Of a stretch of DNA of 64,000 nucleotides, positions 1 through 64,000 are shown in pieces. A program made the position numbers and the translations under genes. The notes beneath the pieces are model-generated. The model saw nothing but the letters and a program-made list of their open reading frames with translations, had not been told where the DNA came from and made no database searches. Within the stretch, counting starts at the first letter, position 1; every line of letters starts with the position of its first letter. Source of the DNA: Anaerolineales bacterium (GTDB lineage Bacteria > Chloroflexota > Anaerolineae > Anaerolineales > Villigracilaceae); NCBI GenBank assembly GCA_030680795.1, contig JAUXUL010000045.1, positions 1 through 64,000 of the forward strand, written 5' to 3'.

Positions 1-2
1 CT

Positions 3-458
3 GTTGACGATCACCTTGTGCGCGGTGGATTCCATAATCAATCGCTTAATACGACTCGCGCACACATGGTCCGCGCAGTCTTCGAAGGTGTTGCTTACAA
101 CTCGCGCTGGTTGTTGAAATACGTGGAGCAATTCAACAAGCGGCCAGTGGCTGCCATCAACATCGTCGGGGGCGGGGCTAAGTCGAATATCTGGTGCCAG
201 ATCCATGCCGATGTGTTGAACCGTCCGATCCGGCAAGTTAAAGACCCGATTGAGGTCAATGTGCGCGGCACGGCGTTGCTGGCTTCTGCATCACTGGGAT
301 ATCTGCGCTATGACGAGATCGGTACACACGTAAAGATCGCCAACACGTATATGCCAAACCCAGATCATCGCAAAATTTACGACGAGTTATTTCACGAGTT
401 CGTTGCGATCTATAAAAGCAACCGAAAGATTTACGCACGCTTGAATCAAATGCATTAA
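3..458 (+). CDS. FGGY-family carbohydrate kinase, C-terminal part (xylulokinase-like)
   Basis: The reading frame is already open at the left edge of the window, with codons for VDDHLV upstream of the first possible GTG at 18, so this is the 3' end of a longer gene. About 150 residues are visible, against roughly 500 for the whole family. They cover the C-terminal actin-like ATPase lobe. The stretch NIVGGGAKSNIWCQIHADVL is the adenosine-binding signature of FGGY kinases, followed by a typical RGTALLASASLGY helix. FGGY enzymes phosphorylate sugars such as xylulose in the cytoplasm. The substrate-selecting N-terminal lobe lies outside the window, so xylulose is only the best guess. The next gene starts 63 bases downstream on the same strand. 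Confidence 0.85.
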   Translation, partial: VDDHLVRGGFHNQSLNTTRAHMVRAVFEGVAYNSRWLLKYVEQFNKRPVAAINIVGGGAKSNIWCQIHADVLNRPIRQVKDPIEVNVRGTALLASASLGYLRYDEIGTHVKIANTYMPNPDHRKIYDELFHEFVAIYKSNRKIYARLNQMH

Positions 459-521
459 CAAGTTCGTACCGCGGCATTTATGTCGCGGTACAGCTCGTCT
501 CTATAAAATTGGAGATCATTC

Positions 522-2024
522 ATGAGTTGGAAAGATAACATTATCAAACAACTGGGGCGACTAAATCCGCGCATTTTAGCCTCCCTAGAAAAGGGCATGA
601 AAGCCATTCCCGCTGTCAGCAAAAAAATCGAAGAAGAATATGCTGAAATCATGGTTGAATTGGAAAACTCAACCAAACCATATAAAAATAAATTCACTAC
701 CTTCACGAAGATTCCCAATGCTGGGCGCAGTCACACGGATGTTCTGCGCGATATGGAAGCGATGCGCGAACAGGAAGAATCTCACTGGAAGGATGGCTTT
801 GTTTCAGGCGCGGTTTATCATGGAGATCAGGAACATATTGATTTTCTAAATCAAATCTACGCCATCAACTCACAGAGCAATCCTCTCCATGCGGATATTT
901 GGCCTAGCGCAACCAAGTTCGAAGCGGAAATTGTGGCGATGACGGGAAACATGCTTGGCGGGGCAGGTCAAAATGTTTGCGGCACACTTTCATCCGGCGG
1001 CACGGAAAGCATCATGCTCGCGATGAAAACCTATCGGGATTGGGCGCGGGAGAAGAAAGGCATTACAAAGCCTGAGATGATCGTCCCAGTGACGGCACAT
1101 GCCGCGTTCGATAAAGCCAGTCAATACTTTAATATCAAAACCATCCATATCCCAGTGGACGAGAATTTTTGCGCGGATGTGAATGTGGCAAAAAAAGCGA
1201 TCACTGCGAACACAATCGTTATCGTCGGTTCGGCTCCTTCCTTCCCGCACGGAGCGATTGACCCGATCGCGGAGTTGTCCGAACTCGCGCGCCAGCATAG
1301 CATCGGCTTTCACACCGATGCGTGCCTGGGTGGATTCGTCCTGCCGTGGGCGGAAAAATTGGGATACCCCGTGCCGCCGTTTGACTTCCGCTTGCCGGGT
1401 GTGACTTCCATGTCTGCGGATACACACAAATATGGATATGCGGCGAAAGGCACGTCGGTTGTTTTGTATCGCGGCGAGGAGTTGAGACACTTTCAGTATT
1501 ACACCACCACCGAATGGCCCGGTGGATTATATTTTTCGCCAACCTTTGCAGGAAGCCGCCCCGGGGCATTGAGCGCGGCTTGTTGGGCTGCGTTGACTAC
1601 GATCGGCGCAGAAGGATATTTGTCTGCGACCAAAAAGATACTTGAAACAGCCGCAGCCATCAAACAGGGAATTCGTGAAATCCCTGAGTTGTATGTTCTC
1701 GGAGACCCACTCTTTGTGGTTGCATTTGCATCAGAATCGATCAATGTTTACAAAGTATTGGATTACATGTCGCATAAAAAATGGAGTTTGAACGGACTGC
1801 ATAAACCGACATGCGTGCATTTATGCGTCACATTGCGGCATACTCAACCCGGTGTTACAAAACGCTTTCTTGCAGATGTACGCGAGGCAGTTGAGCACGT
1901 TAAACTGCATCCAGAAGAAAAAGGGACGATGGCTCCTGTCTACGGTATGGCGGCGACCTTGCCTCTGCGTGGTATGGTCAGTGACCTTCTCAAAAAATAT
2001 CTCGACTTGATTTTCAAGCCGTGA
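522..2024 (+). CDS. PLP-dependent lyase/decarboxylase, sphingosine-1-phosphate lyase-like
   Basis: A 500-residue fold-type I PLP enzyme of the group II decarboxylase / sphingosine-1-phosphate lyase family. Visible signatures are the phosphate-binding [12 protein letters not shown], the PLP-ring region TAHAAFDKA, the cofactor aspartate in HTDACLGGF, and the Schiff-base lysine (residue 303) in [13 protein letters not shown]. Family members cleave long-chain base phosphates, or act as related amine-compound lyases or decarboxylases. Length and motif spacing fit S1P lyase better than glutamate decarboxylase. The eukaryotic N-terminal membrane helix is absent, so the protein is probably soluble. 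A GGAG Shine-Dalgarno (SD) sequence precedes the ATG. The true substrate cannot be read from sequence. Confidence 0.85.
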
Positions 2025-2034
2025 TGTTTATATG

Positions 2035-2081
2035 GAAGAGAAAAAGACTCTCGCTGCGATTTCGAGAGTCTTTTTCTCTTC
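2035..2081. terminator. Bidirectional intrinsic terminator
   Basis: A perfect 19-bp inverted repeat (2035-2053 and 2063-2081) encloses a 9-nt loop. The arms contain an A-tract and a T-tract, so the hairpin is followed by U-rich RNA on either strand. It lies between convergent genes ending at 2024 (+) and 2109 (-). Confidence 0.85.
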
Positions 2082-2108
2082 ACTGATTACTGAAAACTGA
2101 TTCCTGTA

Positions 2109-3410
2109 TTACCCGCATCCGCCACCAGACTTATCGCGTTTCAATTGTAATTTGATCTTGGCTTCAAATTCCAATTTTTCATATTCAATAGGACTGGGGT
2201 CACATGACTCGTAACGGCTGCCTAATGCCGCGGGGAAGATGTAGCCCAATTGGTCGTCGCCAGGCTTTGGGGCGGATTGAAGCGTTTCGTCATCCTTGCC
2301 AAAGAATGCGATCCAGTTGTTGACTCCGCCTTCGAGGATGTACACATTCGAAACGCTTGATCCAACGAGAGTCTTCCAAGCTGATATTGCGGCGGTTTCG
2401 TCGTTGCTCATCAAAATAATGACGGTGTTCGCAGGTGGCTCGCTTAGCAAAACGGGGACAACCTCCGTGAGGTGTTCCAGCGGAACGTTGACCGCATCTT
2501 CAATATGATAGAGGTTGTAATCAGCTTCGGAGCGCACATCGAGATAAACAGGATTCATTGCCTGATTGTATTTTGCTTTGAAGGCTTCGGCAGGCGTGAT
2601 GAATACAAGCCGATTTTCAAGCATTTCATCCGCAGTGTAGGTTAATGTATTGACGATGGGGTCCGCGTTTAACTGTGGGATGGTTTCAGTGCGCGTGAAC
2701 TCAACCTTGTTATATTTATCTTCAAGCGAAGGACTGCCAATCGCCAAAACTGCAACCGCCGCGGCGAATAGTGTCATTGCGCCTGCTACGCGGAGTTTGG
2801 GTTCCTTGCTCAAATCTTTTTTGCCAAAGATGCGCTCAAGCTGTTCACCGCCCCAGAACATGAAGAGCGCCATGAGGATGACGATCACAACCACTGCGCC
2901 AACAGGAATGCCGAAGACCTGATCGAGAGTGAGGCGTCCATAGTAGCCCGCGTTGGTGTACCAGCCGTCGAAATATTTTTCGGTTTCACCAAAGAGGAAC
3001 GCGCCAACAAACCCGCCGAACATAAATAACATGCCGTCAATCTTGCCTGTTGAGGCAGACGCGAGCGAAGTGGTGGGGCAAAATCCGCCAACGATAAAAC
3101 CAACCCCCATGATCAACCCGCCGAGAATGCCAGAGGCGAGGTAGGTTGGGTTGACCCAAACCTGGCTGAAATCGAGAATGCCAAGCCCTACCGCGCCGAA
3201 CAACAGAACCATTGCCACTGTGATCGCAGTGAACATGACTTTGAGCACGGTCATTTCAGTGAAATAAAATTGTGCGGCGAGTTTTCTTGAATCGCCAAAG
3301 CCAGACATTTCAAGTGTGAAGCCAAATGCAAAACCGATCACGGCAAAAAGAACATACGTCCATGGGTTGGATGCGCTGACTGTCACGAGAGAGGGGAGAG
3401 GAAAGTTCAT
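2109..3410 (-). CDS. YeeE/YedE sulfur transport protein with C-terminal rhodanese domain
   Basis: A 433-residue membrane protein. Residues 15-225 form a YeeE/YedE (DUF395) half with about six hydrophobic segments and the family cysteine in VGGFCPTTSLASAS (C111). YeeE/TsuA proteins move thiosulfate or related sulfur compounds across the inner membrane. Residues about 285-372 are a rhodanese fold (YLDVRSEADYNLYHIEDAVN, ILEGGVNNW). The active-site loop, normally Cys followed by a phosphate-like cradle, reads MSNDETA (334-340), so the sulfur-carrying cysteine is missing. The protein ends SGGGCG. The start at 3410 has AGGAG upstream; a longer frame to 3488 runs into repeat-like DNA. It is the last gene of the sulfur/redox operon, downstream of a second YeeE protein. 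Confidence 0.82.
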   Translation of the reverse strand: MNFPLPSLVTVSASNPWTYVLFAVIGFAFGFTLEMSGFGDSRKLAAQFYFTEMTVLKVMFTAITVAMVLLFGAVGLGILDFSQVWVNPTYLASGILGGLIMGVGFIVGGFCPTTSLASASTGKIDGMLFMFGGFVGAFLFGETEKYFDGWYTNAGYYGRLTLDQVFGIPVGAVVVIVILMALFMFWGGEQLERIFGKKDLSKEPKLRVAGAMTLFAAAVAVLAIGSPSLEDKYNKVEFTRTETIPQLNADPIVNTLTYTADEMLENRLVFITPAEAFKAKYNQAMNPVYLDVRSEADYNLYHIEDAVNVPLEHLTEVVPVLLSEPPANTVIILMSNDETAAISAWKTLVGSSVSNVYILEGGVNNWIAFFGKDDETLQSAPKPGDDQLGYIFPAALGSRYESCDPSPIEYEKLEFEAKIKLQLKRDKSGGGCG

Positions 3411-3560
3411 TTTTGTTTCTCCTGATATTATTTCGCGCTGAGCGGAGGGTCGAGTGATTGTTGAGACCCGTGGTCGCATTGTCCCCAAAGGGGGAAGCGC
3501 CAGCCGAAGATGCTCTTCAACTTCACTCCGCTTCGCTGCGTTCCGCTCAGGGCGTAGAAT
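3411..3560. repeat. Repeat-like spacer between the two YeeE genes
   Basis: About 150 bp of non-coding DNA inside an otherwise tight operon. It carries fragments such as CTTCGCTGCGTTCCGCTCAG and CGCTGAGCGGAGG. These resemble the dispersed CTTCG...GCTCAG(G/A) words seen elsewhere in the window (malQ insert near 23830, and near 63630). Apart from the SD of the downstream gene it contains nothing else I can identify. Confidence 0.35.
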
Positions 3561-4112
3561 TTACAACCAAAACTTCCTTACAAAATATGCGGTGGCATAC
3601 GCGCCGCCGAAGATGGCGAACATGATCGCCCAGGAGCCAGCCGCGAGAGTCGCGCCGCCTGAGAGTGCCTGCCCCGATGTGCATCCGCGTGCCATGCGCG
3701 CGCCGTAGAGGAATATCACGCCGCCGAGGAAAGCCATCAGCCAGCGTGTGCGGTTGGAGATGTTAGGTCCTTTGGTCGTCATGAATTTCAATCGCCCGTT
3801 GAAGAATCCAGATGCAAAACCTCCGAACAGCGCGCCGAAGAATACTGGCACGATCCAATCATCTAAAGGATTTTTATCCCCACCTGCCATCTTCAAGAGA
3901 TAGGGCGTGTTGTCCACATGAGAGGGTGAGACAACGTCTACAATTGCCGCATCAATGCGGCTCGTCGCGCCTGATGAGCCAAGTCCGTTACCTGTCAGGA
4001 AGAATGCGAGGAACAAGACAATTCCCAACACTATTCCACCAAAGTATGGATGTACATAGGGCTTTTCAGGGCGATTGAATATTGATTTCTTGTTAGATGA
4101 TGTAACTGTCAT
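3561..4112 (-). CDS. YeeE/YedE family sulfur transport protein
   Basis: A 183-residue integral membrane protein with four to five hydrophobic segments (about 22-42, 86-104, 123-141, 158-177). It has the hallmark ARGCTSGQALSGG motif with C144. This half-size YeeE unit complements the one encoded downstream at 2109-3410. In TsuA-type transporters the two halves are joined in one chain and conserved cysteines relay thiosulfate. Here the two units are separate polypeptides encoded next to each other. An SD-like GGAG lies upstream of the ATG. Its position behind two multiheme cytochromes suggests import or export of a sulfur oxyanion or sulfide-level product handled by those enzymes. The transported species is inferred. 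Confidence 0.83.
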   Translation of the reverse strand: MTVTSSNKKSIFNRPEKPYVHPYFGGIVLGIVLFLAFFLTGNGLGSSGATSRIDAAIVDVVSPSHVDNTPYLLKMAGGDKNPLDDWIVPVFFGALFGGFASGFFNGRLKFMTTKGPNISNRTRWLMAFLGGVIFLYGARMARGCTSGQALSGGATLAAGSWAIMFAIFGGAYATAYFVRKFWL

Positions 4113-4133
4113 TTCAGTCTCCTTTGTCTTATT

Positions 4134-4232
4134 CCGTCATTTCGAGGAGCGTCTTTTGCGACGAAGCAATCTCCAACTCTGTAGAAGGTTGCTTCGGGCC
4201 CCTTCGGGAGAGCACCGCCCTCGCAATAACGA
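4134..4232. repeat. Palindromic intergenic repeat, copy 1 (MITE/REP-like)
   Basis: A roughly 95-bp unit that begins CGTCATTTCGAGGAGCG and ends CCCTCGCAATAACGA. The ends are inverted relative to each other, and an inner pair (ACGAAGCAATCTC / GGTTGCTTCGGGC) is also inverted. It aligns with the unit at 13222-13315. It sits in the gap between the YeeE gene and the heptaheme cytochrome gene, where it could form a stable hairpin in the operon mRNA. No transposase is associated, so it would be non-autonomous. Confidence 0.75.
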
Positions 4233-4238
4233 TTAACT

Positions 4239-6947
4239 TTACTTCTTCCCATCTTCTTCATGGACTTCCATATCTTCCCAGCCAGTGATCATCGCCGCAA
4301 TGGGATCCAGCGGTGTTGGGCCGGCTGTGGTTGTCAGATACACGTGACCGATGATGAAAGTCCCAAGCAGCCATGCCGTTAAGGTGTGGATGGGTGCCAG
4401 GATGGTCAACCCGTTGAGGGCATCCGAGAAAGCGGGCCAACGTTCCGTACCCCAGATCAGGATGCCAGTCACACCTTGCAAGGGCAAAAGAACCGTGAGC
4501 AAGCCAAAATATGTTATTTTTTGCAATGGATTGAATTTGCGTTCTTTCGTTTTCTCGAAGGGATGTTTCTCGTGTTTGAAGATTCCTACGATGTAGTATT
4601 TTGCCTGGGCAATTGCCTGATCGAAGAAACCGTAGGGATGAGGAACGTATTGTTGTATCTCTCCGCTTACCACGTGCCAGAAAAGAGAGAGCAGGAAGTT
4701 GAACACAAGCAGCGCGGCTAATATCGTATGGGTGGTCACCATGACGCGGAAGGAGAGAGCGCTAAATAGGTCGGGGCGATGGATCGCCATTCCCGTTAAT
4801 AATAAGATAGTGATGCCCAATGCTTGAAGCCAGTGCCAAAATCTTTCGTAGGCTTCATACATGTAAATATGTTTTGTCTTCATGGCAGGCTTTGGGTGAC
4901 GTTTTGCAGCCAGGTAACGTAATCCGCTATGCGCCACGACGCCAAGGATCGTGCCTATGAGCATCGCCAAGCCGAGCCAATCAATCCAGGAGGCGCGGTC
5001 AGAGCCAAATACGTACATCTTGTCGTTCGCGGGTGTTGGTTGATAGTACAATGCGCCGTCTTCAGTTTTGATGATCTCGCCCGAACCTTTGACGTTATTA
5101 TCCTCATCGAAAACAGGCATGACAGGAGCATGGTCTGCGAGTTTGATGGGTTGCGACACGCGAGAGTTTTCATTGTGGCAGGCTTTGCAATCGTTGACAG
5201 CGTCTGTGCCTTGTGTGACGTTGTGGTTGATGCTGTACGGTTGCACCAGACCTTCAATACGTGGATTATTCAACCCAAGCGCGGCGAGTTTTGTTTTGAC
5301 GGTTTCCTCTTTCGCAGGTGAGTCGATCACCAATTCGTCATTGCTGAGTTTGCCGTCGCTGTTTGCGTCGAAGGCGTTGACGATATCAGATGCATAGTTG
5401 CCCTGATCGAGGAATGCAGACTCAAGGTCCATGAGGCGAACGGGGCGGGTGTTTCCATTTGTATCGTCATAGACCCAATAGAAGGATGTGATCAAGTTAT
5501 ACGGCGCGAGCAATGTATCGCCGTCAATATTGGTGCGGTTGAGCAAGACAGGTTCGTAGCCTGTGACGAGTGAGGTTACTGCATTGGGAGCGCCTTCCAC
5601 GCCGCGGCATGATTCGATGGCTGTGCCATTGGTTGTGATCACGGTCCAGTCATAGGTTTGGATGGCGGGCGCATACATCTGTGGGATGTGACAGGTTTCG
5701 CAGGCAACTGCTGCCATGTGTTTTTCAATGTAAGGCAGCCAATCGGAATGACCTTTACTTGCATCGTGGCATGAGTCGCAGCGGCGCATTGTTCCTTTGA
5801 GTTTTGGCGCCACATTGAATTGTGCGCTTTCGCCGCGTGCGAAATTATGGTCTGGTCTTTCAAGGTATTCGCCGATATCCAGTGTGCGCGGATCATAGAT
5901 TAGATGTTCTGGATTTGCGCCCTGGGCTTCAAGGACGTGCGCAGGATTATTTGTTGCGTAGTGACAGTCGGTGCACTGTAATTGACGTTCTGAATGAATA
6001 TCCCAGGAACGGTCCAAGTCATTTTTGCCCGTGAGATTTACGCCTGATTCGTTGATGCGTTGTGAAGAGACGACTTGTCCTGTTGTTGCAGTTTGTGGAT
6101 AGTTTAAATCGCACGCATTGTAAACGAGGGGTGTCTCAGTATCGGTGTGAATCTCACCATGACACGCCGCGCAATTTGAATTAGTAGGATCCTGGATTTT
6201 CAGGATTTCGCTTTGTATTTCACCTATTTCATTGAAGACGGCGGCGTTGTATTCCCAACCCTCTGCTGTTTGACTGACGATATCCAAACCAAGCAGGGTG
6301 GCTGTGTTGGCATTGACAAATTCACCTGCGTGGATCGCGTCTGCACGCGCGGTGGTGTTGGGCGACTCAAGATGGCATAGGAAGCAGTTCATTTCCATTG
6401 TGCCTGATTTGTCCCAATCCCATGATGTTACATTTCCATTCTCATTCAAGATGGAAGTTTCAGGATTATCCTTGCTTGCGTTTATATCTGTAAGCAATTT
6501 TCCGTCACGGGAAGTTGTAGCAGGTCCACTGCCTACAACACGTTCACCATTCAACATGAGCCATTCGGCTGTGGAAAGATCAAGCCGTTCATCACCTTTC
6601 TGTGAGAGATAGCGATAGGTGAGAGGATTCCATTGACCGAATAATCCAGAGCTGGTATCAAATGTATTGCTCGAGGTGTTGTAATCAGATAAGCCAAGAT
6701 CAGAATGGAATGCGTGTGATGAGATGAATTCTGTATCGTGGCATTGTCCGCAGGTTTGCATGGTGGAAATTTCGTTTCTGCTTTCTATAACATTTATGCC
6801 ATTTGAATCAAGCAGAGCAAAGTTTGGATGAAGAGCAGATGCCTGTTGTTTAGGAGCAGGTCCGGGTGAGGCGAGAACCGTGTTGATCCCAAAGGCGAGG
6901 GCGAGGAGTGCAAGTCCAAAAAATGTGAGGAGTTTGTATTTGTTCAT
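4239..6947 (-). CDS. Heptaheme cytochrome c fused to a cytochrome b561-like membrane domain
   Basis: A 902-residue protein. An N-terminal signal/anchor helix (5-27) is followed by a large extracytoplasmic region with seven CXXCH sites (CGQCH at 66-70, then CFLCH, CAACH, CTDCH, CDSCH, CETCH, CKACH near 590). A textbook EF-hand loop, DANSDGKLSNDE, lies near residue 525, implying bound calcium. From about residue 660 there is one helix, then a four-helix cytochrome b domain (YERFWHWLQALGITILLLTG, HTILAALLVFNFLLSLFWH, and a late histidine in IIGHVYL) like thiosulfate reductase or formate dehydrogenase gamma subunits. It probably links the quinone pool to periplasmic hemes. It follows the octaheme gene by 50 bp, making it the likely electron donor. 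No close named family was recognised for the whole chain. Confidence 0.85.
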   Translation of the reverse strand: MNKYKLLTFFGLALLALAFGINTVLASPGPAPKQQASALHPNFALLDSNGINVIESRNEISTMQTCGQCHDTEFISSHAFHSDLGLSDYNTSSNTFDTSSGLFGQWNPLTYRYLSQKGDERLDLSTAEWLMLNGERVVGSGPATTSRDGKLLTDINASKDNPETSILNENGNVTSWDWDKSGTMEMNCFLCHLESPNTTARADAIHAGEFVNANTATLLGLDIVSQTAEGWEYNAAVFNEIGEIQSEILKIQDPTNSNCAACHGEIHTDTETPLVYNACDLNYPQTATTGQVVSSQRINESGVNLTGKNDLDRSWDIHSERQLQCTDCHYATNNPAHVLEAQGANPEHLIYDPRTLDIGEYLERPDHNFARGESAQFNVAPKLKGTMRRCDSCHDASKGHSDWLPYIEKHMAAVACETCHIPQMYAPAIQTYDWTVITTNGTAIESCRGVEGAPNAVTSLVTGYEPVLLNRTNIDGDTLLAPYNLITSFYWVYDDTNGNTRPVRLMDLESAFLDQGNYASDIVNAFDANSDGKLSNDELVIDSPAKEETVKTKLAALGLNNPRIEGLVQPYSINHNVTQGTDAVNDCKACHNENSRVSQPIKLADHAPVMPVFDEDNNVKGSGEIIKTEDGALYYQPTPANDKMYVFGSDRASWIDWLGLAMLIGTILGVVAHSGLRYLAAKRHPKPAMKTKHIYMYEAYERFWHWLQALGITILLLTGMAIHRPDLFSALSFRVMVTTHTILAALLVFNFLLSLFWHVVSGEIQQYVPHPYGFFDQAIAQAKYYIVGIFKHEKHPFEKTKERKFNPLQKITYFGLLTVLLPLQGVTGILIWGTERWPAFSDALNGLTILAPIHTLTAWLLGTFIIGHVYLTTTAGPTPLDPIAAMITGWEDMEVHEEDGKK

Positions 6948-6997
6948 AGTGTCATCCTTGCGGATTAGGAATTACCTAATCCCTAAATTCCTTTTTC

Positions 6998-8431
6998 CTA
7001 CCGCCCGCCCCATTCGATCGGGTCACCGGGGTAACCGAGGGCTTCCCAATCCATGCGGCCAGATTCACCGTGACAGGAGTCGCATTGCAATGCCTTGTCT
7101 GCGGATTGCACCATGTGAGTTGTGGGCCAGTACATATAGGTTTCAGTGAAGCCGTATTCGCCGCTGTAATCCAAGCCCGTGATGGGTGTGGCTAATTCAA
7201 AGGAGCTGTTCCAGTCGAAGGTTGTCCAGAATCCGCCTTCACCTGATGTAACAGGTTGAAGCAAATAATTGTTTACTGTGTCGTAAGGCTGCTTGGCAAT
7301 ATGCAGTTTGAATGGAAATATCTTCGCGGTTGTGTCTTCGATATCCCCAGCAGGTTTGTTGATGTAGGTGGGACCATCCGTGCCGATCCTGTCGCCGAGG
7401 ATGTAACGATATTCGTTGTCCCCATTGAACCAAAGATAAGTGGGCTTGAAATTCTTTTCGTAGACAAATTCACCTTTGATCTTGAGATAAGTGAAGTGAT
7501 CGTCTTCGCGTCCCTCCTGGCCTGCTTGTGACCAGTCCCAATAAACTTTGGTGGGGTCTTCGAGCGCGATTGCAGGAATGTGGCATGTTTGACATGCTAC
7601 TGAGGCTAGATGCGTGTTGTTGCGTTCGTCTTGATGTTTTTGGTCAACGTGGCATTGCTCGCAGGAAACTTGTTCTTGCGGGTCAATGGTGTAGTTATCT
7701 GAGATCAAACGACCCAGAATTTGATGATTGGTTGTGATGTGGCAGTCGGTGCATTGCATGTTGAGTTCGCCGCCCATGTGTATATCGAGATTTTCATCGG
7801 GGAAATATAAACTCTCGTCGAGGTCGCCATGTTTGACGCCGTTACCGCCGCCGCCGTCGAAGTGACATTTGCCGCAGTTCTCGCGTGTCGGGGCGCGGAC
7901 ACTTTGCGCGGCAGCGAGCAAGTCTACGCCGTCAGCGGGGTTACCGAACTCACCCTTTCCATAAGCGCCCATGTCAGCATGACACGCGAGACAATCCACA
8001 TTTTCGGCCCTGGCAAGCGCGGATTCTTTTCCTTTTTCCCAGCCATAACCTGCATGGCAGGACATACATTTATTTTCGTTGCCCTGTGAGCCGATGCAGA
8101 AATTGTTGATCTGGTTAATTTTTCCGATAGTCACATCTTCATCGCGCCAGGGAACGTCAAAGGCATTTGATTCCCACGTCCAGTGCGTGGTTTTCATCAA
8201 GTCAGTTGCGGATTCTTCATGACATACAAGACAGGCGCGTGTCACATCCTGTCCCGTTTTGAATTCACCTTTGACGATGTCTTTATGATCCACGTGAACG
8301 AGTTTGGTAGGGATGTGAGCCGCAGGGTCGTTGGATGCCTGGGCGCGGGGTAGGTAGTAAATGACCGGGACTAGGATCAGCAACAAAATGCCGAGCAGCC
8401 CCAAAGCCCAGGAAGGGAAGCGGTTCTTCAT
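6998..8431 (-). CDS. Octaheme c-type cytochrome, tetrathionate reductase (OTR) family
   Basis: A 477-residue protein with one N-terminal membrane anchor/signal (9-27). It has exactly eight CXXCH motifs: CLVCH (67), CMSCH, CLACH, CGKCH, CTDCH, CEQCH, CQTCH and CDSCH (450). The context FKTGQDVTRACLVCHEESA plus KTTHWTWE and CMSCHAGYGW is characteristic of the OTR family. Family members reduce tetrathionate in vitro and also nitrite and hydroxylamine, so the physiological substrate is open. It lies 12 bp downstream of the ArsR gene and upstream of the heptaheme/cytochrome b fusion and two YeeE transporters. That context favours a sulfur oxyanion. Heme insertion would require cytochrome c maturation genes that are not in this window. 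Confidence 0.88.
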   Translation of the reverse strand: MKNRFPSWALGLLGILLLILVPVIYYLPRAQASNDPAAHIPTKLVHVDHKDIVKGEFKTGQDVTRACLVCHEESATDLMKTTHWTWESNAFDVPWRDEDVTIGKINQINNFCIGSQGNENKCMSCHAGYGWEKGKESALARAENVDCLACHADMGAYGKGEFGNPADGVDLLAAAQSVRAPTRENCGKCHFDGGGGNGVKHGDLDESLYFPDENLDIHMGGELNMQCTDCHITTNHQILGRLISDNYTIDPQEQVSCEQCHVDQKHQDERNNTHLASVACQTCHIPAIALEDPTKVYWDWSQAGQEGREDDHFTYLKIKGEFVYEKNFKPTYLWFNGDNEYRYILGDRIGTDGPTYINKPAGDIEDTTAKIFPFKLHIAKQPYDTVNNYLLQPVTSGEGGFWTTFDWNSSFELATPITGLDYSGEYGFTETYMYWPTTHMVQSADKALQCDSCHGESGRMDWEALGYPGDPIEWGGR

Positions 8432-8443
8432 CTAACATTCTCC

Positions 8444-8779
8444 TTATGCGATTTCATTGATCAGGCTTGCACGCTCGGTCATACGGTCCCGCATAACGGA
8501 TCGCAGAAGATCGAGCGCCTGAATTAATCTTTGATCTGAAAGATGATAGGTGACGATGGTGCCGGTGCGGACAGTTTGTACCAAGCCCCGCTCACGCATA
8601 ACTTTGAGATGCCGCGATGTAGTGGGCTGATTCAACCCGAGTTCATGGGTGAGTTCGGTTACATTGAGAGGTTTCTCGTTGAGGGCATACAGCATGAGGA
8701 TGCGATTGGGGTCAGAAAGGGCGGAGCAAAAATCTGCCTCGAGTTGGGAAATTTCCTGTTTAAGAGTTTGATTAATCAT
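8444..8779 (-). CDS. ArsR/SmtB-family transcriptional regulator of the cytochrome/YeeE operon
   Basis: A 111-residue winged helix-turn-helix protein. DPNRILMLYAL, then NVTELTHELGLNQPTTSRHL (recognition helix) and the wing VRTGTIVTYHL are typical ArsR features. The start at 8779 is chosen because AAGGAC lies at good spacing; an earlier ATG at 8800 lacks one. Only one cysteine (FCSALSDP) is present, so neither the two-cysteine persulfide sensor of SqrR/BigR nor a classical metal site is visible. It is the first gene of the operon, 12 bp before the octaheme cytochrome, which suggests repression of its own operon. The ligand cannot be read from the sequence. Confidence 0.85.
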   Translation of the reverse strand: MINQTLKQEISQLEADFCSALSDPNRILMLYALNEKPLNVTELTHELGLNQPTTSRHLKVMRERGLVQTVRTGTIVTYHLSDQRLIQALDLLRSVMRDRMTERASLINEIA

Positions 8780-8792
8780 GTTGTCCTTGCCT

Positions 8793-8849
8793 ATATTCAT
8801 ATAAACGCATATTTGCAACCCCATCATAATATTGTGATGCTTTGTACAA
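8793..8849 (-). promoter_or_regulatory. Candidate promoter and AT-rich operator of the ArsR operon
   Basis: On the minus strand TTGTAC (8849-8844) and TATGAT (8828-8823) form a possible promoter with a short 15-bp spacer. Immediately downstream an AT-rich imperfect dyad, ATATTCATATAAACGCATAT (8793-8812 on the plus strand), overlaps the expected transcription start. This position and composition are typical of ArsR autorepression sites. Both parts are pattern-based guesses. Confidence 0.35.
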
Positions 8850-8900
8850 TAGTGGAGTGTGTCATATTAACTTGTGTTTAATGTCACATATAATTGGGTG

Positions 8901-8906
8901 TATAAT
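8901..8906 (+). promoter_or_regulatory. -10 box of the XRE-cupin regulator
   Basis: A consensus TATAAT lies 37 bp upstream of the ATG at 8943. No good -35 box is visible at 16-18 bp (the hexamer there is TTAATG). It lies in the divergent gap shared with the ArsR gene. Confidence 0.45.
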
Positions 8907-8942
8907 TTGGGGAGTTGTAGTCGAATTACAAAAGGAGATCTT

Positions 8943-9554
8943 ATGGAATCTTTTGTACGTGAAGCAGCTTCAGTAGATGTAGCCTCAAGTTTGCGCGAAT
9001 TGCGCGAGGCGCGCGGCATATCCATGCGCACACTCGCCACCAAAAGCGGACTCTCTGCCAACGCATTAAGCATGATCGAGCGCGGGAAGACTTCGCCTTC
9101 GGTAAGCACCTTATATAAATTAGCAGATGCATTGGGAGTTTCGATCACAGCTTTCTTTGGCGCCGAGACTGAAAAAAAGCAGATCGTTTTTCTGAAATCA
9201 GATGAACGCACGCGTGTGTCTTTCACGCGCGGCGTGTTCGAGGCATTGGGTGGGGAGCAGTTCTCTGGCCGCGCGGAGCCTTTTATGCTCACGCTCGAGA
9301 GTGGCTCATCCAGTGGGCCGCATAACATGTTTCATACGGGGCATGAATTTGTGTTTTGTTTACGAGGTCAGTTGGAATATTATGTGGAGAAACAGATCTT
9401 TCTGCTTTCTGCTGGAGATAGTTTGTTATTTGCCTCCAAACTTCAACATCGCTGGAAGAATCCTTCAAAGAATGTAACGAATGCGCTGATCATTATTTCA
9501 GGCTTTGCAGAAGGCGAACAGCCGCACGCGATGCACTGGAAAAAAGGGGAGTGA
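8943..9554 (+). CDS. XRE-family regulator with C-terminal cupin domain
   Basis: 203 residues. Residues about 15-70 are an XRE helix-turn-helix (LRELREARGISMRTLATKSG, LSMIERGKTSPSVSTLYKLA). Residues about 120-195 are a small cupin beta-barrel (HTGHEFVFCLRGQLEYYVEK, LSAGDSLLF, HRWKNPS). This is the common architecture of PuuR/SutR-like regulators, which sense a small ligand in the cupin pocket. The ATG at 8943 has AGGAG 6 bp upstream; the longer frame back to 8874 is not needed. It is divergent from the ArsR operon and followed by a terminator. SutR-type members control sulfur use, which would fit the neighbours, but this is only suggestive. Confidence 0.85.
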   Translation: MESFVREAASVDVASSLRELREARGISMRTLATKSGLSANALSMIERGKTSPSVSTLYKLADALGVSITAFFGAETEKKQIVFLKSDERTRVSFTRGVFEALGGEQFSGRAEPFMLTLESGSSSGPHNMFHTGHEFVFCLRGQLEYYVEKQIFLLSAGDSLLFASKLQHRWKNPSKNVTNALIIISGFAEGEQPHAMHWKKGE

Positions 9555-9576
9555 GGGAAAGGATGAAGGATGAAAA

Positions 9577-9608
9577 AAAGACGCCTATCCAAAATGGATG
9601 GCGTCTTT
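9577..9608. terminator. Bidirectional intrinsic terminator
   Basis: AAAGACGCC...GGCGTCTTT with an ATCC/GGAT inner stem forms a hairpin between the plus-strand regulator ending at 9554 and the minus-strand DUF59 gene ending at 9652. A and T tracts on both sides suit both strands. Confidence 0.8.
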
Positions 9609-9651
9609 CGTTTTGACAATCTAACTATTCAACTAACAACTATAAAACTAA

Positions 9652-9999
9652 CTATGCGTACATTCCCCAGTCCAGCGCGGAGGGGTCTTCCATCATCGAG
9701 AAGTCCCACATATCCATGCCCATTTCAATATTGACAGGCATGTTCATTCCTTCCACGGCTTTGGCTTTGGTCATTTCGATCATGGCGGGGCCGTAGGGGC
9801 AGAAGGGTGTGGTCAGGATCATCTTGACGTGGCCGATGCCGTTCTCGATTTCAACTTCGCGGATCAAGCCTAACTGGATAATGTTCATCCCGATCTCGGG
9901 ATCGATCACCTCGGATAGTTTCGCGCGGACTTCCTGTACTCGTTCGGGGTGTGTTTGGTGGAGAGTCCACTGGATTTCTTTTACTTCAGTCTCTGCCAT
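9652..9999 (-). CDS. MIP18/DUF59-family Fe-S cluster assembly protein (SufT-like)
   Basis: 115 residues of the MIP18 (DUF59) family. DPEIGMNIIQLGLIREVEIE carries the DPE signature, and TTPFCPYGPAMIEMTKAKAV carries the conserved cysteine. SufT and PaaD proteins of this family help mature or deliver Fe-S clusters. The C-terminus (DMWDFSMMEDPSALDWGMYA) is a Met/Trp-rich tail often found in stand-alone members. It starts 16 bp after sufR on the same strand, so the two are almost certainly co-transcribed from the divergent suf promoter region. This places it in the Fe-S assembly regulon rather than in phenylacetate metabolism. Confidence 0.82.
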   Translation of the reverse strand: MAETEVKEIQWTLHQTHPERVQEVRAKLSEVIDPEIGMNIIQLGLIREVEIENGIGHVKMILTTPFCPYGPAMIEMTKAKAVEGMNMPVNIEMGMDMWDFSMMEDPSALDWGMYA

Positions 10000-10015
10000 T
10001 TTGGCTCCTTGTTCT

Positions 10016-10639
10016 TTAGTCTTTTACCTCAGCAGGTTGGATGACATACGTACAATGAGCGGCGCCGCTCAAAATGCACTGTACTTTATTTGCGGGTAAT
10101 GCCAGCATTTTGGAAATTAAGGTTTGGTCAACTGTGCATACCTCAGGATGGGCAATTCCAATTTGATAATATGGGCACGAAATTTCGTGGATCTGATATT
10201 GCCCGTCTTTCTTTTCCCATTCCACAGTAAAGCCTTCGCGTCCCAACATATCTTTGACGAAGTCAAGCCGTTCTTCCATACTAAGTCCCTGCATATCTTT
10301 GGAATATTGGCCGGCGAGATCTTCCCCGATCTGGTTGAACAACTTTGCCACGACAGGTCCTGGCATGGTGTCTTTCATCTGGGAGAGCAGCCGTGTGGTG
10401 AGTTGCATGTAGCGTGTGGGGAAGCGTTCCATGCCTTCATCAGTCAGGACGTAAACCAGGCGTGGGCGCCCCACACCGTGGCGTTCCTCATGGCCTTCAA
10501 CCAGCCCTTCCATTTGGAGATTGGTGATGTGATGTCGTACAGAAATAGGGTTAATGCCCACAGCCTCAGCCAGGGAATTAATAGCCGAGCGAGGTTTGTG
10601 TAATAAGGTTTGTAAAATCCTGTCACGCGTTGATTTCAT
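10016..10639 (-). CDS. sufR: SufR-type Fe-S cluster-sensing repressor
   Basis: 207 residues. The N-terminal winged helix is NSLAEAVGINPISVRHHITN, with wing GVGRPRLVYVLTDEG. The C-terminal sensor has cysteines at 155, 168, 188 and 196. The spacing 155-168-196 (13 and 28 residues apart) equals that of the cluster-binding cysteines I recall for cyanobacterial SufR, so a [4Fe-4S] or [2Fe-2S] ligand set appears intact. Such proteins repress suf when clusters are plentiful. The gene diverges from sufC across a 279-bp region with a perfect inverted repeat over both -35 boxes. Its own promoter places the transcription start at, or within a base or two of, the ATG, and no SD is seen, so the mRNA looks leaderless. 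Confidence 0.88.
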   Translation of the reverse strand: MKSTRDRILQTLLHKPRSAINSLAEAVGINPISVRHHITNLQMEGLVEGHEERHGVGRPRLVYVLTDEGMERFPTRYMQLTTRLLSQMKDTMPGPVVAKLFNQIGEDLAGQYSKDMQGLSMEERLDFVKDMLGREGFTVEWEKKDGQYQIHEISCPYYQIGIAHPEVCTVDQTLISKMLALPANKVQCILSGAAHCTYVIQPAEVKD

Positions 10640-10645
10640 ACAATG

Positions 10646-10674
10646 AGTATAACCAAGTCACCAAAGTTTGTCAA
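10646..10674 (-). promoter_or_regulatory. sufR promoter
   Basis: On the minus strand TTGACA (10674-10669) and TATACT (10651-10646) are separated by exactly 17 bp. The expected start point, 6-8 bases after the -10 box, is about 10639-10640, which coincides with the sufR ATG (10639-10637). The -35 lies in the left arm of the inverted repeat. Confidence 0.75.
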
Positions 10675-10706
10675 TATACTAGAAAAATATCATAAATATT
10701 GACAAA
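10667..10706. promoter_or_regulatory. Probable SufR operator: perfect 11-bp inverted repeat
   Basis: TTTGTCAATAT (10667-10677) and ATATTGACAAA (10696-10706) are perfect inverted repeats separated by 18 bp. Each arm contains the TTGACA -35 box of one of the two divergent promoters, so one bound dimer (or one dimer per arm) could shut both. The sequence differs from the CAAC-N6-GTTG site described in cyanobacteria. Assignment to SufR rests on position and symmetry. Confidence 0.7.
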
Positions 10707-10727
10707 TCCCCCCAGCCCTGCTATAAT
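10699..10727 (+). promoter_or_regulatory. sufCBD promoter, perfect sigma-70 consensus
   Basis: TTGACA (10699-10704), a 17-bp spacer and TATAAT (10722-10727) form an exact consensus promoter. The -35 is inside the right arm of the operator. Transcription would start near 10734, leaving about 185 nt of leader before sufC. Confidence 0.85.
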
Positions 10728-10733
10728 GCAATA

Positions 10734-10918
10734 ATTCTGACGTATGAAACTCCGCTTTCCGCAAATTTTTACCTTTTTTCAGCGCGATCTGCCTGATCCG
10801 CGGAGGAAAAAAACCATACGTGAGAATTGCAAACTATTATGCCACAGAATTGCGGAGTGCCACAAAGCGGTAGTAAAAACACCAGCAAAGGCTTAATTTT
10901 GAGGAGTTAATATAGAGA
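10734..10918 (+). other. Structured 5' leader of the suf mRNA
   Basis: The roughly 185-nt untranslated leader can form a nested long-range helix: ACGTATG (10740-10746) with CATACGT (10815-10821), and CTCCGC (10750-10755) with GCGGAG (10800-10805). AGAATTGC then occurs twice (10823-10830 and 10847-10854). The sufC SD (GAGGAG at 10901) is outside the helix. No known riboswitch class was recognised. Confidence 0.45.
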
Positions 10919-11710
10919 ATGTCGCAACTTGAGATCAAAAACCTCCATGTTAGTATCGAAGACAAGGAAATTCTAAAGGGACTTTCACTCACGATCAATC
11001 AGAGTGAAATCCATGCAATCATGGGACCAAATGGTACTGGCAAGTCCACTCTGGCTTACACCTTGATGGGCCATCCCAATTACACCGTCACAGAGGGTGA
11101 GATCATCTTTAAAGGAAAGAACGTTCTTAAGTTGGAGCCTGACGAACGATCCCGCGCGGGAATTTTTCTTGCATTCCAGTACCCCGTTGCCATCCCTGGT
11201 GTTTCCGTCGCCAATTTCTTGCGCACAGCCATCAATTCCCGCCGCCGCGCGGCAAACCCTGAAGATAAAGGCATGCCCATCCCCGAATTCCGAAAGATGC
11301 TCAAGGATAAGATGGACATGCTCAAGATGGATCACAGCTTTGCGGGTCGCTATCTCAATGACGGTTTCTCCGGCGGCGAAAAGAAGCGCGCTGAAATTTT
11401 GCAATTGGCAACCTTAAAACCAGAGATTGCCATCCTGGATGAAACCGACTCAGGTTTGGACATTGACGCCCTTCGTATCGTTGCAGAAGGTGTCAACGCT
11501 CTTTCCGGACCCGAACTGGGCGTGCTCGTTATCACACATTATCAACGCCTGTTGAATTACATCAAACCTAACTTTGTCCATATTATGTTGGATGGGCGCA
11601 TTGTTGAATCGGGTGGAGCCGACCTGGCCCTGCATCTCGAAGATCAGGGCTACGACTGGGTGCGCGAGAAATACGACGCTGTGCCCGAAGGGGAAGAGGC
11701 TACGGCTTGA
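10919..11710 (+). CDS. sufC: Fe-S cluster assembly ATPase SufC
   Basis: A 263-residue ABC ATPase. Walker A is GPNGTGKST, followed by Q-loop [11 protein letters not shown], signature [14 protein letters not shown], Walker [16 protein letters not shown] and H-switch [11 protein letters not shown]. The FLAFQYP and [10 protein letters not shown] forms are specific to SufC rather than transport ATPases. SufC powers the SufBCD scaffold that builds [4Fe-4S] clusters in the cytoplasm. GAGGAG lies upstream of the ATG. It is the first gene of the sufCBD operon, under the consensus promoter at 10699-10727, and sufB follows after 85 bp. Confidence 0.97.
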
Positions 11711-11795
11711 TATCCTGCAATAATGGGCGCTCGGTTGGCACTTATACCTTAGAGTCCCTTTGTCCTTACTGTTAGATTAAAACCAGGAGATTCCG

Positions 11796-13220
11796 ATGAC
11801 TGAAGAAATAATAACCGAAGATACCAAGCTCCTTGAGGAAATTGGCGATTACAAATACGGCTTTCATGATCGCGACGATAATTACATATTCAAATCCGAA
11901 CGCGGATTAAGCCGCGAGGTGGTTGAAAACATTTCACGCATGAAGGCTGAACCGCAATGGATGCTTGATTTCCGCCTTAAGGCGCTTGAGCATTATTTGG
12001 CGCGGCCCATGCCAAATTGGGGACCAAATCTCGACGAGATAGACTTTGATAATATTTTTTACTACGTCAAGCCGACTGAGAAGAGCGAAAAATCATGGGA
12101 CAATGTCCCTGATGATATCAAGAATACCTTCAACAAATTAGGTATCCCCGAAGCTGAACAAAAGTTTTTGGCGGGTGTGGGCGCACAATACGAATCCGAA
12201 ATGGTCTATCATTCCATTTTGGAACACCTCGAAAAGCAAGGTGTCATCTTTCTTTCCATCGAAGACGGCTTGAAGCAATACCCCGACCTCTTCAGGGAAT
12301 ATTTTGGCACAGTCATTCCGCCGGAAGATAATAAGTTTGCCGCACTCAACTCTGCCGTTTGGTCTGGCGGCTCATTTGTTTATATCCCCAAAGGTGTAAA
12401 AGTGGATTTACCTCTGCAGGCTTATTTCCGGTTGAATACTGCCAACGTTGGCCAGTTCGAACGCACCCTCATCATTGTGGATGAAGGCGCGTCTGTGCAC
12501 TACGTTGAAGGCTGTACCGCTCCGCAGTACACGACCAACTCCTTTCATAGCGGCGTCATCGAGATTATCGTGAAAAAGGGCGCGCGTTCCCGTTATTCCA
12601 CCATTCAAAACTGGTCAACCAATGTATTCAATCTCGTCACCCAGCGTGCCAAGGTTTTTGCTAATGCCACGCACGAATGGGTGGATGCGAACCTTGGCTC
12701 GAAACTAACCATGAAATATCCATCCTGCTATTTGATGGAATCGGGCGCCCACGGCGAAATGCTTTCAATGGCGTTTGCGGGCCCGGGGCAGATCCAGGAT
12801 GCTGGTTCAAAGATGATGCATTTTGCGCCCAATACCACCAGCAAGATCACATCCAAATCCATCAGCAAAGGCGGCGGCCGCGCCTCCTATCGCGGCATGG
12901 TTAAGGTCTACAAAGGCGCGAAGGGTGTCAAATCCAACGTGGTTTGCGATGCGCTCTTGCTTGACCCTAAATCGCGCTCAGATACATACCCGACCATCGA
13001 AATTGACGAAGACGATGTCACCATCGGCCACGAAGCCTCCGTCAGCAAGGTGGGTGAGGAGCAACTCTTCTACTTAAAGTCCCGCGGCCTGAGCGAAGAA
13101 GAAGCCACTACCATGGTGGTCTCAGGCTTCATTGAGCCGCTCATCAAAGAATTGCCGATGGAATACGCGGTCGAAATGAATAGGTTAATTCAACTACAAA
13201 TGGAAGGATCGATAGGATAA
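11796..13220 (+). CDS. sufB: Fe-S cluster assembly scaffold protein SufB
   Basis: 474 residues, full length for SufB. Characteristic stretches are [20 protein letters not shown] at the N-terminus, the beta-helix core with [20 protein letters not shown], and the C-terminal [19 protein letters not shown] with [13 protein letters not shown]. SufB holds the nascent cluster together with SufC2 and SufD. It has an AGGAG SD. The gene ends at 13220, directly followed by a palindromic repeat that separates it from sufD. Confidence 0.97.
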
Positions 13221-13221
13221 T

Positions 13222-13315
13222 CGTCATTGCGAGGAAGGCGCTTGCTCTTCCGACGATGCAATCTCAACTACCATTGTTGGAGATTGCTTCGGGCAACGAA
13301 CGCCCTCGCAATGAC
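13222..13315. repeat. Palindromic intergenic repeat, copy 2 (MITE/REP-like)
   Basis: Second copy of the unit at 4134-4232. It begins CGTCATTGCGAGGAAGGCG and ends CGCCCTCGCAATGACA, with inner inverted words GATGCAATCTC and GGAGATTGCTTCGGGC. It is wedged between the sufB stop codon (13220) and the start of sufD, and its right end supplies an in-frame ATG (13311). Confidence 0.8.
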
Positions 13316-13322
13316 ATATGAG

Positions 13323-14666
13323 ATGATTATGCAAGAGAAACCCAAAGTATCTGTTACTCGCACAAGACGCGGATCTGCCGCAAAGGAATTTTCCTTCACT
13401 CAGGCAGATGTTCCCGCTTCAAGCAGAGATCTCGCTTCTTTCCGCGCCTCAGCCTGGGACGCTTTCAAGAAGTTTTCCCTGCCCGTTACCACAGACGAAG
13501 CCTGGCGCCGCACTGATTTGCGTTTGTTACCCGCGTCCGATTTCAAACTTCCCAAAGAAGGCGCATTTGAAGATTTACCAGTTGTACCTGAAGATTTGCT
13601 CGAGCCATTAACTGGCGAACAACATGGTGGACAGATCACCCTGCTCCCTGGCGGTTCACAGATCCAATTGGATGAAACCCTTGCCAAGCAGGGCGTGATC
13701 TTCACTGATTTCCGCACCGCCGAAAAGGATCATGCCGACCTGCTCGCGAGTCTGATTGGTCAAATCGTGAAGCCTGGTGATGGCAAATTTGCCGCGCTTG
13801 CTTCTGCTTTGGCGCAAAACGGTGTCTTGCTCTACGTTCCAAAAAATGTGCAGGTGGAAAACCCACTGCACTCCGTCCTTTGGGGTCCCGGCGGCGAACT
13901 CGCGCATTGCTCACACTTGATTGTCTTTGTAGATAACGGCGCTTCTGTAACTTATGTTCATGAAGCCGCCTCACCGAATGAGACCGGCCATGCCATGCAC
14001 GCGGGTGTGGTTGAACTTCATATAGGTGAAAATGCAAACCTGCGCTTTGTGGAATTGCAATCCTGGGGACGCCATGTCTGGAATTTTTCGCACGAGCGCG
14101 CTCGTGTGGAACGCGGCGGCAATCTCGACTGGATCTTCGGCGCAGTCGGTTCACGCCTGACCAAGAACTTCTCCGACCTCGACCTGGCCGGAGAAGGAGC
14201 GCAGGGACGCATGTCAGGTTTCTACTTCACTGACGATACCCAGCACCTTGACCACGATACGCAGCAGAATCACTTTGCGCCGCATACCACCAGCGATCTG
14301 CTTTTCAAGGGCGCGTTAAAAGGAAAGAGCCGTTCCGTGTGGCAGGGTATGATCTACGTCGCTCCCGGCGCACAGAAAACAGACGGTTACCAGGCCAACC
14401 GCAACCTTGTCCTGGACGACCAGGCGCGCGCAGATTCGATCCCTGGACTAGAAATCCTGGCAGACGATGTCCGCTGTACCCATGGTGCTACAGTGGGTAA
14501 ACTAGAACAGGAACCGCTCTTCTATCTTAAGAGCCGCGGCATTCCTCAACGAGAAGCGGAACAATTGGTTGTTGAAGGCTTCTTCGACCCAATCATGCAG
14601 CGTATCCCGTTCGAAGGTGTGCGTGAAAGATTCCAACAGGCCATTCAGGATAAGTTGTCAGCGTAA
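13323..14666 (+). CDS. sufD: Fe-S cluster assembly protein SufD
   Basis: About 447 residues, paralogous to SufB. It shows LIVFVDNGASVTYVHEAASP, the C-terminal core TDGYQANRNLVLDDQARADS, the conserved histidine in CTHGATVGKL, and FYLKSRGIPQREAEQLVVEG. SufD partners SufB and SufC for iron entry and cluster assembly. The start is uncertain. The frame continues upstream through the palindromic repeat to 13227, but translated repeat is not credible as N-terminus. ATGs at 13311 (inside the repeat end), 13323 and 13329 are all possible, and none has a strong SD. I chose 13323, the first ATG outside the repeat. Confidence 0.93.
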   Translation: MIMQEKPKVSVTRTRRGSAAKEFSFTQADVPASSRDLASFRASAWDAFKKFSLPVTTDEAWRRTDLRLLPASDFKLPKEGAFEDLPVVPEDLLEPLTGEQHGGQITLLPGGSQIQLDETLAKQGVIFTDFRTAEKDHADLLASLIGQIVKPGDGKFAALASALAQNGVLLYVPKNVQVENPLHSVLWGPGGELAHCSHLIVFVDNGASVTYVHEAASPNETGHAMHAGVVELHIGENANLRFVELQSWGRHVWNFSHERARVERGGNLDWIFGAVGSRLTKNFSDLDLAGEGAQGRMSGFYFTDDTQHLDHDTQQNHFAPHTTSDLLFKGALKGKSRSVWQGMIYVAPGAQKTDGYQANRNLVLDDQARADSIPGLEILADDVRCTHGATVGKLEQEPLFYLKSRGIPQREAEQLVVEGFFDPIMQRIPFEGVRERFQQAIQDKLSA

Positions 14667-14747
14667 GACCAAGTCCATTGGTCGGGAGCGTGTCACAGTT
14701 AATTAAGAGGCGGAGGGCGTCTCTACATTCAAGATAGGATGTGAGTT

Positions 14748-15428
14748 ATGGTAGTCAAAACAAAAGCGAAACCCAAACCAAAACCAAAACCCAAACCAAA
14801 ACCGAAATCCAAACCGAAGTCAAAAACAAAAGTGAAGGTAAAGGCATCAGTCAGATCAAAGGTGGCGGTAAAGGCAAAGCCTGCCAGAAAATTAACCTCC
14901 AAGCCAAAAGTAAAGGCAAAGATTTTGAAAAAAGCGATCGCAAAACCTGGTGGTGTGAAAGCCAGTTCTAAAAACGCATTAGAAGCCAGGGCGCATGCCC
15001 AAGCCATTGTTGAAAAAATACCGAAAAAAACTTCAGTAGGCAAGGCAGTGAAACCCGTCACTTCCGTAGTGAAAAGAGTGGTGTCGCCTTTGGTTGAACG
15101 CCGCAAACCGATCAAGCGTTCCTCGCGTGTAAATCAATTTGCCTTCATGAAAGCGCCCGGACTTGACCATGCTTTTGAGGTGGGCGGCGCGGTTGAAGCT
15201 TTTTGTGACCATGAAATAAGTCAAGAGCGGATCCGTGGCTGGTTGAAAGGCGTTGTAGTGCAGGTGGATAATAAAATGGTGGCGGTACAGTTCCGCTCGA
15301 ATGTTTATCTCACCGAGGGCTGGATGGTGCCTGATCGAATCCTTTGGTATCCAGTGGGTTCAAAACATATTCGCGCTGTGCCGGGCAAGAAATCAGCGGT
15401 GAAAAAAGAATTCATCTATGAATATTAA
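14748..15428 (+). CDS. Histone-H1-like lysine-rich protein with C-terminal SH3/Agenet-like domain
   Basis: 226 residues in two parts. Residues 1-120 are extremely rich in Lys, Pro, Ala, Ser and Val, including a Lys-Pro repeat at residues 7-21, and resemble histone H1 tails and bacterial Hc1/AlgP-like proteins. Residues about 130-226 form a compact domain (QERIRGWLKGVVVQVDNKMV, LTEGWMVPDRILWYP) whose pattern suggests a small beta-barrel of the SH3/Tudor/Agenet kind. A DNA- or RNA-binding role is inferred from the tail. It lies between sufD and sufS, same strand, in the suf cluster, though no link to Fe-S assembly is known. I do not recognise a named family for the C-terminal domain. Confidence 0.75.
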   Translation: MVVKTKAKPKPKPKPKPKPKSKPKSKTKVKVKASVRSKVAVKAKPARKLTSKPKVKAKILKKAIAKPGGVKASSKNALEARAHAQAIVEKIPKKTSVGKAVKPVTSVVKRVVSPLVERRKPIKRSSRVNQFAFMKAPGLDHAFEVGGAVEAFCDHEISQERIRGWLKGVVVQVDNKMVAVQFRSNVYLTEGWMVPDRILWYPVGSKHIRAVPGKKSAVKKEFIYEY

Positions 15429-15450
15429 TGGCGGGTACAGAGGTCTACAC

Positions 15451-15498
15451 GTAAACAAGTAAATACGTGCCTGCCTGTGTGCGTGTTTACTTGTTCAC
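15451..15498. repeat. 17-bp imperfect inverted repeat upstream of sufS
   Basis: GTAAACAAGTAAATACG (15451-15467) and CGTGTTTACTTGTTCAC (15482-15498) pair at 15 of 17 positions around a 14-nt loop, ending 7 bp before the sufS ATG. A related word, ACGTAAACATG, occurs just before the Rieske gene (17157-17167), so this may be a dispersed repeat. A hairpin here would occupy the place where an SD is expected. Confidence 0.6.
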
Positions 15499-15505
15499 AT
15501 ACTCC

Positions 15506-16732
15506 ATGAAACTAAACATAACTGAAATCCGAAAAGATTTTCCAATCCTCGAACGCGAAACCCGCAGGGGCGTACGCGTGATTTATTTGGATTCAACCGC
15601 CACATCGCAAAAGCCCGTGCAAGTTATTGAAGCGATGAATGATTATTACCGCCGCTCGAATGCGAACATCCACCGCGGTGTACACACGCTCGCTGAAGAA
15701 GCCACTTCCATGTATGAAGGCGCGCGCGAAAAGATAGCCAGGTTTGTCAATGCCTGCTCTGCGCGCGAGATCATTTACACACGAAACACGACCGAGTCGA
15801 TCAACCTGGTTGCTTATAGCTGGGCGCGGGCGAATTTGAAAGCAGGCGATTTGGTTATCTTGACCGAGATGGAACATCACAGCAATCTCGTTCCCTGGCA
15901 GATGCTGCAAATGGAACGCGGAGTTGAATTGGATTTCATCCCAGTCACCGAAGATGGATTGCTTGACCTCGAGACATATAAAGCGCTTCTTGACCGCCAC
16001 CCGAAATTGGTCTCGTTTACGCACATGTCCAACGTCCTCGGCACGATCAACCCGGCTGCCGAAATCATTCGTTTGGGACATGAGGCAGGCGCAATGGTGC
16101 TGGTGGATGGGGCGCAATCCGCCCCGCATTTGCAGGTGGATGTCCAGGCGCTTGATGCCGACTTCTACGCATTTTCTGCTCATAAAATGTGCGGACCGAC
16201 GGGCATAGGCGTGTTGTATGGAAAGACAGCCTTCCTTGATTCCATGCCTCCGTTTTTAGGCGGAGGCGATATGATCAAGGAAGTGAAACTGCGTTCGTTC
16301 CGCGCGAATTCTTTGCCGCATAAGTTTGAAGCCGGCACTCCTGCCATTGCAGAAGCAGTCGGATTCGGCGCAGCAGTGGAGTACCTGACCCAGATCGGTA
16401 TGGATAACATTGCCGCGCATGAAAATGAGATCACAGAGTACGCGCTCGAGCGATTGGAAGAAATCCCTGGCGTGAAAATATTTGGTCCCTCGGCGGATAA
16501 AAAAGGCGGAGTGGCGGCTTTTACACTTGAAGGCGTGCATCCCCATGATGTGGCGCAGATACTGGATCAGGATGGGATTGCCGTCCGCGCGGGACATCAT
16601 TGCGCCCAGCCTTTACATGAAAAGTTTGGAATTACTGCTACAAGCCGCGCTTCATTTTATTTGTACAACACAAAAGATGAAGTGGATATGCTGGTGAATG
16701 GGATCTATAAAGTTAAGGAAATGTTTGGATAA
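15506..16732 (+). CDS. sufS: Cysteine desulfurase SufS
   Basis: A 408-residue fold-type I PLP enzyme that removes sulfur from cysteine as enzyme-bound persulfide. Visible are LDSTATSQKP at the N-terminus, NTTESINLVAYSW, the Schiff-base lysine in FSAHKMCGPTGIG, and the persulfide cysteine in RAGHHCAQPLHEKFG on a short extended loop of SufS type. The start at 15506 (MKLNITEIRKDFPILER) matches family N-termini; the upstream frame to 15467 is the inverted repeat. There is no clear SD, because the hairpin at 15451-15498 abuts the ATG. sufU follows 2 bp after the stop. Confidence 0.95.
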   Translation: MKLNITEIRKDFPILERETRRGVRVIYLDSTATSQKPVQVIEAMNDYYRRSNANIHRGVHTLAEEATSMYEGAREKIARFVNACSAREIIYTRNTTESINLVAYSWARANLKAGDLVILTEMEHHSNLVPWQMLQMERGVELDFIPVTEDGLLDLETYKALLDRHPKLVSFTHMSNVLGTINPAAEIIRLGHEAGAMVLVDGAQSAPHLQVDVQALDADFYAFSAHKMCGPTGIGVLYGKTAFLDSMPPFLGGGDMIKEVKLRSFRANSLPHKFEAGTPAIAEAVGFGAAVEYLTQIGMDNIAAHENEITEYALERLEEIPGVKIFGPSADKKGGVAAFTLEGVHPHDVAQILDQDGIAVRAGHHCAQPLHEKFGITATSRASFYLYNTKDEVDMLVNGIYKVKEMFG

Positions 16733-16734
16733 TC

Positions 16735-17130
16735 ATGGACGATCTTTATCGTGAAATCATCATAGAGCATTATAAAAACCCATCTTATCGGGGAAAACTT
16801 GACCCGCACGATATTTCCTTTGCGGATAATAACCCTTTATGCGGCGATCATATTCAAATTGACATGCGTGTAGACGATAATGGAGTAGTGACCGAAGCGA
16901 TGTTTGATGGTCATGGATGCGCCATCTCGCAAGCCTCCGCAGATTTGTTGATCGAATCGATAATCGGCAAGCCGCTTGAGGAATTGAAGAAACTCAATAA
17001 AGATTACATCCTCGAATTACTCGGTATTGAACTTGGCCCTGTGCGTTTGAAATGCGCTTTGCTTTCTCTCAAAGTATTGAAGGCCGGTGTGTATGGGCTG
17101 GGTGAGGCTAGTGATGAATTGGTGGAATGA
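16735..17130 (+). CDS. sufU: SufU-type sulfur acceptor / Fe-S assembly protein
   Basis: 131 residues of the IscU/NifU-N fold in its SufU form. The three conserved cysteines are C36 (NNPLCGDHI, with Asp38), C62 (GHGCAISQASADL) and C107 (RLKCALL). The insertion around EELKKLNKDYILELLGIEL is characteristic of SufU and absent from IscU. In Firmicutes SufU is a zinc protein that accepts persulfide from SufS and passes it to SufBCD. Its position 2 bp after sufS, probably translationally coupled, supports the same role here. Confidence 0.93.
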   Translation: MDDLYREIIIEHYKNPSYRGKLDPHDISFADNNPLCGDHIQIDMRVDDNGVVTEAMFDGHGCAISQASADLLIESIIGKPLEELKKLNKDYILELLGIELGPVRLKCALLSLKVLKAGVYGLGEASDELVE

Positions 17131-17164
17131 GATTGTGGACAGGTAGATAGGTAAAAACGTAAAC

Positions 17165-17509
17165 ATGTTTAATTACACAACCTTTGATGATACTAAAGTT
17201 GAGTTTGTAGAGATCGCCCCCGCCTCAGAACTCCCGAATGGTGAGCGCTTATTTGTTGATCTGGGCGATAAGCCGATTGTCATATTCAACATTGCAGGAC
17301 AGTATCATGCCATTGGGGATGTTTGCACACATGATGATGGTCCGCTTGGGGATGGCATGATCGAGGGCAATAATGTCGTCTGCCCACGGCACGGCGCTGA
17401 ATTTGATATTCGTACCGGGCAGGCAGTTCAAATGCCGGCAGTGGTGGATATCCCTGCCTATCCTGTGCAGGTGCGTGACGGTATTCTTTTTGTGGGTATA
17501 CCGAAATAA
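17165..17509 (+). CDS. Rieske [2Fe-2S] ferredoxin
   Basis: 114 residues. The two Rieske boxes are DVCTHDDGPL (C54, H56) and VVCPRHGAEFDIRTG (C73, H76), which together bind a [2Fe-2S] cluster. There is no signal peptide, so it is a soluble cytoplasmic electron carrier of the oxygenase-ferredoxin/NirD type. Rieske genes are a frequent last member of suf clusters (sufCBD-sufS-sufU-Rieske), which is the context here, 34 bp after sufU. Its redox partner is unknown. The ATG at 17165 overlaps the ACGTAAACATG repeat word. Confidence 0.9.
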   Translation: MFNYTTFDDTKVEFVEIAPASELPNGERLFVDLGDKPIVIFNIAGQYHAIGDVCTHDDGPLGDGMIEGNNVVCPRHGAEFDIRTGQAVQMPAVVDIPAYPVQVRDGILFVGIPK

Positions 17510-17513
17510 GCGC

Positions 17514-17557
17514 GAAAATAAAAGGACCTCTGAACAAAACAGCGGCCATTTTATTTT
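17514..17557. terminator. Possible bidirectional terminator
   Basis: AAAATAAAAGG (from 17516) and CCATTTTATTTTA (from 17545) can pair with one bulge between the convergent Rieske and sulfatase genes. The helix is AT-rich with little GC, so this is a weak candidate. Confidence 0.4.
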
Positions 17558-18890
17558 ATTCCCCCTGTGGGGAAGTTTTGGGTTGTTTCTCTTTTTCAAG
17601 AATGGTCTTTAGTTCAGCTATGATCGCCTGGTAGTTTGGATCGTTGATCTTGCTCTCCATCTCGTACGGGTCTATCTTGAGATCGTAAAGTTCAGAGAGA
17701 TCATTGTCTGTTTCAACATATACATATTGTTCCGTGCGGATAGAGGTCCAATGGCCGCGATCTGGCCACGCTTCCAGAAGCAAGCTGGTACGCCAGTTAT
17801 CGTTCCCCCCTTTTAAAAGCGATACGAGTGAGAGTCCGTCCACGGTATCCGGCGCGCGCGTTTCGGAGAGCTCATAAATGGTGGGCGCAATATCTATGTT
17901 CGCTGTCAGTTTTTCTTCGATATAGGCGGCAGGCACGAGCACAGGATAGCGAAGCGCGAAAGGCACCTTGACGGATTCCTCGTAGGCCGTGCTTTTTGAA
18001 TCCATGCGGTGTTCGCCCCAGTGCTTGCCATTGTCAGAGATAAATATGATTACGGTATTGTCAAGTTCGCCGGTTTCTTCAAGCTTCTTCATGATCTCGC
18101 CAATGGACCTGTCCAATGCCATTAGAGTTAGGAGTTGTCTTCTTCGAATTCTTTCGATTCGTTGTATTTCCTCTGTAGTAAGAAGTGGCCGTTCAGAAAT
18201 TGAATAAGGTTTGTCCGACACATCTTCTTCATTGTGATTAGGCAGGTCATTTGGAGGAAGGTCGGTCAATAGTGCGTTATCCTCTTTTGCCGGGGTGTAG
18301 GGAGCGTGAGGTGCGTTTGGCGCAAACAACAGAATGAAAGGTTTTCTTTGATTTGCAGCTTTTTCAAGGAATTCTATAACATAATCCTGGAATAGATAGG
18401 TGATATACCCTGTTTTTGCCTCCCACGTCCCATTGACATTCAGGTTGGGATCGTAATAATTCGGAACAGTCCCCCCAAAAAATGAAACCCAGTAATCAAA
18501 CTCAGGTCTGGGTTCACCTTTCCAGGAGTTTAGATATTTGCCCACCAGGCCGGTGTAATATCCATTTTTGTGCAGATCCTCCACGACGGTTTGGAAATAA
18601 AGTTTATCTTCATTGACGTGAACATAATGGTTGTGCGCATACATGCCGGTCAGAATGCTTGCGCGGCTGGGACAGCAAAACGGCGTCGTGATGTACCCGC
18701 GAGAAAAGGTGACACCCTGATCAAAAATCATTTGCTGGGTATTGGGCATGTATTCCATGGTGTCGTATCTCTGGTCGTCTGTCACGATGATCAGAAAGTT
18801 TGGTCGTTGATCGTTGAGGCGGGGGAGAAGGCCGCACGATTGAAACACAAGAGTTGAAATGAGAAGAAGAAATACGGTGAGCCGTTTCAT
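17556..18890 (-). CDS. Sulfatase, membrane-anchored lipoprotein
   Basis: A 444-residue type I sulfatase. The signal peptide MKRLTVFLLLISTLVFQSCG carries a lipobox cysteine (C19), so the enzyme should be lipid-anchored outside the membrane. Metal ligands are in IVTDDQ (D38, D39). The formylglycine precursor cysteine is C72 in TTPFCCPSRASILTGMY, matching C-x-P-x-R. The C-terminal region has DNGKHWGEHRMDSKSTAYEE, typical of arylsulfatase/heparan-sulfatase-like enzymes. A formylglycine-generating enzyme must exist elsewhere. The start at 18890 has AGGAAA; the frame to 18923 is not needed. It is third in a minus-strand trio with a methyltransferase and a PIG-L deacetylase, suggesting surface glycan modification. 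Confidence 0.9.
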   Translation of the reverse strand: MKRLTVFLLLISTLVFQSCGLLPRLNDQRPNFLIIVTDDQRYDTMEYMPNTQQMIFDQGVTFSRGYITTPFCCPSRASILTGMYAHNHYVHVNEDKLYFQTVVEDLHKNGYYTGLVGKYLNSWKGEPRPEFDYWVSFFGGTVPNYYDPNLNVNGTWEAKTGYITYLFQDYVIEFLEKAANQRKPFILLFAPNAPHAPYTPAKEDNALLTDLPPNDLPNHNEEDVSDKPYSISERPLLTTEEIQRIERIRRRQLLTLMALDRSIGEIMKKLEETGELDNTVIIFISDNGKHWGEHRMDSKSTAYEESVKVPFALRYPVLVPAAYIEEKLTANIDIAPTIYELSETRAPDTVDGLSLVSLLKGGNDNWRTSLLLEAWPDRGHWTSIRTEQYVYVETDNDLSELYDLKIDPYEMESKINDPNYQAIIAELKTILEKEKQPKTSPQGE

Positions 18891-18909
18891 GGGGTTTCCT
18901 TTGATGTTA

Positions 18910-19545
18910 TTAATTGGCGCCAAAATTTCCCACGATCCTCAAGATATCAAATCCCTCTGCAAATGGACATTCGGCCAGCGCACCATGACGCACCATGATC
19001 GAGCGGGTAAGTTCGCTGTTGAAGTAGTAGCGGTCACGGTAGGTTTCGTATTCCGCCAACGCTTCTATTTTCTTGTTAACATCTTCCTGGGTGACTTCCA
19101 CTATAAAATGCGGGAAGAAGCCGTAGGAAGAGCGAACCACGTCAAAGCCCAAAACCGTAATACCACGAAAGGCGCGCAAGGCTTCGTCGGTCATGGTGTT
19201 GTGATCCTGGTGCACATCCTGTTTGGAGTGAGTGAAGATCAAATCAGGTTTGAAGTCTTTGCGGAGTTGCAGGAAATATTCCAAAATTTCCTGTCGTGCA
19301 TCAGGGAAGACGCGTGTAACGAAAGGTCCAAAGACAATTTTATCCTTAGGAACTCCCAACACTTTCATTGACTCAAGATGCTCGCTCATTATATTTTTCA
19401 GGTCGGGATTTTTCCGGTTGTCAGATAGAGTAACGCACAGGATATCTGTCAGTTTGACGATATGATGAATCAAAGCACCGCATCCGATCTCAATGTCATC
19501 AGGATGCGCGCCGAGGAAGAGGACTTTTTTGCCGAAGAAGTTCAT
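18910..19545 (-). CDS. PIG-L/LmbE-family N-deacetylase
   Basis: 211 residues. The zinc-binding AHPDDIEIGCG is at 13-23 and the distal histidine in FTHSKQDVHQDHNT, both diagnostic of PIG-L/LmbE deacetylases that remove acetyl groups from N-acetylglucosamine-type substrates (GlcNAc-PI, bacillithiol or mycothiol precursors, antibiotics, glycans). It starts one base before the end of the methyltransferase gene upstream and ends 19 bp before the sulfatase start, so the three form one operon. The substrate is unknown. The partners suggest a cell-surface sugar rather than a thiol cofactor. Confidence 0.88.
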   Translation of the reverse strand: MNFFGKKVLFLGAHPDDIEIGCGALIHHIVKLTDILCVTLSDNRKNPDLKNIMSEHLESMKVLGVPKDKIVFGPFVTRVFPDARQEILEYFLQLRKDFKPDLIFTHSKQDVHQDHNTMTDEALRAFRGITVLGFDVVRSSYGFFPHFIVEVTQEDVNKKIEALAEYETYRDRYYFNSELTRSIMVRHGALAECPFAEGFDILRIVGNFGAN

Positions 19546-19546
19546 T

Positions 19547-20380
19547 TTACGTTTCTATATTTGTCGCCAAAATTCCGCCAACGACTTTGGTCATCACCAA
19601 TTTCCCGTCGCGGTCGAACCATTTCTGGGCCACGGCTTGGATCTTGCCGATCAAGGCTTCATATTCATCCCTGCCATTGAACATGGATGTCCACAGTTTG
19701 CGGTCTTCGCCCAATGAAGCGCGGACGTAGTCCATGAACGGCGCAACCTCTGGGAAGGTGAGGTGATTCTCGAATCTGTGCAATTCGGTTTTTGAGAAGA
19801 TCCGGTCAATGGTGTTGTAGATGTCGCCTTTGAAACGGGATGAGCCAGGCATGGGCGGAATGTCTGCGCCTGTGGCTTCCATGATGATGTCGTAGAACAT
19901 CCGCTTATTTTCAGGTAATGGCCCGGAAACGAAAAGCCGTCCGCCAGATTTCCCCGACACGGGGTCGGGACTACGAAGTACCCTATGAGCCTCGCCAAAT
20001 GTAAAGTCCAGATCTGAAGCGTAGTAGATGGCGAAGGCGCTGGTGCAAAGGTCAAAAGTGTTATCCGCGAATTTGAAGGGTTGGTTAAAGTCTAAAAATT
20101 GAAAATCAATGCTGGCGCCAGTTTCTATATTTTTTTCCCGCGCTTTATCCAGCAGTTCTTCGGAAAAATCTCCGCCGATGATCTGCGCGCCCCCTTTGGT
20201 GTATTCATTGAAAAGAAAACTCAACTTGCCTGCCCCGCAGCCGACATCCAAAATTTTCATGCCAGCCTGGGGTTTGAGCAGGTCGTTTGTCCAAACGTCA
20301 ATATTGGCTGAGCCGTATTTTTCGTGGAGATCAATCCGCATCAATAGGTCTTTGCTGGGTTCCTGATAATCAATTTTCAT
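19547..20380 (-). CDS. SAM-dependent class I methyltransferase
   Basis: 277 residues. Motif I is ILDVGCGAGKLSF (43-55) and motif II is IIGGDFSEELLDKA. FDLCTSAFAIYYASD follows in the position of motif III/IV. The C-terminal half (FENHLTFPEVAPFMDYVRAS) is a UbiE/COQ5-like substrate cap. The start at 20380 follows AAGGAC; an upstream frame to 20464 has no SD. It is the first gene of the methyltransferase/deacetylase/sulfatase operon. The substrate cannot be deduced. Codon use resembles its neighbours. Confidence 0.83.
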   Translation of the reverse strand: MKIDYQEPSKDLLMRIDLHEKYGSANIDVWTNDLLKPQAGMKILDVGCGAGKLSFLFNEYTKGGAQIIGGDFSEELLDKAREKNIETGASIDFQFLDFNQPFKFADNTFDLCTSAFAIYYASDLDFTFGEAHRVLRSPDPVSGKSGGRLFVSGPLPENKRMFYDIIMEATGADIPPMPGSSRFKGDIYNTIDRIFSKTELHRFENHLTFPEVAPFMDYVRASLGEDRKLWTSMFNGRDEYEALIGKIQAVAQKWFDRDGKLVMTKVVGGILATNIET

Positions 20381-20525
20381 TGGTCCTTCTAATTTGTAAT
20401 GACGGCGCTGGCCAGGCTGAGTGCATGCTTTAGTCGTCCAGATGGTACGCGAGGAAAATCGCAACTACGGTCATAAAATGTTTTGTGATTATACCAAAGC
20501 CTAACCAAAATTCACCTACTGAATT

Positions 20526-20555
20526 TTGAGAGCCCACTAATACCCATGATAAAAT
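20526..20555 (+). promoter_or_regulatory. Probable hisS promoter
   Basis: TTGAGA (20526-20531), an 18-bp spacer and TAAAAT (20550-20555) lie 18 bp before the hisS ATG at 20574, with TGGAG as SD between. Confidence 0.5.
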
Positions 20556-20573
20556 TCACACACTGGAGTCAGC

Positions 20574-21851
20574 ATGGCAAGCAAAATACAACCTGTAAAA
20601 GGCACGAGAGAATTTTATCCTGAGCAAATGTTTTTGCGTAATTTCATTTATGAAAAAGTGCGCGCGGCGTCTCAGGCTTTTGGGTATCAGGAATGGGACG
20701 CGCCGTTCATCGAGCCTATTGATCTTTACGCGGCGAAGTCTGGCGAGGAACTGGTTAAGAAGCAATCCTTCACGTTTCAAGATCGCGGGGGAGATTATGT
20801 TACGCTTCGCCCTGAACTTACGCCCAGCCTTGCGCGCATGATTGCAGCGAAACAAAATGAATTGACCCAGCCAGTACGCTGGTGGTCGTTCGGTCCATTC
20901 TGGAGATATGAACAGCCGCAGAAAGGACGGTCGCGCGAATTCTTTCAATGGAACATTGACATGTTGGGAGTCAACTCGCCTGAAGCGGATGCGGAATTGA
21001 TCGCAATTGCGGCCACATTCCTGCGCTCGGTCGGACTTAATCCTCAGCTTGCTACTATTTTCGTAAACAATCGCCGCCTGATGGATTCTGAATTCGATGC
21101 GCTGGATATCGTTCCAGAAAAGCGGCTTGAGGTTTCCAGCCTCGTTGACCGTCGCTCAAAGATGGAGCCTGCCAACTGGAGTGAGTACGCGCTTGAGTTG
21201 GGTTTGACGAAAAAACAGGTGAATGGCTTGAAGGATATGCTTGGCAATTTTGAGCTGTGGAAGAAAAGCGATGAGTTGACCCGTCTCTTCACGGCAGTGG
21301 AAGCCCTGGGTGTCAAAGAATATGTCAAATTTGACCCAAACATCATGCGCGGACTCTTGTATTATACAGGCACTGTCTTTGAAGCGTTCGAGACGAGCGG
21401 TTCTTTGAAGCGCGCTATTCTCGGCGGTGGACGTTATGATAATCTGCTTGCGGATGTCGGCGGACAGCCTCTCCCTGGTGTTGGCTTCGCGATGGGCGAT
21501 GTAGTCATGGGCATCATTTTGCAGGAAAATGGACTCTTGCCTGATTTCGTCCCGACGCCTGCTGCGGCCTTGGTGACGATCTTCGATGAAAGTATGTGGA
21601 AGAAGTCTTTTGAACTGGCCGCGCAATTACGCAATGTGGGGCTGAATGTGATGGTCTATCCTGAACCCGTCAAATTGCAGAAGCAGTTCAAATTTGCAGA
21701 CAAAATGAAGATTAAGATAGCTCTGACTGTGGGACCTGATGAGGCGGCGAATGACCAGGTGGCGGTCAAAAACCTGGTTAATGGCGAGCAGGTGACAGTT
21801 AAGCGCGAAGCGGTTGTTGAGTCCATCCGCAAAATCCTTGCGAGGGTTTAA
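20574..21851 (+). CDS. hisS: Histidyl-tRNA synthetase
   Basis: A 425-residue class II aminoacyl-tRNA synthetase. The N-terminus is IQPVKGTREFYPEQM. Motif 2 is TLRPELTPSLARM with WWSFGPFWRYEQPQKGRSRE. The histidine-specific segment is GLLYYTGTVFEAF, motif 3 is AILGGGRYDNLL with GVGFAMGDVVMG, and a C-terminal anticodon-binding domain ends near 425. It charges tRNA-His. The tRNA-His gene itself lies 33 bp downstream with its own promoter inside the 3' end of hisS, an unusual enzyme-substrate adjacency. Confidence 0.96.
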   Translation: MASKIQPVKGTREFYPEQMFLRNFIYEKVRAASQAFGYQEWDAPFIEPIDLYAAKSGEELVKKQSFTFQDRGGDYVTLRPELTPSLARMIAAKQNELTQPVRWWSFGPFWRYEQPQKGRSREFFQWNIDMLGVNSPEADAELIAIAATFLRSVGLNPQLATIFVNNRRLMDSEFDALDIVPEKRLEVSSLVDRRSKMEPANWSEYALELGLTKKQVNGLKDMLGNFELWKKSDELTRLFTAVEALGVKEYVKFDPNIMRGLLYYTGTVFEAFETSGSLKRAILGGGRYDNLLADVGGQPLPGVGFAMGDVVMGIILQENGLLPDFVPTPAAALVTIFDESMWKKSFELAAQLRNVGLNVMVYPEPVKLQKQFKFADKMKIKIALTVGPDEAANDQVAVKNLVNGEQVTVKREAVVESIRKILARV

Positions 21852-21866
21852 TCCTAATGATATAAT
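21838..21866 (+). promoter_or_regulatory. tRNA-His promoter within the hisS 3' end
   Basis: TTGCGA (21838-21843), a 17-bp spacer and TATAAT (21861-21866) place the start about 12 bases before the mature tRNA. The -35 overlaps the last codons of hisS. Confidence 0.6.
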
Positions 21867-21884
21867 CCCGCTCGCTTGAAGTAT

Positions 21885-21957
21885 GGAGCCTGTAGCTCAA
21901 CGGCAGAGCGCTACACTGTGGCTGTAGATGTTGCGGGTTCGAAACCCGTCAGGCTCC
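21885..21957 (+). tRNA. tRNA-His(GTG)
   Basis: A full cloverleaf can be drawn. The acceptor stem GAGCCTG (21886-21892) pairs with CAGGCTC. The D-arm is GCTC/GAGC. The anticodon stem CTACA/TGTAG has loop CTGTGGC (anticodon GTG), and the T-arm is GCGGG-TTCGAAA-CCCGT. An extra G at 21885 pairs with C at 21957, the G-1:C73 pair that is the identity element of tRNA-His. CCA is not encoded; the next bases are CAG. Confidence 0.96.
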
Positions 21958-21966
21958 CAGATTCAC

Positions 21967-21999
21967 AGACCCTAAAGTTTTCAAAACCTTTAGGGTCTT
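21967..21999 (+). terminator. Intrinsic terminator after tRNA-His
   Basis: AGACCCTAAAG (21967-21977) and CTTTAGGGTCT (21988-21998) form a perfect 11-bp stem around a 10-nt loop. Only a short run of T follows, so efficiency is uncertain. Confidence 0.65.
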
Positions 22000-22017
22000 A
22001 TAGTGTAAAATAATTCC

Positions 22018-23439
22018 ATGCCTAAAACCATAAATGTTCTTTTTCTTGCGGCGGAAGCCGACCCTTTTGTGAAGGTCGGCGGGCTTGGCGATGTGGCTGG
22101 TTCCCTTCCGCACGCCCTGCGCGCTCTTTCAAATGATGACATAAAACTGGATGTGCGGCTCGTTTTGCCGTATCACCCCGTGGTGAAAGCGGACAATCTC
22201 AAGCCGTTGGGAATGTTCTCCATTTCTCGCGACGATTCAGAAGTCAGGGTGGAGGCGTTTGAAGGCGCTTTGAAGGGGATGCCTGTATATTTTATCAATG
22301 GCGATGTGATCCGCACGAGCGGCTCTGTTTATTCCCTGGATTCGAAATTAGATGCTGAAAAATATACCTTCTTCTCGCTCGCTGCGCTGGAGTTGCCGAG
22401 ACAGATCAACTGGTCTCCAGATGTTATGCATGCCAACGACTGGCACACTGCTTTAAGTGTCTATGGCTCATTGACAAAGCGTTGGGAGGCCGGCGCTCGC
22501 CATGTGGCAGGCGTGGTCACTTTGCATAACCTGCCTTTTATGGGACCTGATGTCAGCGCAATCCTTGAAAGTTACGGAATTAAACGCGCGCAAACCGATC
22601 TGCCCGAATGGGCGCGCGTGATGCCTTTGCCTTTGGGGCTATGGGCTTCAGATGCAATAGTGGCTGTTTCAACAACCTATGCCAATGAAGTTCTCACGCC
22701 TGAAGATGGTTGTGGGTTGGGTGAATTTTTACAACTTCGCCGCGAAACGATCAGCGGTATATTGAACGGGATCGATGTTGTTTCTTTTAACCCCGCAGAT
22801 GATTCCGCTTTGGGTATGAACTTTGATGTTGATTCGCTTGAAAAACGCGCCGTAAATAAAACCTTGTTGCAGGAAAGGCTTGGCTTGCCGCCAGACCCAG
22901 ACGCTCCTTTGCTCGCCATGATCTCACGCATGGATGTACAAAAAGGTGTTGACCTTGCTTTTACTGCGTTGAAAAGCATGAAGAAGGTTAATTTTCAAGC
23001 AATTATTTTAGGAACAGGCGACCCAAAACTTGAAGAAGCAGCGCAGAGTTTACATAACTTATTTCCTGAAAAAATAAAAGTCGAGTTACGCTATGACGCT
23101 CGACTTGCCCGTCAGATCTACGCCGGCTCAGATATGTTATTGATGCCGTCGCGCTACGAACCCTGCGGACTCTCGCAAATGATCGCCATGCGTTATGGCT
23201 GTGTGCCGGTTGTGCGCGCGGTGGGCGGTTTGAATGAAACGGTGCAGCATGGTGAAACGGGTTTTGTGTTTGACAAGGCTCATCATATGTCCTTGATGGG
23301 CGCTGTCAAAGCGGGCATCAAAATATATTCAGATCGCGAACGATGGCAAAAAATTCAACGCACGGGCATGGCGCAGGACTTCTCGTGGGAAAACTCGGCG
23401 CGGAAATATCTTGAGTTGTATCAATCTCTTGTGAAATAA
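22018..23439 (+). CDS. glgA: Glycogen synthase (ADP-glucose type, GT5)
   Basis: 473 residues. The N-terminal signature AAEADPFVKVGGLGDVAGSL contains the KVGGLGD ADP-glucose-binding loop (19-25). Mid-protein are DVMHANDWHTAL and GILNGIDVVSFNP. The C-terminal GT-B lobe has ISRMDVQKGVDLAFTALKSM and MPSRYEPCGLSQMIAMRYGC. It elongates alpha-1,4-glucan in glycogen storage. There is no clear SD before the ATG, and a TAAAAT lies only 7 bp upstream, so it may be leaderless or read through from hisS. malQ follows after 3 bp, making a glycogen operon. Confidence 0.94.
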   Translation: MPKTINVLFLAAEADPFVKVGGLGDVAGSLPHALRALSNDDIKLDVRLVLPYHPVVKADNLKPLGMFSISRDDSEVRVEAFEGALKGMPVYFINGDVIRTSGSVYSLDSKLDAEKYTFFSLAALELPRQINWSPDVMHANDWHTALSVYGSLTKRWEAGARHVAGVVTLHNLPFMGPDVSAILESYGIKRAQTDLPEWARVMPLPLGLWASDAIVAVSTTYANEVLTPEDGCGLGEFLQLRRETISGILNGIDVVSFNPADDSALGMNFDVDSLEKRAVNKTLLQERLGLPPDPDAPLLAMISRMDVQKGVDLAFTALKSMKKVNFQAIILGTGDPKLEEAAQSLHNLFPEKIKVELRYDARLARQIYAGSDMLLMPSRYEPCGLSQMIAMRYGCVPVVRAVGGLNETVQHGETGFVFDKAHHMSLMGAVKAGIKIYSDRERWQKIQRTGMAQDFSWENSARKYLELYQSLVK

Positions 23440-23442
23440 TTT

Positions 23443-25035
23443 ATGGCCTTCAAACGCTCTTCCGGTATTCTCCTGCATCCATCCAGTTTGCCCGGTCCGT
23501 ACGGCATAGGCGACCTGGGTCCGCAATCCTATCGCTTCATTGATTGGCTCGCCTCCACTGGCTGCAAGCTTTGGCAAATCCTTCCATTGGGACCCACAGG
23601 CTATGGCGATTCACCTTATCAGTGTTTTTCGGCTTTTGCGGGAAATCCATATTTATTGAGTCCCGATGAAATGTTAGCCGATGGACTCTTGACTCAGGAC
23701 GATTTGGATGGAATGAAAGACCTGCCCGCTTCACGGGATTCTTCGGCGCGCCTCAGGATAAACTTTGGCCTGCTCATTCCAAAAAAACTTGATCTTTTAC
23801 AAAAGGCATTTTCCCGCTTTCAATCCAATCCTTCGACTAGGCTCAGGACGAGCCCCGAGCATTTGCGTGGTGACCCTGCGACTTACCCTGCGGGCACGAT
23901 GTCGCTCAGGGCAAGCTTCGACTCATTCTGCGCTGAAAATGCCTCCTGGCTGGATGACTTTGCGCTCTTCATGGCGTTGAAAGCAGCCAATGGCGGTGGA
24001 GCATGGAACGGCTGGCCCGTGGCGTTACGTTCTAGAAAAAAATCTGCAATGACCAAGGCCAGAAAAGAATTGGCGGAAAGCATCAACCGTTATTCCTTCT
24101 ATCAATTCCTTTTCTTCCGCCAATGGAATCAAGTCCGCGCGTATGCGCATGAAAAAGGGATACAGATCATCGGCGATATCCCGATCTTTGTCGCGTATGA
24201 TTCGGCGGATGTGTGGGCACGCCCTGATTTGTTCTTCCTCGATGAGAACGGCAACCCAACTGTTGTGGCAGGCGTTCCGCCGGATGCTTTCTCTGCCACA
24301 GGTCAATTGTGGGGCAATCCGCTTTACAACTGGGAAGTACATAAAAAAGAAGGCTATGCCTGGTGGCTGTCGCGTGTGCGCGCATCCCTGCAATTCATGG
24401 ACATTTTGCGCTTCGACCATTTCCGCGGATTTGCAGGGTACTACGAGATTCCCGCTGAGCATACTACTGCTCAAAATGGACACTGGGTACCCGGGCCCGG
24501 CCAAGACCTGTTCCGCACAGTGGATAAATATCTCCGCGATGGGTTAACCACAACCGGCGCAGGTCTACCGATCATTGCAGAAGATTTGGGATTTATCACT
24601 CCGGATGTGGTCGAATTACGGGATGCTTTTGATTTACCAGGTATGAAAGTTTTGCAATTCGGCTTTTCGGGGCCTGATAATCCCTTCCTGCCGCATAATT
24701 ACTTTCCCAACTGTGTGGCATATACTGGCACGCATGACAACGACACCGCCTTTGGTTGGCTTGTGAATGCTCAAGACCACGAGCGCGATTTTGCAAAACG
24801 CTACCTCAACACGGACGGTCATGACTTTGCCTGGGATTTGATCCGCGCAGTCTGGAGATCCGTTGCAATCTTTGCCATTGCTCCCATGCAGGATGTGCTC
24901 AGCCTCGGTGGGGAGGCAAGGATGAATTTCCCAAGTACACTTGGCGGCAATTGGGAATGGCGCATGAGCAAAAATGATTTAAATGAAGATTTAGCGGCTG
25001 GGTTGAGGGATTTGAATTGGGTGACGAATAGGTAA
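23443..25035 (+). CDS. malQ: 4-alpha-glucanotransferase (amylomaltase), with in-frame repeat insertion
   Basis: A 530-residue GH77 enzyme. It shows GILLHPSSLPGPYGIGDLG and WQILPLGPTGYGDSPYQ. The catalytic nucleophile region is LRFDHFRGFAGYYEIPA, the acid/base is in PIIAEDLGFITPDV, and the third carboxylate is in YTGTHDNDTAFGW. It disproportionates alpha-1,4-glucans and partners glgA. Residues about 129-158 (DNA 23829-23919) do not fit the family. They are encoded by sequence resembling the dispersed repeat CCTTCGACTAGGCTCAGGAC followed by a reversed relative. The flanking segments KLDLLQKAFSRFQ and FCAENASWLDDFALFM are normal. The insertion keeps the frame and lies in a helix linker outside the catalytic core. 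A second shorter repeat-like tract encodes about residues 96-102. Confidence 0.93.
   Translation: MAFKRSSGILLHPSSLPGPYGIGDLGPQSYRFIDWLASTGCKLWQILPLGPTGYGDSPYQCFSAFAGNPYLLSPDEMLADGLLTQDDLDGMKDLPASRDSSARLRINFGLLIPKKLDLLQKAFSRFQSNPSTRLRTSPEHLRGDPATYPAGTMSLRASFDSFCAENASWLDDFALFMALKAANGGGAWNGWPVALRSRKKSAMTKARKELAESINRYSFYQFLFFRQWNQVRAYAHEKGIQIIGDIPIFVAYDSADVWARPDLFFLDENGNPTVVAGVPPDAFSATGQLWGNPLYNWEVHKKEGYAWWLSRVRASLQFMDILRFDHFRGFAGYYEIPAEHTTAQNGHWVPGPGQDLFRTVDKYLRDGLTTTGAGLPIIAEDLGFITPDVVELRDAFDLPGMKVLQFGFSGPDNPFLPHNYFPNCVAYTGTHDNDTAFGWLVNAQDHERDFAKRYLNTDGHDFAWDLIRAVWRSVAIFAIAPMQDVLSLGGEARMNFPSTLGGNWEWRMSKNDLNEDLAAGLRDLNWVTNR
23829..23919 (+). repeat. Repeat-derived in-frame insertion in malQ
   Basis: Contains CCTTCGACTAGGCTCAGGAC at its left end and CGCTCAGGGCAAGCTTCGAC near its right end, which are inverted relatives of each other (TTCG...GCTCAGG against GCTCAGG...TTCGA). 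The encoded residues (about 129-158) interrupt an otherwise typical MalQ helix. It looks like a mobile palindromic element that is translated. Confidence 0.6.
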
Positions 25036-25037
25036 TC

Positions 25038-25077
25038 TAACAAAAAACCCCGAGTCGGAATTCGGAGTTTTTTGTTA
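25038..25077. terminator. Bidirectional intrinsic terminator
   Basis: TAACAAAAAACCCCGA (25038-25053) and TCGGAGTTTTTTGTTA (25062-25077) pair at 15 of 16 positions between convergent malQ and the YbaK gene, with A- and T-tracts in the arms. Confidence 0.85.
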
Positions 25078-25092
25078 GATCGACCTTAGAGT

Positions 25093-25575
25093 TTAAACGG
25101 TCCCATCCCGCTCTGTCAAATTTACCACAATTGCATTACTAGCTTTGATCAGATGCTTAGGTGTGATCATGATCTCCTCGCCCCATTGACCCGCGCCCGT
25201 GCCGAGTATGGGTTCGTCCAGCAGGCTTGCTTCGAGGAAGGTTCTGAATCCCTCTGGCTGCCAGCCAAAGGCGGGGATGGAGCCGATGACATATCCCGTT
25301 GTTTCCTGTACCACCTCAGGCTTTGCCATTTGAATATTGCGCGAGCCAATCGCTTTTTTGAGATTGCCGGAAATTGCATTTTGATCGCCGCCGAGCATCA
25401 CCAATACGCACTCACCGGTATCCACTTGAAAGATCAAAGTCTTCACTGCCTGCCGCTCGGAGAAGCCCAGCACGTGAGCCACGTTTGCCGCGCCTTTCTC
25501 TGTTTCGGGTGAAAAACTGCGCGCTTCGTATGGGATGTTGTGTTTGTCAAGATAATGATGCGCTTGAAGTTTCAT
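25093..25575 (-). CDS. YbaK/EbsC-family aminoacyl-tRNA deacylase
   Basis: 160 residues of the YbaK/ProX editing-domain fold: KTLIFQVDTGECVLVMLGGD, then SGNLKKAIGSRNIQMAKPEV, and the GSIPAFGW stretch that corresponds to the GGISPFG loop of Cys-tRNA(Pro) deacylase. Members hydrolyse mischarged tRNAs such as Cys-tRNA(Pro) in the cytoplasm. Exact specificity (YbaK, ProX or YeaK type) cannot be fixed. It follows the EamA transporter gene by 25 bp on the same strand. Confidence 0.87.
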   Translation of the reverse strand: MKLQAHHYLDKHNIPYEARSFSPETEKGAANVAHVLGFSERQAVKTLIFQVDTGECVLVMLGGDQNAISGNLKKAIGSRNIQMAKPEVVQETTGYVIGSIPAFGWQPEGFRTFLEASLLDEPILGTGAGQWGEEIMITPKHLIKASNAIVVNLTERDGTV

Positions 25576-25600
25576 GTGTTTTTCCTGGTTCTCCCGCAGT

Positions 25601-26524
25601 TCATCGGCGGGATGATGAAAGATAAATGCCTGTCAAAATAAATACACCGCCGAAGATGGTTGCGAGGGTCGGTGTTTCATCTAAAATGAAAAAAGCTAGA
25701 ATTGCAGAGCCGATCGGTTCGCCAAGCGTGGTGATGGCTACCAAAGTGGCGGGTAAATATTTCAAAGCCCAATTGTATGTGGAATGCCCGATCAATTGTG
25801 GAATTGCGGCAAGTAATAATATCCAGCCGTAGATTTGTGGTGTAAAACCAAATGGTGAATTACCCGAAACAAACATGATAACGGTCAAGGCCATCGCAGC
25901 CATGCCATACACTAAGAAAATATATGGGACGAGTGACATGCGTGCCCGTAATTTTCTGCCGATGATGAGATAGCCTGTCACAGACCACGCGCCAACCAAG
26001 GCCAGGAAATTTCCCCACATGGCGCGACCTTGCAAGATGTTCTGCAAGGCGGGGCAGGATAAACCGCCATCCCAGATGCAGGCATCCGACAAGCCGATAA
26101 TTGCTCCGCCGACGACCGATAGCGCCAACCCGATCATGGCTGTCCGCGCGAGATTTTCTTTCAATAACATGGGCGAAAGCAAAGCCACCCACAGCGGACC
26201 TGTGCTCACGAACACAACTGAACTTGCTACACTTGTATATTCGAGGGATGAAATCCATGTGGCAAAATGCACAGCGAGGAAAATGCCTGAGAAAGCGCCG
26301 AGCAGGATCTCGTTACGAGTGAAGCGTTTTATCTCGTCTTTGTGTTGGGTCAATGCAACAGGAGTCAAAATTATGGTGGCAAATGTCAGCCTCAACGCCG
26401 CAATGACAAGCGAAGGAGCGCCGCCAATCTGCGCAAAACGGATAAAGATGCTCGCTGTGGAAACCGCGAGGATGGCAAAGATGATCGCGAATGGCAGGAA
26501 AAGACGGGCGCGGGGTTCAGTCAT
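25601..26524 (-). CDS. EamA/DMT-family transporter
   Basis: 307 residues, about ten hydrophobic helices in two five-helix EamA repeats. The first starts LPFAIIFAILAVSTASIFIR and the second near the repeat NFLALVGAWSVTGYLIIGRK. The end of each repeat has the usual glycine/proline pattern (VFVSTGPLWVALLSPMLLKE, TLGEPIGSAILAFFILDE). DMT proteins export amino acids, sugars-phosphate or other metabolites, and no substrate can be assigned. A loop of about 15 residues with two cysteines (DACIWDGGLSCPAL) sits between helices 5 and 6, probably extracytoplasmic. Confidence 0.85.
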   Translation of the reverse strand: MTEPRARLFLPFAIIFAILAVSTASIFIRFAQIGGAPSLVIAALRLTFATIILTPVALTQHKDEIKRFTRNEILLGAFSGIFLAVHFATWISSLEYTSVASSVVFVSTGPLWVALLSPMLLKENLARTAMIGLALSVVGGAIIGLSDACIWDGGLSCPALQNILQGRAMWGNFLALVGAWSVTGYLIIGRKLRARMSLVPYIFLVYGMAAMALTVIMFVSGNSPFGFTPQIYGWILLLAAIPQLIGHSTYNWALKYLPATLVAITTLGEPIGSAILAFFILDETPTLATIFGGVFILTGIYLSSSRR

Positions 26525-26667
26525 GTGGCAACCTTGATTTATATGATTTTTGTATAAAAATTGTCCGAATTCTTGCGGGCTCGCTGGTTACAAGGTAAAA
26601 TCGAATTATACGTTCAATAGATCGTAATATTATCAAATATATTGACCTATTCTAAGGAGAAAATCTC

Positions 26668-27273
26668 ATGGCTTTTGAACTTCCCAAACTTGCTTATGCA
26701 TACGACGCTTTGGAGCCGCACATTGATGCGCGCACGATGGAAATCCACCACACCAAACATCACAATGCTTATATCACCAACTTGAACGGGGCAATTGACA
26801 AGACGCCTGAACTGGCTGGCAAATCCCTTGAAGCCATGCTCAGTGATTTGAACGCAGTATCCGAAGGCGTGCGTGGCGTAGTCCGCAATCACGGCGGCGG
26901 CACATACAACCACAACCTCTTTTGGGAGATCATGGGACCCAAGGCTGGCGGCGCTCCCAAAGGCGAATTAGCGAAAGCAATTGACGCTGCCTTCACTTCC
27001 TTTGATAAATTCAAAGCTGAATTCACCACTTCTGCCACAACCCGCTTCGGCTCAGGCTGGGCCTGGTTGGTGAAGAAGGGCAGTGGCCTTGCTGTTGTCT
27101 CCACTGCCAATCAAGACGCACCTCTCTCTGACGGCTTAACACCGATCATGGGTATTGATGTGTGGGAGCATGCCTATTACCTTAATTACCAAAACCGCCG
27201 CCCTGATTACATCGCCGCATTTTGGAATGTGATCAACTGGGATGCGGTTGCCGCTCGTTTTGCCGCGAAGTAA
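26668..27273 (+). CDS. Superoxide dismutase, Fe/Mn family (Mn-type)
   Basis: 201 residues. Metal ligands are H27 (MEIHHTKHH), H81 (TYNHNLFW), D163 and H167 ([10 protein letters not shown]). The outer-sphere glutamine in TANQDAPL (Q148), together with the [12 protein letters not shown] context, is the manganese-type arrangement; iron enzymes carry the glutamine in the NH-x-x-FW segment instead. It is cytoplasmic, with no signal peptide. AAGGAG precedes the ATG by 8 bp. It is monocistronic, with a hairpin 30 bp after the stop. Its presence shows the organism meets oxygen. Confidence 0.95.
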
Positions 27274-27303
27274 GAACATAAAGAAACAAGAACACATTCA
27301 AGG

Positions 27304-27341
27304 ATCTTCCCGCAGGTTTTCTTCTGTAGGAAGATTTTTAA
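27304..27341 (+). terminator. Probable terminator after the superoxide dismutase gene
   Basis: ATCTTCC (27304-27310) pairs with GGAAGAT (27329-27335), extended inward by CGCAG against CTGT-like bases, and is followed by TTTTAATTTTT. Confidence 0.6.
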
Positions 27342-27458
27342 TTTTTGATCTCACCCCAGAAATTTTCATTATGAAGAACCTTCATCTGCGCCATCGTACC
27401 CGCATGGGTAAATCTGTGGATTGATAAAAACCAGATTGAGAATTGCTGCATCTGCCCC

Positions 27459-27486
27459 TTGTCACAAAAATAAACAAAGATATAAT
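27459..27486 (+). promoter_or_regulatory. Ferredoxin gene promoter
   Basis: TTGTCA (27459-27464), a 16-bp spacer and TATAAT (27481-27486), followed by a leader of about 40 nt with AAGGAG before the ATG at 27532. A second TATAAT-like word (near 27506) lies too close to the SD to be preferred. Confidence 0.65.
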
Positions 27487-27531
27487 AGTGAAAATACCGT
27501 ATGTATATAATCCCACAAGGAGAAATTTCTC

Positions 27532-27945
27532 ATGACCCACATTATTACCAGCTTATGCGTTCGTGACCGCGGTTGTATAGATGTTTGCCCAGTCGAATGC
27601 ATGATCCCTGGCCTGCCTCTTGAAGAATGGCCGTGGATTTATATTGACCCTGATACCTGTATTGACTGCGGCGCCTGCGTGCCAGAGTGCCCATTTGCGG
27701 CCATCTTCCCGGAAGATGAAGTCCCTGCCGCGTACACCGCAAAAGGCGGCGAATACATCAGCAAGGTTGGCCTCACAGGTCACTTTGAAGGCACCAATCA
27801 TCACGGCAAACCAATTGTCCTGGATACCACCAAACAACTTTCGGCTGGTGAAATTGTAGACCTGACCGCTGACATCAAGCCCAATTATGAATTCTTCAAA
27901 AGCGGCCCAGGCTACTCTGCGAAAGACAGCGATCAGGGTTTGTAG
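27532..27945 (+). CDS. 2[4Fe-4S] or 7Fe-type ferredoxin
   Basis: 137 residues. The first cluster segment LCVRDRGCIDVCPVEC has cysteines 9, 15, 19 and 23. The second, TCIDCGACVPECPFAAI, has cysteines 43, 46, 49 and 53 with the usual CP. The atypical spacing of the first motif resembles FdxA-type seven-iron ferredoxins, so that cluster may be [3Fe-4S]. A C-terminal extension of about 75 residues (GGEYISKVGLTGHFEG onward) is longer than in minimal ferredoxins. It is a soluble electron carrier, monocistronic, between its own promoter and a strong terminator. Partner enzymes are unknown. Confidence 0.9.
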   Translation: MTHIITSLCVRDRGCIDVCPVECMIPGLPLEEWPWIYIDPDTCIDCGACVPECPFAAIFPEDEVPAAYTAKGGEYISKVGLTGHFEGTNHHGKPIVLDTTKQLSAGEIVDLTADIKPNYEFFKSGPGYSAKDSDQGL

Positions 27946-27958
27946 TTCACGTGTAAAT

Positions 27959-27990
27959 AAAAAGGTCAGGTGTTTTGCCTGACCTTTTTT
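27959..27990. terminator. Strong bidirectional intrinsic terminator
   Basis: AAAAAGGTCAGG (27959-27970) and CCTGACCTTTTTT (27978-27990) form a perfect stem around TGTTTTG, between the convergent ferredoxin and FtsW-PBP genes. Confidence 0.9.
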
Positions 27991-27995
27991 GATTC

Positions 27996-30416
27996 CTATT
28001 GGTTCAACCCGGCAGTTAGAAGATTTTCTCCGATACGCTCCGCAAGAGAAATATTGTTTTCCTCCAGAGTAACGATCAACACCAACGGCGTCCCTCGCCA
28101 ATCTGGAAGTGTCCCTGCCAGAAGCCAGGTGATATTGGTATCGCTCACACTTACCCGCTCGATATGACTCCAATATGGTTTTCCTTTTTTGATGAAAGAC
28201 AAAGCCGCTTCATTCGCCGCCTCAGTCTGAATCACCTCCACAGGCTGACTCAACGCTGGAAGCACCACCCAGCCCTGCTCAAGTGTGTTGACCGCAGTGG
28301 CAATGCGCGGCGCGGGCATAATCCCCTGATAGCTTATCGAAGCCGCGGCGATGACCGCTTGTAATGGACTGACCCTTAGGTTTTGCAACGAACTGCTTCT
28401 TTCATCAACCGTTACAGGTAAATTCAATGCGGGCGCTTGAAATAAGCCGAGCCTTTCATAGAAGGCCTGTAATTCAGAATTCGATGATTGCCTTTCTCCA
28501 AACTCTGCCCGAAGCAATGGCAGAAGCGCTGTGCCAATTGGATATGAACCCTGCGTTGCACGGTTAAGTAACGGCGAAGAAAGATCCTGTGAAAGCGCCT
28601 GACCTTCTTCGTTCAAATTGTTAGGATTATAGGTTGGATGAGAGGACATGACGAGGATCTCGCCCGTTTCTGCATTCATCAGAATGATTGCACCTGTATG
28701 GCTGCCAAGCAATTGGTCTGCCATTGATTGCAAAGGTATGTCGAGGCTTACGCGCACATCCAGCCCGGAGGGGGGCGTGCCGTAGAGTAATTGGTCTTTC
28801 AAAATTAAACTTGTAGGGTGTCCCTGCAACCCACGTAGATAGCCATCCAGTGCGGCTTCCAACCCGGCTTGACCGTAAACAGGATGCGTGTATCCAGTAA
28901 CAGGTCCAAGGTCGGGATAAAGATAAGTACGGATGTAGGTTCCGCTTTGTCCCTCGGTGATGTTAATGGGTTGATTGTTTCTATCCACTAATTCACCGCG
29001 TGGAACATAACGGTCTGCGATCGTGCGGCGAGGATTGTCTGTACGGATGAGCAGGTCTGGTCCGCGGATGATCGCCCACCATGCAGTTGTCAATGCGCAT
29101 GCGGCGATTCCAATTGCGAGCGCGGCGGCAAGGAATGAATAGGGCTTTGGATTGTGCAGCACAGCGGGTTCATTGTCTTCTACGTTACTAATGACGAGCA
29201 GCAAAAACAGTGCAATGTAGGATGTCAGGAGCGATGAACCGCCATAGGAGACAAATGGCAGTGTTACACCTGTGAGGGGGAGCAGCCTGATGTTTCCGCC
29301 AATGATAAGCAGGCTTTGAACGCCTAGGTACGTTACTATGCCTGCCGCGAGGTAGCGCCGAAATCTATCCGCTGCGCGGAGGGAGATGATCAAACCTCGG
29401 GCGAGAATCAGCCAGATGATGGCAAGCAGGCTCAAGCTCCCGATCAGACCCGTTTCTTCCGCAATTGCAGAATATATAAAATCAGAAATTGCAACCGGAA
29501 CGAGCAGCGGACTGCCAATCCCAAGTCCTCTTCCGATTGTGCCGCCATTGGCTATCGCGAGAAGTGACTGCACGATCTGATAAGATTTGTCTGATGGATC
29601 TGTCCAGGGGTTTATCCAGCCGACCATGCGGACGTGAATAACATCTATAAAGAAATATCCCAAAAGAAACGCAAACGACAGGAACAGGGCAGCGCTTAAT
29701 AAAACACGTCGTTTGCCTGTTGCCAAAAAGATGATGATCGTAAAGATGGAAATAATAATGGAGGCGGTTCCAAGATCTCGTTGGACGAGCAGGAGCAGAA
29801 GTGCAAGACCTGTGACGGCTAACGTGGGAACAAGCAGAGGAAATGAGAAAAGGTAAATGCTGGCGCGGTCTGCAAGATATGCGGAAAGGTAAATGACCAG
29901 CAATAACTTAAGCGGTTCGGATGGTTGAAAATAGACGCCGCAACAACCCAGCCACAAGCGCGGCCCAAACCCAAGCGGATTTGTGCCAAAGAACAAAGTC
30001 AGTGCTGTGATGAGTAAGCCGCCGCCAAGAAATAAGTATTTGTATCTTCTTAGGAACGTGAGGTTTTTGAGGGTGATCAATGCAAATATAAAAACGAAAA
30101 TGCTCACCCCAAGCCAGATCATCTGACGTATCCCAAATGTTTCATCGAGCCGCCAGATGGTGAGCATGCCCCATCCGCTCAGCAGGGCCGCGGCTGGAAA
30201 AAGATAGGGATCTCGTTCCGGTAAATATCTAACCGTCGCGCGATGTGCCAGGCTGATCAAGACGACCCAAATTATGAAGCCAGCCCAGTGGGCAAGTTTG
30301 TAGTCTACCGCCCAGCTCCGTTCGCGGACTGCTGGGGAAAGCGTGAGGATGATGGATTGTACGAAGAGGAAAAATGCCGACCAGCTTAATAGGCGGCTTT
30401 GTGTTTGATCATTCAT
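27996..30416 (-). CDS. FtsW/RodA-type glycan polymerase fused to a degenerate penicillin-binding domain
   Basis: 806 residues. Residues 1-435 are an FtsW/RodA (SEDS) protein with about ten helices. GFGPRLWLG and FQPSEPLKLLLVIYLSAYLA are typical, and the catalytic aspartate is present in VAISDFIYSAIAEETGL. From about 455 a class B PBP-like part follows (PRGELVDRNNQPI, VYGQAGLEAALDGYLRG, VRVSLDIPLQSMADQLL, GAIILMNAETGEILVMSSHP). Where active PBPs have PGSTFK, this protein has PIGTALL in NRATQGSYPIGTALLPLL, so both the nucleophilic serine and the lysine are gone, and no KTG motif is seen. The glycosyltransferase half looks active and the transpeptidase half inactive. FHA proteins lie upstream, as in the actinobacterial fhaA-fhaB-rodA-pbpA cluster. 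Confidence 0.88.
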   Translation of the reverse strand: MNDQTQSRLLSWSAFFLFVQSIILTLSPAVRERSWAVDYKLAHWAGFIIWVVLISLAHRATVRYLPERDPYLFPAAALLSGWGMLTIWRLDETFGIRQMIWLGVSIFVFIFALITLKNLTFLRRYKYLFLGGGLLITALTLFFGTNPLGFGPRLWLGCCGVYFQPSEPLKLLLVIYLSAYLADRASIYLFSFPLLVPTLAVTGLALLLLLVQRDLGTASIIISIFTIIIFLATGKRRVLLSAALFLSFAFLLGYFFIDVIHVRMVGWINPWTDPSDKSYQIVQSLLAIANGGTIGRGLGIGSPLLVPVAISDFIYSAIAEETGLIGSLSLLAIIWLILARGLIISLRAADRFRRYLAAGIVTYLGVQSLLIIGGNIRLLPLTGVTLPFVSYGGSSLLTSYIALFLLLVISNVEDNEPAVLHNPKPYSFLAAALAIGIAACALTTAWWAIIRGPDLLIRTDNPRRTIADRYVPRGELVDRNNQPINITEGQSGTYIRTYLYPDLGPVTGYTHPVYGQAGLEAALDGYLRGLQGHPTSLILKDQLLYGTPPSGLDVRVSLDIPLQSMADQLLGSHTGAIILMNAETGEILVMSSHPTYNPNNLNEEGQALSQDLSSPLLNRATQGSYPIGTALLPLLRAEFGERQSSNSELQAFYERLGLFQAPALNLPVTVDERSSSLQNLRVSPLQAVIAAASISYQGIMPAPRIATAVNTLEQGWVVLPALSQPVEVIQTEAANEAALSFIKKGKPYWSHIERVSVSDTNITWLLAGTLPDWRGTPLVLIVTLEENNISLAERIGENLLTAGLNQ

Positions 30417-30666
30417 TCATTAATGTTACATCATTTTTTTGATATACGCGGATGTGAATTTTTTAGTGTGCACACAAAGGCTTGGACTGAGCTGGCAGGT
30501 TGAGTCTGTCGAAACCCTATCGAAGTGACGGCGCAAGGAGCAACCCGCCTGACATGACTAGCGTGCGCACATTTTTTACATTTGAATGAATGGTTAATGG
30601 CCGCCGAATTCAATGATGAATGTGGAAGTCGCTCGGTTCACTCTGAGGCTGACCTTGCTAATGAAT

Positions 30667-31533
30667 CTATTTGATGTATTTGCTAATCAGCAGGTCAAGT
30701 TTTTTACGGGTTTTAGCAGGGACAACTTTGGGGTTTGTGATCAACGCGGCGGCTAAGGCCTGTTCGCAATTACAAGCGCGTTCCTTGTTCAGGTTACGCA
30801 CTAAATTACGGATGGCCTTTTGGGCAATTTCGGTATTCTTATTGAGAGTTTGAATCACCATTTCTACTGTCACGGGCGATTCACTTTCGTGCCAGACATC
30901 ATAATCTGTGACATGCGCCATGGTGGCATAGCATAACTCCGCTTCCCGCGCGAGGAAAGCCTCCGGCGAGGCAGTCATCCCAATCATGGATATTCCCCAG
31001 TTACGGTAGGTATGTGATTCGGCCTTTGTGGAAAAACGCGGGCCTTCTATCGTAATTAAAGACCCGCCACGATGGGTGGTTGCGCCAGTTAAACTGACGG
31101 CTGATACCAATTGTTGTGAAAGATCGTCGCAGAAAGGGTCTGCAACACTGATATGCGCAACAAGCCCTTCGCCGAAGAAGGAGCGGGCGCGGTTCCTGGT
31201 GTAATCGAAGATGTTGTCAGGGATGACGATATGCCCTGGGGCGTAATCTTCGCGCAATGATCCACAGGCGCTAACGCTGATGACGCGTTCGACGCCAAGT
31301 GATTTCAATGCGTAAATATTTGCACAATAGGGAACTTCAGTTGGGGTGATATGATGACCGATCCCATGCCGTGCGAGGAATGCCACACGCGTCCCATCCA
31401 ATGTGCCGATTGTGATGGGGGCGCTGGGCTTTCCAAAGGGGGTGTCCAGATCAACGGTTTCAGCATTTTTAAGTCCGCTCATTTGATACAAGCCTGAGCC
31501 GCCGATGACGGCTATGGATGCATTTTTTGTCAT
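30667..31533 (-). CDS. mtnP: S-methyl-5'-thioadenosine phosphorylase (MTAP/PNP family)
   Basis: 288 residues. IAVIGGSGLYQM (phosphate-binding), FLARHGIGHHITPTEVPY, ISVSACGSLREDYAPG and IEGPRFSTKAESHTYRNWG are the conserved blocks. IGMTASPEAFLAREAELCYA and THVTDYD-like AHVTDYDVWHE give the MTAP rather than guanosine-type pocket. It cleaves methylthioadenosine to adenine and methylthioribose-1-phosphate for methionine and purine salvage. Its start overlaps the FHA gene stop by 4 bp, so it is translationally coupled to a signalling/cell-envelope gene, an odd pairing. The 250-bp gap downstream (30417-30666) holds a repeat-like CTGTCGAAA...TATCGAAG tract and nothing else I can name. Confidence 0.92.
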   Translation of the reverse strand: MTKNASIAVIGGSGLYQMSGLKNAETVDLDTPFGKPSAPITIGTLDGTRVAFLARHGIGHHITPTEVPYCANIYALKSLGVERVISVSACGSLREDYAPGHIVIPDNIFDYTRNRARSFFGEGLVAHISVADPFCDDLSQQLVSAVSLTGATTHRGGSLITIEGPRFSTKAESHTYRNWGISMIGMTASPEAFLAREAELCYATMAHVTDYDVWHESESPVTVEMVIQTLNKNTEIAQKAIRNLVRNLNKERACNCEQALAAALITNPKVVPAKTRKKLDLLISKYIK

Positions 31534-31997
31534 TTTTTGCTCAATCTTTGTGTGGGTTCATTAAGTACATTTTCCGACAAGGTTATGATTAGTCGTGTGG
31601 ATCCACATTTGATCTCATCGCCGGATGTGATCACGGTGGGCATGTTGACCGGTGTTTCGTTCAAAGACGTGCCGTTTGTGGATGCAAGATCTTCCAGCCA
31701 CCATTGTCCGTGATGATAAGTGAGTTGCGCATGCTTTGTGGAGGCTGTGTCGTCCTTAATCGGAATGTCACATGCGGGGTCACGTCCAAGCATTATCTCA
31801 GGTTGAGAAAAATGTTTTATAGTCGGATTTCCGTGCTTATCTCGTACCGAGATACTGATCCCCGGTACCTTGCGATCAGCCAGTGAGAGTCCCTGCCTGT
31901 TTACCTCGCGATATAAAAAGACCAACACCCATCCCAGAAAACCAAATAATGCCAAGGCAGTGATCAGCCGTAAAGCCAATACAATGGAGCCGCTCAT
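31530..31997 (-). CDS. Membrane-anchored FHA-domain protein (FhaB-like)
   Basis: 155 residues. One N-terminal helix (about 6-29) is followed by a linker and a forkhead-associated domain with MLGRDPACDIPI, the phosphothreonine-binding ASTKHAQL, and LEDLASTNGTSLN. FHA domains read phosphothreonine marks made by Ser/Thr kinases. A small FHA protein next to a RodA/FtsW gene corresponds to FhaB/FipA in actinobacteria, where it links kinase signalling to cell-wall growth. It overlaps both neighbours by 4 bp (ATGA-type junctions), showing tight coupling. No kinase gene is in the window. Confidence 0.87.
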   Translation of the reverse strand: MSGSIVLALRLITALALFGFLGWVLVFLYREVNRQGLSLADRKVPGISISVRDKHGNPTIKHFSQPEIMLGRDPACDIPIKDDTASTKHAQLTYHHGQWWLEDLASTNGTSLNETPVNMPTVITSGDEIKCGSTRLIITLSENVLNEPTQRLSKK

Positions 31998-32812
31998 TTT
32001 TTCCTGATTTTTTCCGTGCTGTGATCTTTACTATTTACTATAGGACGGTCAGCCGAGGCGCTCGGAAGGGGGGCGGTATCTTTGAGATCTGGGCGGGGAG
32101 GCGGGTTGTCTTGCCCAAAAATCAATGCAACGCCTGCCAGGGAAATTACATCTCCGGGATAAAGTACAGTCTGGTTGGTGCGCTGTCCATTTACAAAAGT
32201 TCCTCCGGTTGAATTTAAATCAAAGACGACATAACGGCCTTTGATCGTGCGCAACTGCGCATGGTTGCGCGATACACGTGGATCATCAATGATCAATTGA
32301 TTATCCAGCCTGCGGCCGATATTGACAACAGGCAGCAGCAGGGGAAAAACTCTTACTCCCTCCACGATCAAAAATGCACTTTCAGGGAGTTTGCTTATAT
32401 TTTCAAAGGTTCCTGTGTCCAGCGGGGTTGCATTTGTTTCTGCCATGGATTCGATCCGATGCGATGCCATGATTTGGGCATCATTTAATGGAATATTTTC
32501 ATCAGTTGAGATGGTGATGGTTGGTGATAGTGTAAACCTGAAACCCGCCTCCTGCGCCGCTGTTGTAATCGATTGCAATAATACAGTCAGCAATTGCGGG
32601 TCTTGCCAATTTGCTGATGTGGTTGGGTGCATTGATAAAGTGTATATGTCTGGCGCAACGAGCGCGCCGTCATCCAGCGATAGGGTATTGAGTTGAATAG
32701 CTGCCGCTAGTTTTTGGACGACCACGTCCTCCACTTTTTTTCCAGGAAGTATGTTCAACAAATCCACTTCGATCAGTGCTTGAAGGCGGGCTTCGAGTTC
32801 TCTTAGATTCAT
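31994..32812 (-). CDS. DUF3662 plus FHA domain protein (FhaA-like)
   Basis: 272 residues. Residues 1-120 match the DUF3662/FhaA N-terminal domain (LRELEARLQALIEVDLLNIL at the start, VVQKLAAAIQ). After a linker, the FHA domain at about 155-240 has VNIGRRLDNQLIID, PRVSRNHAQLRTIKG and DLNSTGGTFVNG. In actinobacteria FhaA binds phosphorylated MurJ-type partners and regulates peptidoglycan assembly. Its stop overlaps the start of the second FHA gene by 4 bp. It lies 81 bp downstream of the zinc-ribbon gene on the same strand. Confidence 0.87.
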   Translation of the reverse strand: MNLRELEARLQALIEVDLLNILPGKKVEDVVVQKLAAAIQLNTLSLDDGALVAPDIYTLSMHPTTSANWQDPQLLTVLLQSITTAAQEAGFRFTLSPTITISTDENIPLNDAQIMASHRIESMAETNATPLDTGTFENISKLPESAFLIVEGVRVFPLLLPVVNIGRRLDNQLIIDDPRVSRNHAQLRTIKGRYVVFDLNSTGGTFVNGQRTNQTVLYPGDVISLAGVALIFGQDNPPPRPDLKDTAPLPSASADRPIVNSKDHSTEKIRKK

Positions 32813-32893
32813 GATAGTAACTTTAGGATTTCATTATAGAATGTGGATGACGTTTCTGCAAGACCGATGACAAACGGTTGAGCGGCATAAAAC

Positions 32894-33481
32894 TCATAAC
32901 GCCTGTTTGCAGTTGGGGCAGGTCTTATCGCCTGCCTTGACAACATATCCACACTTTTTGCATGTATCGGGCTGAACATTTCCCAGCGGCGCACCGCAGG
33001 CAAGGCAGGCTGGTTCGCCGACAGGGTTGGCTGCATGGCAGTATTCACAAGCCAGGCGTTTAAGTTTGTCTGATAGTTCGGTGGATGCCCCGGCAGTTCG
33101 TACGGTTTTTGCAATTACCTGCCAGATGCGTTCCCCAAGCTGCAAATGCTCAATATCCTGGGCAATATCATCCAACCGCCCAAGCAGGGCAAAAGGGTTT
33201 CGAATTGCCGCAAGCGCACTTGCGCCCAGGCTCGCCGCCACACCGAGCCTTGCTTGCTGCCCCAATTCGACAATGATACCGTCTTCTTCCATTTGTTGAA
33301 TGGTCACAGTCATGGCAGTCTGTCCACCAGACAGAGCATCTCGACGGGAACTTACCTGCACGATCAGCTTGTCTCTTTGCCCGATCGTTTGCGCGCGTAA
33401 ATTACCTTGATTGAATTCGCCAAGCAGTGCCTGTGCAATATCCACAGGCTTGATATTTCCATGAAAGATTTTTCGTTCCAT
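32894..33481 (-). CDS. Double zinc-ribbon protein of unknown function
   Basis: 195 residues. The N-terminal part has beta-alpha patterns (TAMTVTIQQMEEDGIIVELG) and a glycine/alanine-rich hydrophobic stretch (GVAASLGASALAAI) that may be a membrane hairpin or amphipathic helix. The C-terminus has two zinc ribbons: CEYCH...CLACG and CKKCG...CPNC. It is upstream of the FHA genes and divergent from the SH3 genes, so probably belongs to the same envelope/signalling group. I do not recognise a named family and assign no function. Confidence 0.7.
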   Translation of the reverse strand: MERKIFHGNIKPVDIAQALLGEFNQGNLRAQTIGQRDKLIVQVSSRRDALSGGQTAMTVTIQQMEEDGIIVELGQQARLGVAASLGASALAAIRNPFALLGRLDDIAQDIEHLQLGERIWQVIAKTVRTAGASTELSDKLKRLACEYCHAANPVGEPACLACGAPLGNVQPDTCKKCGYVVKAGDKTCPNCKQAL

Positions 33482-33530
33482 GAAGTGGATTATAATCGCC
33501 TTTGTGATTATACATTAAGAGTTATTCGAA

Positions 33531-34154
33531 ATGAAGAATATCGGCTTTCAATCCATACTCCTTGCTCTTCTGATCGCCCTGTCAATGACAGGGACATTTT
33601 TCGGCTCCACATTGACCGTTGCGCTGGCCCAGCAACCGACAGATATCCCGCCCGCCTCAACCGGTATTTTTATCACGGTAGTAACCGATGAACCACAGAT
33701 CAATGTGCGCATGGGCCCCAGTTCATCTCTTTACCCGGTTGTCGGCATCTTATCGACCGGGTCTGTTGTACCTGCTTTGGGTAGATCGCAGGGAGGCGAT
33801 TGGATACAGATCGAATTTGCAGGCGCTCCGAACAACAAGGGCTGGGTGTATTCTCCCCTTGTGCAAGTTTCTCCCCCAGGCACATTGCAGGTCGTGGAGC
33901 CACCTCCCACGCCCATGCAGCCTGCCACCGCTACCATTGACCCGACACTCGCCGCGCAATTTAACATTGTGCCTACCAATACACGTTTGCCAACCTTTAC
34001 GCCGCCGCCATCTTTGACTCCTTCCTCAGATACTGCTGCGGCATCTCCGGCCGCTGCTTCCGAGGCCTCCGTTCCAATCGGCACGATCATTATCGCCTTT
34101 GCAATTTTAGGGCTGATCGGCTTGCCTCTCTCTTTTATTAGTCGAAAAAGATGA
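33531..34154 (+). CDS. Secreted, C-terminally anchored SH3-domain protein, copy 1
   Basis: 207 residues. A signal peptide (1-33, ending VALAQQ) is followed by a bacterial SH3 domain at about 47-115 (INVRMGPSSSLYPVVGILST, GWVYSPLVQV). Then come a Pro/Thr-rich stalk and a C-terminal helix IGTIIIAFAILGLIGLPLSF ending SRKR, which would retain it in the membrane. SH3b domains bind peptidoglycan or wall peptides, so this is probably an outward-facing wall-contact protein. It is the first of a tandem pair and overlaps the next gene by 4 bp. Confidence 0.82.
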   Translation: MKNIGFQSILLALLIALSMTGTFFGSTLTVALAQQPTDIPPASTGIFITVVTDEPQINVRMGPSSSLYPVVGILSTGSVVPALGRSQGGDWIQIEFAGAPNNKGWVYSPLVQVSPPGTLQVVEPPPTPMQPATATIDPTLAAQFNIVPTNTRLPTFTPPPSLTPSSDTAAASPAAASEASVPIGTIIIAFAILGLIGLPLSFISRKR

Positions 34155-34774
34155 TGGTATTGCACAGGGTTAGATATGTCATTTTCATATTGTTTATATT
34201 TTCCGGATTGGGCGCTGCAATTTATTCCCCGTTTCAACTGTCGGTTCATGCTCAACAGCCTACCGGCTCCATTCCGACGGTTACAGGTACTCCTGCCGGG
34301 ATGATCATTGCCGTAAACCTTGATATTGACACAGTCAGTGTCTACTCCGGTCCAAGCTCATATCTTTATCCTGCCGTCGGTGTGCTATTGAAAGGGCAAG
34401 AGGCGCCTGCTTACGGCATTTCGGAAGATCAAAACTGGATACAGATCTATTATCCCGGCGTATCTGACTCTGTTGCCTGGATTTATGGACCTTATGTGAC
34501 CATCGTTCGAAATGGCCGATTGCCAGAGGTGGAATCACCTCCCTCACCCACACCAGCCTCAACGCCCACCATTGACCCGACTCTTGCAGCGGCATTTATT
34601 GCCCCGGTCACGCCCACCCGTCTGCCAACTTTTACTCCCCCGGCGCCATTGGTCATTGCTACCTTTCTGGACGACAAATCAACAGCCAATCGTCTGCCGA
34701 TGGGCTTGTTAATTTTCGGTCTCGGTTTTATGGGGGCATTTGGGACTTTAATTTCCTTCCTGCGCGGGCGGTAG
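34151..34774 (+). CDS. Secreted, C-terminally anchored SH3-domain protein, copy 2
   Basis: 207 residues, the same length and layout as the preceding gene. It has a signal peptide ending VHAQQP, an SH3 domain (VSVYSGPSSYLYPAVGVLLK, AWIYGPYVTI), the stalk PTIDPTLAAAF with RLPTFTPPAP, and a C-terminal helix ending LRGR. The shared words IDPTLAA and TRLPTFTPP and the equal lengths show a tandem duplication. The 4-bp overlap implies co-translation, perhaps to form a hetero-oligomer. The 186 bp before the next gene hold no recognised signal. Confidence 0.82.
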   Translation: MMVLHRVRYVIFILFIFSGLGAAIYSPFQLSVHAQQPTGSIPTVTGTPAGMIIAVNLDIDTVSVYSGPSSYLYPAVGVLLKGQEAPAYGISEDQNWIQIYYPGVSDSVAWIYGPYVTIVRNGRLPEVESPPSPTPASTPTIDPTLAAAFIAPVTPTRLPTFTPPAPLVIATFLDDKSTANRLPMGLLIFGLGFMGAFGTLISFLRGR

Positions 34775-34960
34775 CACTAATAAATATTGTGGCTCATTTG
34801 TTAAAAATATGCGTGTTCTTCCAGGCCGACGTTAGAGAACGTCTCCTACACACGCAGCAGGCGCGCTCTTGCGCCGATTTTGGAGCACGCACAAAAAGTC
34901 TACACATAGAGCCAATATTGTTTTTAGATTTGAGAGAAAATAAACCGCAAATTAATTGAT

Positions 34961-35851
34961 ATGGAACATACTCAGCCCACGCGTCCGCTGGATGTCCTCC
35001 AACCCATTCGTGTTAATCCCATCAGCCTGCATAAAAATAACAGGAGCAAACGCAGCCCTCGCATGCTTTTGTTTATGCTGCTGATTGTTCTGATTTACCT
35101 CTTTGCCCCTTTTCGGACGAATATATTACTGCTTGGAACAGATGATTCGCCTGGGCGAGGGAGTTTAGGGCGAACAGACAGCATACTGTTAACCACCATT
35201 GTCCCATTCAAGCCTTACATCGGCATACTTTCCATTCCGCGCGACCTGTGGGTTTTCATTCCCGGCGTCGGGGAACAAAGGATCAACACGGCGTACTTTT
35301 TTGCTGAAGCAGAAAACGCAGGATCAGGGACCAAGGCCGCAATGGAGACGATAAAAGCGAACTTTAATGTGAATGTTGCCTATTACATGTTGATCCGTAT
35401 GACCGGCCTGGTGGAATCCATTGACGCGCTTGGCGGGGTGGATATCAGACTAGAGACATTCATGGGTGGCTATGAGCCGGGAGTACACCACCTCGATGGC
35501 GCGGACGCGCTGGCGTTCGTGCGCGAGAGGGCAACGGGAAGTGATTTTGCACGAATGCAGCGTGGTCAAATTCTGTTGACCGCCATCCTTGATAAACTCT
35601 TCAATCTGTCAAACCTGCCGCAGTTGCCGAGCTTTGCCTTATCATTGACCCGTGTAATAGATACAAATATACCCATGTGGCAATGGCCGCGTCTAATTGT
35701 TGCTCTTCTGCGGGCATTCTTGATAGGGCTGGACAGCCGCACGATCACGCCTGATATGGTGATCCCTTTTCAAACATCAGGCGGGGCGCAAGTGCTGGCT
35801 CCTAAATGGGAGGAAATCAACCCGGTGATAGTGGATATGTTTGGGCGTTAG
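34961..35851 (+). CDS. LytR-CpsA-Psr (LCP) family cell-wall glycopolymer ligase
   Basis: 296 residues. One N-terminal helix (about 29-48, MLLFMLLIVLIYLFAPF) precedes the LCP domain, which contains LLGTDDSPGRGSLGRTDSIL (catalytic Asp/Arg), GILSIPRDLWV, AFVRERATGSDFARMQRGQ and a conserved C-terminal QILLTAILDKL helix. LCP enzymes transfer undecaprenyl-linked polymers onto peptidoglycan or other acceptors outside the membrane. It precedes the large polysaccharide locus at 39-50 kb and follows the SH3 pair. No clear SD is visible before the ATG. Confidence 0.9.
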   Translation: MEHTQPTRPLDVLQPIRVNPISLHKNNRSKRSPRMLLFMLLIVLIYLFAPFRTNILLLGTDDSPGRGSLGRTDSILLTTIVPFKPYIGILSIPRDLWVFIPGVGEQRINTAYFFAEAENAGSGTKAAMETIKANFNVNVAYYMLIRMTGLVESIDALGGVDIRLETFMGGYEPGVHHLDGADALAFVRERATGSDFARMQRGQILLTAILDKLFNLSNLPQLPSFALSLTRVIDTNIPMWQWPRLIVALLRAFLIGLDSRTITPDMVIPFQTSGGAQVLAPKWEEINPVIVDMFGR

Positions 35852-36006
35852 TTGTCCAATGAAAGGAATAACAGATCTTTTGCAAAAGTCTCAAGTAGGT
35901 CAGGCTTGTAGTCTGAAAGTTTTGAAAATACGGGTTTTGACAGGTTGGAAACCCGTCCACTTTGTTTGTTGGAGTATAGAAGTTGAGTGGTTTTGCACAC
36001 ATGCCT

Positions 36007-36041
36007 AACAATAAACGCCTTAAAAAAAGGCGTTTATTGTT
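36007..36041. terminator. Bidirectional intrinsic terminator
   Basis: AACAATAAACGCCTT (36007-36021) and AAGGCGTTTATTGTT (36027-36041) form a perfect 15-bp stem with a 5-nt loop, between the LCP gene (+) and the A-type carrier gene (-). Confidence 0.85.
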
Positions 36042-36061
36042 ATTTACTAATTTTTGTTCAA

Positions 36062-36490
36062 TTAGTTATTGCATCCGCAGGAACCGCCACCGCAGCCACC
36101 AGAACCACTGGCATCGCTGCTGCTATTGGTGCCGCAGGCGCAACCGCCTTCGCTGTGTTCGTGATCATGTCCCTTTTTGGCTTTTGGGCTGTTGACTGCG
36201 AAGCCGGCGCCATGCTGGGGATCGTTCACAAAGTCAATGGTCGCTTCGCGCAAATAATCAATGGAACCATTGTCAACGACAACCTGTACGCCATTGGCAT
36301 CAAACATAGTGTCAATGTCACGGAAGTTATTATCCAATGCCATCCCGAAATTTACGCCACAGCAACCGCCGCTGGCAACGTACACGCGCAAGGCATATCC
36401 TTCAAGATTGCGCTGTTCGAGAAGATCTTTAACAGCCTGGCTGGCCGCGGGAGTTAATGTAAAGAGTTGGGTTTCTATTTCTTGGAGCAT
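36062..36490 (-). CDS. A-type Fe-S cluster carrier (IscA/ErpA/HesB family) with Cys-Gly-rich tail
   Basis: 142 residues. The domain TPAASQAVKDLLEQ...RVYVASGGCCGVNFGM carries C43/C44, and GGCACG carries C117 and C119, the three-cysteine set of A-type carriers with one doubled. Between them a His/Asp/Glu-rich linker (KKGHDHEHSE) replaces the usual short loop. The chain continues past the normal C-terminus with GSGGCGGGSCGCNN, adding three cysteines. The family ferries [2Fe-2S] or [4Fe-4S] clusters to apo-enzymes. The extension may add metal-binding capacity. It is not in the suf operon and has its own promoter. Confidence 0.88.
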   Translation of the reverse strand: MLQEIETQLFTLTPAASQAVKDLLEQRNLEGYALRVYVASGGCCGVNFGMALDNNFRDIDTMFDANGVQVVVDNGSIDYLREATIDFVNDPQHGAGFAVNSPKAKKGHDHEHSEGGCACGTNSSSDASGSGGCGGGSCGCNN

Positions 36491-36530
36491 GTTTTTTCTC
36501 CTTATTCTAGGGTTAAGTAAATTTCGCTAA

Positions 36531-36559
36531 ATCTTATCAGATTTGGGGGGCATTGTCAA
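36531..36559 (-). promoter_or_regulatory. Promoter of the A-type carrier gene
   Basis: On the minus strand TTGACA (36559-36554), a 17-bp spacer and TAAGAT (36536-36531). A small dyad AAATC-N6-GATTT (36529-36544) overlaps the -10. The ATG at 36490 has a good AAGGAG. Confidence 0.6.
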
Positions 36560-36594
36560 CTTTTTTGTACATAAATTATTGATACCTACAATTC

Positions 36595-36623
36595 TTGACA
36601 CATTCTATGTACGCCTGTAAAAT
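36595..36623 (+). promoter_or_regulatory. Promoter of the pyrophosphatase gene
   Basis: TTGACA (36595-36600), a 17-bp spacer and TAAAAT (36618-36623), about 60 bp before the ATG, with GGAGG at 36668-36672. Confidence 0.75.
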
Positions 36624-36683
36624 CCCTCTGGTTTATAGGCGCAAGCCGATATTTTTTTATTCCCTCTGGAGGATATACCCCAT

Positions 36684-39071
36684 ATGTACTATATGCAAGG
36701 ACTTCAAGATTTTGAGGCGGTCGCGATCTGGCTCGTATTTGGCATTGCCATTGTCGGTCTTTTATATGCGATCTTCCTTCGTAACCAGATCCTGCGCGAA
36801 GATAAAGGCACTGAAAAAATGCAGGAAGTTTGGAACGCGATCAAAGATGGAGCGAACGCTTATTTACAGAAGCAGTTTCGCTCCATTTTGCCGTTGATCG
36901 CTGTTTTGACCGTCGCTTTGTTCCTGTCTGTGTATGTTGTTCCGCCTTCCCCTGAGGCGCAGGAACGCTTCCAGGGCATGAGCGATGCTCAACTTCAGCT
37001 GTGGATCGGCATTGCCCGTGGTCTGGCCTTCATTATGGGCGCGGGCTTCTCACTGACAGTCGGACAGCTTGGTATGCGTATGGCGGTCGAAGCCAATGTG
37101 CGCGTGGCATCAGCGTCAAAGCGGTCGTTTGGTGAAGCGCTTCGTATCGCCTATCGCGCCGGCACCATCACCGGTATGCTCACCGATGGTCTCGGCCTGC
37201 TCGGTGGAACGATCATCTTTATTATTCTTGGTATTGCTGCGCCCGATGCTTTGCTCGGCTTCGGTTTCGGCGGTACGCTCATCGCGTTGTTCATGCGCGT
37301 CGGCGGCGGTATCTTCACGAAGGCTGCCGATGTCGGCGCCGACCTTGTCGGTAAAGTGGAAGCAGGCATCCCTGAGGATGATCCGAGAAATCCTGCTGTG
37401 ATTGCGGACCTCGTCGGTGATAACGTCGGCGACTGCGCTGGTATGGCTGCTGACATTTTCGAATCCTATGAAGTGACGATCGTTTCGGGCCTGATTCTTG
37501 GTCTGGCACTCTGGCACATTACCGGCCGCCTTGAATGGATCATCTTCCCGTTGATTGTGCGCGGCATTGGCGTGCTTTCGTCCATTATCAGCACTTACTT
37601 TGTTAAGGCCGGCAAGACAGGCAAGAGCGAAGATGCCATGAGGGCCATCTTTAGCGGCTTCCTGACCTCGGCTGTGATCTCCGCCGCGTTGTTCTTCATT
37701 GCCGGATTCTATTATTTGAACAATCCTGCGATGCAGGCATGGGGCAGTTGGTGGCGTTTACCGACCTCCGTCGGTGTCGGTGTTTTGCTTGCGATCGTGA
37801 TTGACCGCCTCACTGAATACTTTACTGGCACGCATGCCGCACCTGTTAATGACATCAAAAAAGCCGCAGATACCGGCCCTGCAACCTTGATCTTGAATGG
37901 TATCTCCGTCGGTTTTGAATCATCTGTTTGGTCTGTGCTTGTGATCGCCTTGACAATTGTCGCCTCCATTTTCATCTTCGGCACCATCCCTGGTGTGGGA
38001 GGGGTAGAGCGGGCGACATTCATTTTGTATGGCGTCGCCATGACCGGTATCGGTATGTTGACCCTGACCGGCAATAATGTGGCGATGGACTCCTTTGGCC
38101 CTATTGCAGACAATGCCAATGGCATCGGCGAGATGGCTTGGTCTGGCAAAACAGATAAGGCTACCAAAGACGCCCAGCAGATCATGGCTGACCTCGACGC
38201 AGTGGGTAACACCACCAAGGCAATTACCAAGGGTATAGCAATCGGTTCTGCAGTGATTGCAGCGGTCTCGTTGTTTGGCTCGTTCCTGGTGGATGTTTCT
38301 CGTGCACAAGCCAGTCAGGGTATCCCTCTCGCTGAGCAGATTCAGGCAATCGGTATCCGTGTTGATGTTCCGCAAGTGTTTGTAGGTATGTTGATCGGCG
38401 GCGCTCTGCCGTGGTTATTCTCTTCGTTCGCAATTCAGGCTGTGGCGCGTGCGGCTTCATTGATCGTGCTTGAGGTGCGCCGTCAGTTCAAGCTGGGCGT
38501 GCTTACGGGTAAGGTCAAGCCTGATTACAAGCAGGCTGTGGAAATTTCGACAACTGCCGCGCAGAAAGAATTGGTCTCTCTCGCATTGCTCGGCATCGTG
38601 ACCCCCATCGTGGTTGGCTTGTTCCTGCAAGTGGAAGCCCTTGGTGGTTTCCTGGCGGGCATTATTGTCTCAGGTCAGTTGCTGGCAGTGTTCCTGAACA
38701 ACTCCGGCGGCGCATGGGACAATGCCAAGAAGTTGATCGAAGATGAACCCAAAGACCCGAAGAACAATCTCGGCAAAGGTTCTGAGCGTCACAAAGCGGG
38801 CGTGGTAGGCGACACTGTCGGCGATCCCTTCAAGGATACTGCCGGTCCTGCGCTCAACCCGATGATCAAAGTGGTCAACCTCGTGGCTGTGATCATCGCC
38901 CCCATTATTGTGCAATATCAAAACGCGACCGGAACCGCATTGTATGTGGTTTGGGCCGTGGGACTTGCCTTGATCGGCGTGCTCGCCTGGGCAGTTGTCC
39001 GCTCGAAGGCTCCTGCGCCTTCGATGGTTGTAGAGGTTGAAGTCCCGAAGAAGAAGAGCAAGAAGAAATAA
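36684..39071 (+). CDS. hppA: Membrane-bound proton-translocating pyrophosphatase (K+-independent type)
   Basis: 795 residues with about 16 helices. The pyrophosphate-binding region has KAADVGADLVGKVEAGIPED followed by NVGDCAGMAADIFESY. GNNVAMDSFGPIADNANGI and the C-terminal GDTVGDPFKDTAGPALNP are the other catalytic blocks. In the position that discriminates subfamilies, GNTTKAITKG carries lysine, the K+-independent H+-pump signature, where K+-dependent enzymes have alanine. It couples PPi hydrolysis to proton pumping across the cytoplasmic membrane. It ends in a lysine-rich tail (PKKKSKKK). It is monocistronic between a near-consensus promoter and a strong terminator. Confidence 0.96.
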   Translation: MYYMQGLQDFEAVAIWLVFGIAIVGLLYAIFLRNQILREDKGTEKMQEVWNAIKDGANAYLQKQFRSILPLIAVLTVALFLSVYVVPPSPEAQERFQGMSDAQLQLWIGIARGLAFIMGAGFSLTVGQLGMRMAVEANVRVASASKRSFGEALRIAYRAGTITGMLTDGLGLLGGTIIFIILGIAAPDALLGFGFGGTLIALFMRVGGGIFTKAADVGADLVGKVEAGIPEDDPRNPAVIADLVGDNVGDCAGMAADIFESYEVTIVSGLILGLALWHITGRLEWIIFPLIVRGIGVLSSIISTYFVKAGKTGKSEDAMRAIFSGFLTSAVISAALFFIAGFYYLNNPAMQAWGSWWRLPTSVGVGVLLAIVIDRLTEYFTGTHAAPVNDIKKAADTGPATLILNGISVGFESSVWSVLVIALTIVASIFIFGTIPGVGGVERATFILYGVAMTGIGMLTLTGNNVAMDSFGPIADNANGIGEMAWSGKTDKATKDAQQIMADLDAVGNTTKAITKGIAIGSAVIAAVSLFGSFLVDVSRAQASQGIPLAEQIQAIGIRVDVPQVFVGMLIGGALPWLFSSFAIQAVARAASLIVLEVRRQFKLGVLTGKVKPDYKQAVEISTTAAQKELVSLALLGIVTPIVVGLFLQVEALGGFLAGIIVSGQLLAVFLNNSGGAWDNAKKLIEDEPKDPKNNLGKGSERHKAGVVGDTVGDPFKDTAGPALNPMIKVVNLVAVIIAPIIVQYQNATGTALYVVWAVGLALIGVLAWAVVRSKAPAPSMVVEVEVPKKKSKKK

Positions 39072-39085
39072 TAATAAATCAATTC

Positions 39086-39123
39086 AAAAAATTCCCGATG
39101 GTACATACCATCGGGAATTTTTT
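39086..39123 (+). terminator. Strong intrinsic terminator after hppA
   Basis: AAAAAATTCCCGATGGT (39086-39102) and ACCATCGGGAATTTTTT (39107-39123) form a perfect 17-bp stem with a T-tract. Confidence 0.9.
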
Positions 39124-39210
39124 ATTCTGTGGTGAGCCATATTTAACGATGGTGTATACTAACTTCTAAAATTTGTTAGGCTTTTACCGAAACAGTAAAA
39201 GGAGACCAAA

Positions 39211-40176
39211 ATGCTTAAGGACATAATAAAGAAATTATTAAGCATGATTCTATTTAGACCATTGCCACTCCCATCAAATGAAGAAAAGTTTTTTCTTTCT
39301 GAACTTCAAACTAAATTTTACGAGTTGCCAGCCTTGGAAACTATCAATGTACTACCGTCGGAAGCGGCATGGTTGAGTAACATGAACCGTTTAAGAGAAC
39401 TTGTCTTGAATCAGAATCCTAGAGAGTTCTTGCGATGGGATGTTGTTTCTAAGACAATGTTCGTTTCGTTTGCTCCTTATACAGCTAAGGAGTTAAAGTA
39501 TCTCAAGCAGCGTCCCGACTGGAACACACGTTGGTATACAGCCATCAAAGAATCTACAGTCGGCCATCCGGTTCCCTACATCTTCTTTCCTGCTAGTAGC
39601 GGCAATTTAATACATCAAGCTTATCACATAGCCAAGTTTGAAGAACAAACTAATGTCGAGGTTCATAACGTTGACTATGTGTTTGAATTCGGTGGTGGCT
39701 ATGGGTGTATGTGTCGGTTGTTTTACAACTTAGGATTTCAAGGCAGGTATATAATTTTTGATCTGCCATCTTTTTCTGCGCTGCAGGTTTACTTTCTTAA
39801 GACTCTTGGCTTGCCAGTCCAATCATTAACTGAGTTTGTTAAATCAAGAACTGGAATAGTTTGCGTGTATGATATTGATCAGTTGACAACCTTACTCGCG
39901 GATCACATTGATGCAAGAAATACAATGTTTGTAGCTACGTGGTCAATAAGCGAGTCACCGATCACTCTCAGAGGCTTGATCCTACCTCTTATATCCGGGT
40001 TCCAATCATTTCTCATTGCGTATCAAGATATATTTGGAGAAGTGGATAATGTGGACTTTTTTGATAATTGGAAGGAGGCCGTTAGGAATGTCGCTTGGCA
40101 CAGTTGGAGGATTGAACATATTCCAGGAAACAATTATCTTGTTGGAAGTGTGCCAAGACTTACTGGTATTGACTAA
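39211..40176 (+). CDS. Putative sugar O-methyltransferase-like protein
   Basis: 321 residues. A Rossmann-type SAM site is visible in DYVFEFGGGYGCMCRLFYNL and YIIFDLPSFSALQVYFL. The surrounding helices resemble putative sugar O-methyltransferases found in polysaccharide loci. The N-terminus (LKDIIKKLLSMILFRPL) is amphipathic and may touch the membrane. It is the first gene of the surface-polysaccharide locus, just after the hppA terminator, with AAGGAG before the ATG. Base composition is visibly more AT-rich than the genes upstream, as is common for such loci and suggestive of transfer. The substrate is unknown. Confidence 0.6.
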   Translation: MLKDIIKKLLSMILFRPLPLPSNEEKFFLSELQTKFYELPALETINVLPSEAAWLSNMNRLRELVLNQNPREFLRWDVVSKTMFVSFAPYTAKELKYLKQRPDWNTRWYTAIKESTVGHPVPYIFFPASSGNLIHQAYHIAKFEEQTNVEVHNVDYVFEFGGGYGCMCRLFYNLGFQGRYIIFDLPSFSALQVYFLKTLGLPVQSLTEFVKSRTGIVCVYDIDQLTTLLADHIDARNTMFVATWSISESPITLRGLILPLISGFQSFLIAYQDIFGEVDNVDFFDNWKEAVRNVAWHSWRIEHIPGNNYLVGSVPRLTGID

Positions 40177-40279
40177 TAACAAAATGTGATTTAACAGGTT
40201 GACATTATTTTTTGAGATATGAGGAATTAAGATGTATCCCTGAAACCAAAAATTGTGTTTTTTTGACAGGAATCATAAA

Positions 40280-41602
40280 TTGCGAAATTATTTTTCTAAA
40301 TTTCAGAAAATTGCAAAAGAACTATTCCAGGTTGGTCTGGGGCAGGTAGTGGCAACACTTGGTGGGTTGTTAGGAGTTCGGTTGCTGACAAACATGATGA
40401 CGCCGTCCAGCTATGGAGAATTAGCCCTTGGGTTAACATTTCTAACACTCATTCAACAGCTTATTATGGGACCTATCACAAATGGGTTTGCACGATATTT
40501 TGTTATTGCGCAAGAGAAGGAAGATGTAAAGTCATATCTAAAGGCTGTATGGTCTTTATTGGTTAAATCGAGCTTGACCACGATCGGAATACTTTTTGTC
40601 GTTATCTTTGCTTTGCTATTGACTAATAACTGGGTCTGGATAGGATTGCTCTTTTTATCATCTCTTTTTACACTTGTTTCAAGTTATAACATTGCCCTCG
40701 ATAATATCCAAAATGCAGCCCGACAGAGAGTGGTTGTTGCCTGGCATCAGGGTTTAAGTCAGTGGTTGAGGTTTTTGTTCGCTGTAGGTTTTATTCTGTT
40801 ATTTGGCTCGTCGAGCAGCTTTGCCATGTTGGGGTATTTTGTATCGGCCGTTATTGTTTTATTGTCACAATGGTTTTTCTTTCAAAAGAACTCATTGTAC
40901 AAGATGCAAGAGAGATGGTTTGGTTTGAATTGGAATAACCCGAATATTTGGGAGAGTAAGATAGTTCAATTTGCCCTGCCATTTAGCACATGGGGACTTT
41001 TTTCATGGGCGCAAATGTCATCTGACCGTTGGGCTTTACAGATTTTCCAATCCACCGCTTCTGTAGGTTTTTATTCCGTGCTTTACCAGTTGGGTTACTA
41101 TCCAATTACAATCTTAACCGGAATTTTTGTTCAGTTCATTTCGCCACTGCTCTATCGCCGAGTTGGAGATGCTATGGAATTAGAAAGAGTCCAATCTACA
41201 CAACGATTTACGAACCAACTAACGATTGCTGCTCTTGGGCTTGCCGGACTAGCAGTTTTTGCTATGTGGATGTTACAGGAAATAATTTTTCAGATTTTGG
41301 TTGCACCGGAATATCACAGTGTTTCATATTTGTTACCCTGGACTGCTTTGTCTGGGGGGTTGTTTGCAGCGGGGCAAATTTCGGCGTTAACTGCGCTTAA
41401 CAATAATCAGCCACAAAAACTGCTAAAGCCAAAGATCGCTACCAGCCTGTTGGGTGTGGTATTAAGTTTTTTCGGGGCTTATTTGTACGGGCTAGAAGGC
41501 GTCGTTGGTGCAAGTGTCCTTTTTTCGTTGATATATTTCTTGTGGGTGTATGGACTATTCCGACCTCAAGCGAATGTAGTCAATGCGAGTGATTCACAAT
41601 GA
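40280..41602 (+). CDS. Polysaccharide flippase (Wzx-type, MOP superfamily)
   Basis: About 440 residues with 12-14 hydrophobic helices. The N-terminal ELFQVGLGQVVATLGGLLGV and LTNMMTPSSYGELALGLTFL are typical of oligosaccharide flippases, which move undecaprenyl-linked units across the inner membrane. The start is uncertain. A TTG at 40280 has AGGAA at good spacing. The longer frame begins at TTG 40253. Further upstream an SD-preceded ATG at 40232 is in the same frame but is followed by TGA after three codons, so the ancestral start may have been lost or may be a tiny leader. The stop overlaps the next gene by 4 bp. Confidence 0.82.
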   Translation: MRNYFSKFQKIAKELFQVGLGQVVATLGGLLGVRLLTNMMTPSSYGELALGLTFLTLIQQLIMGPITNGFARYFVIAQEKEDVKSYLKAVWSLLVKSSLTTIGILFVVIFALLLTNNWVWIGLLFLSSLFTLVSSYNIALDNIQNAARQRVVVAWHQGLSQWLRFLFAVGFILLFGSSSSFAMLGYFVSAVIVLLSQWFFFQKNSLYKMQERWFGLNWNNPNIWESKIVQFALPFSTWGLFSWAQMSSDRWALQIFQSTASVGFYSVLYQLGYYPITILTGIFVQFISPLLYRRVGDAMELERVQSTQRFTNQLTIAALGLAGLAVFAMWMLQEIIFQILVAPEYHSVSYLLPWTALSGGLFAAGQISALTALNNNQPQKLLKPKIATSLLGVVLSFFGAYLYGLEGVVGASVLFSLIYFLWVYGLFRPQANVVNASDSQ

Positions 41603-42711
41603 AAATTCTGTATGTTGCCACCAAGTATGATTATGGCAAACGTGAACGTGGTTTAAGTTTTGAGCATGCCAACTTTTTTGACAGTCTGTATAACATGGGG
41701 AACGATATTATTTATTTTGATTATATGGATATTCTGAAGAAGATGGGACGATCTCGCATGAATAATCTCTTGTTGGAAGTTGTCCGCGCGGAAAAACCCG
41801 AGTTGATGTTTGTGTTTCTTTCTGAGTATGAGCTTGAGCCAAAGACCATTTCCAAAATTTCAAAATCCGAAAAGATCATCACCATTAATTGGTTTGCTGA
41901 CGATCATTGGAGATTTGATAATTATTCTCGTTATTGGGCCCCTAATTTCAACTGGGTGGTAACGACAGATTCTGAAGCGCTCCCAAAGTATCATGCAGCA
42001 GCGTATCACAATGTTATCCTCAGCCAGTGGGCCTGTAATCATTTTCTTTATAAGAATCTTGAACTTGACCATCAATATGACGTGTCGTTTATTGGCCAGA
42101 CGTATGGAAATCGAAAGGCGATTATCCAGACCATTGAAGCTGCCGGTATCCACGTTGAAACCAGGGGGCAGGGTTGGGCAGCCGGCAGGGTATATCAGGA
42201 CGAAATGATTAACATTATCAATCGCAGCCGAATCAACCTTAATCTGTCCAATGCCTCAGTCAAGTATGTCGGTGAATGGTTGAAGCCGATCGACAAGTTT
42301 GCCCTCTACACCCCCGGGTTGAAGCGAATATGGCATAAGATGCGCTCATTTATTCCTGCTAGATTGGCCAAATCCCGTCCAATCTTCCAGATCAAGGGTA
42401 GAAATTTTGAAGTTCCGGGCTGTGGTGGTTTTTTGCTTACCGATTATATCCAAGGCTTGGAAGAATTTTATCAGGCAGAGCGTGAGGTGGTATGCTACAA
42501 TTCTGTCACCGAACTTATTAAGAAAATACAGTTTTATTTGGTTCACGATTCATTAAGACAGCAAATAGCGTTGGCTGGCTATCAGTCCACGCTGGAAAAA
42601 CACACCTATGTCCACCGCTTTAACCAGATTTTTCGACAAATTGGTCTGAAGAATGATTATTCGCTGGACAAGCACCCCGGTAGTTGTGTAGAAATTTCTC
42701 AGGATAAATAG
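41599..42711 (+). CDS. CgeB-like glycosyltransferase
   Basis: 370 residues of the CgeB/GT-B family. The N-terminal lobe MKILYVATKYDYGKRERGLS, the acceptor-side INWFADDHWRFDNYSRYW, and DVSFIGQTYGNRKAIIQTIE match this group. The C-terminal donor-side region includes INLNLSNAS and FEVPGCGGFLLTDYIQGLEE with FYQAEREVVCYNS. Members act on spore-coat and surface glycans. Its 4-bp overlap with the flippase gene shows it is part of the same operon. Donor and acceptor are unknown. Confidence 0.78.
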   Translation: MKILYVATKYDYGKRERGLSFEHANFFDSLYNMGNDIIYFDYMDILKKMGRSRMNNLLLEVVRAEKPELMFVFLSEYELEPKTISKISKSEKIITINWFADDHWRFDNYSRYWAPNFNWVVTTDSEALPKYHAAAYHNVILSQWACNHFLYKNLELDHQYDVSFIGQTYGNRKAIIQTIEAAGIHVETRGQGWAAGRVYQDEMINIINRSRINLNLSNASVKYVGEWLKPIDKFALYTPGLKRIWHKMRSFIPARLAKSRPIFQIKGRNFEVPGCGGFLLTDYIQGLEEFYQAEREVVCYNSVTELIKKIQFYLVHDSLRQQIALAGYQSTLEKHTYVHRFNQIFRQIGLKNDYSLDKHPGSCVEISQDK

Positions 42712-42715
42712 AACC

Positions 42716-43660
42716 ATGCATTCAGTTTCGGTGATTATCCCTGCTTATCAAAGTTCACGAACCATTCGGGAGACCCTTGAGTCAGTTTTTGCCCAGAGTA
42801 TCCCGGTTGCTGAGGTCATCGTCATTGATGATGGTTCGACGGATGGGCTTGAGGAAGCGCTTCAGCCGTTTATTAGCAAAATCATTTTGCTAAAGCAAAA
42901 GAATTTGGGTGCTGCGGCGGCCAGGAACTATGGTATCAAACATTCGTCCGGCGATATTATTGCTTTTTTGGATTCGGATGATACCTGGCTTCCGGAAAAG
43001 CTTGCCTTGCAATTACTTTTGTTCAATAATCAGCGGGTGGGGGTGGTTTTTGGGAATGTAATTTGGCGTTACCAGGGAATATTGCAAAAAAAGACCTATT
43101 TTGATCTTTTCAAACCTGAGCGAGGCCATGTTTTCCTGTCGCTTTTTGTTTTGGACTATGTTCCTATGCTCTCCGTTCTCGCTCGCAGGCACATGTTGGA
43201 ACAGGTCGGGCTGTTTGATGAGTCAATTCGAAATGTCGAAGACTATGATTTGCTTTTGAGAATGGCGCAGGTTTGCGAGTTTGATTATGTACAGGATCCG
43301 GTTGCGGTCTACCGAATTAGTTCCCAGCAAATCAGCAAGAAATTTATTCAGGCTGCAGCAGCATTACTCCGCTTAAAAGAAAATACTTATCGATTAAATC
43401 TGGCGGCTTTTCAGGGCGTTGATCAAAAAATACTGGAACGAGGCCTTTACAATAAATATCTTAAGCTTGCGCTTTGCTATATGCGGGAAGAGAAAACCAA
43501 GGCTGCAGGTCAAACCCTAGATGGTTATTTCCAGGTTAGAGGTATTTCTGCGATTTATCTCGCCTTTCGCTGTGTTCTGAGTTTACCAGAACCGCTTATG
43601 CGTCTTATCATTCGATTATGGGATAAGGTATATCAAAAGCCCGAACTGGGGTTCTATTAG
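42716..43660 (+). CDS. Family 2 glycosyltransferase
   Basis: 314 residues, GT-A fold. It has VSVIIPAYQSSRTIRETLES, EVIVIDDGSTDGLEEAL and the metal-binding DXD-type IIAFLDSDDTWLPEKL. The late NVEDYDLLLRMAQ is the catalytic-base region (ED). A long C-terminal tail follows without membrane helices, so it is a cytoplasmic or peripheral enzyme adding a sugar to the lipid-linked repeat unit. It is four bases downstream of the CgeB-like gene. Confidence 0.9.
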   Translation: MHSVSVIIPAYQSSRTIRETLESVFAQSIPVAEVIVIDDGSTDGLEEALQPFISKIILLKQKNLGAAAARNYGIKHSSGDIIAFLDSDDTWLPEKLALQLLLFNNQRVGVVFGNVIWRYQGILQKKTYFDLFKPERGHVFLSLFVLDYVPMLSVLARRHMLEQVGLFDESIRNVEDYDLLLRMAQVCEFDYVQDPVAVYRISSQQISKKFIQAAAALLRLKENTYRLNLAAFQGVDQKILERGLYNKYLKLALCYMREEKTKAAGQTLDGYFQVRGISAIYLAFRCVLSLPEPLMRLIIRLWDKVYQKPELGFY

Positions 43661-43672
43661 AGGTGTGATTTA

Positions 43673-44575
43673 ATGCATGGTCAATCTATTTTAGTAGTTA
43701 TGCCTTTGTATAATGCCGCTAACTATGTGGTGAAAGCGGTAGATTCAATTTTTTTCCAGACCTATTCTGATTATCAATTATTAATTTTGGACGATGGTTC
43801 ATCCGACGGTAGTAGTGAAATTATAAGTAAGCATGCCGGAGAAAAAATAACTATATTACGCCAATCAAATAGTGGTCCCAGTATTGCAATGAATCGTGCT
43901 ATTCAATATGCGTACGAGAAACGAATTCCGTTTATTGCTCGCATGGATGCTGATGATCTTTCTATGCCAATGCGGTTAGAGATTCAGCATGGTTTGCTGC
44001 TTGAAAACCCTGGTGTCGCTGCTTGCAGTTCCAATTGTTACTATATTGATAGTGAAACGGAAGAGATTATTGGCACTTCAACCACATCACAGCGGTCAAG
44101 TTTTATAAAATGGGAAATTCAAAACGGACTTCGCGGATTGATACAGGGAGCTTCTCTTTTTAGAACAAGTGCATTGGTTGAAATTGGCGGCTATCGTCCT
44201 CACTTTCGATATGCAGAAGAAACGGATCTGTTTCTTCGCTTAATAGAGAAATTTGAATTGGTCAATGCGAAAGAATACCTGTATAAAATCAGAATAAATA
44301 AAAATAGTTTGTCTATGAGCGATGTGCAAAAAAACTTGTTATATCATTTCTATGCTTTGGAATGTTCGCGAAAACGGAAAGCCGATAAGCCAGAAGATGA
44401 CTTTGAGACATTCCTTGGAAAAATAGACTGGAAGTTATCTCTTCGTGTTTGGCGTGAGAAATTTATTTTGAGATTGTGGAGATCAAATATCGCCAAGATA
44501 AATTATTTGTCACTTCTTTTAGTATCTCTGATTGATCCTCGCCGTACTATTGCGCGAATTTTGCGAATGATATAA
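43673..44575 (+). CDS. Family 2 glycosyltransferase
   Basis: 300 residues, GT-A fold. It has ILVVMPLYNAANYVVKAVDS, LLILDDGSSDGSSEIIS, IPFIARMDADDLSMPMRLE (DXD) and YAEETDLFLRLIEKF (ED region). It is distinct in sequence from the preceding GT2 gene, so probably adds a different sugar. It is strongly AT-rich (runs of AATAAATAAAAATAG near 44296), more so than the flanking genes, consistent with a polysaccharide cassette acquired by transfer. AGAGGTG precedes the ATG. Confidence 0.9.
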   Translation: MHGQSILVVMPLYNAANYVVKAVDSIFFQTYSDYQLLILDDGSSDGSSEIISKHAGEKITILRQSNSGPSIAMNRAIQYAYEKRIPFIARMDADDLSMPMRLEIQHGLLLENPGVAACSSNCYYIDSETEEIIGTSTTSQRSSFIKWEIQNGLRGLIQGASLFRTSALVEIGGYRPHFRYAEETDLFLRLIEKFELVNAKEYLYKIRINKNSLSMSDVQKNLLYHFYALECSRKRKADKPEDDFETFLGKIDWKLSLRVWREKFILRLWRSNIAKINYLSLLLVSLIDPRRTIARILRMI

Positions 44576-44598
44576 GTTGAGTTCATCGTCTTGTTAAA

Positions 44599-45342
44599 AT
44601 GACACCTACTATTATTGGAATAAGAGTATCAATAACTAATTACGATTTGGCTGTTCAACATATAATGTGTTGGACACAATCAAATGAAAGCCATTATATT
44701 TGTGCCGCGAATGTTCACATGCTGATGGAAGCTTACGATTCGCCTGAGTATAGCAAAATCGTCAATTCTGCAGATCTCGTCACACCTGATGGAATGCCGC
44801 TTGTTTGGATGTTGCGATTGAAGGGACATCCAGACCAACAGCGTGTATACGGTCCGACACTAATGCTCCATATCTTGGAAGCCGCCGCGCGTGAAAATGT
44901 GCCGGTAGGCTTTTATGGGAGTTCTCCCGAAGTTTTGCAATCTTTGCTCGCAAGAATGCAAGCCCGATTTCCAAATCTAAAAGTGGCCTATTCGTTCAGT
45001 CCTCCTTTTCAAGAAATGAGTCAGGAAGAGGACGCGGAAATTGTTAAGCGCATCAATGCGTCTTCTGTGCGGATTTTATTTGTCGGCTTGGGTTGTCCAA
45101 AACAGGAAAAATGGATGGCTGAACATCGAGGAAAGGTCAACGCTGTTATGCTTGGCGTTGGCGCGGCTTTCGATTTTCATGCAGGCGTAAAAGCCCAGTC
45201 TCCTGCATGGATTCAAAAAATGGGATTGGAATGGTTTTATCGCCTTGTCACTGAGCCGCGCAGGTTATGGCGGCGTTATCTTTATCACAACCCTCGTTTT
45301 ATTTTCCTCGCAATAGCAGATTTACTCGGATTTCTTCGATAA
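44599..45342 (+). CDS. WecG/TagA/CpsF-family glycosyltransferase (GT26)
   Basis: 247 residues. The N-terminal CAANVHMLMEAYDSPEY, TPDGMPLVWMLRLKG, ILFVGLGCPKQEKWMAEHRG and GVGAAFDFHAGVKAQSPAWI are the family blocks. WecG/TagA transfer N-acetylmannosamine(uronate) to undecaprenyl-PP-GlcNAc. The exact sugar here is not fixed. The C-terminus (WFYRLVTEPRRLWRRYLYHN) is the membrane-contacting part. It directly precedes the initiating glycosylphosphotransferase, fitting an early step in repeat-unit assembly. Confidence 0.92.
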   Translation: MTPTIIGIRVSITNYDLAVQHIMCWTQSNESHYICAANVHMLMEAYDSPEYSKIVNSADLVTPDGMPLVWMLRLKGHPDQQRVYGPTLMLHILEAAARENVPVGFYGSSPEVLQSLLARMQARFPNLKVAYSFSPPFQEMSQEEDAEIVKRINASSVRILFVGLGCPKQEKWMAEHRGKVNAVMLGVGAAFDFHAGVKAQSPAWIQKMGLEWFYRLVTEPRRLWRRYLYHNPRFIFLAIADLLGFLR

Positions 45343-45346
45343 AAAA

Positions 45347-46759
45347 ATGCTCAGACGATTTTCAGTAAACTTCGCTTTATTTTCAATGGCGCTTGACGGA
45401 CTGTCTGTGATATTCAGCCTGTGGATGGCGGCACTCTTTCGTCCCTCGCTAAACAAGATTGCCTGGATCGAGCCAATCCCATCACAGGTTATCATCCCTG
45501 TGGCATTATATGTTTTGTTTCCCTTGATCTGGGTGATTATTTATTCGGCGCTTTCCATCTATGACGGGCGAAAATATCTGCGCGCGATGGATGAGTTTGC
45601 TATGCTTTCGCTTGCCATGCTGATCGCATCCATTTCGGCGGCGGGAATATTATATTTTTCCTATCGCGATGTTTCGCGTGCTTTGTTCCTGGTCTTCATT
45701 TTGCTTGTGTACCTAATCTGTTTAGTTTGGCGTATTTTGGCGAGAGTATATTTTCGTACACAAAAAACTTCCCCAGATCGCGCGCGTCATGTGCTTGTGG
45801 TTGGCGCGGGTACTCTCGGGAAAAAGGTCAAAACTCAGTTGCTGGAATCTGAATTACCTAATCTCACCTTCGCAGGGTTTCTAGATGACATTTCGGAATC
45901 ATTGATGGATGCCGCGCCGCTTCTTGGCAATGCCAACGAAATTCGAGATGTGTTAAAGCAGCATGAAGTAACGGATGTGGTCATCGCGTTACCTCATTCC
46001 GCATATCATCAGATGGGTGATATTGTGCAAAAGATGGAGGATATGCCTGTCCAGGTCTGGGTTGCCCTCGGCTTTTTTGACCTCGCCCTTTACAACACAA
46101 CCATAGAAGATTTTGCCGGGATTCCCATGCTGGATTTGCGAGCCTCTGCCATTGATGATTACCAGCGGATGATGAAACGCGCCTTTGACATATTCTTCGG
46201 TCTTATCGCCCTGATACTTGCTCTGCCGCTCATGACATTATCAGCTCTGATGGTTTTTCTCGAAGACGGCTCTCCAATATTATTCCGCCAGAAACGCGTT
46301 GGGGAGAATGGCCGCCTGTTCGAAATGCTCAAATTCAGGACCATGCTCAAGAACGCAGAGCAATTACAAAGTCAGGTGGAGAGGCGGGATGCGGATGGAA
46401 ATATCATCCATAAATCAAAGGAAGATCCGCGTATTACAAAGGCTGGGCGTTTCCTGCGTCGTTTTAGTCTGGATGAATTGCCTCAGTTCATAAATGTTGT
46501 CCGTGGTGATATGAGTCTGGTTGGACCTCGCCCGGAAATACCGTATCTGGTTGAAAAGTATCAACCCTGGCAGCGCAAGCGCTTTGCCATTCCGCCGGGC
46601 GTCACAGGTTGGTGGCAAATACACGGCCGAAGTGATAAACCAATGCACCTGCATACTGAAGACGATTTATATTACATTCAGAATTATTCCATTCTCCTTG
46701 ATGTGCAGATTTTGATCAAAACGATTTGGATAGTTTTGATTGGTAGAGGTTCATATTAA
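45347..46759 (+). CDS. Polyprenyl-phosphate glycosylphosphotransferase (WcaJ/CpsE-like initiating enzyme)
   Basis: 470 residues. Four N-terminal helices (about 10-135) are followed by a nucleotide-binding-like domain (HVLVVGAGTLGKKVKTQLLE). The C-terminal phosphoglycosyltransferase domain has membrane hairpin KRAFDIFFGLIALILALPLM, then MLKFRTML, RITKAGRFLRRFSLDELPQF and SLVGPRPEIPYLVEKY. It transfers a sugar-1-phosphate to undecaprenyl phosphate and so starts repeat-unit synthesis. It begins 4 bp after the WecG-like gene. Which sugar it loads (often glucose or galactose) cannot be told. Confidence 0.93.
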   Translation: MLRRFSVNFALFSMALDGLSVIFSLWMAALFRPSLNKIAWIEPIPSQVIIPVALYVLFPLIWVIIYSALSIYDGRKYLRAMDEFAMLSLAMLIASISAAGILYFSYRDVSRALFLVFILLVYLICLVWRILARVYFRTQKTSPDRARHVLVVGAGTLGKKVKTQLLESELPNLTFAGFLDDISESLMDAAPLLGNANEIRDVLKQHEVTDVVIALPHSAYHQMGDIVQKMEDMPVQVWVALGFFDLALYNTTIEDFAGIPMLDLRASAIDDYQRMMKRAFDIFFGLIALILALPLMTLSALMVFLEDGSPILFRQKRVGENGRLFEMLKFRTMLKNAEQLQSQVERRDADGNIIHKSKEDPRITKAGRFLRRFSLDELPQFINVVRGDMSLVGPRPEIPYLVEKYQPWQRKRFAIPPGVTGWWQIHGRSDKPMHLHTEDDLYYIQNYSILLDVQILIKTIWIVLIGRGSY

Positions 46760-46769
46760 GGAGGATTTT

Positions 46770-48041
46770 ATGAAAGTCAGATCTGTTGTTATTGCTGAGA
46801 CAATATTTTTAGCCCTTGTTTTTCTTCTTGTAAATATCCGTTCATTGATATTTTGGAGCTTGTATCCACCGGCAGATACGATTGCCGGGCCAGCCTGGCG
46901 CGAAATATTACTTTGGCTGGTGGCCTTGGCGTTAATGGTTTATTTGCTGATAAAACACAATCTTTTTAAAACCTATCTTTTGGCATGGCGCCAACAGCCT
47001 CTTTTGATTGTTTTTATTGTATTCTCACTTGCCTCCATATTTTGGTCAAATACGTGGACAGTCACTCTTCATCGAAGTTTGGCGTTTACGTTTGCTACGC
47101 TCGCGGCCGTATATTTGGGAGTGCGATATTCAATCAATAAATTTTTGCAAATGCTTTTTTTGCTTGGCGCGATCATATTAACGGCGAGTTATATGCTTAT
47201 ATGGGCAAGCCCAGCTTTAGGAACCGCCCCTGGTCACCCTTACTATGGCGCATGGCGTGGTATTTTTTGGCATAAGAACCAGTTGGGAAATATTATGCCG
47301 ATCTTTACCCTTGTTTTTCTTATTCGGTGCTTTTCGTCAAATGTTCGTAATAATCTTCTTGAGAGAATTGCCGCTGTTTTATTGTATATTCTTTCAATGA
47401 TCATAATCTTTTTTGCAAACTCAGCTTCTGGATTCATCCTTGTCCTTGTAATCCACCTGGCGTTTGGGCTGCTCTTTTTGTGGTTAAAACTAAGACTTCT
47501 TATGCGTCCTGTCCATTATTATGCTGTGTTGATCGTCTTTCTGGCTGGGGCGGCAGGCGCATTATTAAACTTGGAATTTATTTTGGGTTTATTTAATCGA
47601 ACCCCGACTTTTACAGGGCGGATTCCCATGTGGACAATTCTTTTGCGTGACGTTTTCCCTCAAGAACCATGGGGCGGATACGGCTTTGGGACGATTTGGG
47701 CTGACGAAAATTTCCGTTATCAGATGCGTGATCAGGCTGGCTGGCCTTATCCTATCCTTATCGGAGATAACGGTTTTCTGGATATTTTGTTGAATTTAGG
47801 GATAATAGGTCTTGCTTTATTTTTGCTGAACTATATAAAGGCATGGCTCAATTCTGTGCGTTTTTTTCAAAAGGAACTTACGTTAGAAGGCTTTTTTCCT
47901 TTTATGTTCATGATCTATACTTTTTTTGCAAACTTAACCCTTAGTCTGTTTATGGAAACAGAAGTTTTTGTATGGACACTTATTGTTACACTGATGGTTG
48001 GTATGACACGGAAGAGAAATGAAATTTGCGATGTGAAGTAG
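46770..48041 (+). CDS. O-antigen ligase/polymerase-like membrane protein (Wzy-type)
   Basis: 423 residues with about ten hydrophobic helices and one large extracytoplasmic loop before the last helices, containing FTGRIPMWTILLRDVFPQEP and WGGYGFGTIWADENF. This is the pattern of the O-antigen ligase/Wzy superfamily. It probably polymerises or transfers the lipid-linked repeat units outside the membrane. The ATG at 46770 follows an excellent AGGAGG; the frame back to 46740 overlaps the previous gene and is not used. Another possible role is ligase rather than polymerase. Confidence 0.82.
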   Translation: MKVRSVVIAETIFLALVFLLVNIRSLIFWSLYPPADTIAGPAWREILLWLVALALMVYLLIKHNLFKTYLLAWRQQPLLIVFIVFSLASIFWSNTWTVTLHRSLAFTFATLAAVYLGVRYSINKFLQMLFLLGAIILTASYMLIWASPALGTAPGHPYYGAWRGIFWHKNQLGNIMPIFTLVFLIRCFSSNVRNNLLERIAAVLLYILSMIIIFFANSASGFILVLVIHLAFGLLFLWLKLRLLMRPVHYYAVLIVFLAGAAGALLNLEFILGLFNRTPTFTGRIPMWTILLRDVFPQEPWGGYGFGTIWADENFRYQMRDQAGWPYPILIGDNGFLDILLNLGIIGLALFLLNYIKAWLNSVRFFQKELTLEGFFPFMFMIYTFFANLTLSLFMETEVFVWTLIVTLMVGMTRKRNEICDVK

Positions 48042-48144
48042 TGCAAATATGTATCACCCCTTAATGCCAATATATCGGGTTAGCAACCATAATAAAAAGA
48101 GCATTAATCCATCTTTATAGGGTTTTCAACCGAGGAAAAGAGTT

Positions 48145-49317
48145 GTGAATTCCAGTTCTAAAGTTAGCTCAATAACTGATTTTATAACCTTGTCCTTTTT
48201 GGTTACGCTTAGTTTGGCGCTTGCCATACTTGCCTATTCCTTTGGCGGCGTGGATTTTGGTGTGTATTATGCGGCTGGGCGGGTTTTGTTACTAGGAGGT
48301 AACCCGTATGACTATAGCCAGTTAGTTGCGGAGATCGTTTCTTCGACAGGCGCGACGAATAACCCTTATTATTATGCTCCCTGGTTTACATGGGCGCTGA
48401 CGCCCCTGGCCTTATTGCCGTTTGAGACGGCCCGAATCTTGTGGGCGGTCCTCAACTTTGGATTCTGGTTTTGGGGATTATTCAATCTCTCAAAATTGAT
48501 CGCATGGCCGCTGATCGGCTGGCGGCGATGGGGAATGTATCTTCTGGTCACTTTTGTATTTGCGTGGGGGACCTGGGGTTCAGAGCAGGTGGGTGTGTTG
48601 ATTTTTTTGATATTGACATTCGTGATCCTGTCACTCGAACGCGAAAAATGGTTGTCTGGGGGAATTTGGATGGCACTTTTATTATTCAAGCCCAATATTA
48701 CGGTTCTTCCGGTAATAGCTCTGACTGTTTGGCTAATCCTGCGCGGCAAATGGAAACCGGTGATCAGCATGGCTGGGGCGCTTATGCTAATGGTAGTCCT
48801 TTCCCTGCTGATTTCACCCGGCTGGTATCTTGAATTTTTACAACCCGACAAAGTTACCGGGTTATCCTACACCTTGAGCGGGTCAGGTACGGTTCAGATA
48901 TTGCGGTATACCAGCACCCTGTTGGACTGGCTGTCGGCTTATGGCATTATTGGAAATACGGCTTATGCGATCTACGCGATTGCGGCTTTGGCAGGGCTGC
49001 TGATTACAATACAGGCAATAAATAAAACCCACTCCATTGTTCAATTAATGGCCGTAGTGATTTTGGTTAATTTTACCCTGGTTCCTTATACATTATTTTA
49101 TGACTATCCTGCCCTAGTGTTGACTTTATTTCTTGTCAATGCTGAACTATCTGAAAAACCAAAAATGGTCTGGATACAATGGCTGATGAATGGAGCGGTC
49201 TTAGCCAGCCTTTTTGTTGGGGATAATATTACCTACCGCTATTGGATCGTGGTTATCCTTTTATTTTTTGCGGCATTCAGTAAGTTCATGGCGGCCGGCG
49301 GGGAAAAGACGGGGTAA
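48145..49317 (+). CDS. GT87/DUF2029-family polyprenol-linked glycosyltransferase-like membrane protein
   Basis: 390 residues, about ten helices. The N-terminal GVDFGVYYAAGRVLLLGGNP with NPYDYSQL is the loop characteristic of GT-C family 87 (DUF2029), in which the aspartate acts in catalysis. WGSEQVGVLIFLILTFVILS and LLFKPNITVLPVIAL follow as in that family. Known relatives are polyprenol-phosphomannose-dependent mannosyltransferases. It has a GTG start with AGGAAA upstream. It is the last plus-strand gene of the polysaccharide locus, ending 8 bp from the convergent GT-C gene. Confidence 0.75.
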   Translation: MNSSSKVSSITDFITLSFLVTLSLALAILAYSFGGVDFGVYYAAGRVLLLGGNPYDYSQLVAEIVSSTGATNNPYYYAPWFTWALTPLALLPFETARILWAVLNFGFWFWGLFNLSKLIAWPLIGWRRWGMYLLVTFVFAWGTWGSEQVGVLIFLILTFVILSLEREKWLSGGIWMALLLFKPNITVLPVIALTVWLILRGKWKPVISMAGALMLMVVLSLLISPGWYLEFLQPDKVTGLSYTLSGSGTVQILRYTSTLLDWLSAYGIIGNTAYAIYAIAALAGLLITIQAINKTHSIVQLMAVVILVNFTLVPYTLFYDYPALVLTLFLVNAELSEKPKMVWIQWLMNGAVLASLFVGDNITYRYWIVVILLFFAAFSKFMAAGGEKTG

Positions 49318-49325
49318 TTGACTGC

Positions 49326-50906
49326 CTATCTCTCGCTGAAGATCAGCGCATCGTCTGAGCGGAAAACTGCCTGGAATTGAGCCGAATTTTCCAGATCCAG
49401 AATCAGCCCGCGGGTTAAGTCCGAGGCGTCTGTCAGGTTGCAGTCTTTTGTGGGGGTGTTGAGGGCTAAATAAAGATAGTCAAAGTTTGAGTCGAAATGA
49501 TCGGCTTCCTGCAGAAGGCACTCCAGCCCTTTTTTGCTGCATCCCTGTAAATTTTGAATATTGGATACAACCTCGCGAAAGTTTTCTCCTTGCAACCATT
49601 CATTGCCTTGCAGGGTTGCGAGGCTTTGCCTGTTTGTCAGCGCCGGAAACCATTCGCTGGTGGAATCGCAGAATCCACTTGGTTCTCCCGTTATTACAAG
49701 GAATTCACTATCTTTGGGGGTGTTATTCGCAATCCATTGCATGGCGTTCCGTTCGCCTTTCGAAACGTGCATTTCCGAAAGGCGAAGCCCGTAATAAATC
49801 GAATTGCTCAGGAGATATGGAATTAATACAATAAGGAAGGACGCCGAACTGTGGCGAATTTTTGAATTTTGTTTATTTGCACCTTCCTGTATCTTTGTGA
49901 TCGCGGGGATAAGAATTTCGCCAATAAAAACGCCAGCCGCCATTGCCAGCGGAATATTTCCGATGGTGTGAGCGCTGCGCGGTTGGGATAAATAGATGAC
50001 GATCCACATTCCGGGGATGAAGAAATTTCTTTTAACGACCAGGATCGCCATCCCCAATATGCTTAATACTCCCAGCAAATCAAGGTAAGGCTCTTCTGTG
50101 ACAAAATCAATATTTATTAATCTTAAGACTGACCAAATTGAGTGAAAGCCGGCCTGGCTTGCGGAAATTAGAGGCGCAAACCCATGCTGGTAGATGATCC
50201 AGCCATACCAGGGCGCGCAGAGAACGAGTACGCCAAGCGTAATCAAGACGCCGTGTAGCAATCCCTTTAGCGAACGGGATTTCATTACCCAGATGTAGAT
50301 TGCGATTGCAATGGTGTAAATCGGCGCTTCTGTGTGACTTAATATTGTCAGACTGCTGAAAATGATCGCACCCCAAATATCTTTTTTGCTCTCTTTTGCA
50401 AGAACGCGGTGGATATGGGTAAGCGCGAGCAGCATAAAAAATGCACCCAGGGCGCGAGTCAACCCGCCGCCCATGGAAAACCAGGCTGTCATATGCGGGA
50501 TCAATGAAAACACCAACGTTGCGATTGCGCTTTGCAGTTTATCCCCCAAAACCTCCTTTGCAAGCAGATAAAAGACGGGAATACAAAGCGCGTTGAGGAT
50601 AGCGGGCAGCCATTGGATCACAATAAGCGGTGTGCTGAGATTTAATAGATCGCTGACGACTGCGCCCAGGTAAAACCCCAAGGGAGGATAAACAAAAGGA
50701 ATGTTTAAGTTGTTGTAGGTTGTGTAAAGCGGAGGAATATATTGATTGGACCGCAAGTCCTGGATCATGGTGTAAAACATACCGCCGTCGTTGATCGGAA
50801 AGCCTGCCATCCAGGCCGGCAGGAGGCGAAACAATGTTCCAAATATTATCGCTGTAAAAAGGATCAGGTTCCCCGCGTCGTCGGGGCTTAATTTTTGCTT
50901 TTGCAT
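49326..50906 (-). CDS. Multi-helix GT-C-type glycosyltransferase-like membrane protein
   Basis: 526 residues with about 12 hydrophobic helices and a C-terminal soluble domain (about 395-526, with WIANNTPKDSEFLVITGEPS). The first loop INDGGMFYTMIQDLRSNQYI and the following YPPLGFYLGAVVSDLL resemble GT-C enzymes of the PMT/ArnT/DUF6541 sort, in which an aspartate in loop 1 is catalytic. A GTG frame extends to 50933 inside mutS, but the ATG at 50906, just after the mutS stop, is preferred. It follows mutS directly on the same strand, so is likely co-transcribed with it despite the unrelated role. Specificity is unknown. Confidence 0.7.
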   Translation of the reverse strand: MQKQKLSPDDAGNLILFTAIIFGTLFRLLPAWMAGFPINDGGMFYTMIQDLRSNQYIPPLYTTYNNLNIPFVYPPLGFYLGAVVSDLLNLSTPLIVIQWLPAILNALCIPVFYLLAKEVLGDKLQSAIATLVFSLIPHMTAWFSMGGGLTRALGAFFMLLALTHIHRVLAKESKKDIWGAIIFSSLTILSHTEAPIYTIAIAIYIWVMKSRSLKGLLHGVLITLGVLVLCAPWYGWIIYQHGFAPLISASQAGFHSIWSVLRLINIDFVTEEPYLDLLGVLSILGMAILVVKRNFFIPGMWIVIYLSQPRSAHTIGNIPLAMAAGVFIGEILIPAITKIQEGANKQNSKIRHSSASFLIVLIPYLLSNSIYYGLRLSEMHVSKGERNAMQWIANNTPKDSEFLVITGEPSGFCDSTSEWFPALTNRQSLATLQGNEWLQGENFREVVSNIQNLQGCSKKGLECLLQEADHFDSNFDYLYLALNTPTKDCNLTDASDLTRGLILDLENSAQFQAVFRSDDALIFSER

Positions 50907-50908
50907 AT

Positions 50909-53482
50909 TTATTTCGTAAATTTCTTCTGCCACTCAAATAATTTGTTCAGCGCCTCGATGGGGGAGAGTGAATTCACGTCCATTTTAGTTAATTCGTCTA
51001 ACAGCGGGCTTGTCTCAGGAAACAGCGCGGCTTGTTGAGCGGCGTGCGGATTAATTTTTACGGCTCGCCCCGATGTCTTTTCTAGTTCAGCCATGATCTC
51101 GTTGGCGCGTTGCACAACAGGTGCTGGCAGTCCCGCCAATTGCGCCACATGAATCCCATAGGAACGGTCAGCGCCGCCTGCGATGATCTTGTGCAGGAAG
51201 ACGATTTTGTTATCGGCTTCGCTGACAGCCACGTTGTAATTGCGGATGCCGGGCAGCAACTCTGCCAGTTGAGTCAGCTCATGATAATGCGTAGCGAACA
51301 AAGTCTTCGCGCGCAGTTGCGGATGATTGTGAATGTACTCGATGATACCCCAGGCAATCGAAAGTCCATCATACGTGGAAGTGCCGCGCCCGATCTCGTC
51401 CAGGATCAACAACGAGCGCGAGGTGGCATGATGCAAAATATTCGCGGCTTCCACCATCTCCACCATAAATGTGGATTGCCCCGCATGAATTTCATCCTGT
51501 GCGCCGATGCGGGTGAAAATCCGATCCACCAATCCGATCTTTGCGGAGGCGGCCGGCACGAACGAGCCCATCTGCGCCATCAACACGATCAATGCCGCTT
51601 GCCGCAAATAGGTGGACTTACCCGCCATGTTCGGTCCCGTGATGACCCGCACGATTTCGCCTTTTTCAAAGATGACATCATTGGGGATATATCTATCCCC
51701 TTTCAATAATTGCTCGACGACGGGATGACGCCCTTCGTGGATTTCCAATTCGCTTCCTTCGTGGACCTCGGGCTTGGTGTAGCCTGCGAGGGCCGCCGCT
51801 TCGCCCAAAGCGGACAGTACATCCAATTCCGCAATTGCCCTCGCAGTGGATAGGATTTTGTTCGCGGCCTTACTTAATTCCGCGCAGACTTCATGGAACA
51901 AGCGCGTTTCAATTTCCTTGATGCGCTCCTCTGCATTAAGAACCAGCGTTTCGTATTCCTTCATCTCCGGCGTGATGAAGCGTTCAGCGTTGACCAAAGT
52001 CTGTTTGCGAATGTAGGACTCGGGCGCTTTATCCGCCGCGCCGCGTGAGATCTCAATGTAATAACCAAAGACTTTGTTGTAGCCAACTTTGAGAGTCTTG
52101 ATGCCTGTTTTTTCACGTTCAATGCCTTCCAAATTTGCGATCCAATCCCGTGCGTGTTTGGACGCTTCGATCACGCCATCCAGTTCCGCTGAATATCCCG
52201 CGCGGATCACGCCCGAGTTTTGCAAGGTGGCGGGCGGGTCATCATCAATCGCATTTTGCAAAAGGGATAATTCATCAGTCAGATTATCAGGCTTGGGCAA
52301 CTTTGCCTCTTCGGCATTTGCTCTTCCAGCAAATGAACCCAGCACGTTTGGAATCCCTTCCAAGGTACTTCTCATCGCTATCAGGTCGCGCGGTTGGGCT
52401 TGACTTGCAATCACACGGTTGACCAATCTTTCCAAATCCGCAAGAGGTTTCAAGGCGTTGCGCAATTCCGCGCGCATCATGCCATTCTCAAAGAAGTACT
52501 GCACGCCGTTTTGGCGTTGGACGATTTTTTCCACACTCAATAAAGGCTGGCTGACCCATTGATGAATCAGTCGTTTACCCATGGGTGTAATGGTGGTATC
52601 CAATGATCCAAGCAAAGAACCTTTTTTCTCGCCACGCAGGGTTTCATCCAATTCCAAATTGCGGCGCGTGGATGCGTCCAGGGTCATGAATTCGTTCAAG
52701 CTGTAGGAGCGCAGTGAATTGAGCAGGATTAATGCGTCGGGCTGGGTCTCTTTGAGGTATTGCACAATTGCGCCCGCCGCTCGAACTGCGAGACTGTTAT
52801 TCTTTAAGCCGAAGCCAACCAGCGTGGAAGATTTGAATTGAGCGAGCAAAGTCTCATTGCATTTGCCCGGCTCAAATTTCCAGGCAGGCAGTGCCGTTAA
52901 GTGTCCGGTGATTCCATCGGGTAGTATTTGGTTGTCGGGATAAATGATTTCGGCGGGGTGTAATCTGGTCAACTCGGCGCGCAAGGCTTCGAGCGGAAGT
53001 TCGGTGACGGCGAATTCTCCAGTGGTGACATCTGTATAGGAAACAGAGGCAGTTGTCGCGTTGGAAGAGGCGGATGAATCTAATATGATAGCGGCGAGGT
53101 AGTTGTTCGCGTCGCCGGGCAGAAGTCCCGCTTCGATCACTGTCCCCGGGGTTACCACGCGAACTACTTTGCGAGGAAAGATTCCCTTGGCGGGTTGGTC
53201 GCCGACTTGTTCGCAGATCGCAACATGATAGCCTTTTTCGATCAGCCGCGCCAGATAATTTTCAGCCGCATGATAGGGAATGCCCGCCAGCGGCACGCGC
53301 ACGCCATTGCCGATGGGACGTGAGGTTAAAACAATATCGAGTTCGCGCGCGGTGATCTCGGCATCTTCGTCAAAAGTTTCGTAAAAATCACCGAGGCGAA
53401 AAAAGACAATCGCATTGGGGTAGCCGCGTTTGATATCCAAATATTGCTGGCGGACAGGGGTGACATCGTCGTTGTTGGACAT
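50909..53482 (-). CDS. mutS: DNA mismatch repair protein MutS
   Basis: 857 residues, full length. The N-terminal mismatch-reading motif is FRLGDFYETFDEDAEITARE, with the stacking Phe and Glu of FYE. Connector and lever domains follow. The ATPase has Walker A GPNMAGKSTYLRQAALIVLM, signature STFMVEMVEAANIL, Walker B LLILDEIGRGTSTYDGLSIA and TLFATHYHELTQL. The C-terminal dimerisation tail is short. It recognises base mismatches after replication, with MutL (not in the window). It is divergent from the phosphoglycerate mutase gene. Confidence 0.97.
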   Translation of the reverse strand: MSNNDDVTPVRQQYLDIKRGYPNAIVFFRLGDFYETFDEDAEITARELDIVLTSRPIGNGVRVPLAGIPYHAAENYLARLIEKGYHVAICEQVGDQPAKGIFPRKVVRVVTPGTVIEAGLLPGDANNYLAAIILDSSASSNATTASVSYTDVTTGEFAVTELPLEALRAELTRLHPAEIIYPDNQILPDGITGHLTALPAWKFEPGKCNETLLAQFKSSTLVGFGLKNNSLAVRAAGAIVQYLKETQPDALILLNSLRSYSLNEFMTLDASTRRNLELDETLRGEKKGSLLGSLDTTITPMGKRLIHQWVSQPLLSVEKIVQRQNGVQYFFENGMMRAELRNALKPLADLERLVNRVIASQAQPRDLIAMRSTLEGIPNVLGSFAGRANAEEAKLPKPDNLTDELSLLQNAIDDDPPATLQNSGVIRAGYSAELDGVIEASKHARDWIANLEGIEREKTGIKTLKVGYNKVFGYYIEISRGAADKAPESYIRKQTLVNAERFITPEMKEYETLVLNAEERIKEIETRLFHEVCAELSKAANKILSTARAIAELDVLSALGEAAALAGYTKPEVHEGSELEIHEGRHPVVEQLLKGDRYIPNDVIFEKGEIVRVITGPNMAGKSTYLRQAALIVLMAQMGSFVPAASAKIGLVDRIFTRIGAQDEIHAGQSTFMVEMVEAANILHHATSRSLLILDEIGRGTSTYDGLSIAWGIIEYIHNHPQLRAKTLFATHYHELTQLAELLPGIRNYNVAVSEADNKIVFLHKIIAGGADRSYGIHVAQLAGLPAPVVQRANEIMAELEKTSGRAVKINPHAAQQAALFPETSPLLDELTKMDVNSLSPIEALNKLFEWQKKFTK

Positions 53483-53550
53483 GGCTTCATTTTACTATGA
53501 CGGAGCGACTTGGGCTATAATTTGTGCGCATCCTTTTGCAGGAGTAGATA

Positions 53551-54297
53551 ATGTATCAAATGATTTTGGTCCGTCACGGACAAAGCACATGGAATCTTGA
53601 AAATCGTTTTTCAGGCTGGACGGATGTTGACCTGACTGAACTTGGCCGCGAAGAAGCGCGCTCAGCGGGCAGGTTATTGCGCGAAGGCGGATATGATTTT
53701 GATATCGCTTACACATCTGTATTGAAGCGTGCCATCAAAACACTTGGAATAATTCAGGAAGAAATGGATCGCGATTGGCTGCCTGTCATTCGCGCCTGGC
53801 AACTAAACGAACGCCATTATGGTTCTTTGCAAGGTTTGAATAAAGCTGAAATGGCTGAAAAGTTTGGCGAGGCGCAGGTCAAGATCTGGCGGCGCTCCTA
53901 TGATGTCCCGCCTCCCGCTTTGGAGCTAAGTGACGAACGCCATCCAAAATTTGACCGTCGGTACGCCTCATTGACTCCCGAACAACTGCCAGCCACCGAG
54001 TCGCTTAAGATTACCCTGGAGCGAGTCCTGCCTTACTGGCATTCCACGCTTGCGCCTGTTATCAAATCTGGCAGGCGCGTATTGGTCGTGGCGCATGGCA
54101 ATTCCATCCGCGCGTTGGTAAAGTACCTTGATCAAATTTCCGAAACGAAGATTACTGAACTAAATATTCCAACTGGTTTGCCGCTCGTGTATGAATTGGA
54201 TAAGGATTTGAAGTCGATAAAAAATTATTATCTTGGTGATGCTGAGGAAGCCGCAAAGAAAGCCGCTGCGGTGGCGAATCAGGGCAAGGTGAAGTAA
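53551..54297 (+). CDS. gpmA: 2,3-bisphosphoglycerate-dependent phosphoglycerate mutase
   Basis: 248 residues. The phosphohistidine motif is [40 protein letters not shown] and RRSYDVPPP are the cofactor-dependent family markers, with the second catalytic histidine in [17 protein letters not shown]. It interconverts 3- and 2-phosphoglycerate in glycolysis. The length (about 248) is the dimeric enterobacterial type. AGGAG precedes the ATG. After the stop, 54298-54325 is a short run of TAATNCGTAAT-like direct repeats. Confidence 0.95.
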
Positions 54298-54404
54298 GCG
54301 TAATGCGTAATTCGTAATATGTAATTGAATGATGACTCTGGTGGTTGCGAATCTGCTGGGGTCTTTTCTTTTGAGTTTTATACAATACAGATTAGAATCA
54401 CTAC

Positions 54405-57400
54405 ATGCCCCTCCATTCCGATTTTCTTCACGAACTAAAAAAACGCTTCACTGGCGACCTGCGGCTTGATCCTGCTTCGAAGGCCTTGTATTCCACTGAC
54501 GCATCCATGTACCAGATCGAACCGCTGGGTGTGGCCATTCCAAAAACGCAGGATGACCTGCAATTTGCCGTGGAACTTGCGGCAAAATACAAAGTTCCAA
54601 TCCTGCCGCGCGGATCAGGTTCTTCTTTGGGGGGACAAGCCATAGGTGAAGCGTTGATCCTGGACTGCTCACGATATTTGGACTCCATCATCAAAATTGA
54701 CGCTGACTCCCATACTGCAATTGTTGAGCCTGGCGTGATTCTCTCTGATTTGAATCGCGCCGCCTCCAAATATGGTTTGATGTTCGGCCCTGACCCTGCT
54801 TCGGCAGAACGCGCCACGATGGGCGGCGTGATCGGCAATAATGCCACAGGCGCACATTCCATATTGTATGGCATGTCGGCCGACCATTTGATCGAGGCAG
54901 ATGTGATTTTGAGTGATGGATCACCAGGGCGGTGGGGGGAGATAACCAAGGATGAATTAGGAAGGCTGAACGCTTCGCGTGAAAGCGGGGTGAATGGCTC
55001 AATTATTTCTGCCGCCTTGAACATTCGTGAAAAATATTCTGAGGCAATAAAACAAAAATTCCCAAGATCCTGGCGTAATTCAGCAGGGTATAGAATAAAT
55101 TATTTATTACCCTGGTCGCCTTCAATTCCTCCTCAATGGACAAACCCTGAAAATCGCTGGTCGGTTTACGAATCAGGAATCACGAATCACGGATTAAATC
55201 TCGCTCCTTTACTGGCCGGCAGTGAAGGCACCCTGGCGGTGATCCGCCGCGCGACGGTGAATTTAGTCCTCAAACCGAAGCATACGATTTTGGGTGTGAT
55301 TGCTTATGAAAGCATTGCCTCTGCTTGTGATGATGTGCCGCGTTTACTGGAGTTCAATCCCAGTGCAATTGAGCTGATTCCGCGCATGATACTGCAATTT
55401 ACGCGAAGTGTGCCCATGTATGCTCGCCAGATGGGGTGGATTATCGGGGATCCTGCGGCAGTGTTGGTAATTGAATTTAGCGGGGAGCAACTGTCGGTAT
55501 TGAAGGATGCGGTTCGTAGTCTTGGTGATGTATTGACCATTGCAGAGTCCGCAGAAGAACAGAGTCGCGTCTGGAACATCCGCAAGATGGGATTGGGGAT
55601 TTTGGATTCGCGTCCGCAAGTGGCACGACCTGCGGCGTTCATTGAAGATTGCGCTGTGCCTGTGGAACGGCTGGGTGAGTTTGTGCGCGAGATCGAAAGG
55701 ATTTTGGCTGAGCATAAAACGGAAGGTGGGATCTATGCTCACGCTTCAGCCGGCTGTTTGCATATTCGACCGATCATGAATCTGCAGAACGCTGAAGGCC
55801 TGCGCGCGTTACGAAGTGTTGGCGAACAGGTTTTCGCGTTGGTGATGAGCCTGGGCGGCTCGATGAGCAGTGAGCATGGGGATGGAATTGTAGCGGGTGA
55901 GTGGATCGAAAAAACATACGGAGCAGAAGTGACCGCAGCGATGCGGATGTTAAAACGCGCCGCCGACCCGCATAACCTCATGAACCCGAAAAAGATGCTG
56001 GATGCGCCGCCGATGGATTCACATTTACGTTATGGCGAGAACTACCAGACGCAGGCATGGACCTCCGCCTTACATTTTGAACATGAGCGTGGGTTGGCTG
56101 GCGCGATCGAGCAGTGTAACGGTCAGGGTGTCTGCAGGAAGACAACTGATGTCATGTGTCCGTCATTTCAGGCCACAAGGGATGAAGCTTTTAGCACACG
56201 CGGGAGGGCGAATTTGTTGAGGGCCTTGATCACAACGGGAATTGGGAATCGGGAATCGGGAAAGACTCTCCCGATTCCCGATTCCCAAATATCGAATATC
56301 GAAAGCGCAACTTATTCCGCCCTTGACTTATGTTTGGCCTGCAAAGGCTGTACCTCCGAATGTCCCAGCGGCGTGGACATGCCGAGATTGAAATATGAAT
56401 TCATGAATCAATATTACAAGAGCCGCCGCAGGCCTTTGCGCGATTTTCTGTTTGGGTATTTCCATGTGGCTGCGAAATGGCTGTCGCCTGTTGCGCCTCT
56501 AGCAAATTCGTTCATGAAAATGGATTGGTCGCGCAAGCTAATTTCGCGCGTGATGGGGATTACTGATAAGAGGGCATTTCCTGTATTTGCGCGCGGTAGG
56601 TCACGCTTCAAGCGTGACCTGCATTCGGATAAAAAAGTCATCTTTTTATCCGATGTTTTCTCGCGATATCTTGAGCCTGAGGTGGAGCAAGCGGCTTTCG
56701 ATATTTTGAACGCGGCGGGATACGATGTGAAAGTTTTGCCAATGATCGGTGCGGGCGCTTCTTTTCTTTCAAAGGGATTTATCAGCCAGGCGCGCGATCA
56801 CGCGGGAAAGGTATTAGATGCGATCAAGGCCCTCGACAACGGGTCAGGCTTGAGCGTAGTTGGATGCGAGCCTCCAGAGGTGTATTGTCTCAAGCATGAA
56901 TATATCGCTTTACTGCCAGAACGCCGCGCGGAGATTGAGTCGCTTACGAAGCGGGTCTGGTTGGTGGATGAGTTTCTGGTACGAATTCTGGAGTCGGACA
57001 GTTTGCTGTCCGAAAAGTTGCGGGAGCAAGCTCCCGCACTCCAGAAAATTACCTTCCACCCGCATTGCCACCAGCGCGCTGAGGGACCTGCAGACGATGG
57101 TTTGCCGTCAGGCACATCCGCCACTGTTGAGATGCTGCGCATGTTTGGCTTTGACGTGGACTTGATCGATGCAGGCTGTTGCGGCATGGCAGGCACTTTT
57201 GGCTATGATGCCGAACATTACGAGCTTTCGATACAGATCGGGGAGTTGGGAGTGTTGCCGAGGGTTAGGGAGTTGGCCCCCTCCGCCCTCGCAGGCACCT
57301 CCCCCGAATATGACATAGAAACTTTTGATAATAGCCAAATGCCTAATATCAGATTTGGGGGAGGTCGGGTGGGGGTCGTTTCGACTGGCTCGGCTTGCAG

Positions 57401-57491
57401 AATCCAGATCAGGCATGGGACAGGCATCGAGGCCAAGTATCCGCTGGAGTTGGTGAGGGATGTGTTAATTGCGAATTCTTCAAATGGCTAA
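54405..57491 (+). CDS. FAD- and 4Fe-4S-dependent D-2-hydroxyacid dehydrogenase (YdiJ/GlcD-GlcF-fusion type)
   Basis: 1028 residues. The N-terminal FAD-binding domain (about 40-270) has ILPRGSGSSLGGQAIGEALI and MGGVIGNNATGAHSILYG. The FAD-oxidase C-terminal domain (about 290-540) has YAHASAGCLHIRPIMN and SSEHGDGIVAGEW. Two ferredoxin-like clusters follow, CNGQGVCRKTTDVMCPSFQ and CLACKGCTSECPSG. A GlcF-like part with HPHCHQRAEG and DAGCCGMAGTFGYD completes the chain. Such enzymes oxidise D-lactate, glycolate or D-2-hydroxyglutarate at the membrane. Two stretches do not fit the family. Residues about 613-628 come from a perfect 20-bp palindrome (56242-56288). Residues about 965-987 come from another inverted repeat (57297-57365). 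Both keep the frame. The 3' end of the gene is duplicated at 58039. Confidence 0.9.
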   Translation: MPLHSDFLHELKKRFTGDLRLDPASKALYSTDASMYQIEPLGVAIPKTQDDLQFAVELAAKYKVPILPRGSGSSLGGQAIGEALILDCSRYLDSIIKIDADSHTAIVEPGVILSDLNRAASKYGLMFGPDPASAERATMGGVIGNNATGAHSILYGMSADHLIEADVILSDGSPGRWGEITKDELGRLNASRESGVNGSIISAALNIREKYSEAIKQKFPRSWRNSAGYRINYLLPWSPSIPPQWTNPENRWSVYESGITNHGLNLAPLLAGSEGTLAVIRRATVNLVLKPKHTILGVIAYESIASACDDVPRLLEFNPSAIELIPRMILQFTRSVPMYARQMGWIIGDPAAVLVIEFSGEQLSVLKDAVRSLGDVLTIAESAEEQSRVWNIRKMGLGILDSRPQVARPAAFIEDCAVPVERLGEFVREIERILAEHKTEGGIYAHASAGCLHIRPIMNLQNAEGLRALRSVGEQVFALVMSLGGSMSSEHGDGIVAGEWIEKTYGAEVTAAMRMLKRAADPHNLMNPKKMLDAPPMDSHLRYGENYQTQAWTSALHFEHERGLAGAIEQCNGQGVCRKTTDVMCPSFQATRDEAFSTRGRANLLRALITTGIGNRESGKTLPIPDSQISNIESATYSALDLCLACKGCTSECPSGVDMPRLKYEFMNQYYKSRRRPLRDFLFGYFHVAAKWLSPVAPLANSFMKMDWSRKLISRVMGITDKRAFPVFARGRSRFKRDLHSDKKVIFLSDVFSRYLEPEVEQAAFDILNAAGYDVKVLPMIGAGASFLSKGFISQARDHAGKVLDAIKALDNGSGLSVVGCEPPEVYCLKHEYIALLPERRAEIESLTKRVWLVDEFLVRILESDSLLSEKLREQAPALQKITFHPHCHQRAEGPADDGLPSGTSATVEMLRMFGFDVDLIDAGCCGMAGTFGYDAEHYELSIQIGELGVLPRVRELAPSALAGTSPEYDIETFDNSQMPNIRFGGGRVGVVSTGSACRIQIRHGTGIEAKYPLELVRDVLIANSSNG
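56242..56288. repeat. Perfect palindrome inside the D-2-hydroxyacid dehydrogenase gene
   Basis: TTGGGAATCGGGAATCGGGA (56242-56261) and its exact reverse complement (56269-56288) flank a 7-nt loop. The GGGAATC unit is itself repeated. It encodes residues about 613-628, in the linker just before the second Fe-S motif, without breaking the frame. Confidence 0.9.
57297..57365. repeat. Imperfect palindrome inside the D-2-hydroxyacid dehydrogenase gene
   Basis: ACCTCCCCCGAAT (57297-57309) and ATTTGGGGGAGGT (57353-57365) pair at 12 of 13 positions around an AT-rich 43-nt centre. The encoded residues (about 965-987, ending before VGVVSTGSACRIQ) interrupt the normally continuous GlcF C-terminal part. 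Confidence 0.7.
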
Positions 57492-57540
57492 ATCATAAAA
57501 TTTAAGCCGTATAATTGGGATATCCATGTTATGAGGTGGG
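57355..57540 (+). repeat. Duplicated segment, copy A1 (gene tail plus promoter-like region)
   Basis: Covers the last 45 codons of the D-2-hydroxyacid dehydrogenase gene, its stop, an intergenic TATAAT (57510-57515) and ATGAGGTGGG. It aligns with 58039-58223. The first 115 bp are clearly homologous with scattered substitutions and one single-base indel, and the rest is weaker but keeps TATAAT and ATGAGGTGGG at matching positions. Confidence 0.8.
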
Positions 57541-57586
57541 ATGTGGATGAAATGCAGAAGTTTTGTACGAGTAGCGAGGTCCCATT

Positions 57587-57952
57587 ATGTTGACAGTCAG
57601 AGCCGCACTAAAAGATAATGCCGTAACGTTCCTTGAAAATATTGATTTATCCGATCGAGCCGAACGACAAATTCTGATTACCTTCCTTGACGAAAGCATA
57701 ACCGAATTTGGGGATTTAAATCAGCAAGACTTATTAAAGATGGTAAACAATTTGCGTTTCAGTTTTAGCAATAAGGAAATCCAGGTTTTAAGGCTGGCTC
57801 GGGACGGAATGACCAATAAGCAAATCTCGAAAAAACTTAGAATAGGGCATGGCACAGTTCGAAATTATCTTTCAAGTATTTATAAAAAACTACAGGTTAG
57901 CAATCGAACTGGCGCAATTGCCAAAGCAATCGCGCACGGCTTATTGGAATAA
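57587..57952 (+). CDS. Small LuxR/GerE-type helix-turn-helix protein
   Basis: 121 residues. Residues about 60-121 are a GerE domain: FSNKEIQVLRLARDGMTNKQ, ISKKLRIGHGTVRNYLSSIY, KKLQVSNRTGAIAKAIAHGL. The N-terminal 58 residues are helical and show no receiver or autoinducer domain. GAGGT lies 7 bp before the ATG. It sits between the two copies of the duplicated segment (57355-57540 and 58039-58223), directly upstream of the truncated hsdR and Hachiman genes, so it may be a cargo gene or a regulator of that module. The ligand or partner is unknown. Confidence 0.78.
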   Translation: MLTVRAALKDNAVTFLENIDLSDRAERQILITFLDESITEFGDLNQQDLLKMVNNLRFSFSNKEIQVLRLARDGMTNKQISKKLRIGHGTVRNYLSSIYKKLQVSNRTGAIAKAIAHGLLE

Positions 57953-58038
57953 TCATAGTCACAAGGACATTATGCCCAAACCAAAGACAAAATCGCTTTC
58001 CTCTGTCCTAAAGGGTACCTCACCTTGCGAAGTATCCC

Positions 58039-58223
58039 TTGGGGGAGGACGGATGGGGGTGGTTTTGACTGGGCTCGGCTTGCAGAGTCCAGATCAGACA
58101 TGGGACAGGGATCGAGGCCAAGCATCCGCTGGTGCTGATCAGGGACGTGCTGGTGGGAGAGGCCTCAGGTGGTTAATTCATAATATCAGTCTTATAATTA
58201 TAAATCTCAATAATGAGGTGGGG
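58039..58223 (+). pseudogene. Frameshifted second copy of the dehydrogenase gene tail (copy A2)
   Basis: Aligns with 57355-57540. The words CTCGGCTTGCAGA, TCCAGATCAG, CATGGGACAGG, ATCGAGGCCAAG and ATCCGCTGG are shared. An extra G (ACTGGGCTCGG here, ACTGGCTCGG in A1) shifts the frame, so this tail cannot be expressed as protein. The frame would otherwise end with an alternative C-terminus and a TAA at 58173. The copied TATAAT is at 58193-58198 and the copied ATGAGGTGGG now serves as SD region for the hsdR-like gene at 58226. It is a genuine diverged duplicate, not a chance match. Confidence 0.8.
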
Positions 58224-58225
58224 CT

Positions 58226-58849
58226 TTGCGAAAAATTTCCGAAGAACGGACCCGTAAGGAAATGATTGATCCGCAGTTAGAGCAGGCGGGTTGGTATCTT
58301 CGTGACCATGCCAGGGTGAAGATCGAAATCCCCGTGGACGGTTATGATGCCGAGCCGTGGAATGGGGTTTCGGATTATTGCCTGTACCGCGAGAATGGGG
58401 ATGTTTTGGCGGTGGTCGAAGCCAAGCGGACTTCCACCGATGTACGTCTCGCAGAAGCACAGCTCACCTATTACGTTACTGAAATTGAAAAACATCAATC
58501 ATTTCGCCCGTTCGGATTTTTAGCCAACGGACTGGAAATTAATTTTGTGGATGTGGGGATTGCACACAAGCGCGAAGTGTTCGGATTCTTCACGCGCGAA
58601 GATTTGGAAAACCTGCTTTATATTCGCCAGAATGCAAAGCCGCTGAGTTCCATTGAAATCAACAACGAAATCGTTGACCGAACGTACCAGCACGAAGCCA
58701 TCCGCCGGGTAAGCGAAGAGTTTGCCAAGGGCAAACGCAAAGGCTTGATCGTCATGGCAACAGGGATAGGCAAGACACGCACGACGATGGGTTTGATTGA
58801 CGTGTTCATGCAAGAATTGAAGGGAGGTTGTTTAGATGGTAGCTCCTGA
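58226..58849 (+). CDS. Truncated type I restriction HsdR: N-terminal nuclease domain up to Walker A
   Basis: 207 residues against roughly 800-1100 for HsdR. Residues 1-140 are the HSDR_N nuclease domain with the catalytic set D50 (GVSDYCLY) and E65-x-K67 (AVVEAKRT) intact. TYQHEAIRRVSEEFAKGKRK and Walker A ATGIGKTRT (178-186) start the helicase part, which ends after GLIDVFMQELK. The last residues are novel and the stop (58849) lies 14 bp inside hamA. The start is TTG with AGGTGGGG upstream. It looks like the stump left when the Hachiman module joined an hsdR gene. Because the nuclease residues survive, a stand-alone function is possible. Confidence 0.8.
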   Translation: MRKISEERTRKEMIDPQLEQAGWYLRDHARVKIEIPVDGYDAEPWNGVSDYCLYRENGDVLAVVEAKRTSTDVRLAEAQLTYYVTEIEKHQSFRPFGFLANGLEINFVDVGIAHKREVFGFFTREDLENLLYIRQNAKPLSSIEINNEIVDRTYQHEAIRRVSEEFAKGKRKGLIVMATGIGKTRTTMGLIDVFMQELKGGCLDGSS

Positions 58850-59702
58850 ACAGAAGAAACTAGAAGAAACCTGTTGGTCGTCAGAACATCTTAAGTGGCT
58901 AAAAGACACAGGGGAGAGATTAACAACGGCTGATGGTAAAACTGTAGAAGTTTGGGAGTTTTGCCATGAAAGAGAGGATGCTGTTCTATCTTCATGGGTT
59001 AAGCACTTTAGAAATCATTATTGCTTTGATACGGAAATAGATTATTTGAGAAAAGGATACGGCTTTTCACGAACCGAGTATCTAAATAAAATCAAATTTC
59101 CAGATGCCGCTGTTGCTCCTGGACCAGGTGTTCGATCAGGCGATTTTGGAGAGATATTAATCGCAGATTATTTAGAGTTTTTTCTTGGCTTTTGGGTTCC
59201 AAGAGTACGTTATGGTTTAAAAGTGATAGCCAACGAGTCGTCAAAGGGTTGTGATACTTTAGGTTTTCTATTTGCAAAAGAAGGCGAAGAATCCCCCAAA
59301 GATATTATGGCGGTGTATGAAGCCAAGGCACGATTAACTGCCGATCAATTAACAGACGGCAAAAAATTATCAGGTGTTCAGGCGGCAATTAATGATTCTG
59401 CCAAAGATAGATTGAGAATTGCCGAATCGTTGAACTATATTAAGCAACGTTTCTTTGAAAAACATAATATCACTGATGCAGATCGAATTGAGCGCTTTCA
59501 AAATCTAGACGACCGTCCGTATACTGAAATCTACGGTGCGGCAGCCTTATATTCATTCGATTCATATATTCCAGAAACCATAAGTAGCGCAATTACTAAA
59601 GACCATCCCAAAAAAGATGTGCTTCGCCTAATTGTCATAAAGGGCGAAAAATTGATGGATCTTGTTCATGAGCTTTATAGGAGAGCTGCCGATGAAGCCT
59701 GA
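58836..59702 (+). CDS. hamA: Hachiman anti-phage system nuclease subunit HamA (DUF1837)
   Basis: 288 residues of the DUF1837/HamA family. SGDFGEILIADYLEFFLGFW (E106), SKGCDTLGFLF (D140) and AVYEAKARLT (E162, K164) form a PD-(D/E)XK-type nuclease site. The later AALYSFDSYIPE and a C-terminal helical segment are also usual. In Hachiman, HamA is held inactive by the helicase HamB and released when HamB meets damaged or single-stranded DNA, then degrades DNA and stops phage growth. GGGAGG lies 8 bp before the ATG, inside the end of the truncated hsdR. hamB starts 11 bp before its stop. Confidence 0.85.
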   Translation: MVAPEQKKLEETCWSSEHLKWLKDTGERLTTADGKTVEVWEFCHEREDAVLSSWVKHFRNHYCFDTEIDYLRKGYGFSRTEYLNKIKFPDAAVAPGPGVRSGDFGEILIADYLEFFLGFWVPRVRYGLKVIANESSKGCDTLGFLFAKEGEESPKDIMAVYEAKARLTADQLTDGKKLSGVQAAINDSAKDRLRIAESLNYIKQRFFEKHNITDADRIERFQNLDDRPYTEIYGAAALYSFDSYIPETISSAITKDHPKKDVLRLIVIKGEKLMDLVHELYRRAADEA

Positions 59703-62700
59703 TGTGCGGTCACGGCGAGTTCTCAGTATTACGCAATCCAAGGCAAAGATGTATGAATATAGTGTTCCTTTGGATCAGCACATTGCTCTTACCGCCGACC
59801 CCTCAAGACTTTTTCCGTTAACTATAGGAATGTTAGGTGATATTTCCGCTAAAATTAATGTTGGGGAGGCAACTGCTGCCGATATTCAGGAATTACGAGA
59901 CAGTCTACCTTTTTCTGCGCGATTTTTTGATGCTTTTGTTGAAACCCGACTGAATCAAGAAAATGATCCATATATTCAGTTGTTAGGTTCTGCCGCTTAC
60001 TATTTGTGTAATTTGTCTGGCAGTTCAAATATTCTTGCTGATCGAATCCAGAATCCAGAAATTAATTTTGAAACACAAGGGCTGGAAAAGCTTTTATTGT
60101 GGTTATTATTAATTAAGGATTTCCCAGCTACTTTTCCAGATGTTCTTGATAGCATTTACAAAGGGACGATTGATGCGATTCGCGCGTTGCTACTGCAATT
60201 TAACGAAACGGGTTCGCAAATGGCTGCCGCGTTAGATGCGGCTCGCCAGCTAAGGAATATTGCTTATGAACTAGGCACACCTAAAGAATTATTATTAGCG
60301 GATTTGATCGGGGCAATAATTCGAAAACGGTTTGATAATTCAACTTGGAATTGCTTACCAAAATATACAGATTTGCCAATTGAAACTTGGGCAGAAGTCA
60401 TCAAAAAGAAAACCTTTATAAAGGAATTCTGGTCAGCACAACATTTACTTGGAGAAAAAGGGGTGTTTAAAGGCAAGTCAGCGGTTGTACAAATGCCTAC
60501 TAGTGCTGGAAAAACAAAAGCAACTGAAGTTATTATCAGAAGCGCATTTTTATCGAAGCGTACAACTCTTGCAGTAATAATTACCCCATTCAGAGCGCTA
60601 TGTCACGAAATTAGACAGGGGTTGATTACCGCTTTCCAAGGCGAAGATATATTTGTTGACGAGTTGTCAGATGTGCTCCAAATGGATTTGTCCATTGAGA
60701 GAATTCTGCAATTTCAACAAGTGCTTGTGGCAACTCCTGAGAAGTTCAACTACGTTGTAAGACATGCCTCCGAATTAGCACCTAAGATAGGATTAATCAT
60801 TTATGACGAAGGACACCAGTTTGACAATGGTACACGGGGAATTACTTATGAACTCCTGCTTACATCTCTAAAAGCACGTATTCTCGATACTACTCAGATT
60901 GTCTTGATATCCGCAGTAATCAGTAACGCGAGTCAAATCGGGCAATGGCTTATTGGCGATGACGCCGAGCCAGTTATTGGTCTTAATCTTGCCCCTACAT
61001 TTCGCAGTGTTGGTTTTTCAACAAGAATAGATCCTAGGCGAAATCTTTATTTTGTTAATCATCTAAATCCAGATGAATGGGAATATTTTGTACCAAGAAT
61101 TATTGATCAATATCAAATTGACGAAGAAACGATTTTCCCTAATGTTAACGTAGGTAGGGAAGTCGCTCTATATTTGGGTTTGAGACTTACAAACCAAGGC
61201 ACAATAGCCGTTTTCTGTGGGCGAAAACTTGATGTGACTGGAATGTGCAAACTTATAACTGACATTTTTGAGAAAGGGTTGCCCATGCAACCTCCGTTGG
61301 AGTTTTCTAACAAGGTCGAAATTCAAAAACTCAAATTTCTACATGACGGCAATCTTGGTGAGGATGCAATTATGTCAAAAAGCGCTGAACTTGGCGTTTT
61401 TGCCCACCATAATAATGTCCCTCATGGAATTCGCTTAGCAATAGAATACGCGGTTAAGAAAGAGGATGCCAAATTTGTTATTTGCACATCAACATTGGCG
61501 CAAGGGGTTAATTTACCTATTCGATATTTGATAGTGAGTCGTGTTGACCAAGGCGGAGAGAGAATATTAGTTCGGGATTTCCAAAATCTAATTGGAAGGT
61601 CTGGTCGCTCTGGAATGCACACAGAAGGTAGTATTCTGTTTGCTGATTCGAGAATTTATGATGAACGTAACAGTAATGATTACACAAAAGAGCGTTGGCA
61701 AACAGTCAAAGAATTGTTGGATCCATCAAAGTCTGAAAAGTGCGAAAGCAAGCTTTATTCAATATTCAATCCTTTGCATGGAACCACCCCCGAATCACCA
61801 TACAACAACATTGTAAATTTTGTCCAAGCTTACACAGCGGGTGCTCTTTCAGAGATTGCGCAAGTGGTGCAACAACAAAACACAGATAATGAAGCATTCA
61901 ATTTAGACGCACTTCAACGAGAAATTGATTCAAAAGTGAATATCATCTCGGCAATAGAAAGTTACTTAATGTCTAACTGGGATTCGACGCAAAACATATT
62001 AGACCGCGATGAGGTTAGAAATTTGGCAATTGGCACTTTAGCTTATTTTTTAGCAGTTGATGATGAACAAAAGAAACAAATTGAAGATTTATTTATTCTC
62101 TTGGCGCAGAATATTGAGACCAATATTCCCGATGTTTCCAAAAGGCTAATCTTCGGCAAAACTCTTTACGGAGTCCCAGCAAGTGTTGCAATATCAGCTT
62201 GGCTTGATGAACATGGAACTGAATTGTCGGCTTCTCAAAACGAAACTGAAATATTCGAAGTAATATGGGGTTTACTGGAATCCAATATCCACAACAATCA
62301 GTTTAGAAAATGCGATAAGCCTGAATCTATGAAAAAAGTAGCTTTTGAATGGTGTCACGGAATACCGTTCAATGAATTGTTGGAAATTATCAAGCAAGAT
62401 GATGCAAGACGCCGAGCAAAATCTAGGCGTATCAGATATACCCTAGAAGACGTTGTAGATGTTTGTGAAAATGGCTTTGCTTATGACGGTATTCTTGTGT
62501 TAGGAGCTGTGATTGAATTGGTTCCGACTCTGGCGATAGACAATAGCGATATTGTCGTTAATTCTCTTCAAGAGTTTCAAAAGCGGCTCAAATACGGGCT
62601 GCCATCGCAAATAGCAGTTGTGCTTTACGAACTTGGTTTTGCAGATCGGGTAGTTGCGATAGAACTTAGCTCGATTTTCCAAGAAGTTGAAGGCAACAAG

Positions 62701-62805
62701 GATATTGTTTTACAAGCCTTAAAAGCACGACGTGAAGAGGCTTTTATTGTCTTAGACAAATATCCTGCTTATTTTCGACAGGTTTATGCCAATGTAGCAA
62801 CATAA
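59692..62805 (+). CDS. hamB: Hachiman anti-phage system helicase subunit HamB
   Basis: A 1037-residue SF2 helicase. Motif I is PTSAGKT (269-275), motif II is DEGH (372-375) in LIIYDEGHQF, motif III-like is VLISAVISNAS, and motif VI is QNLIGRSGR (631-639). The N-terminal 250 residues and long C-terminal region have no catalytic signature I can see and presumably hold HamA. It unwinds DNA and acts as a damage sensor in the HamAB complex. The start at 59692 has AGGAG; the longer frame from 59662 lies within hamA. The gene is AT-rich relative to the core genes, fitting horizontal transfer. It overlaps hamA by 11 bp. Confidence 0.86.
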   Translation: MKPDVRSRRVLSITQSKAKMYEYSVPLDQHIALTADPSRLFPLTIGMLGDISAKINVGEATAADIQELRDSLPFSARFFDAFVETRLNQENDPYIQLLGSAAYYLCNLSGSSNILADRIQNPEINFETQGLEKLLLWLLLIKDFPATFPDVLDSIYKGTIDAIRALLLQFNETGSQMAAALDAARQLRNIAYELGTPKELLLADLIGAIIRKRFDNSTWNCLPKYTDLPIETWAEVIKKKTFIKEFWSAQHLLGEKGVFKGKSAVVQMPTSAGKTKATEVIIRSAFLSKRTTLAVIITPFRALCHEIRQGLITAFQGEDIFVDELSDVLQMDLSIERILQFQQVLVATPEKFNYVVRHASELAPKIGLIIYDEGHQFDNGTRGITYELLLTSLKARILDTTQIVLISAVISNASQIGQWLIGDDAEPVIGLNLAPTFRSVGFSTRIDPRRNLYFVNHLNPDEWEYFVPRIIDQYQIDEETIFPNVNVGREVALYLGLRLTNQGTIAVFCGRKLDVTGMCKLITDIFEKGLPMQPPLEFSNKVEIQKLKFLHDGNLGEDAIMSKSAELGVFAHHNNVPHGIRLAIEYAVKKEDAKFVICTSTLAQGVNLPIRYLIVSRVDQGGERILVRDFQNLIGRSGRSGMHTEGSILFADSRIYDERNSNDYTKERWQTVKELLDPSKSEKCESKLYSIFNPLHGTTPESPYNNIVNFVQAYTAGALSEIAQVVQQQNTDNEAFNLDALQREIDSKVNIISAIESYLMSNWDSTQNILDRDEVRNLAIGTLAYFLAVDDEQKKQIEDLFILLAQNIETNIPDVSKRLIFGKTLYGVPASVAISAWLDEHGTELSASQNETEIFEVIWGLLESNIHNNQFRKCDKPESMKKVAFEWCHGIPFNELLEIIKQDDARRRAKSRRIRYTLEDVVDVCENGFAYDGILVLGAVIELVPTLAIDNSDIVVNSLQEFQKRLKYGLPSQIAVVLYELGFADRVVAIELSSIFQEVEGNKDIVLQALKARREEAFIVLDKYPAYFRQVYANVAT

Positions 62806-62895
62806 TGCAAAGTTTAAACATTTCGCCCTGTATGGATTTGCCACTTCCGAGAAACTTCTAGCAGTTTTCGTATTTGTTGTTTTTGAAGCGGCTGG

Positions 62896-63105
62896 ATGAC
62901 CGCGAGAACGCGGCTGAGAGGCAGGCAAAACGCAAGGGGGACGGCGTGGAAAGATGGTCTGTGGTCTCCACTTGCGGGCGTGGTGGCGCGGGCGGTTGTC
63001 GAGCCTAGTCGAGACATCGAGGGTCTGCGGGGGCGGATGGGGGAGATTGAGAGGCAGGTGGATGGGTTGTTTGAGTCCCTTTTGAGTGAGAGTTTTGGAA
63101 GATAG
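62896..63105 (+). pseudogene. Gene remnant, C-terminus resembling HsdS-type specificity subunits (copy B1)
   Basis: The frame ends LRGRMGEIERQVDGLFESLL followed by SESFGR and a stop. This is like the C-terminal coiled-coil end of type I specificity subunits (pattern Q-VDxL-xSLL-xxxF). Upstream coding sense is lost, and another frame reads LKRLDDRENAAERQAKRKG across 62886-62942. It lies directly after hamB and reappears at 63554-63696. The rest of the 363-bp gap between hamB and the next gene (62806-62895) shows nothing recognisable. The HsdS assignment rests on about 25 residues and is tentative. Confidence 0.45.
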
Positions 63106-63169
63106 TATTTCTATTGTTTTCGAGCTTGATTTTAAAAGTCGGCGTGCTATGATGGTATTGGAGGACGCC

Positions 63170-63529
63170 ATGAATAAAACCCTCAAACAAACTTTGTTCT
63201 GGACGCCGCGTGCTGCGGGCATCCTGTTTATATTATTTCTCAGCATATTCGCATTGGACATTTTCGACATGCAGCTTGGATTCTGGGGAACTATCGTCGG
63301 ATTGTTCATGCACCTGATTCCCTCCATTCTGCTGACGATTGCCATCATCATTGCTTGGAAGCGGGAATGGGTCGGCGCTGTGTTGTTCATCGGATGGACA
63401 ATCTGGTACGTGTCGTTCATGCGGGGATTTGATTGGATTGCGTATGTGCTCATCGCAGGCTTGCCCGCGTTGATCGGTCTGCTTTTCCTTGCAGGCTGGG
63501 TTTGGAGAAAGCAGATTCACGCTGGCTGA
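63170..63529 (+). CDS. Small four-helix membrane protein of unknown function
   Basis: 119 residues. Four hydrophobic helices (about 15-33, 38-60, 66-80, 88-110) with short loops. The start MNKTLKQTLFWTPRAAGILF is preceded by GGAGG at 7 bp; the frame to 63086 runs back into the upstream remnant. It ends WVWRKQIHAG. I do not recognise a functional family, though small proteins of this pattern are common and uncharacterised. It is flanked by the duplicated HsdS-like tails B1 and B2, so it may be a cargo gene of the accessory region. Confidence 0.72.
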   Translation: MNKTLKQTLFWTPRAAGILFILFLSIFALDIFDMQLGFWGTIVGLFMHLIPSILLTIAIIIAWKREWVGAVLFIGWTIWYVSFMRGFDWIAYVLIAGLPALIGLLFLAGWVWRKQIHAG

Positions 63530-63553
63530 TGCACCAGTAGGCGATGGCACGGG

Positions 63554-63696
63554 TCGAGGGTCTGCGTGGGAGAATGTCCGAGGCGGGGCTCGCCGTTTAA
63601 GGCTCGCGAGGCGGGGAGGCAGATGTCGTGCTGAGCCTGTCGAAGCATGGAGAGGTTGTTTGAGTCCGTGTTAAGTGAGAGCTTTAGAGGATAGAA
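63554..63696 (+). pseudogene. Second copy of the HsdS-like tail, interrupted by a repeat (copy B2)
   Basis: Shares TCGAGGGTCTGCG at its left end and GTTGTTTGAGTCC with AAGTGAGAG(C/T)TTT and GAGGATAG at its right end with 63017-63106. The final frame reads MERLFESVLSESFRG and stops at 63691-63693. Between the two shared parts lie about 60 bp that include GTGCTGAGCCTGTCGAAGCA, a dispersed-repeat word, so this copy is broken by an insertion. Confidence 0.65.
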
Positions 63697-63699
63697 ATT

Positions 63700-64000
63700 A
63701 TGTGGATCTCTCCGTCGTTCCAAGATATTGATTATCCGTTCCCGCACTCACTTGATACAAAAATCATCCTTTTTGAAGATAGGGTACTTGGGTGGAAACT
63801 AAACATTGCCGACCAGATGATAAACGGTAACAAGGAACAACCAGCGATTAACCATTCTGGATACGCTACGTTGGATGTTGTTTTCAGCTATTTTGAAATG
63901 TTCGCAAAATATGAAGGTGGCTTTGCAAAGTTAGGAAAATCAGAGGATTATTTCAAAGTAGGTGTTTATTCTGTATTTCCAGAATTTCATCACATACCAA
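63700..64000 (+). CDS. Hypothetical protein, N-terminal part (runs off the window)
   Basis: An open frame of 100 codons from an ATG at 63700 to the window edge, starting a few bases after the HsdS-like tail B2. The visible part begins MWISPSFQDIDYPFPHSLDT and includes NHSGYATLDVVFSYFEMFAK. It looks like a soluble alpha/beta protein without signal peptide. Codon choice and a lack of stops over 300 bp support a real gene. No family was recognised. It could be another cargo gene of the accessory region. The SD is weak (GAGGATAG at 63687). Confidence 0.6.
   Translation, partial: MWISPSFQDIDYPFPHSLDTKIILFEDRVLGWKLNIADQMINGNKEQPAINHSGYATLDVVFSYFEMFAKYEGGFAKLGKSEDYFKVGVYSVFPEFHHIP

Follow-up and report, generated by a model that had tools for sequence, protein, structure and literature searches.

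The duplicated glcD end and the gene between its copies

We analysed a window of 64,000 nucleotides from the genome of an Anaerolineales bacterium (G000; other genomes are likewise given by number). The features of the locus are as follows.

54405–57491, +, glcD-like gene for an FAD-linked oxidase/Fe-S protein of 1028 aa (Pfam FAD_binding_4, FAD-oxidase_C and Fer4)
57277–57376, no strand, REP-like palindrome within glcD (hairpin z −4.8 against single-base shuffles)
57355–57540, +, copy 1: glcD tail, stop codon and hsdR-type leader with no hsdR behind it; TATAAT at 57510–57515, ATGAGGTGGG at 57531–57540
57587–57952, +, LuxR-type HTH gene of 121 aa (GerE, 4.7e-17)
57998–58060, no strand, REP-like palindrome, decayed, overlapping the left end of copy 2
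58039–58222, +, copy 2: frameshifted glcD tail and leader, joined directly to hsdR as in relatives; TATAAT at 58193–58198, ATGAGGTGGG at 58213–58222
58226–58849, +, hsdR 5' stub (HSDR_N and the start of ResIII; hsdR similarity stops at codon 195)
58836–59702, +, HamA of Hachiman (PADLOC HamA, 1.4e-105)
59692–62805, +, HamB, the Hachiman helicase (PADLOC HamB, E 0)
62857–62947, +, hsdM scrap, residues 32–57 (95.6% to G026, 84.6% to G001)
63017–63098, +, hsdS 3' tail, first copy, residues 334–372 (75.6% to G026)
63086–63529, +, DUF7670 gene between hsdS tails
63545–63688, +, hsdS 3' tail, second copy, with short inserts
63700–63999, +, start of a 204-aa gene between hsdS tails, without a Pfam match
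about 64301–64471, 64920–65012 and 65570–65688, more hsdS tails, outside the window

The first-pass annotation had described the end of the glcD-like gene, with the TATAAT and ATGAGGTGGG that follow it, as present twice around a 121-codon LuxR-type gene, the second copy being diverged and frameshifted by one base. Our results confirm this. The final 45 codons of the gene form the tail of copy 1, and the two copies join in a single BLAST alignment of 163 columns with 79.1% identity (57355–57516 and 58039–58199). A pair of 34 nt (57355–57388 and 58039–58072, 88% identity) is spaced by 684 and a pair of 115 nt (57387–57501 and 58072–58186, 79% identity) by 685, since copy 2 has one extra base, the frameshift. 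When a query of 221 bases was compared with its own genome (E ≤ 0.001), the only matches were itself and 58039–58199 (E 1.8e-32). The pairwise alignment of 57340–57560 with 58020–58240, which the annotation had proposed as a check, gave a local score of 160, whereas the best of 1000 single-base shuffles reached 31. Past the first 115 bp, where a likeness no better than that of shuffled sequence would have told against the duplication, the remaining stretch scored 20 by itself, a value reached by nine of 1000 shuffles and carried by the 10-mer ATGAGGTGGG; homology of the copies in this part is supported by the relatives, in which the leader motifs stand before hsdR. Likeness between the copies was found neither after GAGGTGGG (score reached by 467 of 1000 shuffles) nor in the DNA left of 57355 and 58039 (901 of 1000). 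A weak protein-level piece left of copy 2 (57981–58073, 38.6% in tblastn) matches glcD in its REP region. Among the matches listed (to E about 5e-6), the duplication of the glcD tail occurs in one of 61 genomes.

The REP-like palindrome of glcD has seven matches in its own genome, itself included. Both copies hold the right half of one such element, absent from G001. The DNA at 57985–58065 has a folding energy of −30.1 kcal/mol, with a z of −2.5 relative to single-base shuffles, and the decayed palindrome found there is likely the right junction of the insertion.

The luxR gene is the sole ORF of at least 60 aa that lies wholly between the two copies, and the first codons behind the leader of copy 1 are no more like hsdR than shuffles are. 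A search with the first 60 residues of its product gave no relative, either elsewhere in G000 or among 395 further genomes of the class. A protein search of 61 genomes returned matches mostly over residues 50–120, although a few among those listed extend back to residues 8–34, at 31–44% identity. Matches in the GTDB r220 contigs amounted to 18 loci. In the eight inspected, larger proteins are matched through their HTH part, and many of these proteins have a response-regulator-like start; viral contigs gave none. Neither a source of luxR nor a donor with glcD, leader and luxR in a row was found in these searches (61 genomes, 396 of the class by the first 60 residues, GTDB r220 and viral contigs).

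A gutted restriction operon and its leader

The annotation had suggested looking for the same locus without luxR in related genomes, and G001 and G026 provide it. Both lack luxR at this site and show a single glcD tail and leader followed directly by a type I restriction operon in which hsdR, hsdM and hsdS are complete; the stretch 58072–58811 of the window aligns to each of them in one piece (81% and 79%, respectively). Because the single block adjoins the complete operon in these genomes, we take tail, leader and hsdR in the order of copy 2 to be ancestral, and the supposed promoter block to be the leader of hsdR. One of the annotation's two options made copy 2 a mere duplicate left by an insertion, with a promoter duplicated along with it. 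Copy 2 is instead contiguous with hsdR, where the restriction operon ancestrally began on its left, and what had been called a shared "promoter" is the conserved leader that belongs to hsdR.

TATAAT and GAGGTGG both occur within 60 nt before hsdR in nine of 16 hsdR starts, which were chosen by hand from about 24 hsdR 5' regions and count copy 2 of the window among the nine; both motifs are present in copy 1 as well. A sigma-70 scan of the region gave two sites, against 1.9 in shuffles, and neither of them takes these TATAATs as the −10 element. The block is a putative promoter. The luxR gene and Hachiman each appear to stand behind one copy of the hsdR leader, and a putative shared regulation of the two would be a by-product of that leader.

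The type I operon itself has been gutted: hsdR, kept to codon 195, runs into Hachiman, and on the right hsdM (residues 32–57) and hsdS (3' tails) survive as scraps. HamA and HamB are adjacent, and the truncated hsdR and Hachiman follow the second copy as the annotation had it. A protein 89% identical to HamB is found in G021 at a different locus, likewise behind an hsdR fragment. On the right, the DUF7670 gene has a second copy past the window, within a 515-bp direct repeat (63058–63571 and 64433–64947, 96.5%), and a homologue of the 204-aa gene adjoins an hsdS tail in G013. The possibility that the hsdS tail is a dispersed repeat was discarded, as 63015–63110 has four matches in its own genome, all at C1:63–65 kb.

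A variable defence hotspot across the genus

The glcD-like gene, matched in 60 of 61 genomes, is the conserved left anchor of a variable defence hotspot in the genus. Among 23 loci mapped, six have an hsdR of at least 753 codons, five have remnants only, and 12 have none in the fetched stretch; in G036, glcD directly adjoins the right-flank gene, leaving an empty site. Conserved flanks, variable defence content and empty sites thus characterize this region as a defence island; several relatives have a type I restriction operon in it, with its leader right behind the glcD stop codon.

Stubs of hsdR differ in length, and the cargo behind them differs as well, being Hachiman, TIR, AAA/TPR or P-loop. 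The last codon with similarity to hsdR is 34 in G032, 60–61 in G025, G029 and G461, 102 in G004, 195 in G000, and 302 in G030 and G462. Proteins in the hsdR-stub frames include TIR (G461), NB-ARC/TPR with ORC-CDC6-like (G029) and AAA/TPR (G030). In G030 and G032, fragments resembling hsdR (E about 1e-5) were also seen ahead of the stub.

A search for other gene-tail copies around short genes, again proposed in the annotation, led to the 3' tails of hsdS in this island and in its relatives. These tails, repeated and with small genes in between, share one orientation: all 62 BLAST pieces, from 15 of 35 loci and with pieces of intact hsdS counted in, lie on the operon strand (+), and five of 24 ORFs between tails run against the array. 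Merging the BLAST pieces by hand left 35 displaced tails of hsdS, spread over 11 loci, with left boundaries ranging from position 9 to 57 and clustering at 26 (six tails) and at 36–40 (14). REP-like palindromes were rejected as a general cause of these junctions, the 100 nt upstream of the 35 tails being overall no more strongly folded than 440 random stretches from the same loci (p 0.12). Many tails of the boundary class 36–40 (14 of the 35), which was split off post hoc, are preceded by strong hairpins. A search for tyrosine recombinases (PF00589) gave no match in the island. Among the top-ranked papers of our literature searches, none deals, judged by its title and the opening of its abstract, with hsdS-tail arrays or with hsdR stubs that frame other defence systems.

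Origin of the arrangement and comparison with known systems

We propose, with a probability of roughly 0.6, that tail, luxR and second tail arose by end-displacement recombination at the hotspot anchored by glcD. A fragment from a relative would have brought the 3' part of glcD and the same hsdR leader, with luxR in the place of hsdR. On its left side it would have entered by homologous recombination within glcD, and on its right side it would have been joined without full homology, probably at the REP-like palindrome, so that the native tail, leader and hsdR were displaced downstream rather than replaced. At the other end, the hsdS-tail arrays may reflect similar end displacement, or unequal exchange. 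The annotation had offered a recombination scar beside cargo as one option, and both the luxR-less locus of G001 and G026 and the hsdS tail copies support it. The older 3' end lies downstream in the same orientation, on the + strand as are all hsdS pieces, and the cargo has no homology in the recipient, the N-terminal part of luxR being present in one of 396 genomes, its own.

Of an anchor on one side only, two signs were seen, namely the decayed palindrome and an excess divergence of glcD; no donor was found, and the tails are mutually nearest. Compared with G001, the closest of four relatives, glcD differs by 19.6–21.3% and its neighbours mutS and gpmA by 9.0–9.7% (2.0–2.4 fold), the adjacency of these genes being assumed in G001, where mutS/gpmA and glcD are on two separate contigs. 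The excess is about 1.1–1.5 fold against G013 (with partial coverage), G004 and G021. This is as would be expected if either G000 or G001 had imported its glcD allele, and the excess could sit in G001 rather than in G000.

Against displacement, copies 1 and 2 are each other's closest relatives, with a p-distance of 0.21 compared with 0.257 and 0.295 to G001 (105 sites) and 1742 of 2000 bootstraps for their pairing, which also fits a duplication within this lineage. Also against it count the failure of the above searches to yield a donor, the unremarkable folding upstream of the displaced hsdS tails, the five ORFs between tails that oppose the array, and the occurrence of the glcD-tail duplication in one of 61 genomes among the matches listed. 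A serious though less probable rival is that REP-like sequence, tail and leader were duplicated here by slippage or by ectopic exchange between REP-like palindromes, luxR arriving between them from elsewhere. The half palindrome shared by both copies (88% over 34 bp) and lacking in G001 points in this direction, but REP-like sequence at the same glcD site in G004 and G016 weakens that argument. The 515-bp repeat at the right end indicates that duplications do occur in this region. Nevertheless, with 21% of sites differing, the distance between the copies is little below that to G001 (26–30%), so that such an event would be old, and yet it is seen in no relative among the matches listed; nor does a local duplication sit well with a luxR whose first 60 residues are without kin in the genome or the class.

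Some elements in icd of Escherichia coli use the gene tail as attachment site and carry their own version of the 3' end. Site-specific integration of a small element of this kind would account for a new copy that keeps the gene end in frame while the old one is displaced and decays, and for hsdS tails repeated with genes between. We consider it improbable, given that the island has no PF00589 match, that luxR is the only ORF of at least 60 aa wholly between the copies, that the left boundaries of the hsdS tails vary (9 to 57), and that two unrelated gene ends would both have to serve. Even less credible is that copy 2 is the remnant of a complete second glcD, an old tandem paralogue with luxR between, for although its tail is a decaying gene end and the 38.6% tblastn piece lies to its left, the DNA left of 58039 is not like glcD beyond shuffles (901 of 1000), the site holds no second glcD C-terminal part in 22 relatives mapped, and tail followed by hsdR is already the order in G001 and G026. 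One short hit, in G026, falls in a REP.

The locus shows one way in which a defence hotspot can turn over, with the old restriction operon leaving its ends behind instead of being cleanly replaced. The hsdR leader that remains may drive expression of the newcomers, the scars make the order of events partly readable, and hsdR stub and hsdS tail become search patterns for unknown defence genes. A doubtful but broader conjecture is that, in this genus, the ends of the type I operon (hsdR leader and 5' stub on the left, hsdS 3' tails on the right) have become reusable docking ends: one defence system would be exchanged for another in the space they enclose, while behind hsdS tails small genes would be added singly, giving integron-like but integrase-free cassette arrays, of which tail, luxR and second tail would be the left-end version. 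If true, this would be an integrase-free route to arrays of defence genes.

Integron cassette arrays consist of small genes in a row, mostly in one orientation and with repeated sequence between them, and the same gene families occur in arrays of different species. The arrays described here share these features, including families common to several species, but their repeat is a coding tail of hsdS with variable boundaries, and no integron-type recombinase lies beside them, the nearest PF00589 match on the contig being at C1:105820, about 40 kb past the right end of the island.

The enterobacterial immigration control region is a defence island between yjiA and yjiN (PMC12707154). As in that region, fixed flanks here enclose type I systems that replace one another, along with further defence genes, and some sites are empty. 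Here, unlike there, the ends of the old occupant (hsdR 5' stub and hsdS 3' tails) frame the new system, and the end of a flanking gene is duplicated.

Another close parallel is offered by the immunity arrays of the V. cholerae type VI secretion system (T6SS), for which end displacement by homology-facilitated illegitimate recombination has been proposed in a paper that also cites C-terminal displacement in rhs (PMC5361080). The annotation knew no named element with the structure seen here; none may be needed, because the pattern resembles end displacement at T6SS and rhs loci. Those arrays have one conserved anchor, older 3' gene ends and genes are shifted downstream in the same orientation, and repeated events build the array, as we propose here. 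In our case, by contrast, the metabolic gene glcD serves as anchor at one end and hsdS at the other, and instead of effector-immunity pairs the cargo comprises defence genes, small uncharacterized genes and a regulator of the LuxR type. The process is of a known kind, in an unusual setting.

The duplicated block and the ancestral order

The first-pass annotation held that a gene tail and the promoter behind it are present twice around a luxR gene, the second time with a one-base shift, and BLAST agreed (79.1% identity over 163 aligned columns). The components are:

57355-57540: copy 1, the last 45 codons of the glcD-like FAD-linked oxidase gene, its stop, TATAAT and ATGAGGTGGG
57587-57952: a 121-aa LuxR-type HTH gene, occupying the space between the copies
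58039-58222: copy 2, the same block with one extra base

Shuffles excluded chance for the likeness of the block as a whole, but the downstream part scored alone was weaker, being reached by 9 of 1000 shuffles; here, the relatives support homology. A 221-base query (E ≤ 0.001) found no third copy in the 3.45-Mb genome itself (G000), which was also the sole case of left-end duplication among 61 genomes, in matches listed to E ~5e-6.

The genus sample comprised 57 genomes, G000 included, most relatives being drafts in which contig ends cut several loci. In the relatives G001 and G026, a complete hsdR (911 and 914 aa) lies 44-52 bp after glcD, followed by a P-loop NTPase gene (candidate KAP) and then hsdM and hsdS. 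Window positions 58072-58811, from the second tail to hsdR codon 195, align unbroken to this glcD-hsdR junction (81% and 79%), making copy 2 the operon's ancestral left edge.

TATAAT and GAGGTGG both precede hsdR in 9 of 16 starts compared, hand-picked from about 24 hsdR 5' regions, and they are kept even with other genes between glcD and hsdR (G004, G014, G017, G021). Of the other seven, G029 shows TATAAT alone, G237 is truncated by the stretch end, and the rest differ in their leader. Judged by this conservation, the motifs are part of the hsdR leader, and copy 1 therefore carries an hsdR-type leader, with luxR where hsdR would stand. Both leaders may be active; since a sigma-70 scan reported neither, another promoter type, or no promoter, is possible at both. 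On the function side only gene content and leader conservation are direct observations, and LuxR may control Hachiman.

The island and its variable hotspot

Similarity to hsdR ends in the window at codon 195 and is followed by the Hachiman genes HamA and HamB. To their right come an hsdM scrap and then hsdS 3' tails alternating with three genes, in order DUF7670, a 204-aa unknown gene and another DUF7670; further tails extend to 65.7 kb, and then comes:

~65.96-66.6 kb, minus strand: p210, a 212-aa gene, right flank of the island

A 515-bp direct repeat (96.5% identical; 63058-63571 and, past the window in stretch L058, 64433-64947) contains an hsdS tail end and DUF7670, its copies flanking the 204-aa gene. 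DUF7670 is 96% identical in G001, beside the hotspot's right-flank genes on a contig other than that of glcD.

HamB matches were found in 4 of the 57 genus genomes, two of them weak. One relative, G021, has HamB with 89% identity about 656 kb from its glcD:

L173 (G021), 7198-11384: second Hachiman locus, preceded by hsdR fragments and remote from glcD

Because the G021 DNA match (86%) starts at window position 58753, within the hsdR stub, and a further hsdR 5' fragment lies directly ahead, the hsdR-HamA junction is common to two species and two chromosomal places. We infer that the stub and HamAB moved as a unit. In G021 a second hsdR start, more decayed and reaching codon 26 (L155 1652-1772), precedes an ORF that by eye resembles the hsdR C-terminus, and G456 likewise has such a start at L152 19141-19261, minus strand.

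We mapped 23 loci downstream of glcD (22 relatives and the window), several stopping at contig ends: hsdR reaches at least 753 codons in six, only remnants are found in five, and 12 have no hsdR within the fetched stretch. The last hsdR-like codon is 34 in G032 (an hsdS tail follows after ~18 nt), 60-61 in G025, G029 and G461, 102 in G004, 195 in G000 and 302 in G030 and G462, with G461 and G462 known as hsdR loci only, not as glcD-adjoining. Pfam assigned proteins within stub frames or in the arrays behind them to ORC-CDC6-like, NB-ARC with TPR and HEPN AbiU2 (G029), AAA with TPR and TPR (G030), TIR and PfkB (G461), and HAD, radical SAM and SWI2/SNF2 (G025).

Arrays of hsdS tails

Other gene-tail duplications around short cargo, which the first-pass annotation proposed looking for, do exist, in the form of hsdS tails. 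The final 144 nt of hsdS from G026, used as a BLAST query, gave 62 pieces, parts of intact hsdS genes included, in 15 of 35 loci, six of which (G016b, G027b, G169, G237, G461, G462) are known as hsdR loci only, not as glcD-adjoining; all 62 lie on the operon's strand. Eleven of the 12 loci used provided 24 gaps between consecutive tails (at least 200 bp apart, merged by hand; raw counts). The longest gap ORF follows the array direction in 19 and opposes it in five, one of these (G017) being equalled in length by a 124-aa ORF on the opposite strand, and 14 of the 19 start no more than 34 bp from the tail end. Between-tail families appear in more than one species: G021 and G461 share a 103-aa protein (88%), a ~100-aa family spans G013, G021, G029 and G030 (40-63%), and G000 and G016 match over 123 residues (78%).

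Array proteins of 98, 103, 104, 124, 153, 204 and 291 aa have no Pfam match and are candidate defence genes. Such small proteins stand behind hsdS tails in:

L104, 12489-14500: array
L094, L103, L151, L101: arrays

A REP-like palindrome family occurs at 57277-57376, in frame inside glcD, and at 65768-65869, with seven matches in G000 and more than ten in G001. Other short inserts sit within hsdS tails.

Origin of the arrangement

Divergence between G000 and G001 is 19.6-21.3% in glcD vs 9.0-9.7% in mutS and gpmA (the G001 genes lying on two contigs), while in G013 (a partial comparison), G004 and G021 glcD exceeds its neighbours just ~1.1-1.5 fold. This larger excess against G001 suggests an imported glcD in one of the two lineages, G000 or G001. 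On the most likely reading, incoming DNA would have been anchored by homology in glcD, with the ragged right end of the import at the decayed palindrome ahead of copy 2, and the product would be tail1-leader-luxR-tail2-leader-hsdR. The main rival, duplication inside the G000 lineage, is still supported by the mutual closeness of the two tails, which pair as nearest relatives in 1742 of 2000 bootstraps over 105 sites. A displacement model equivalent to import at glcD has been put forward for the immunity arrays of T6SS and for rhs loci (PMC5361080).
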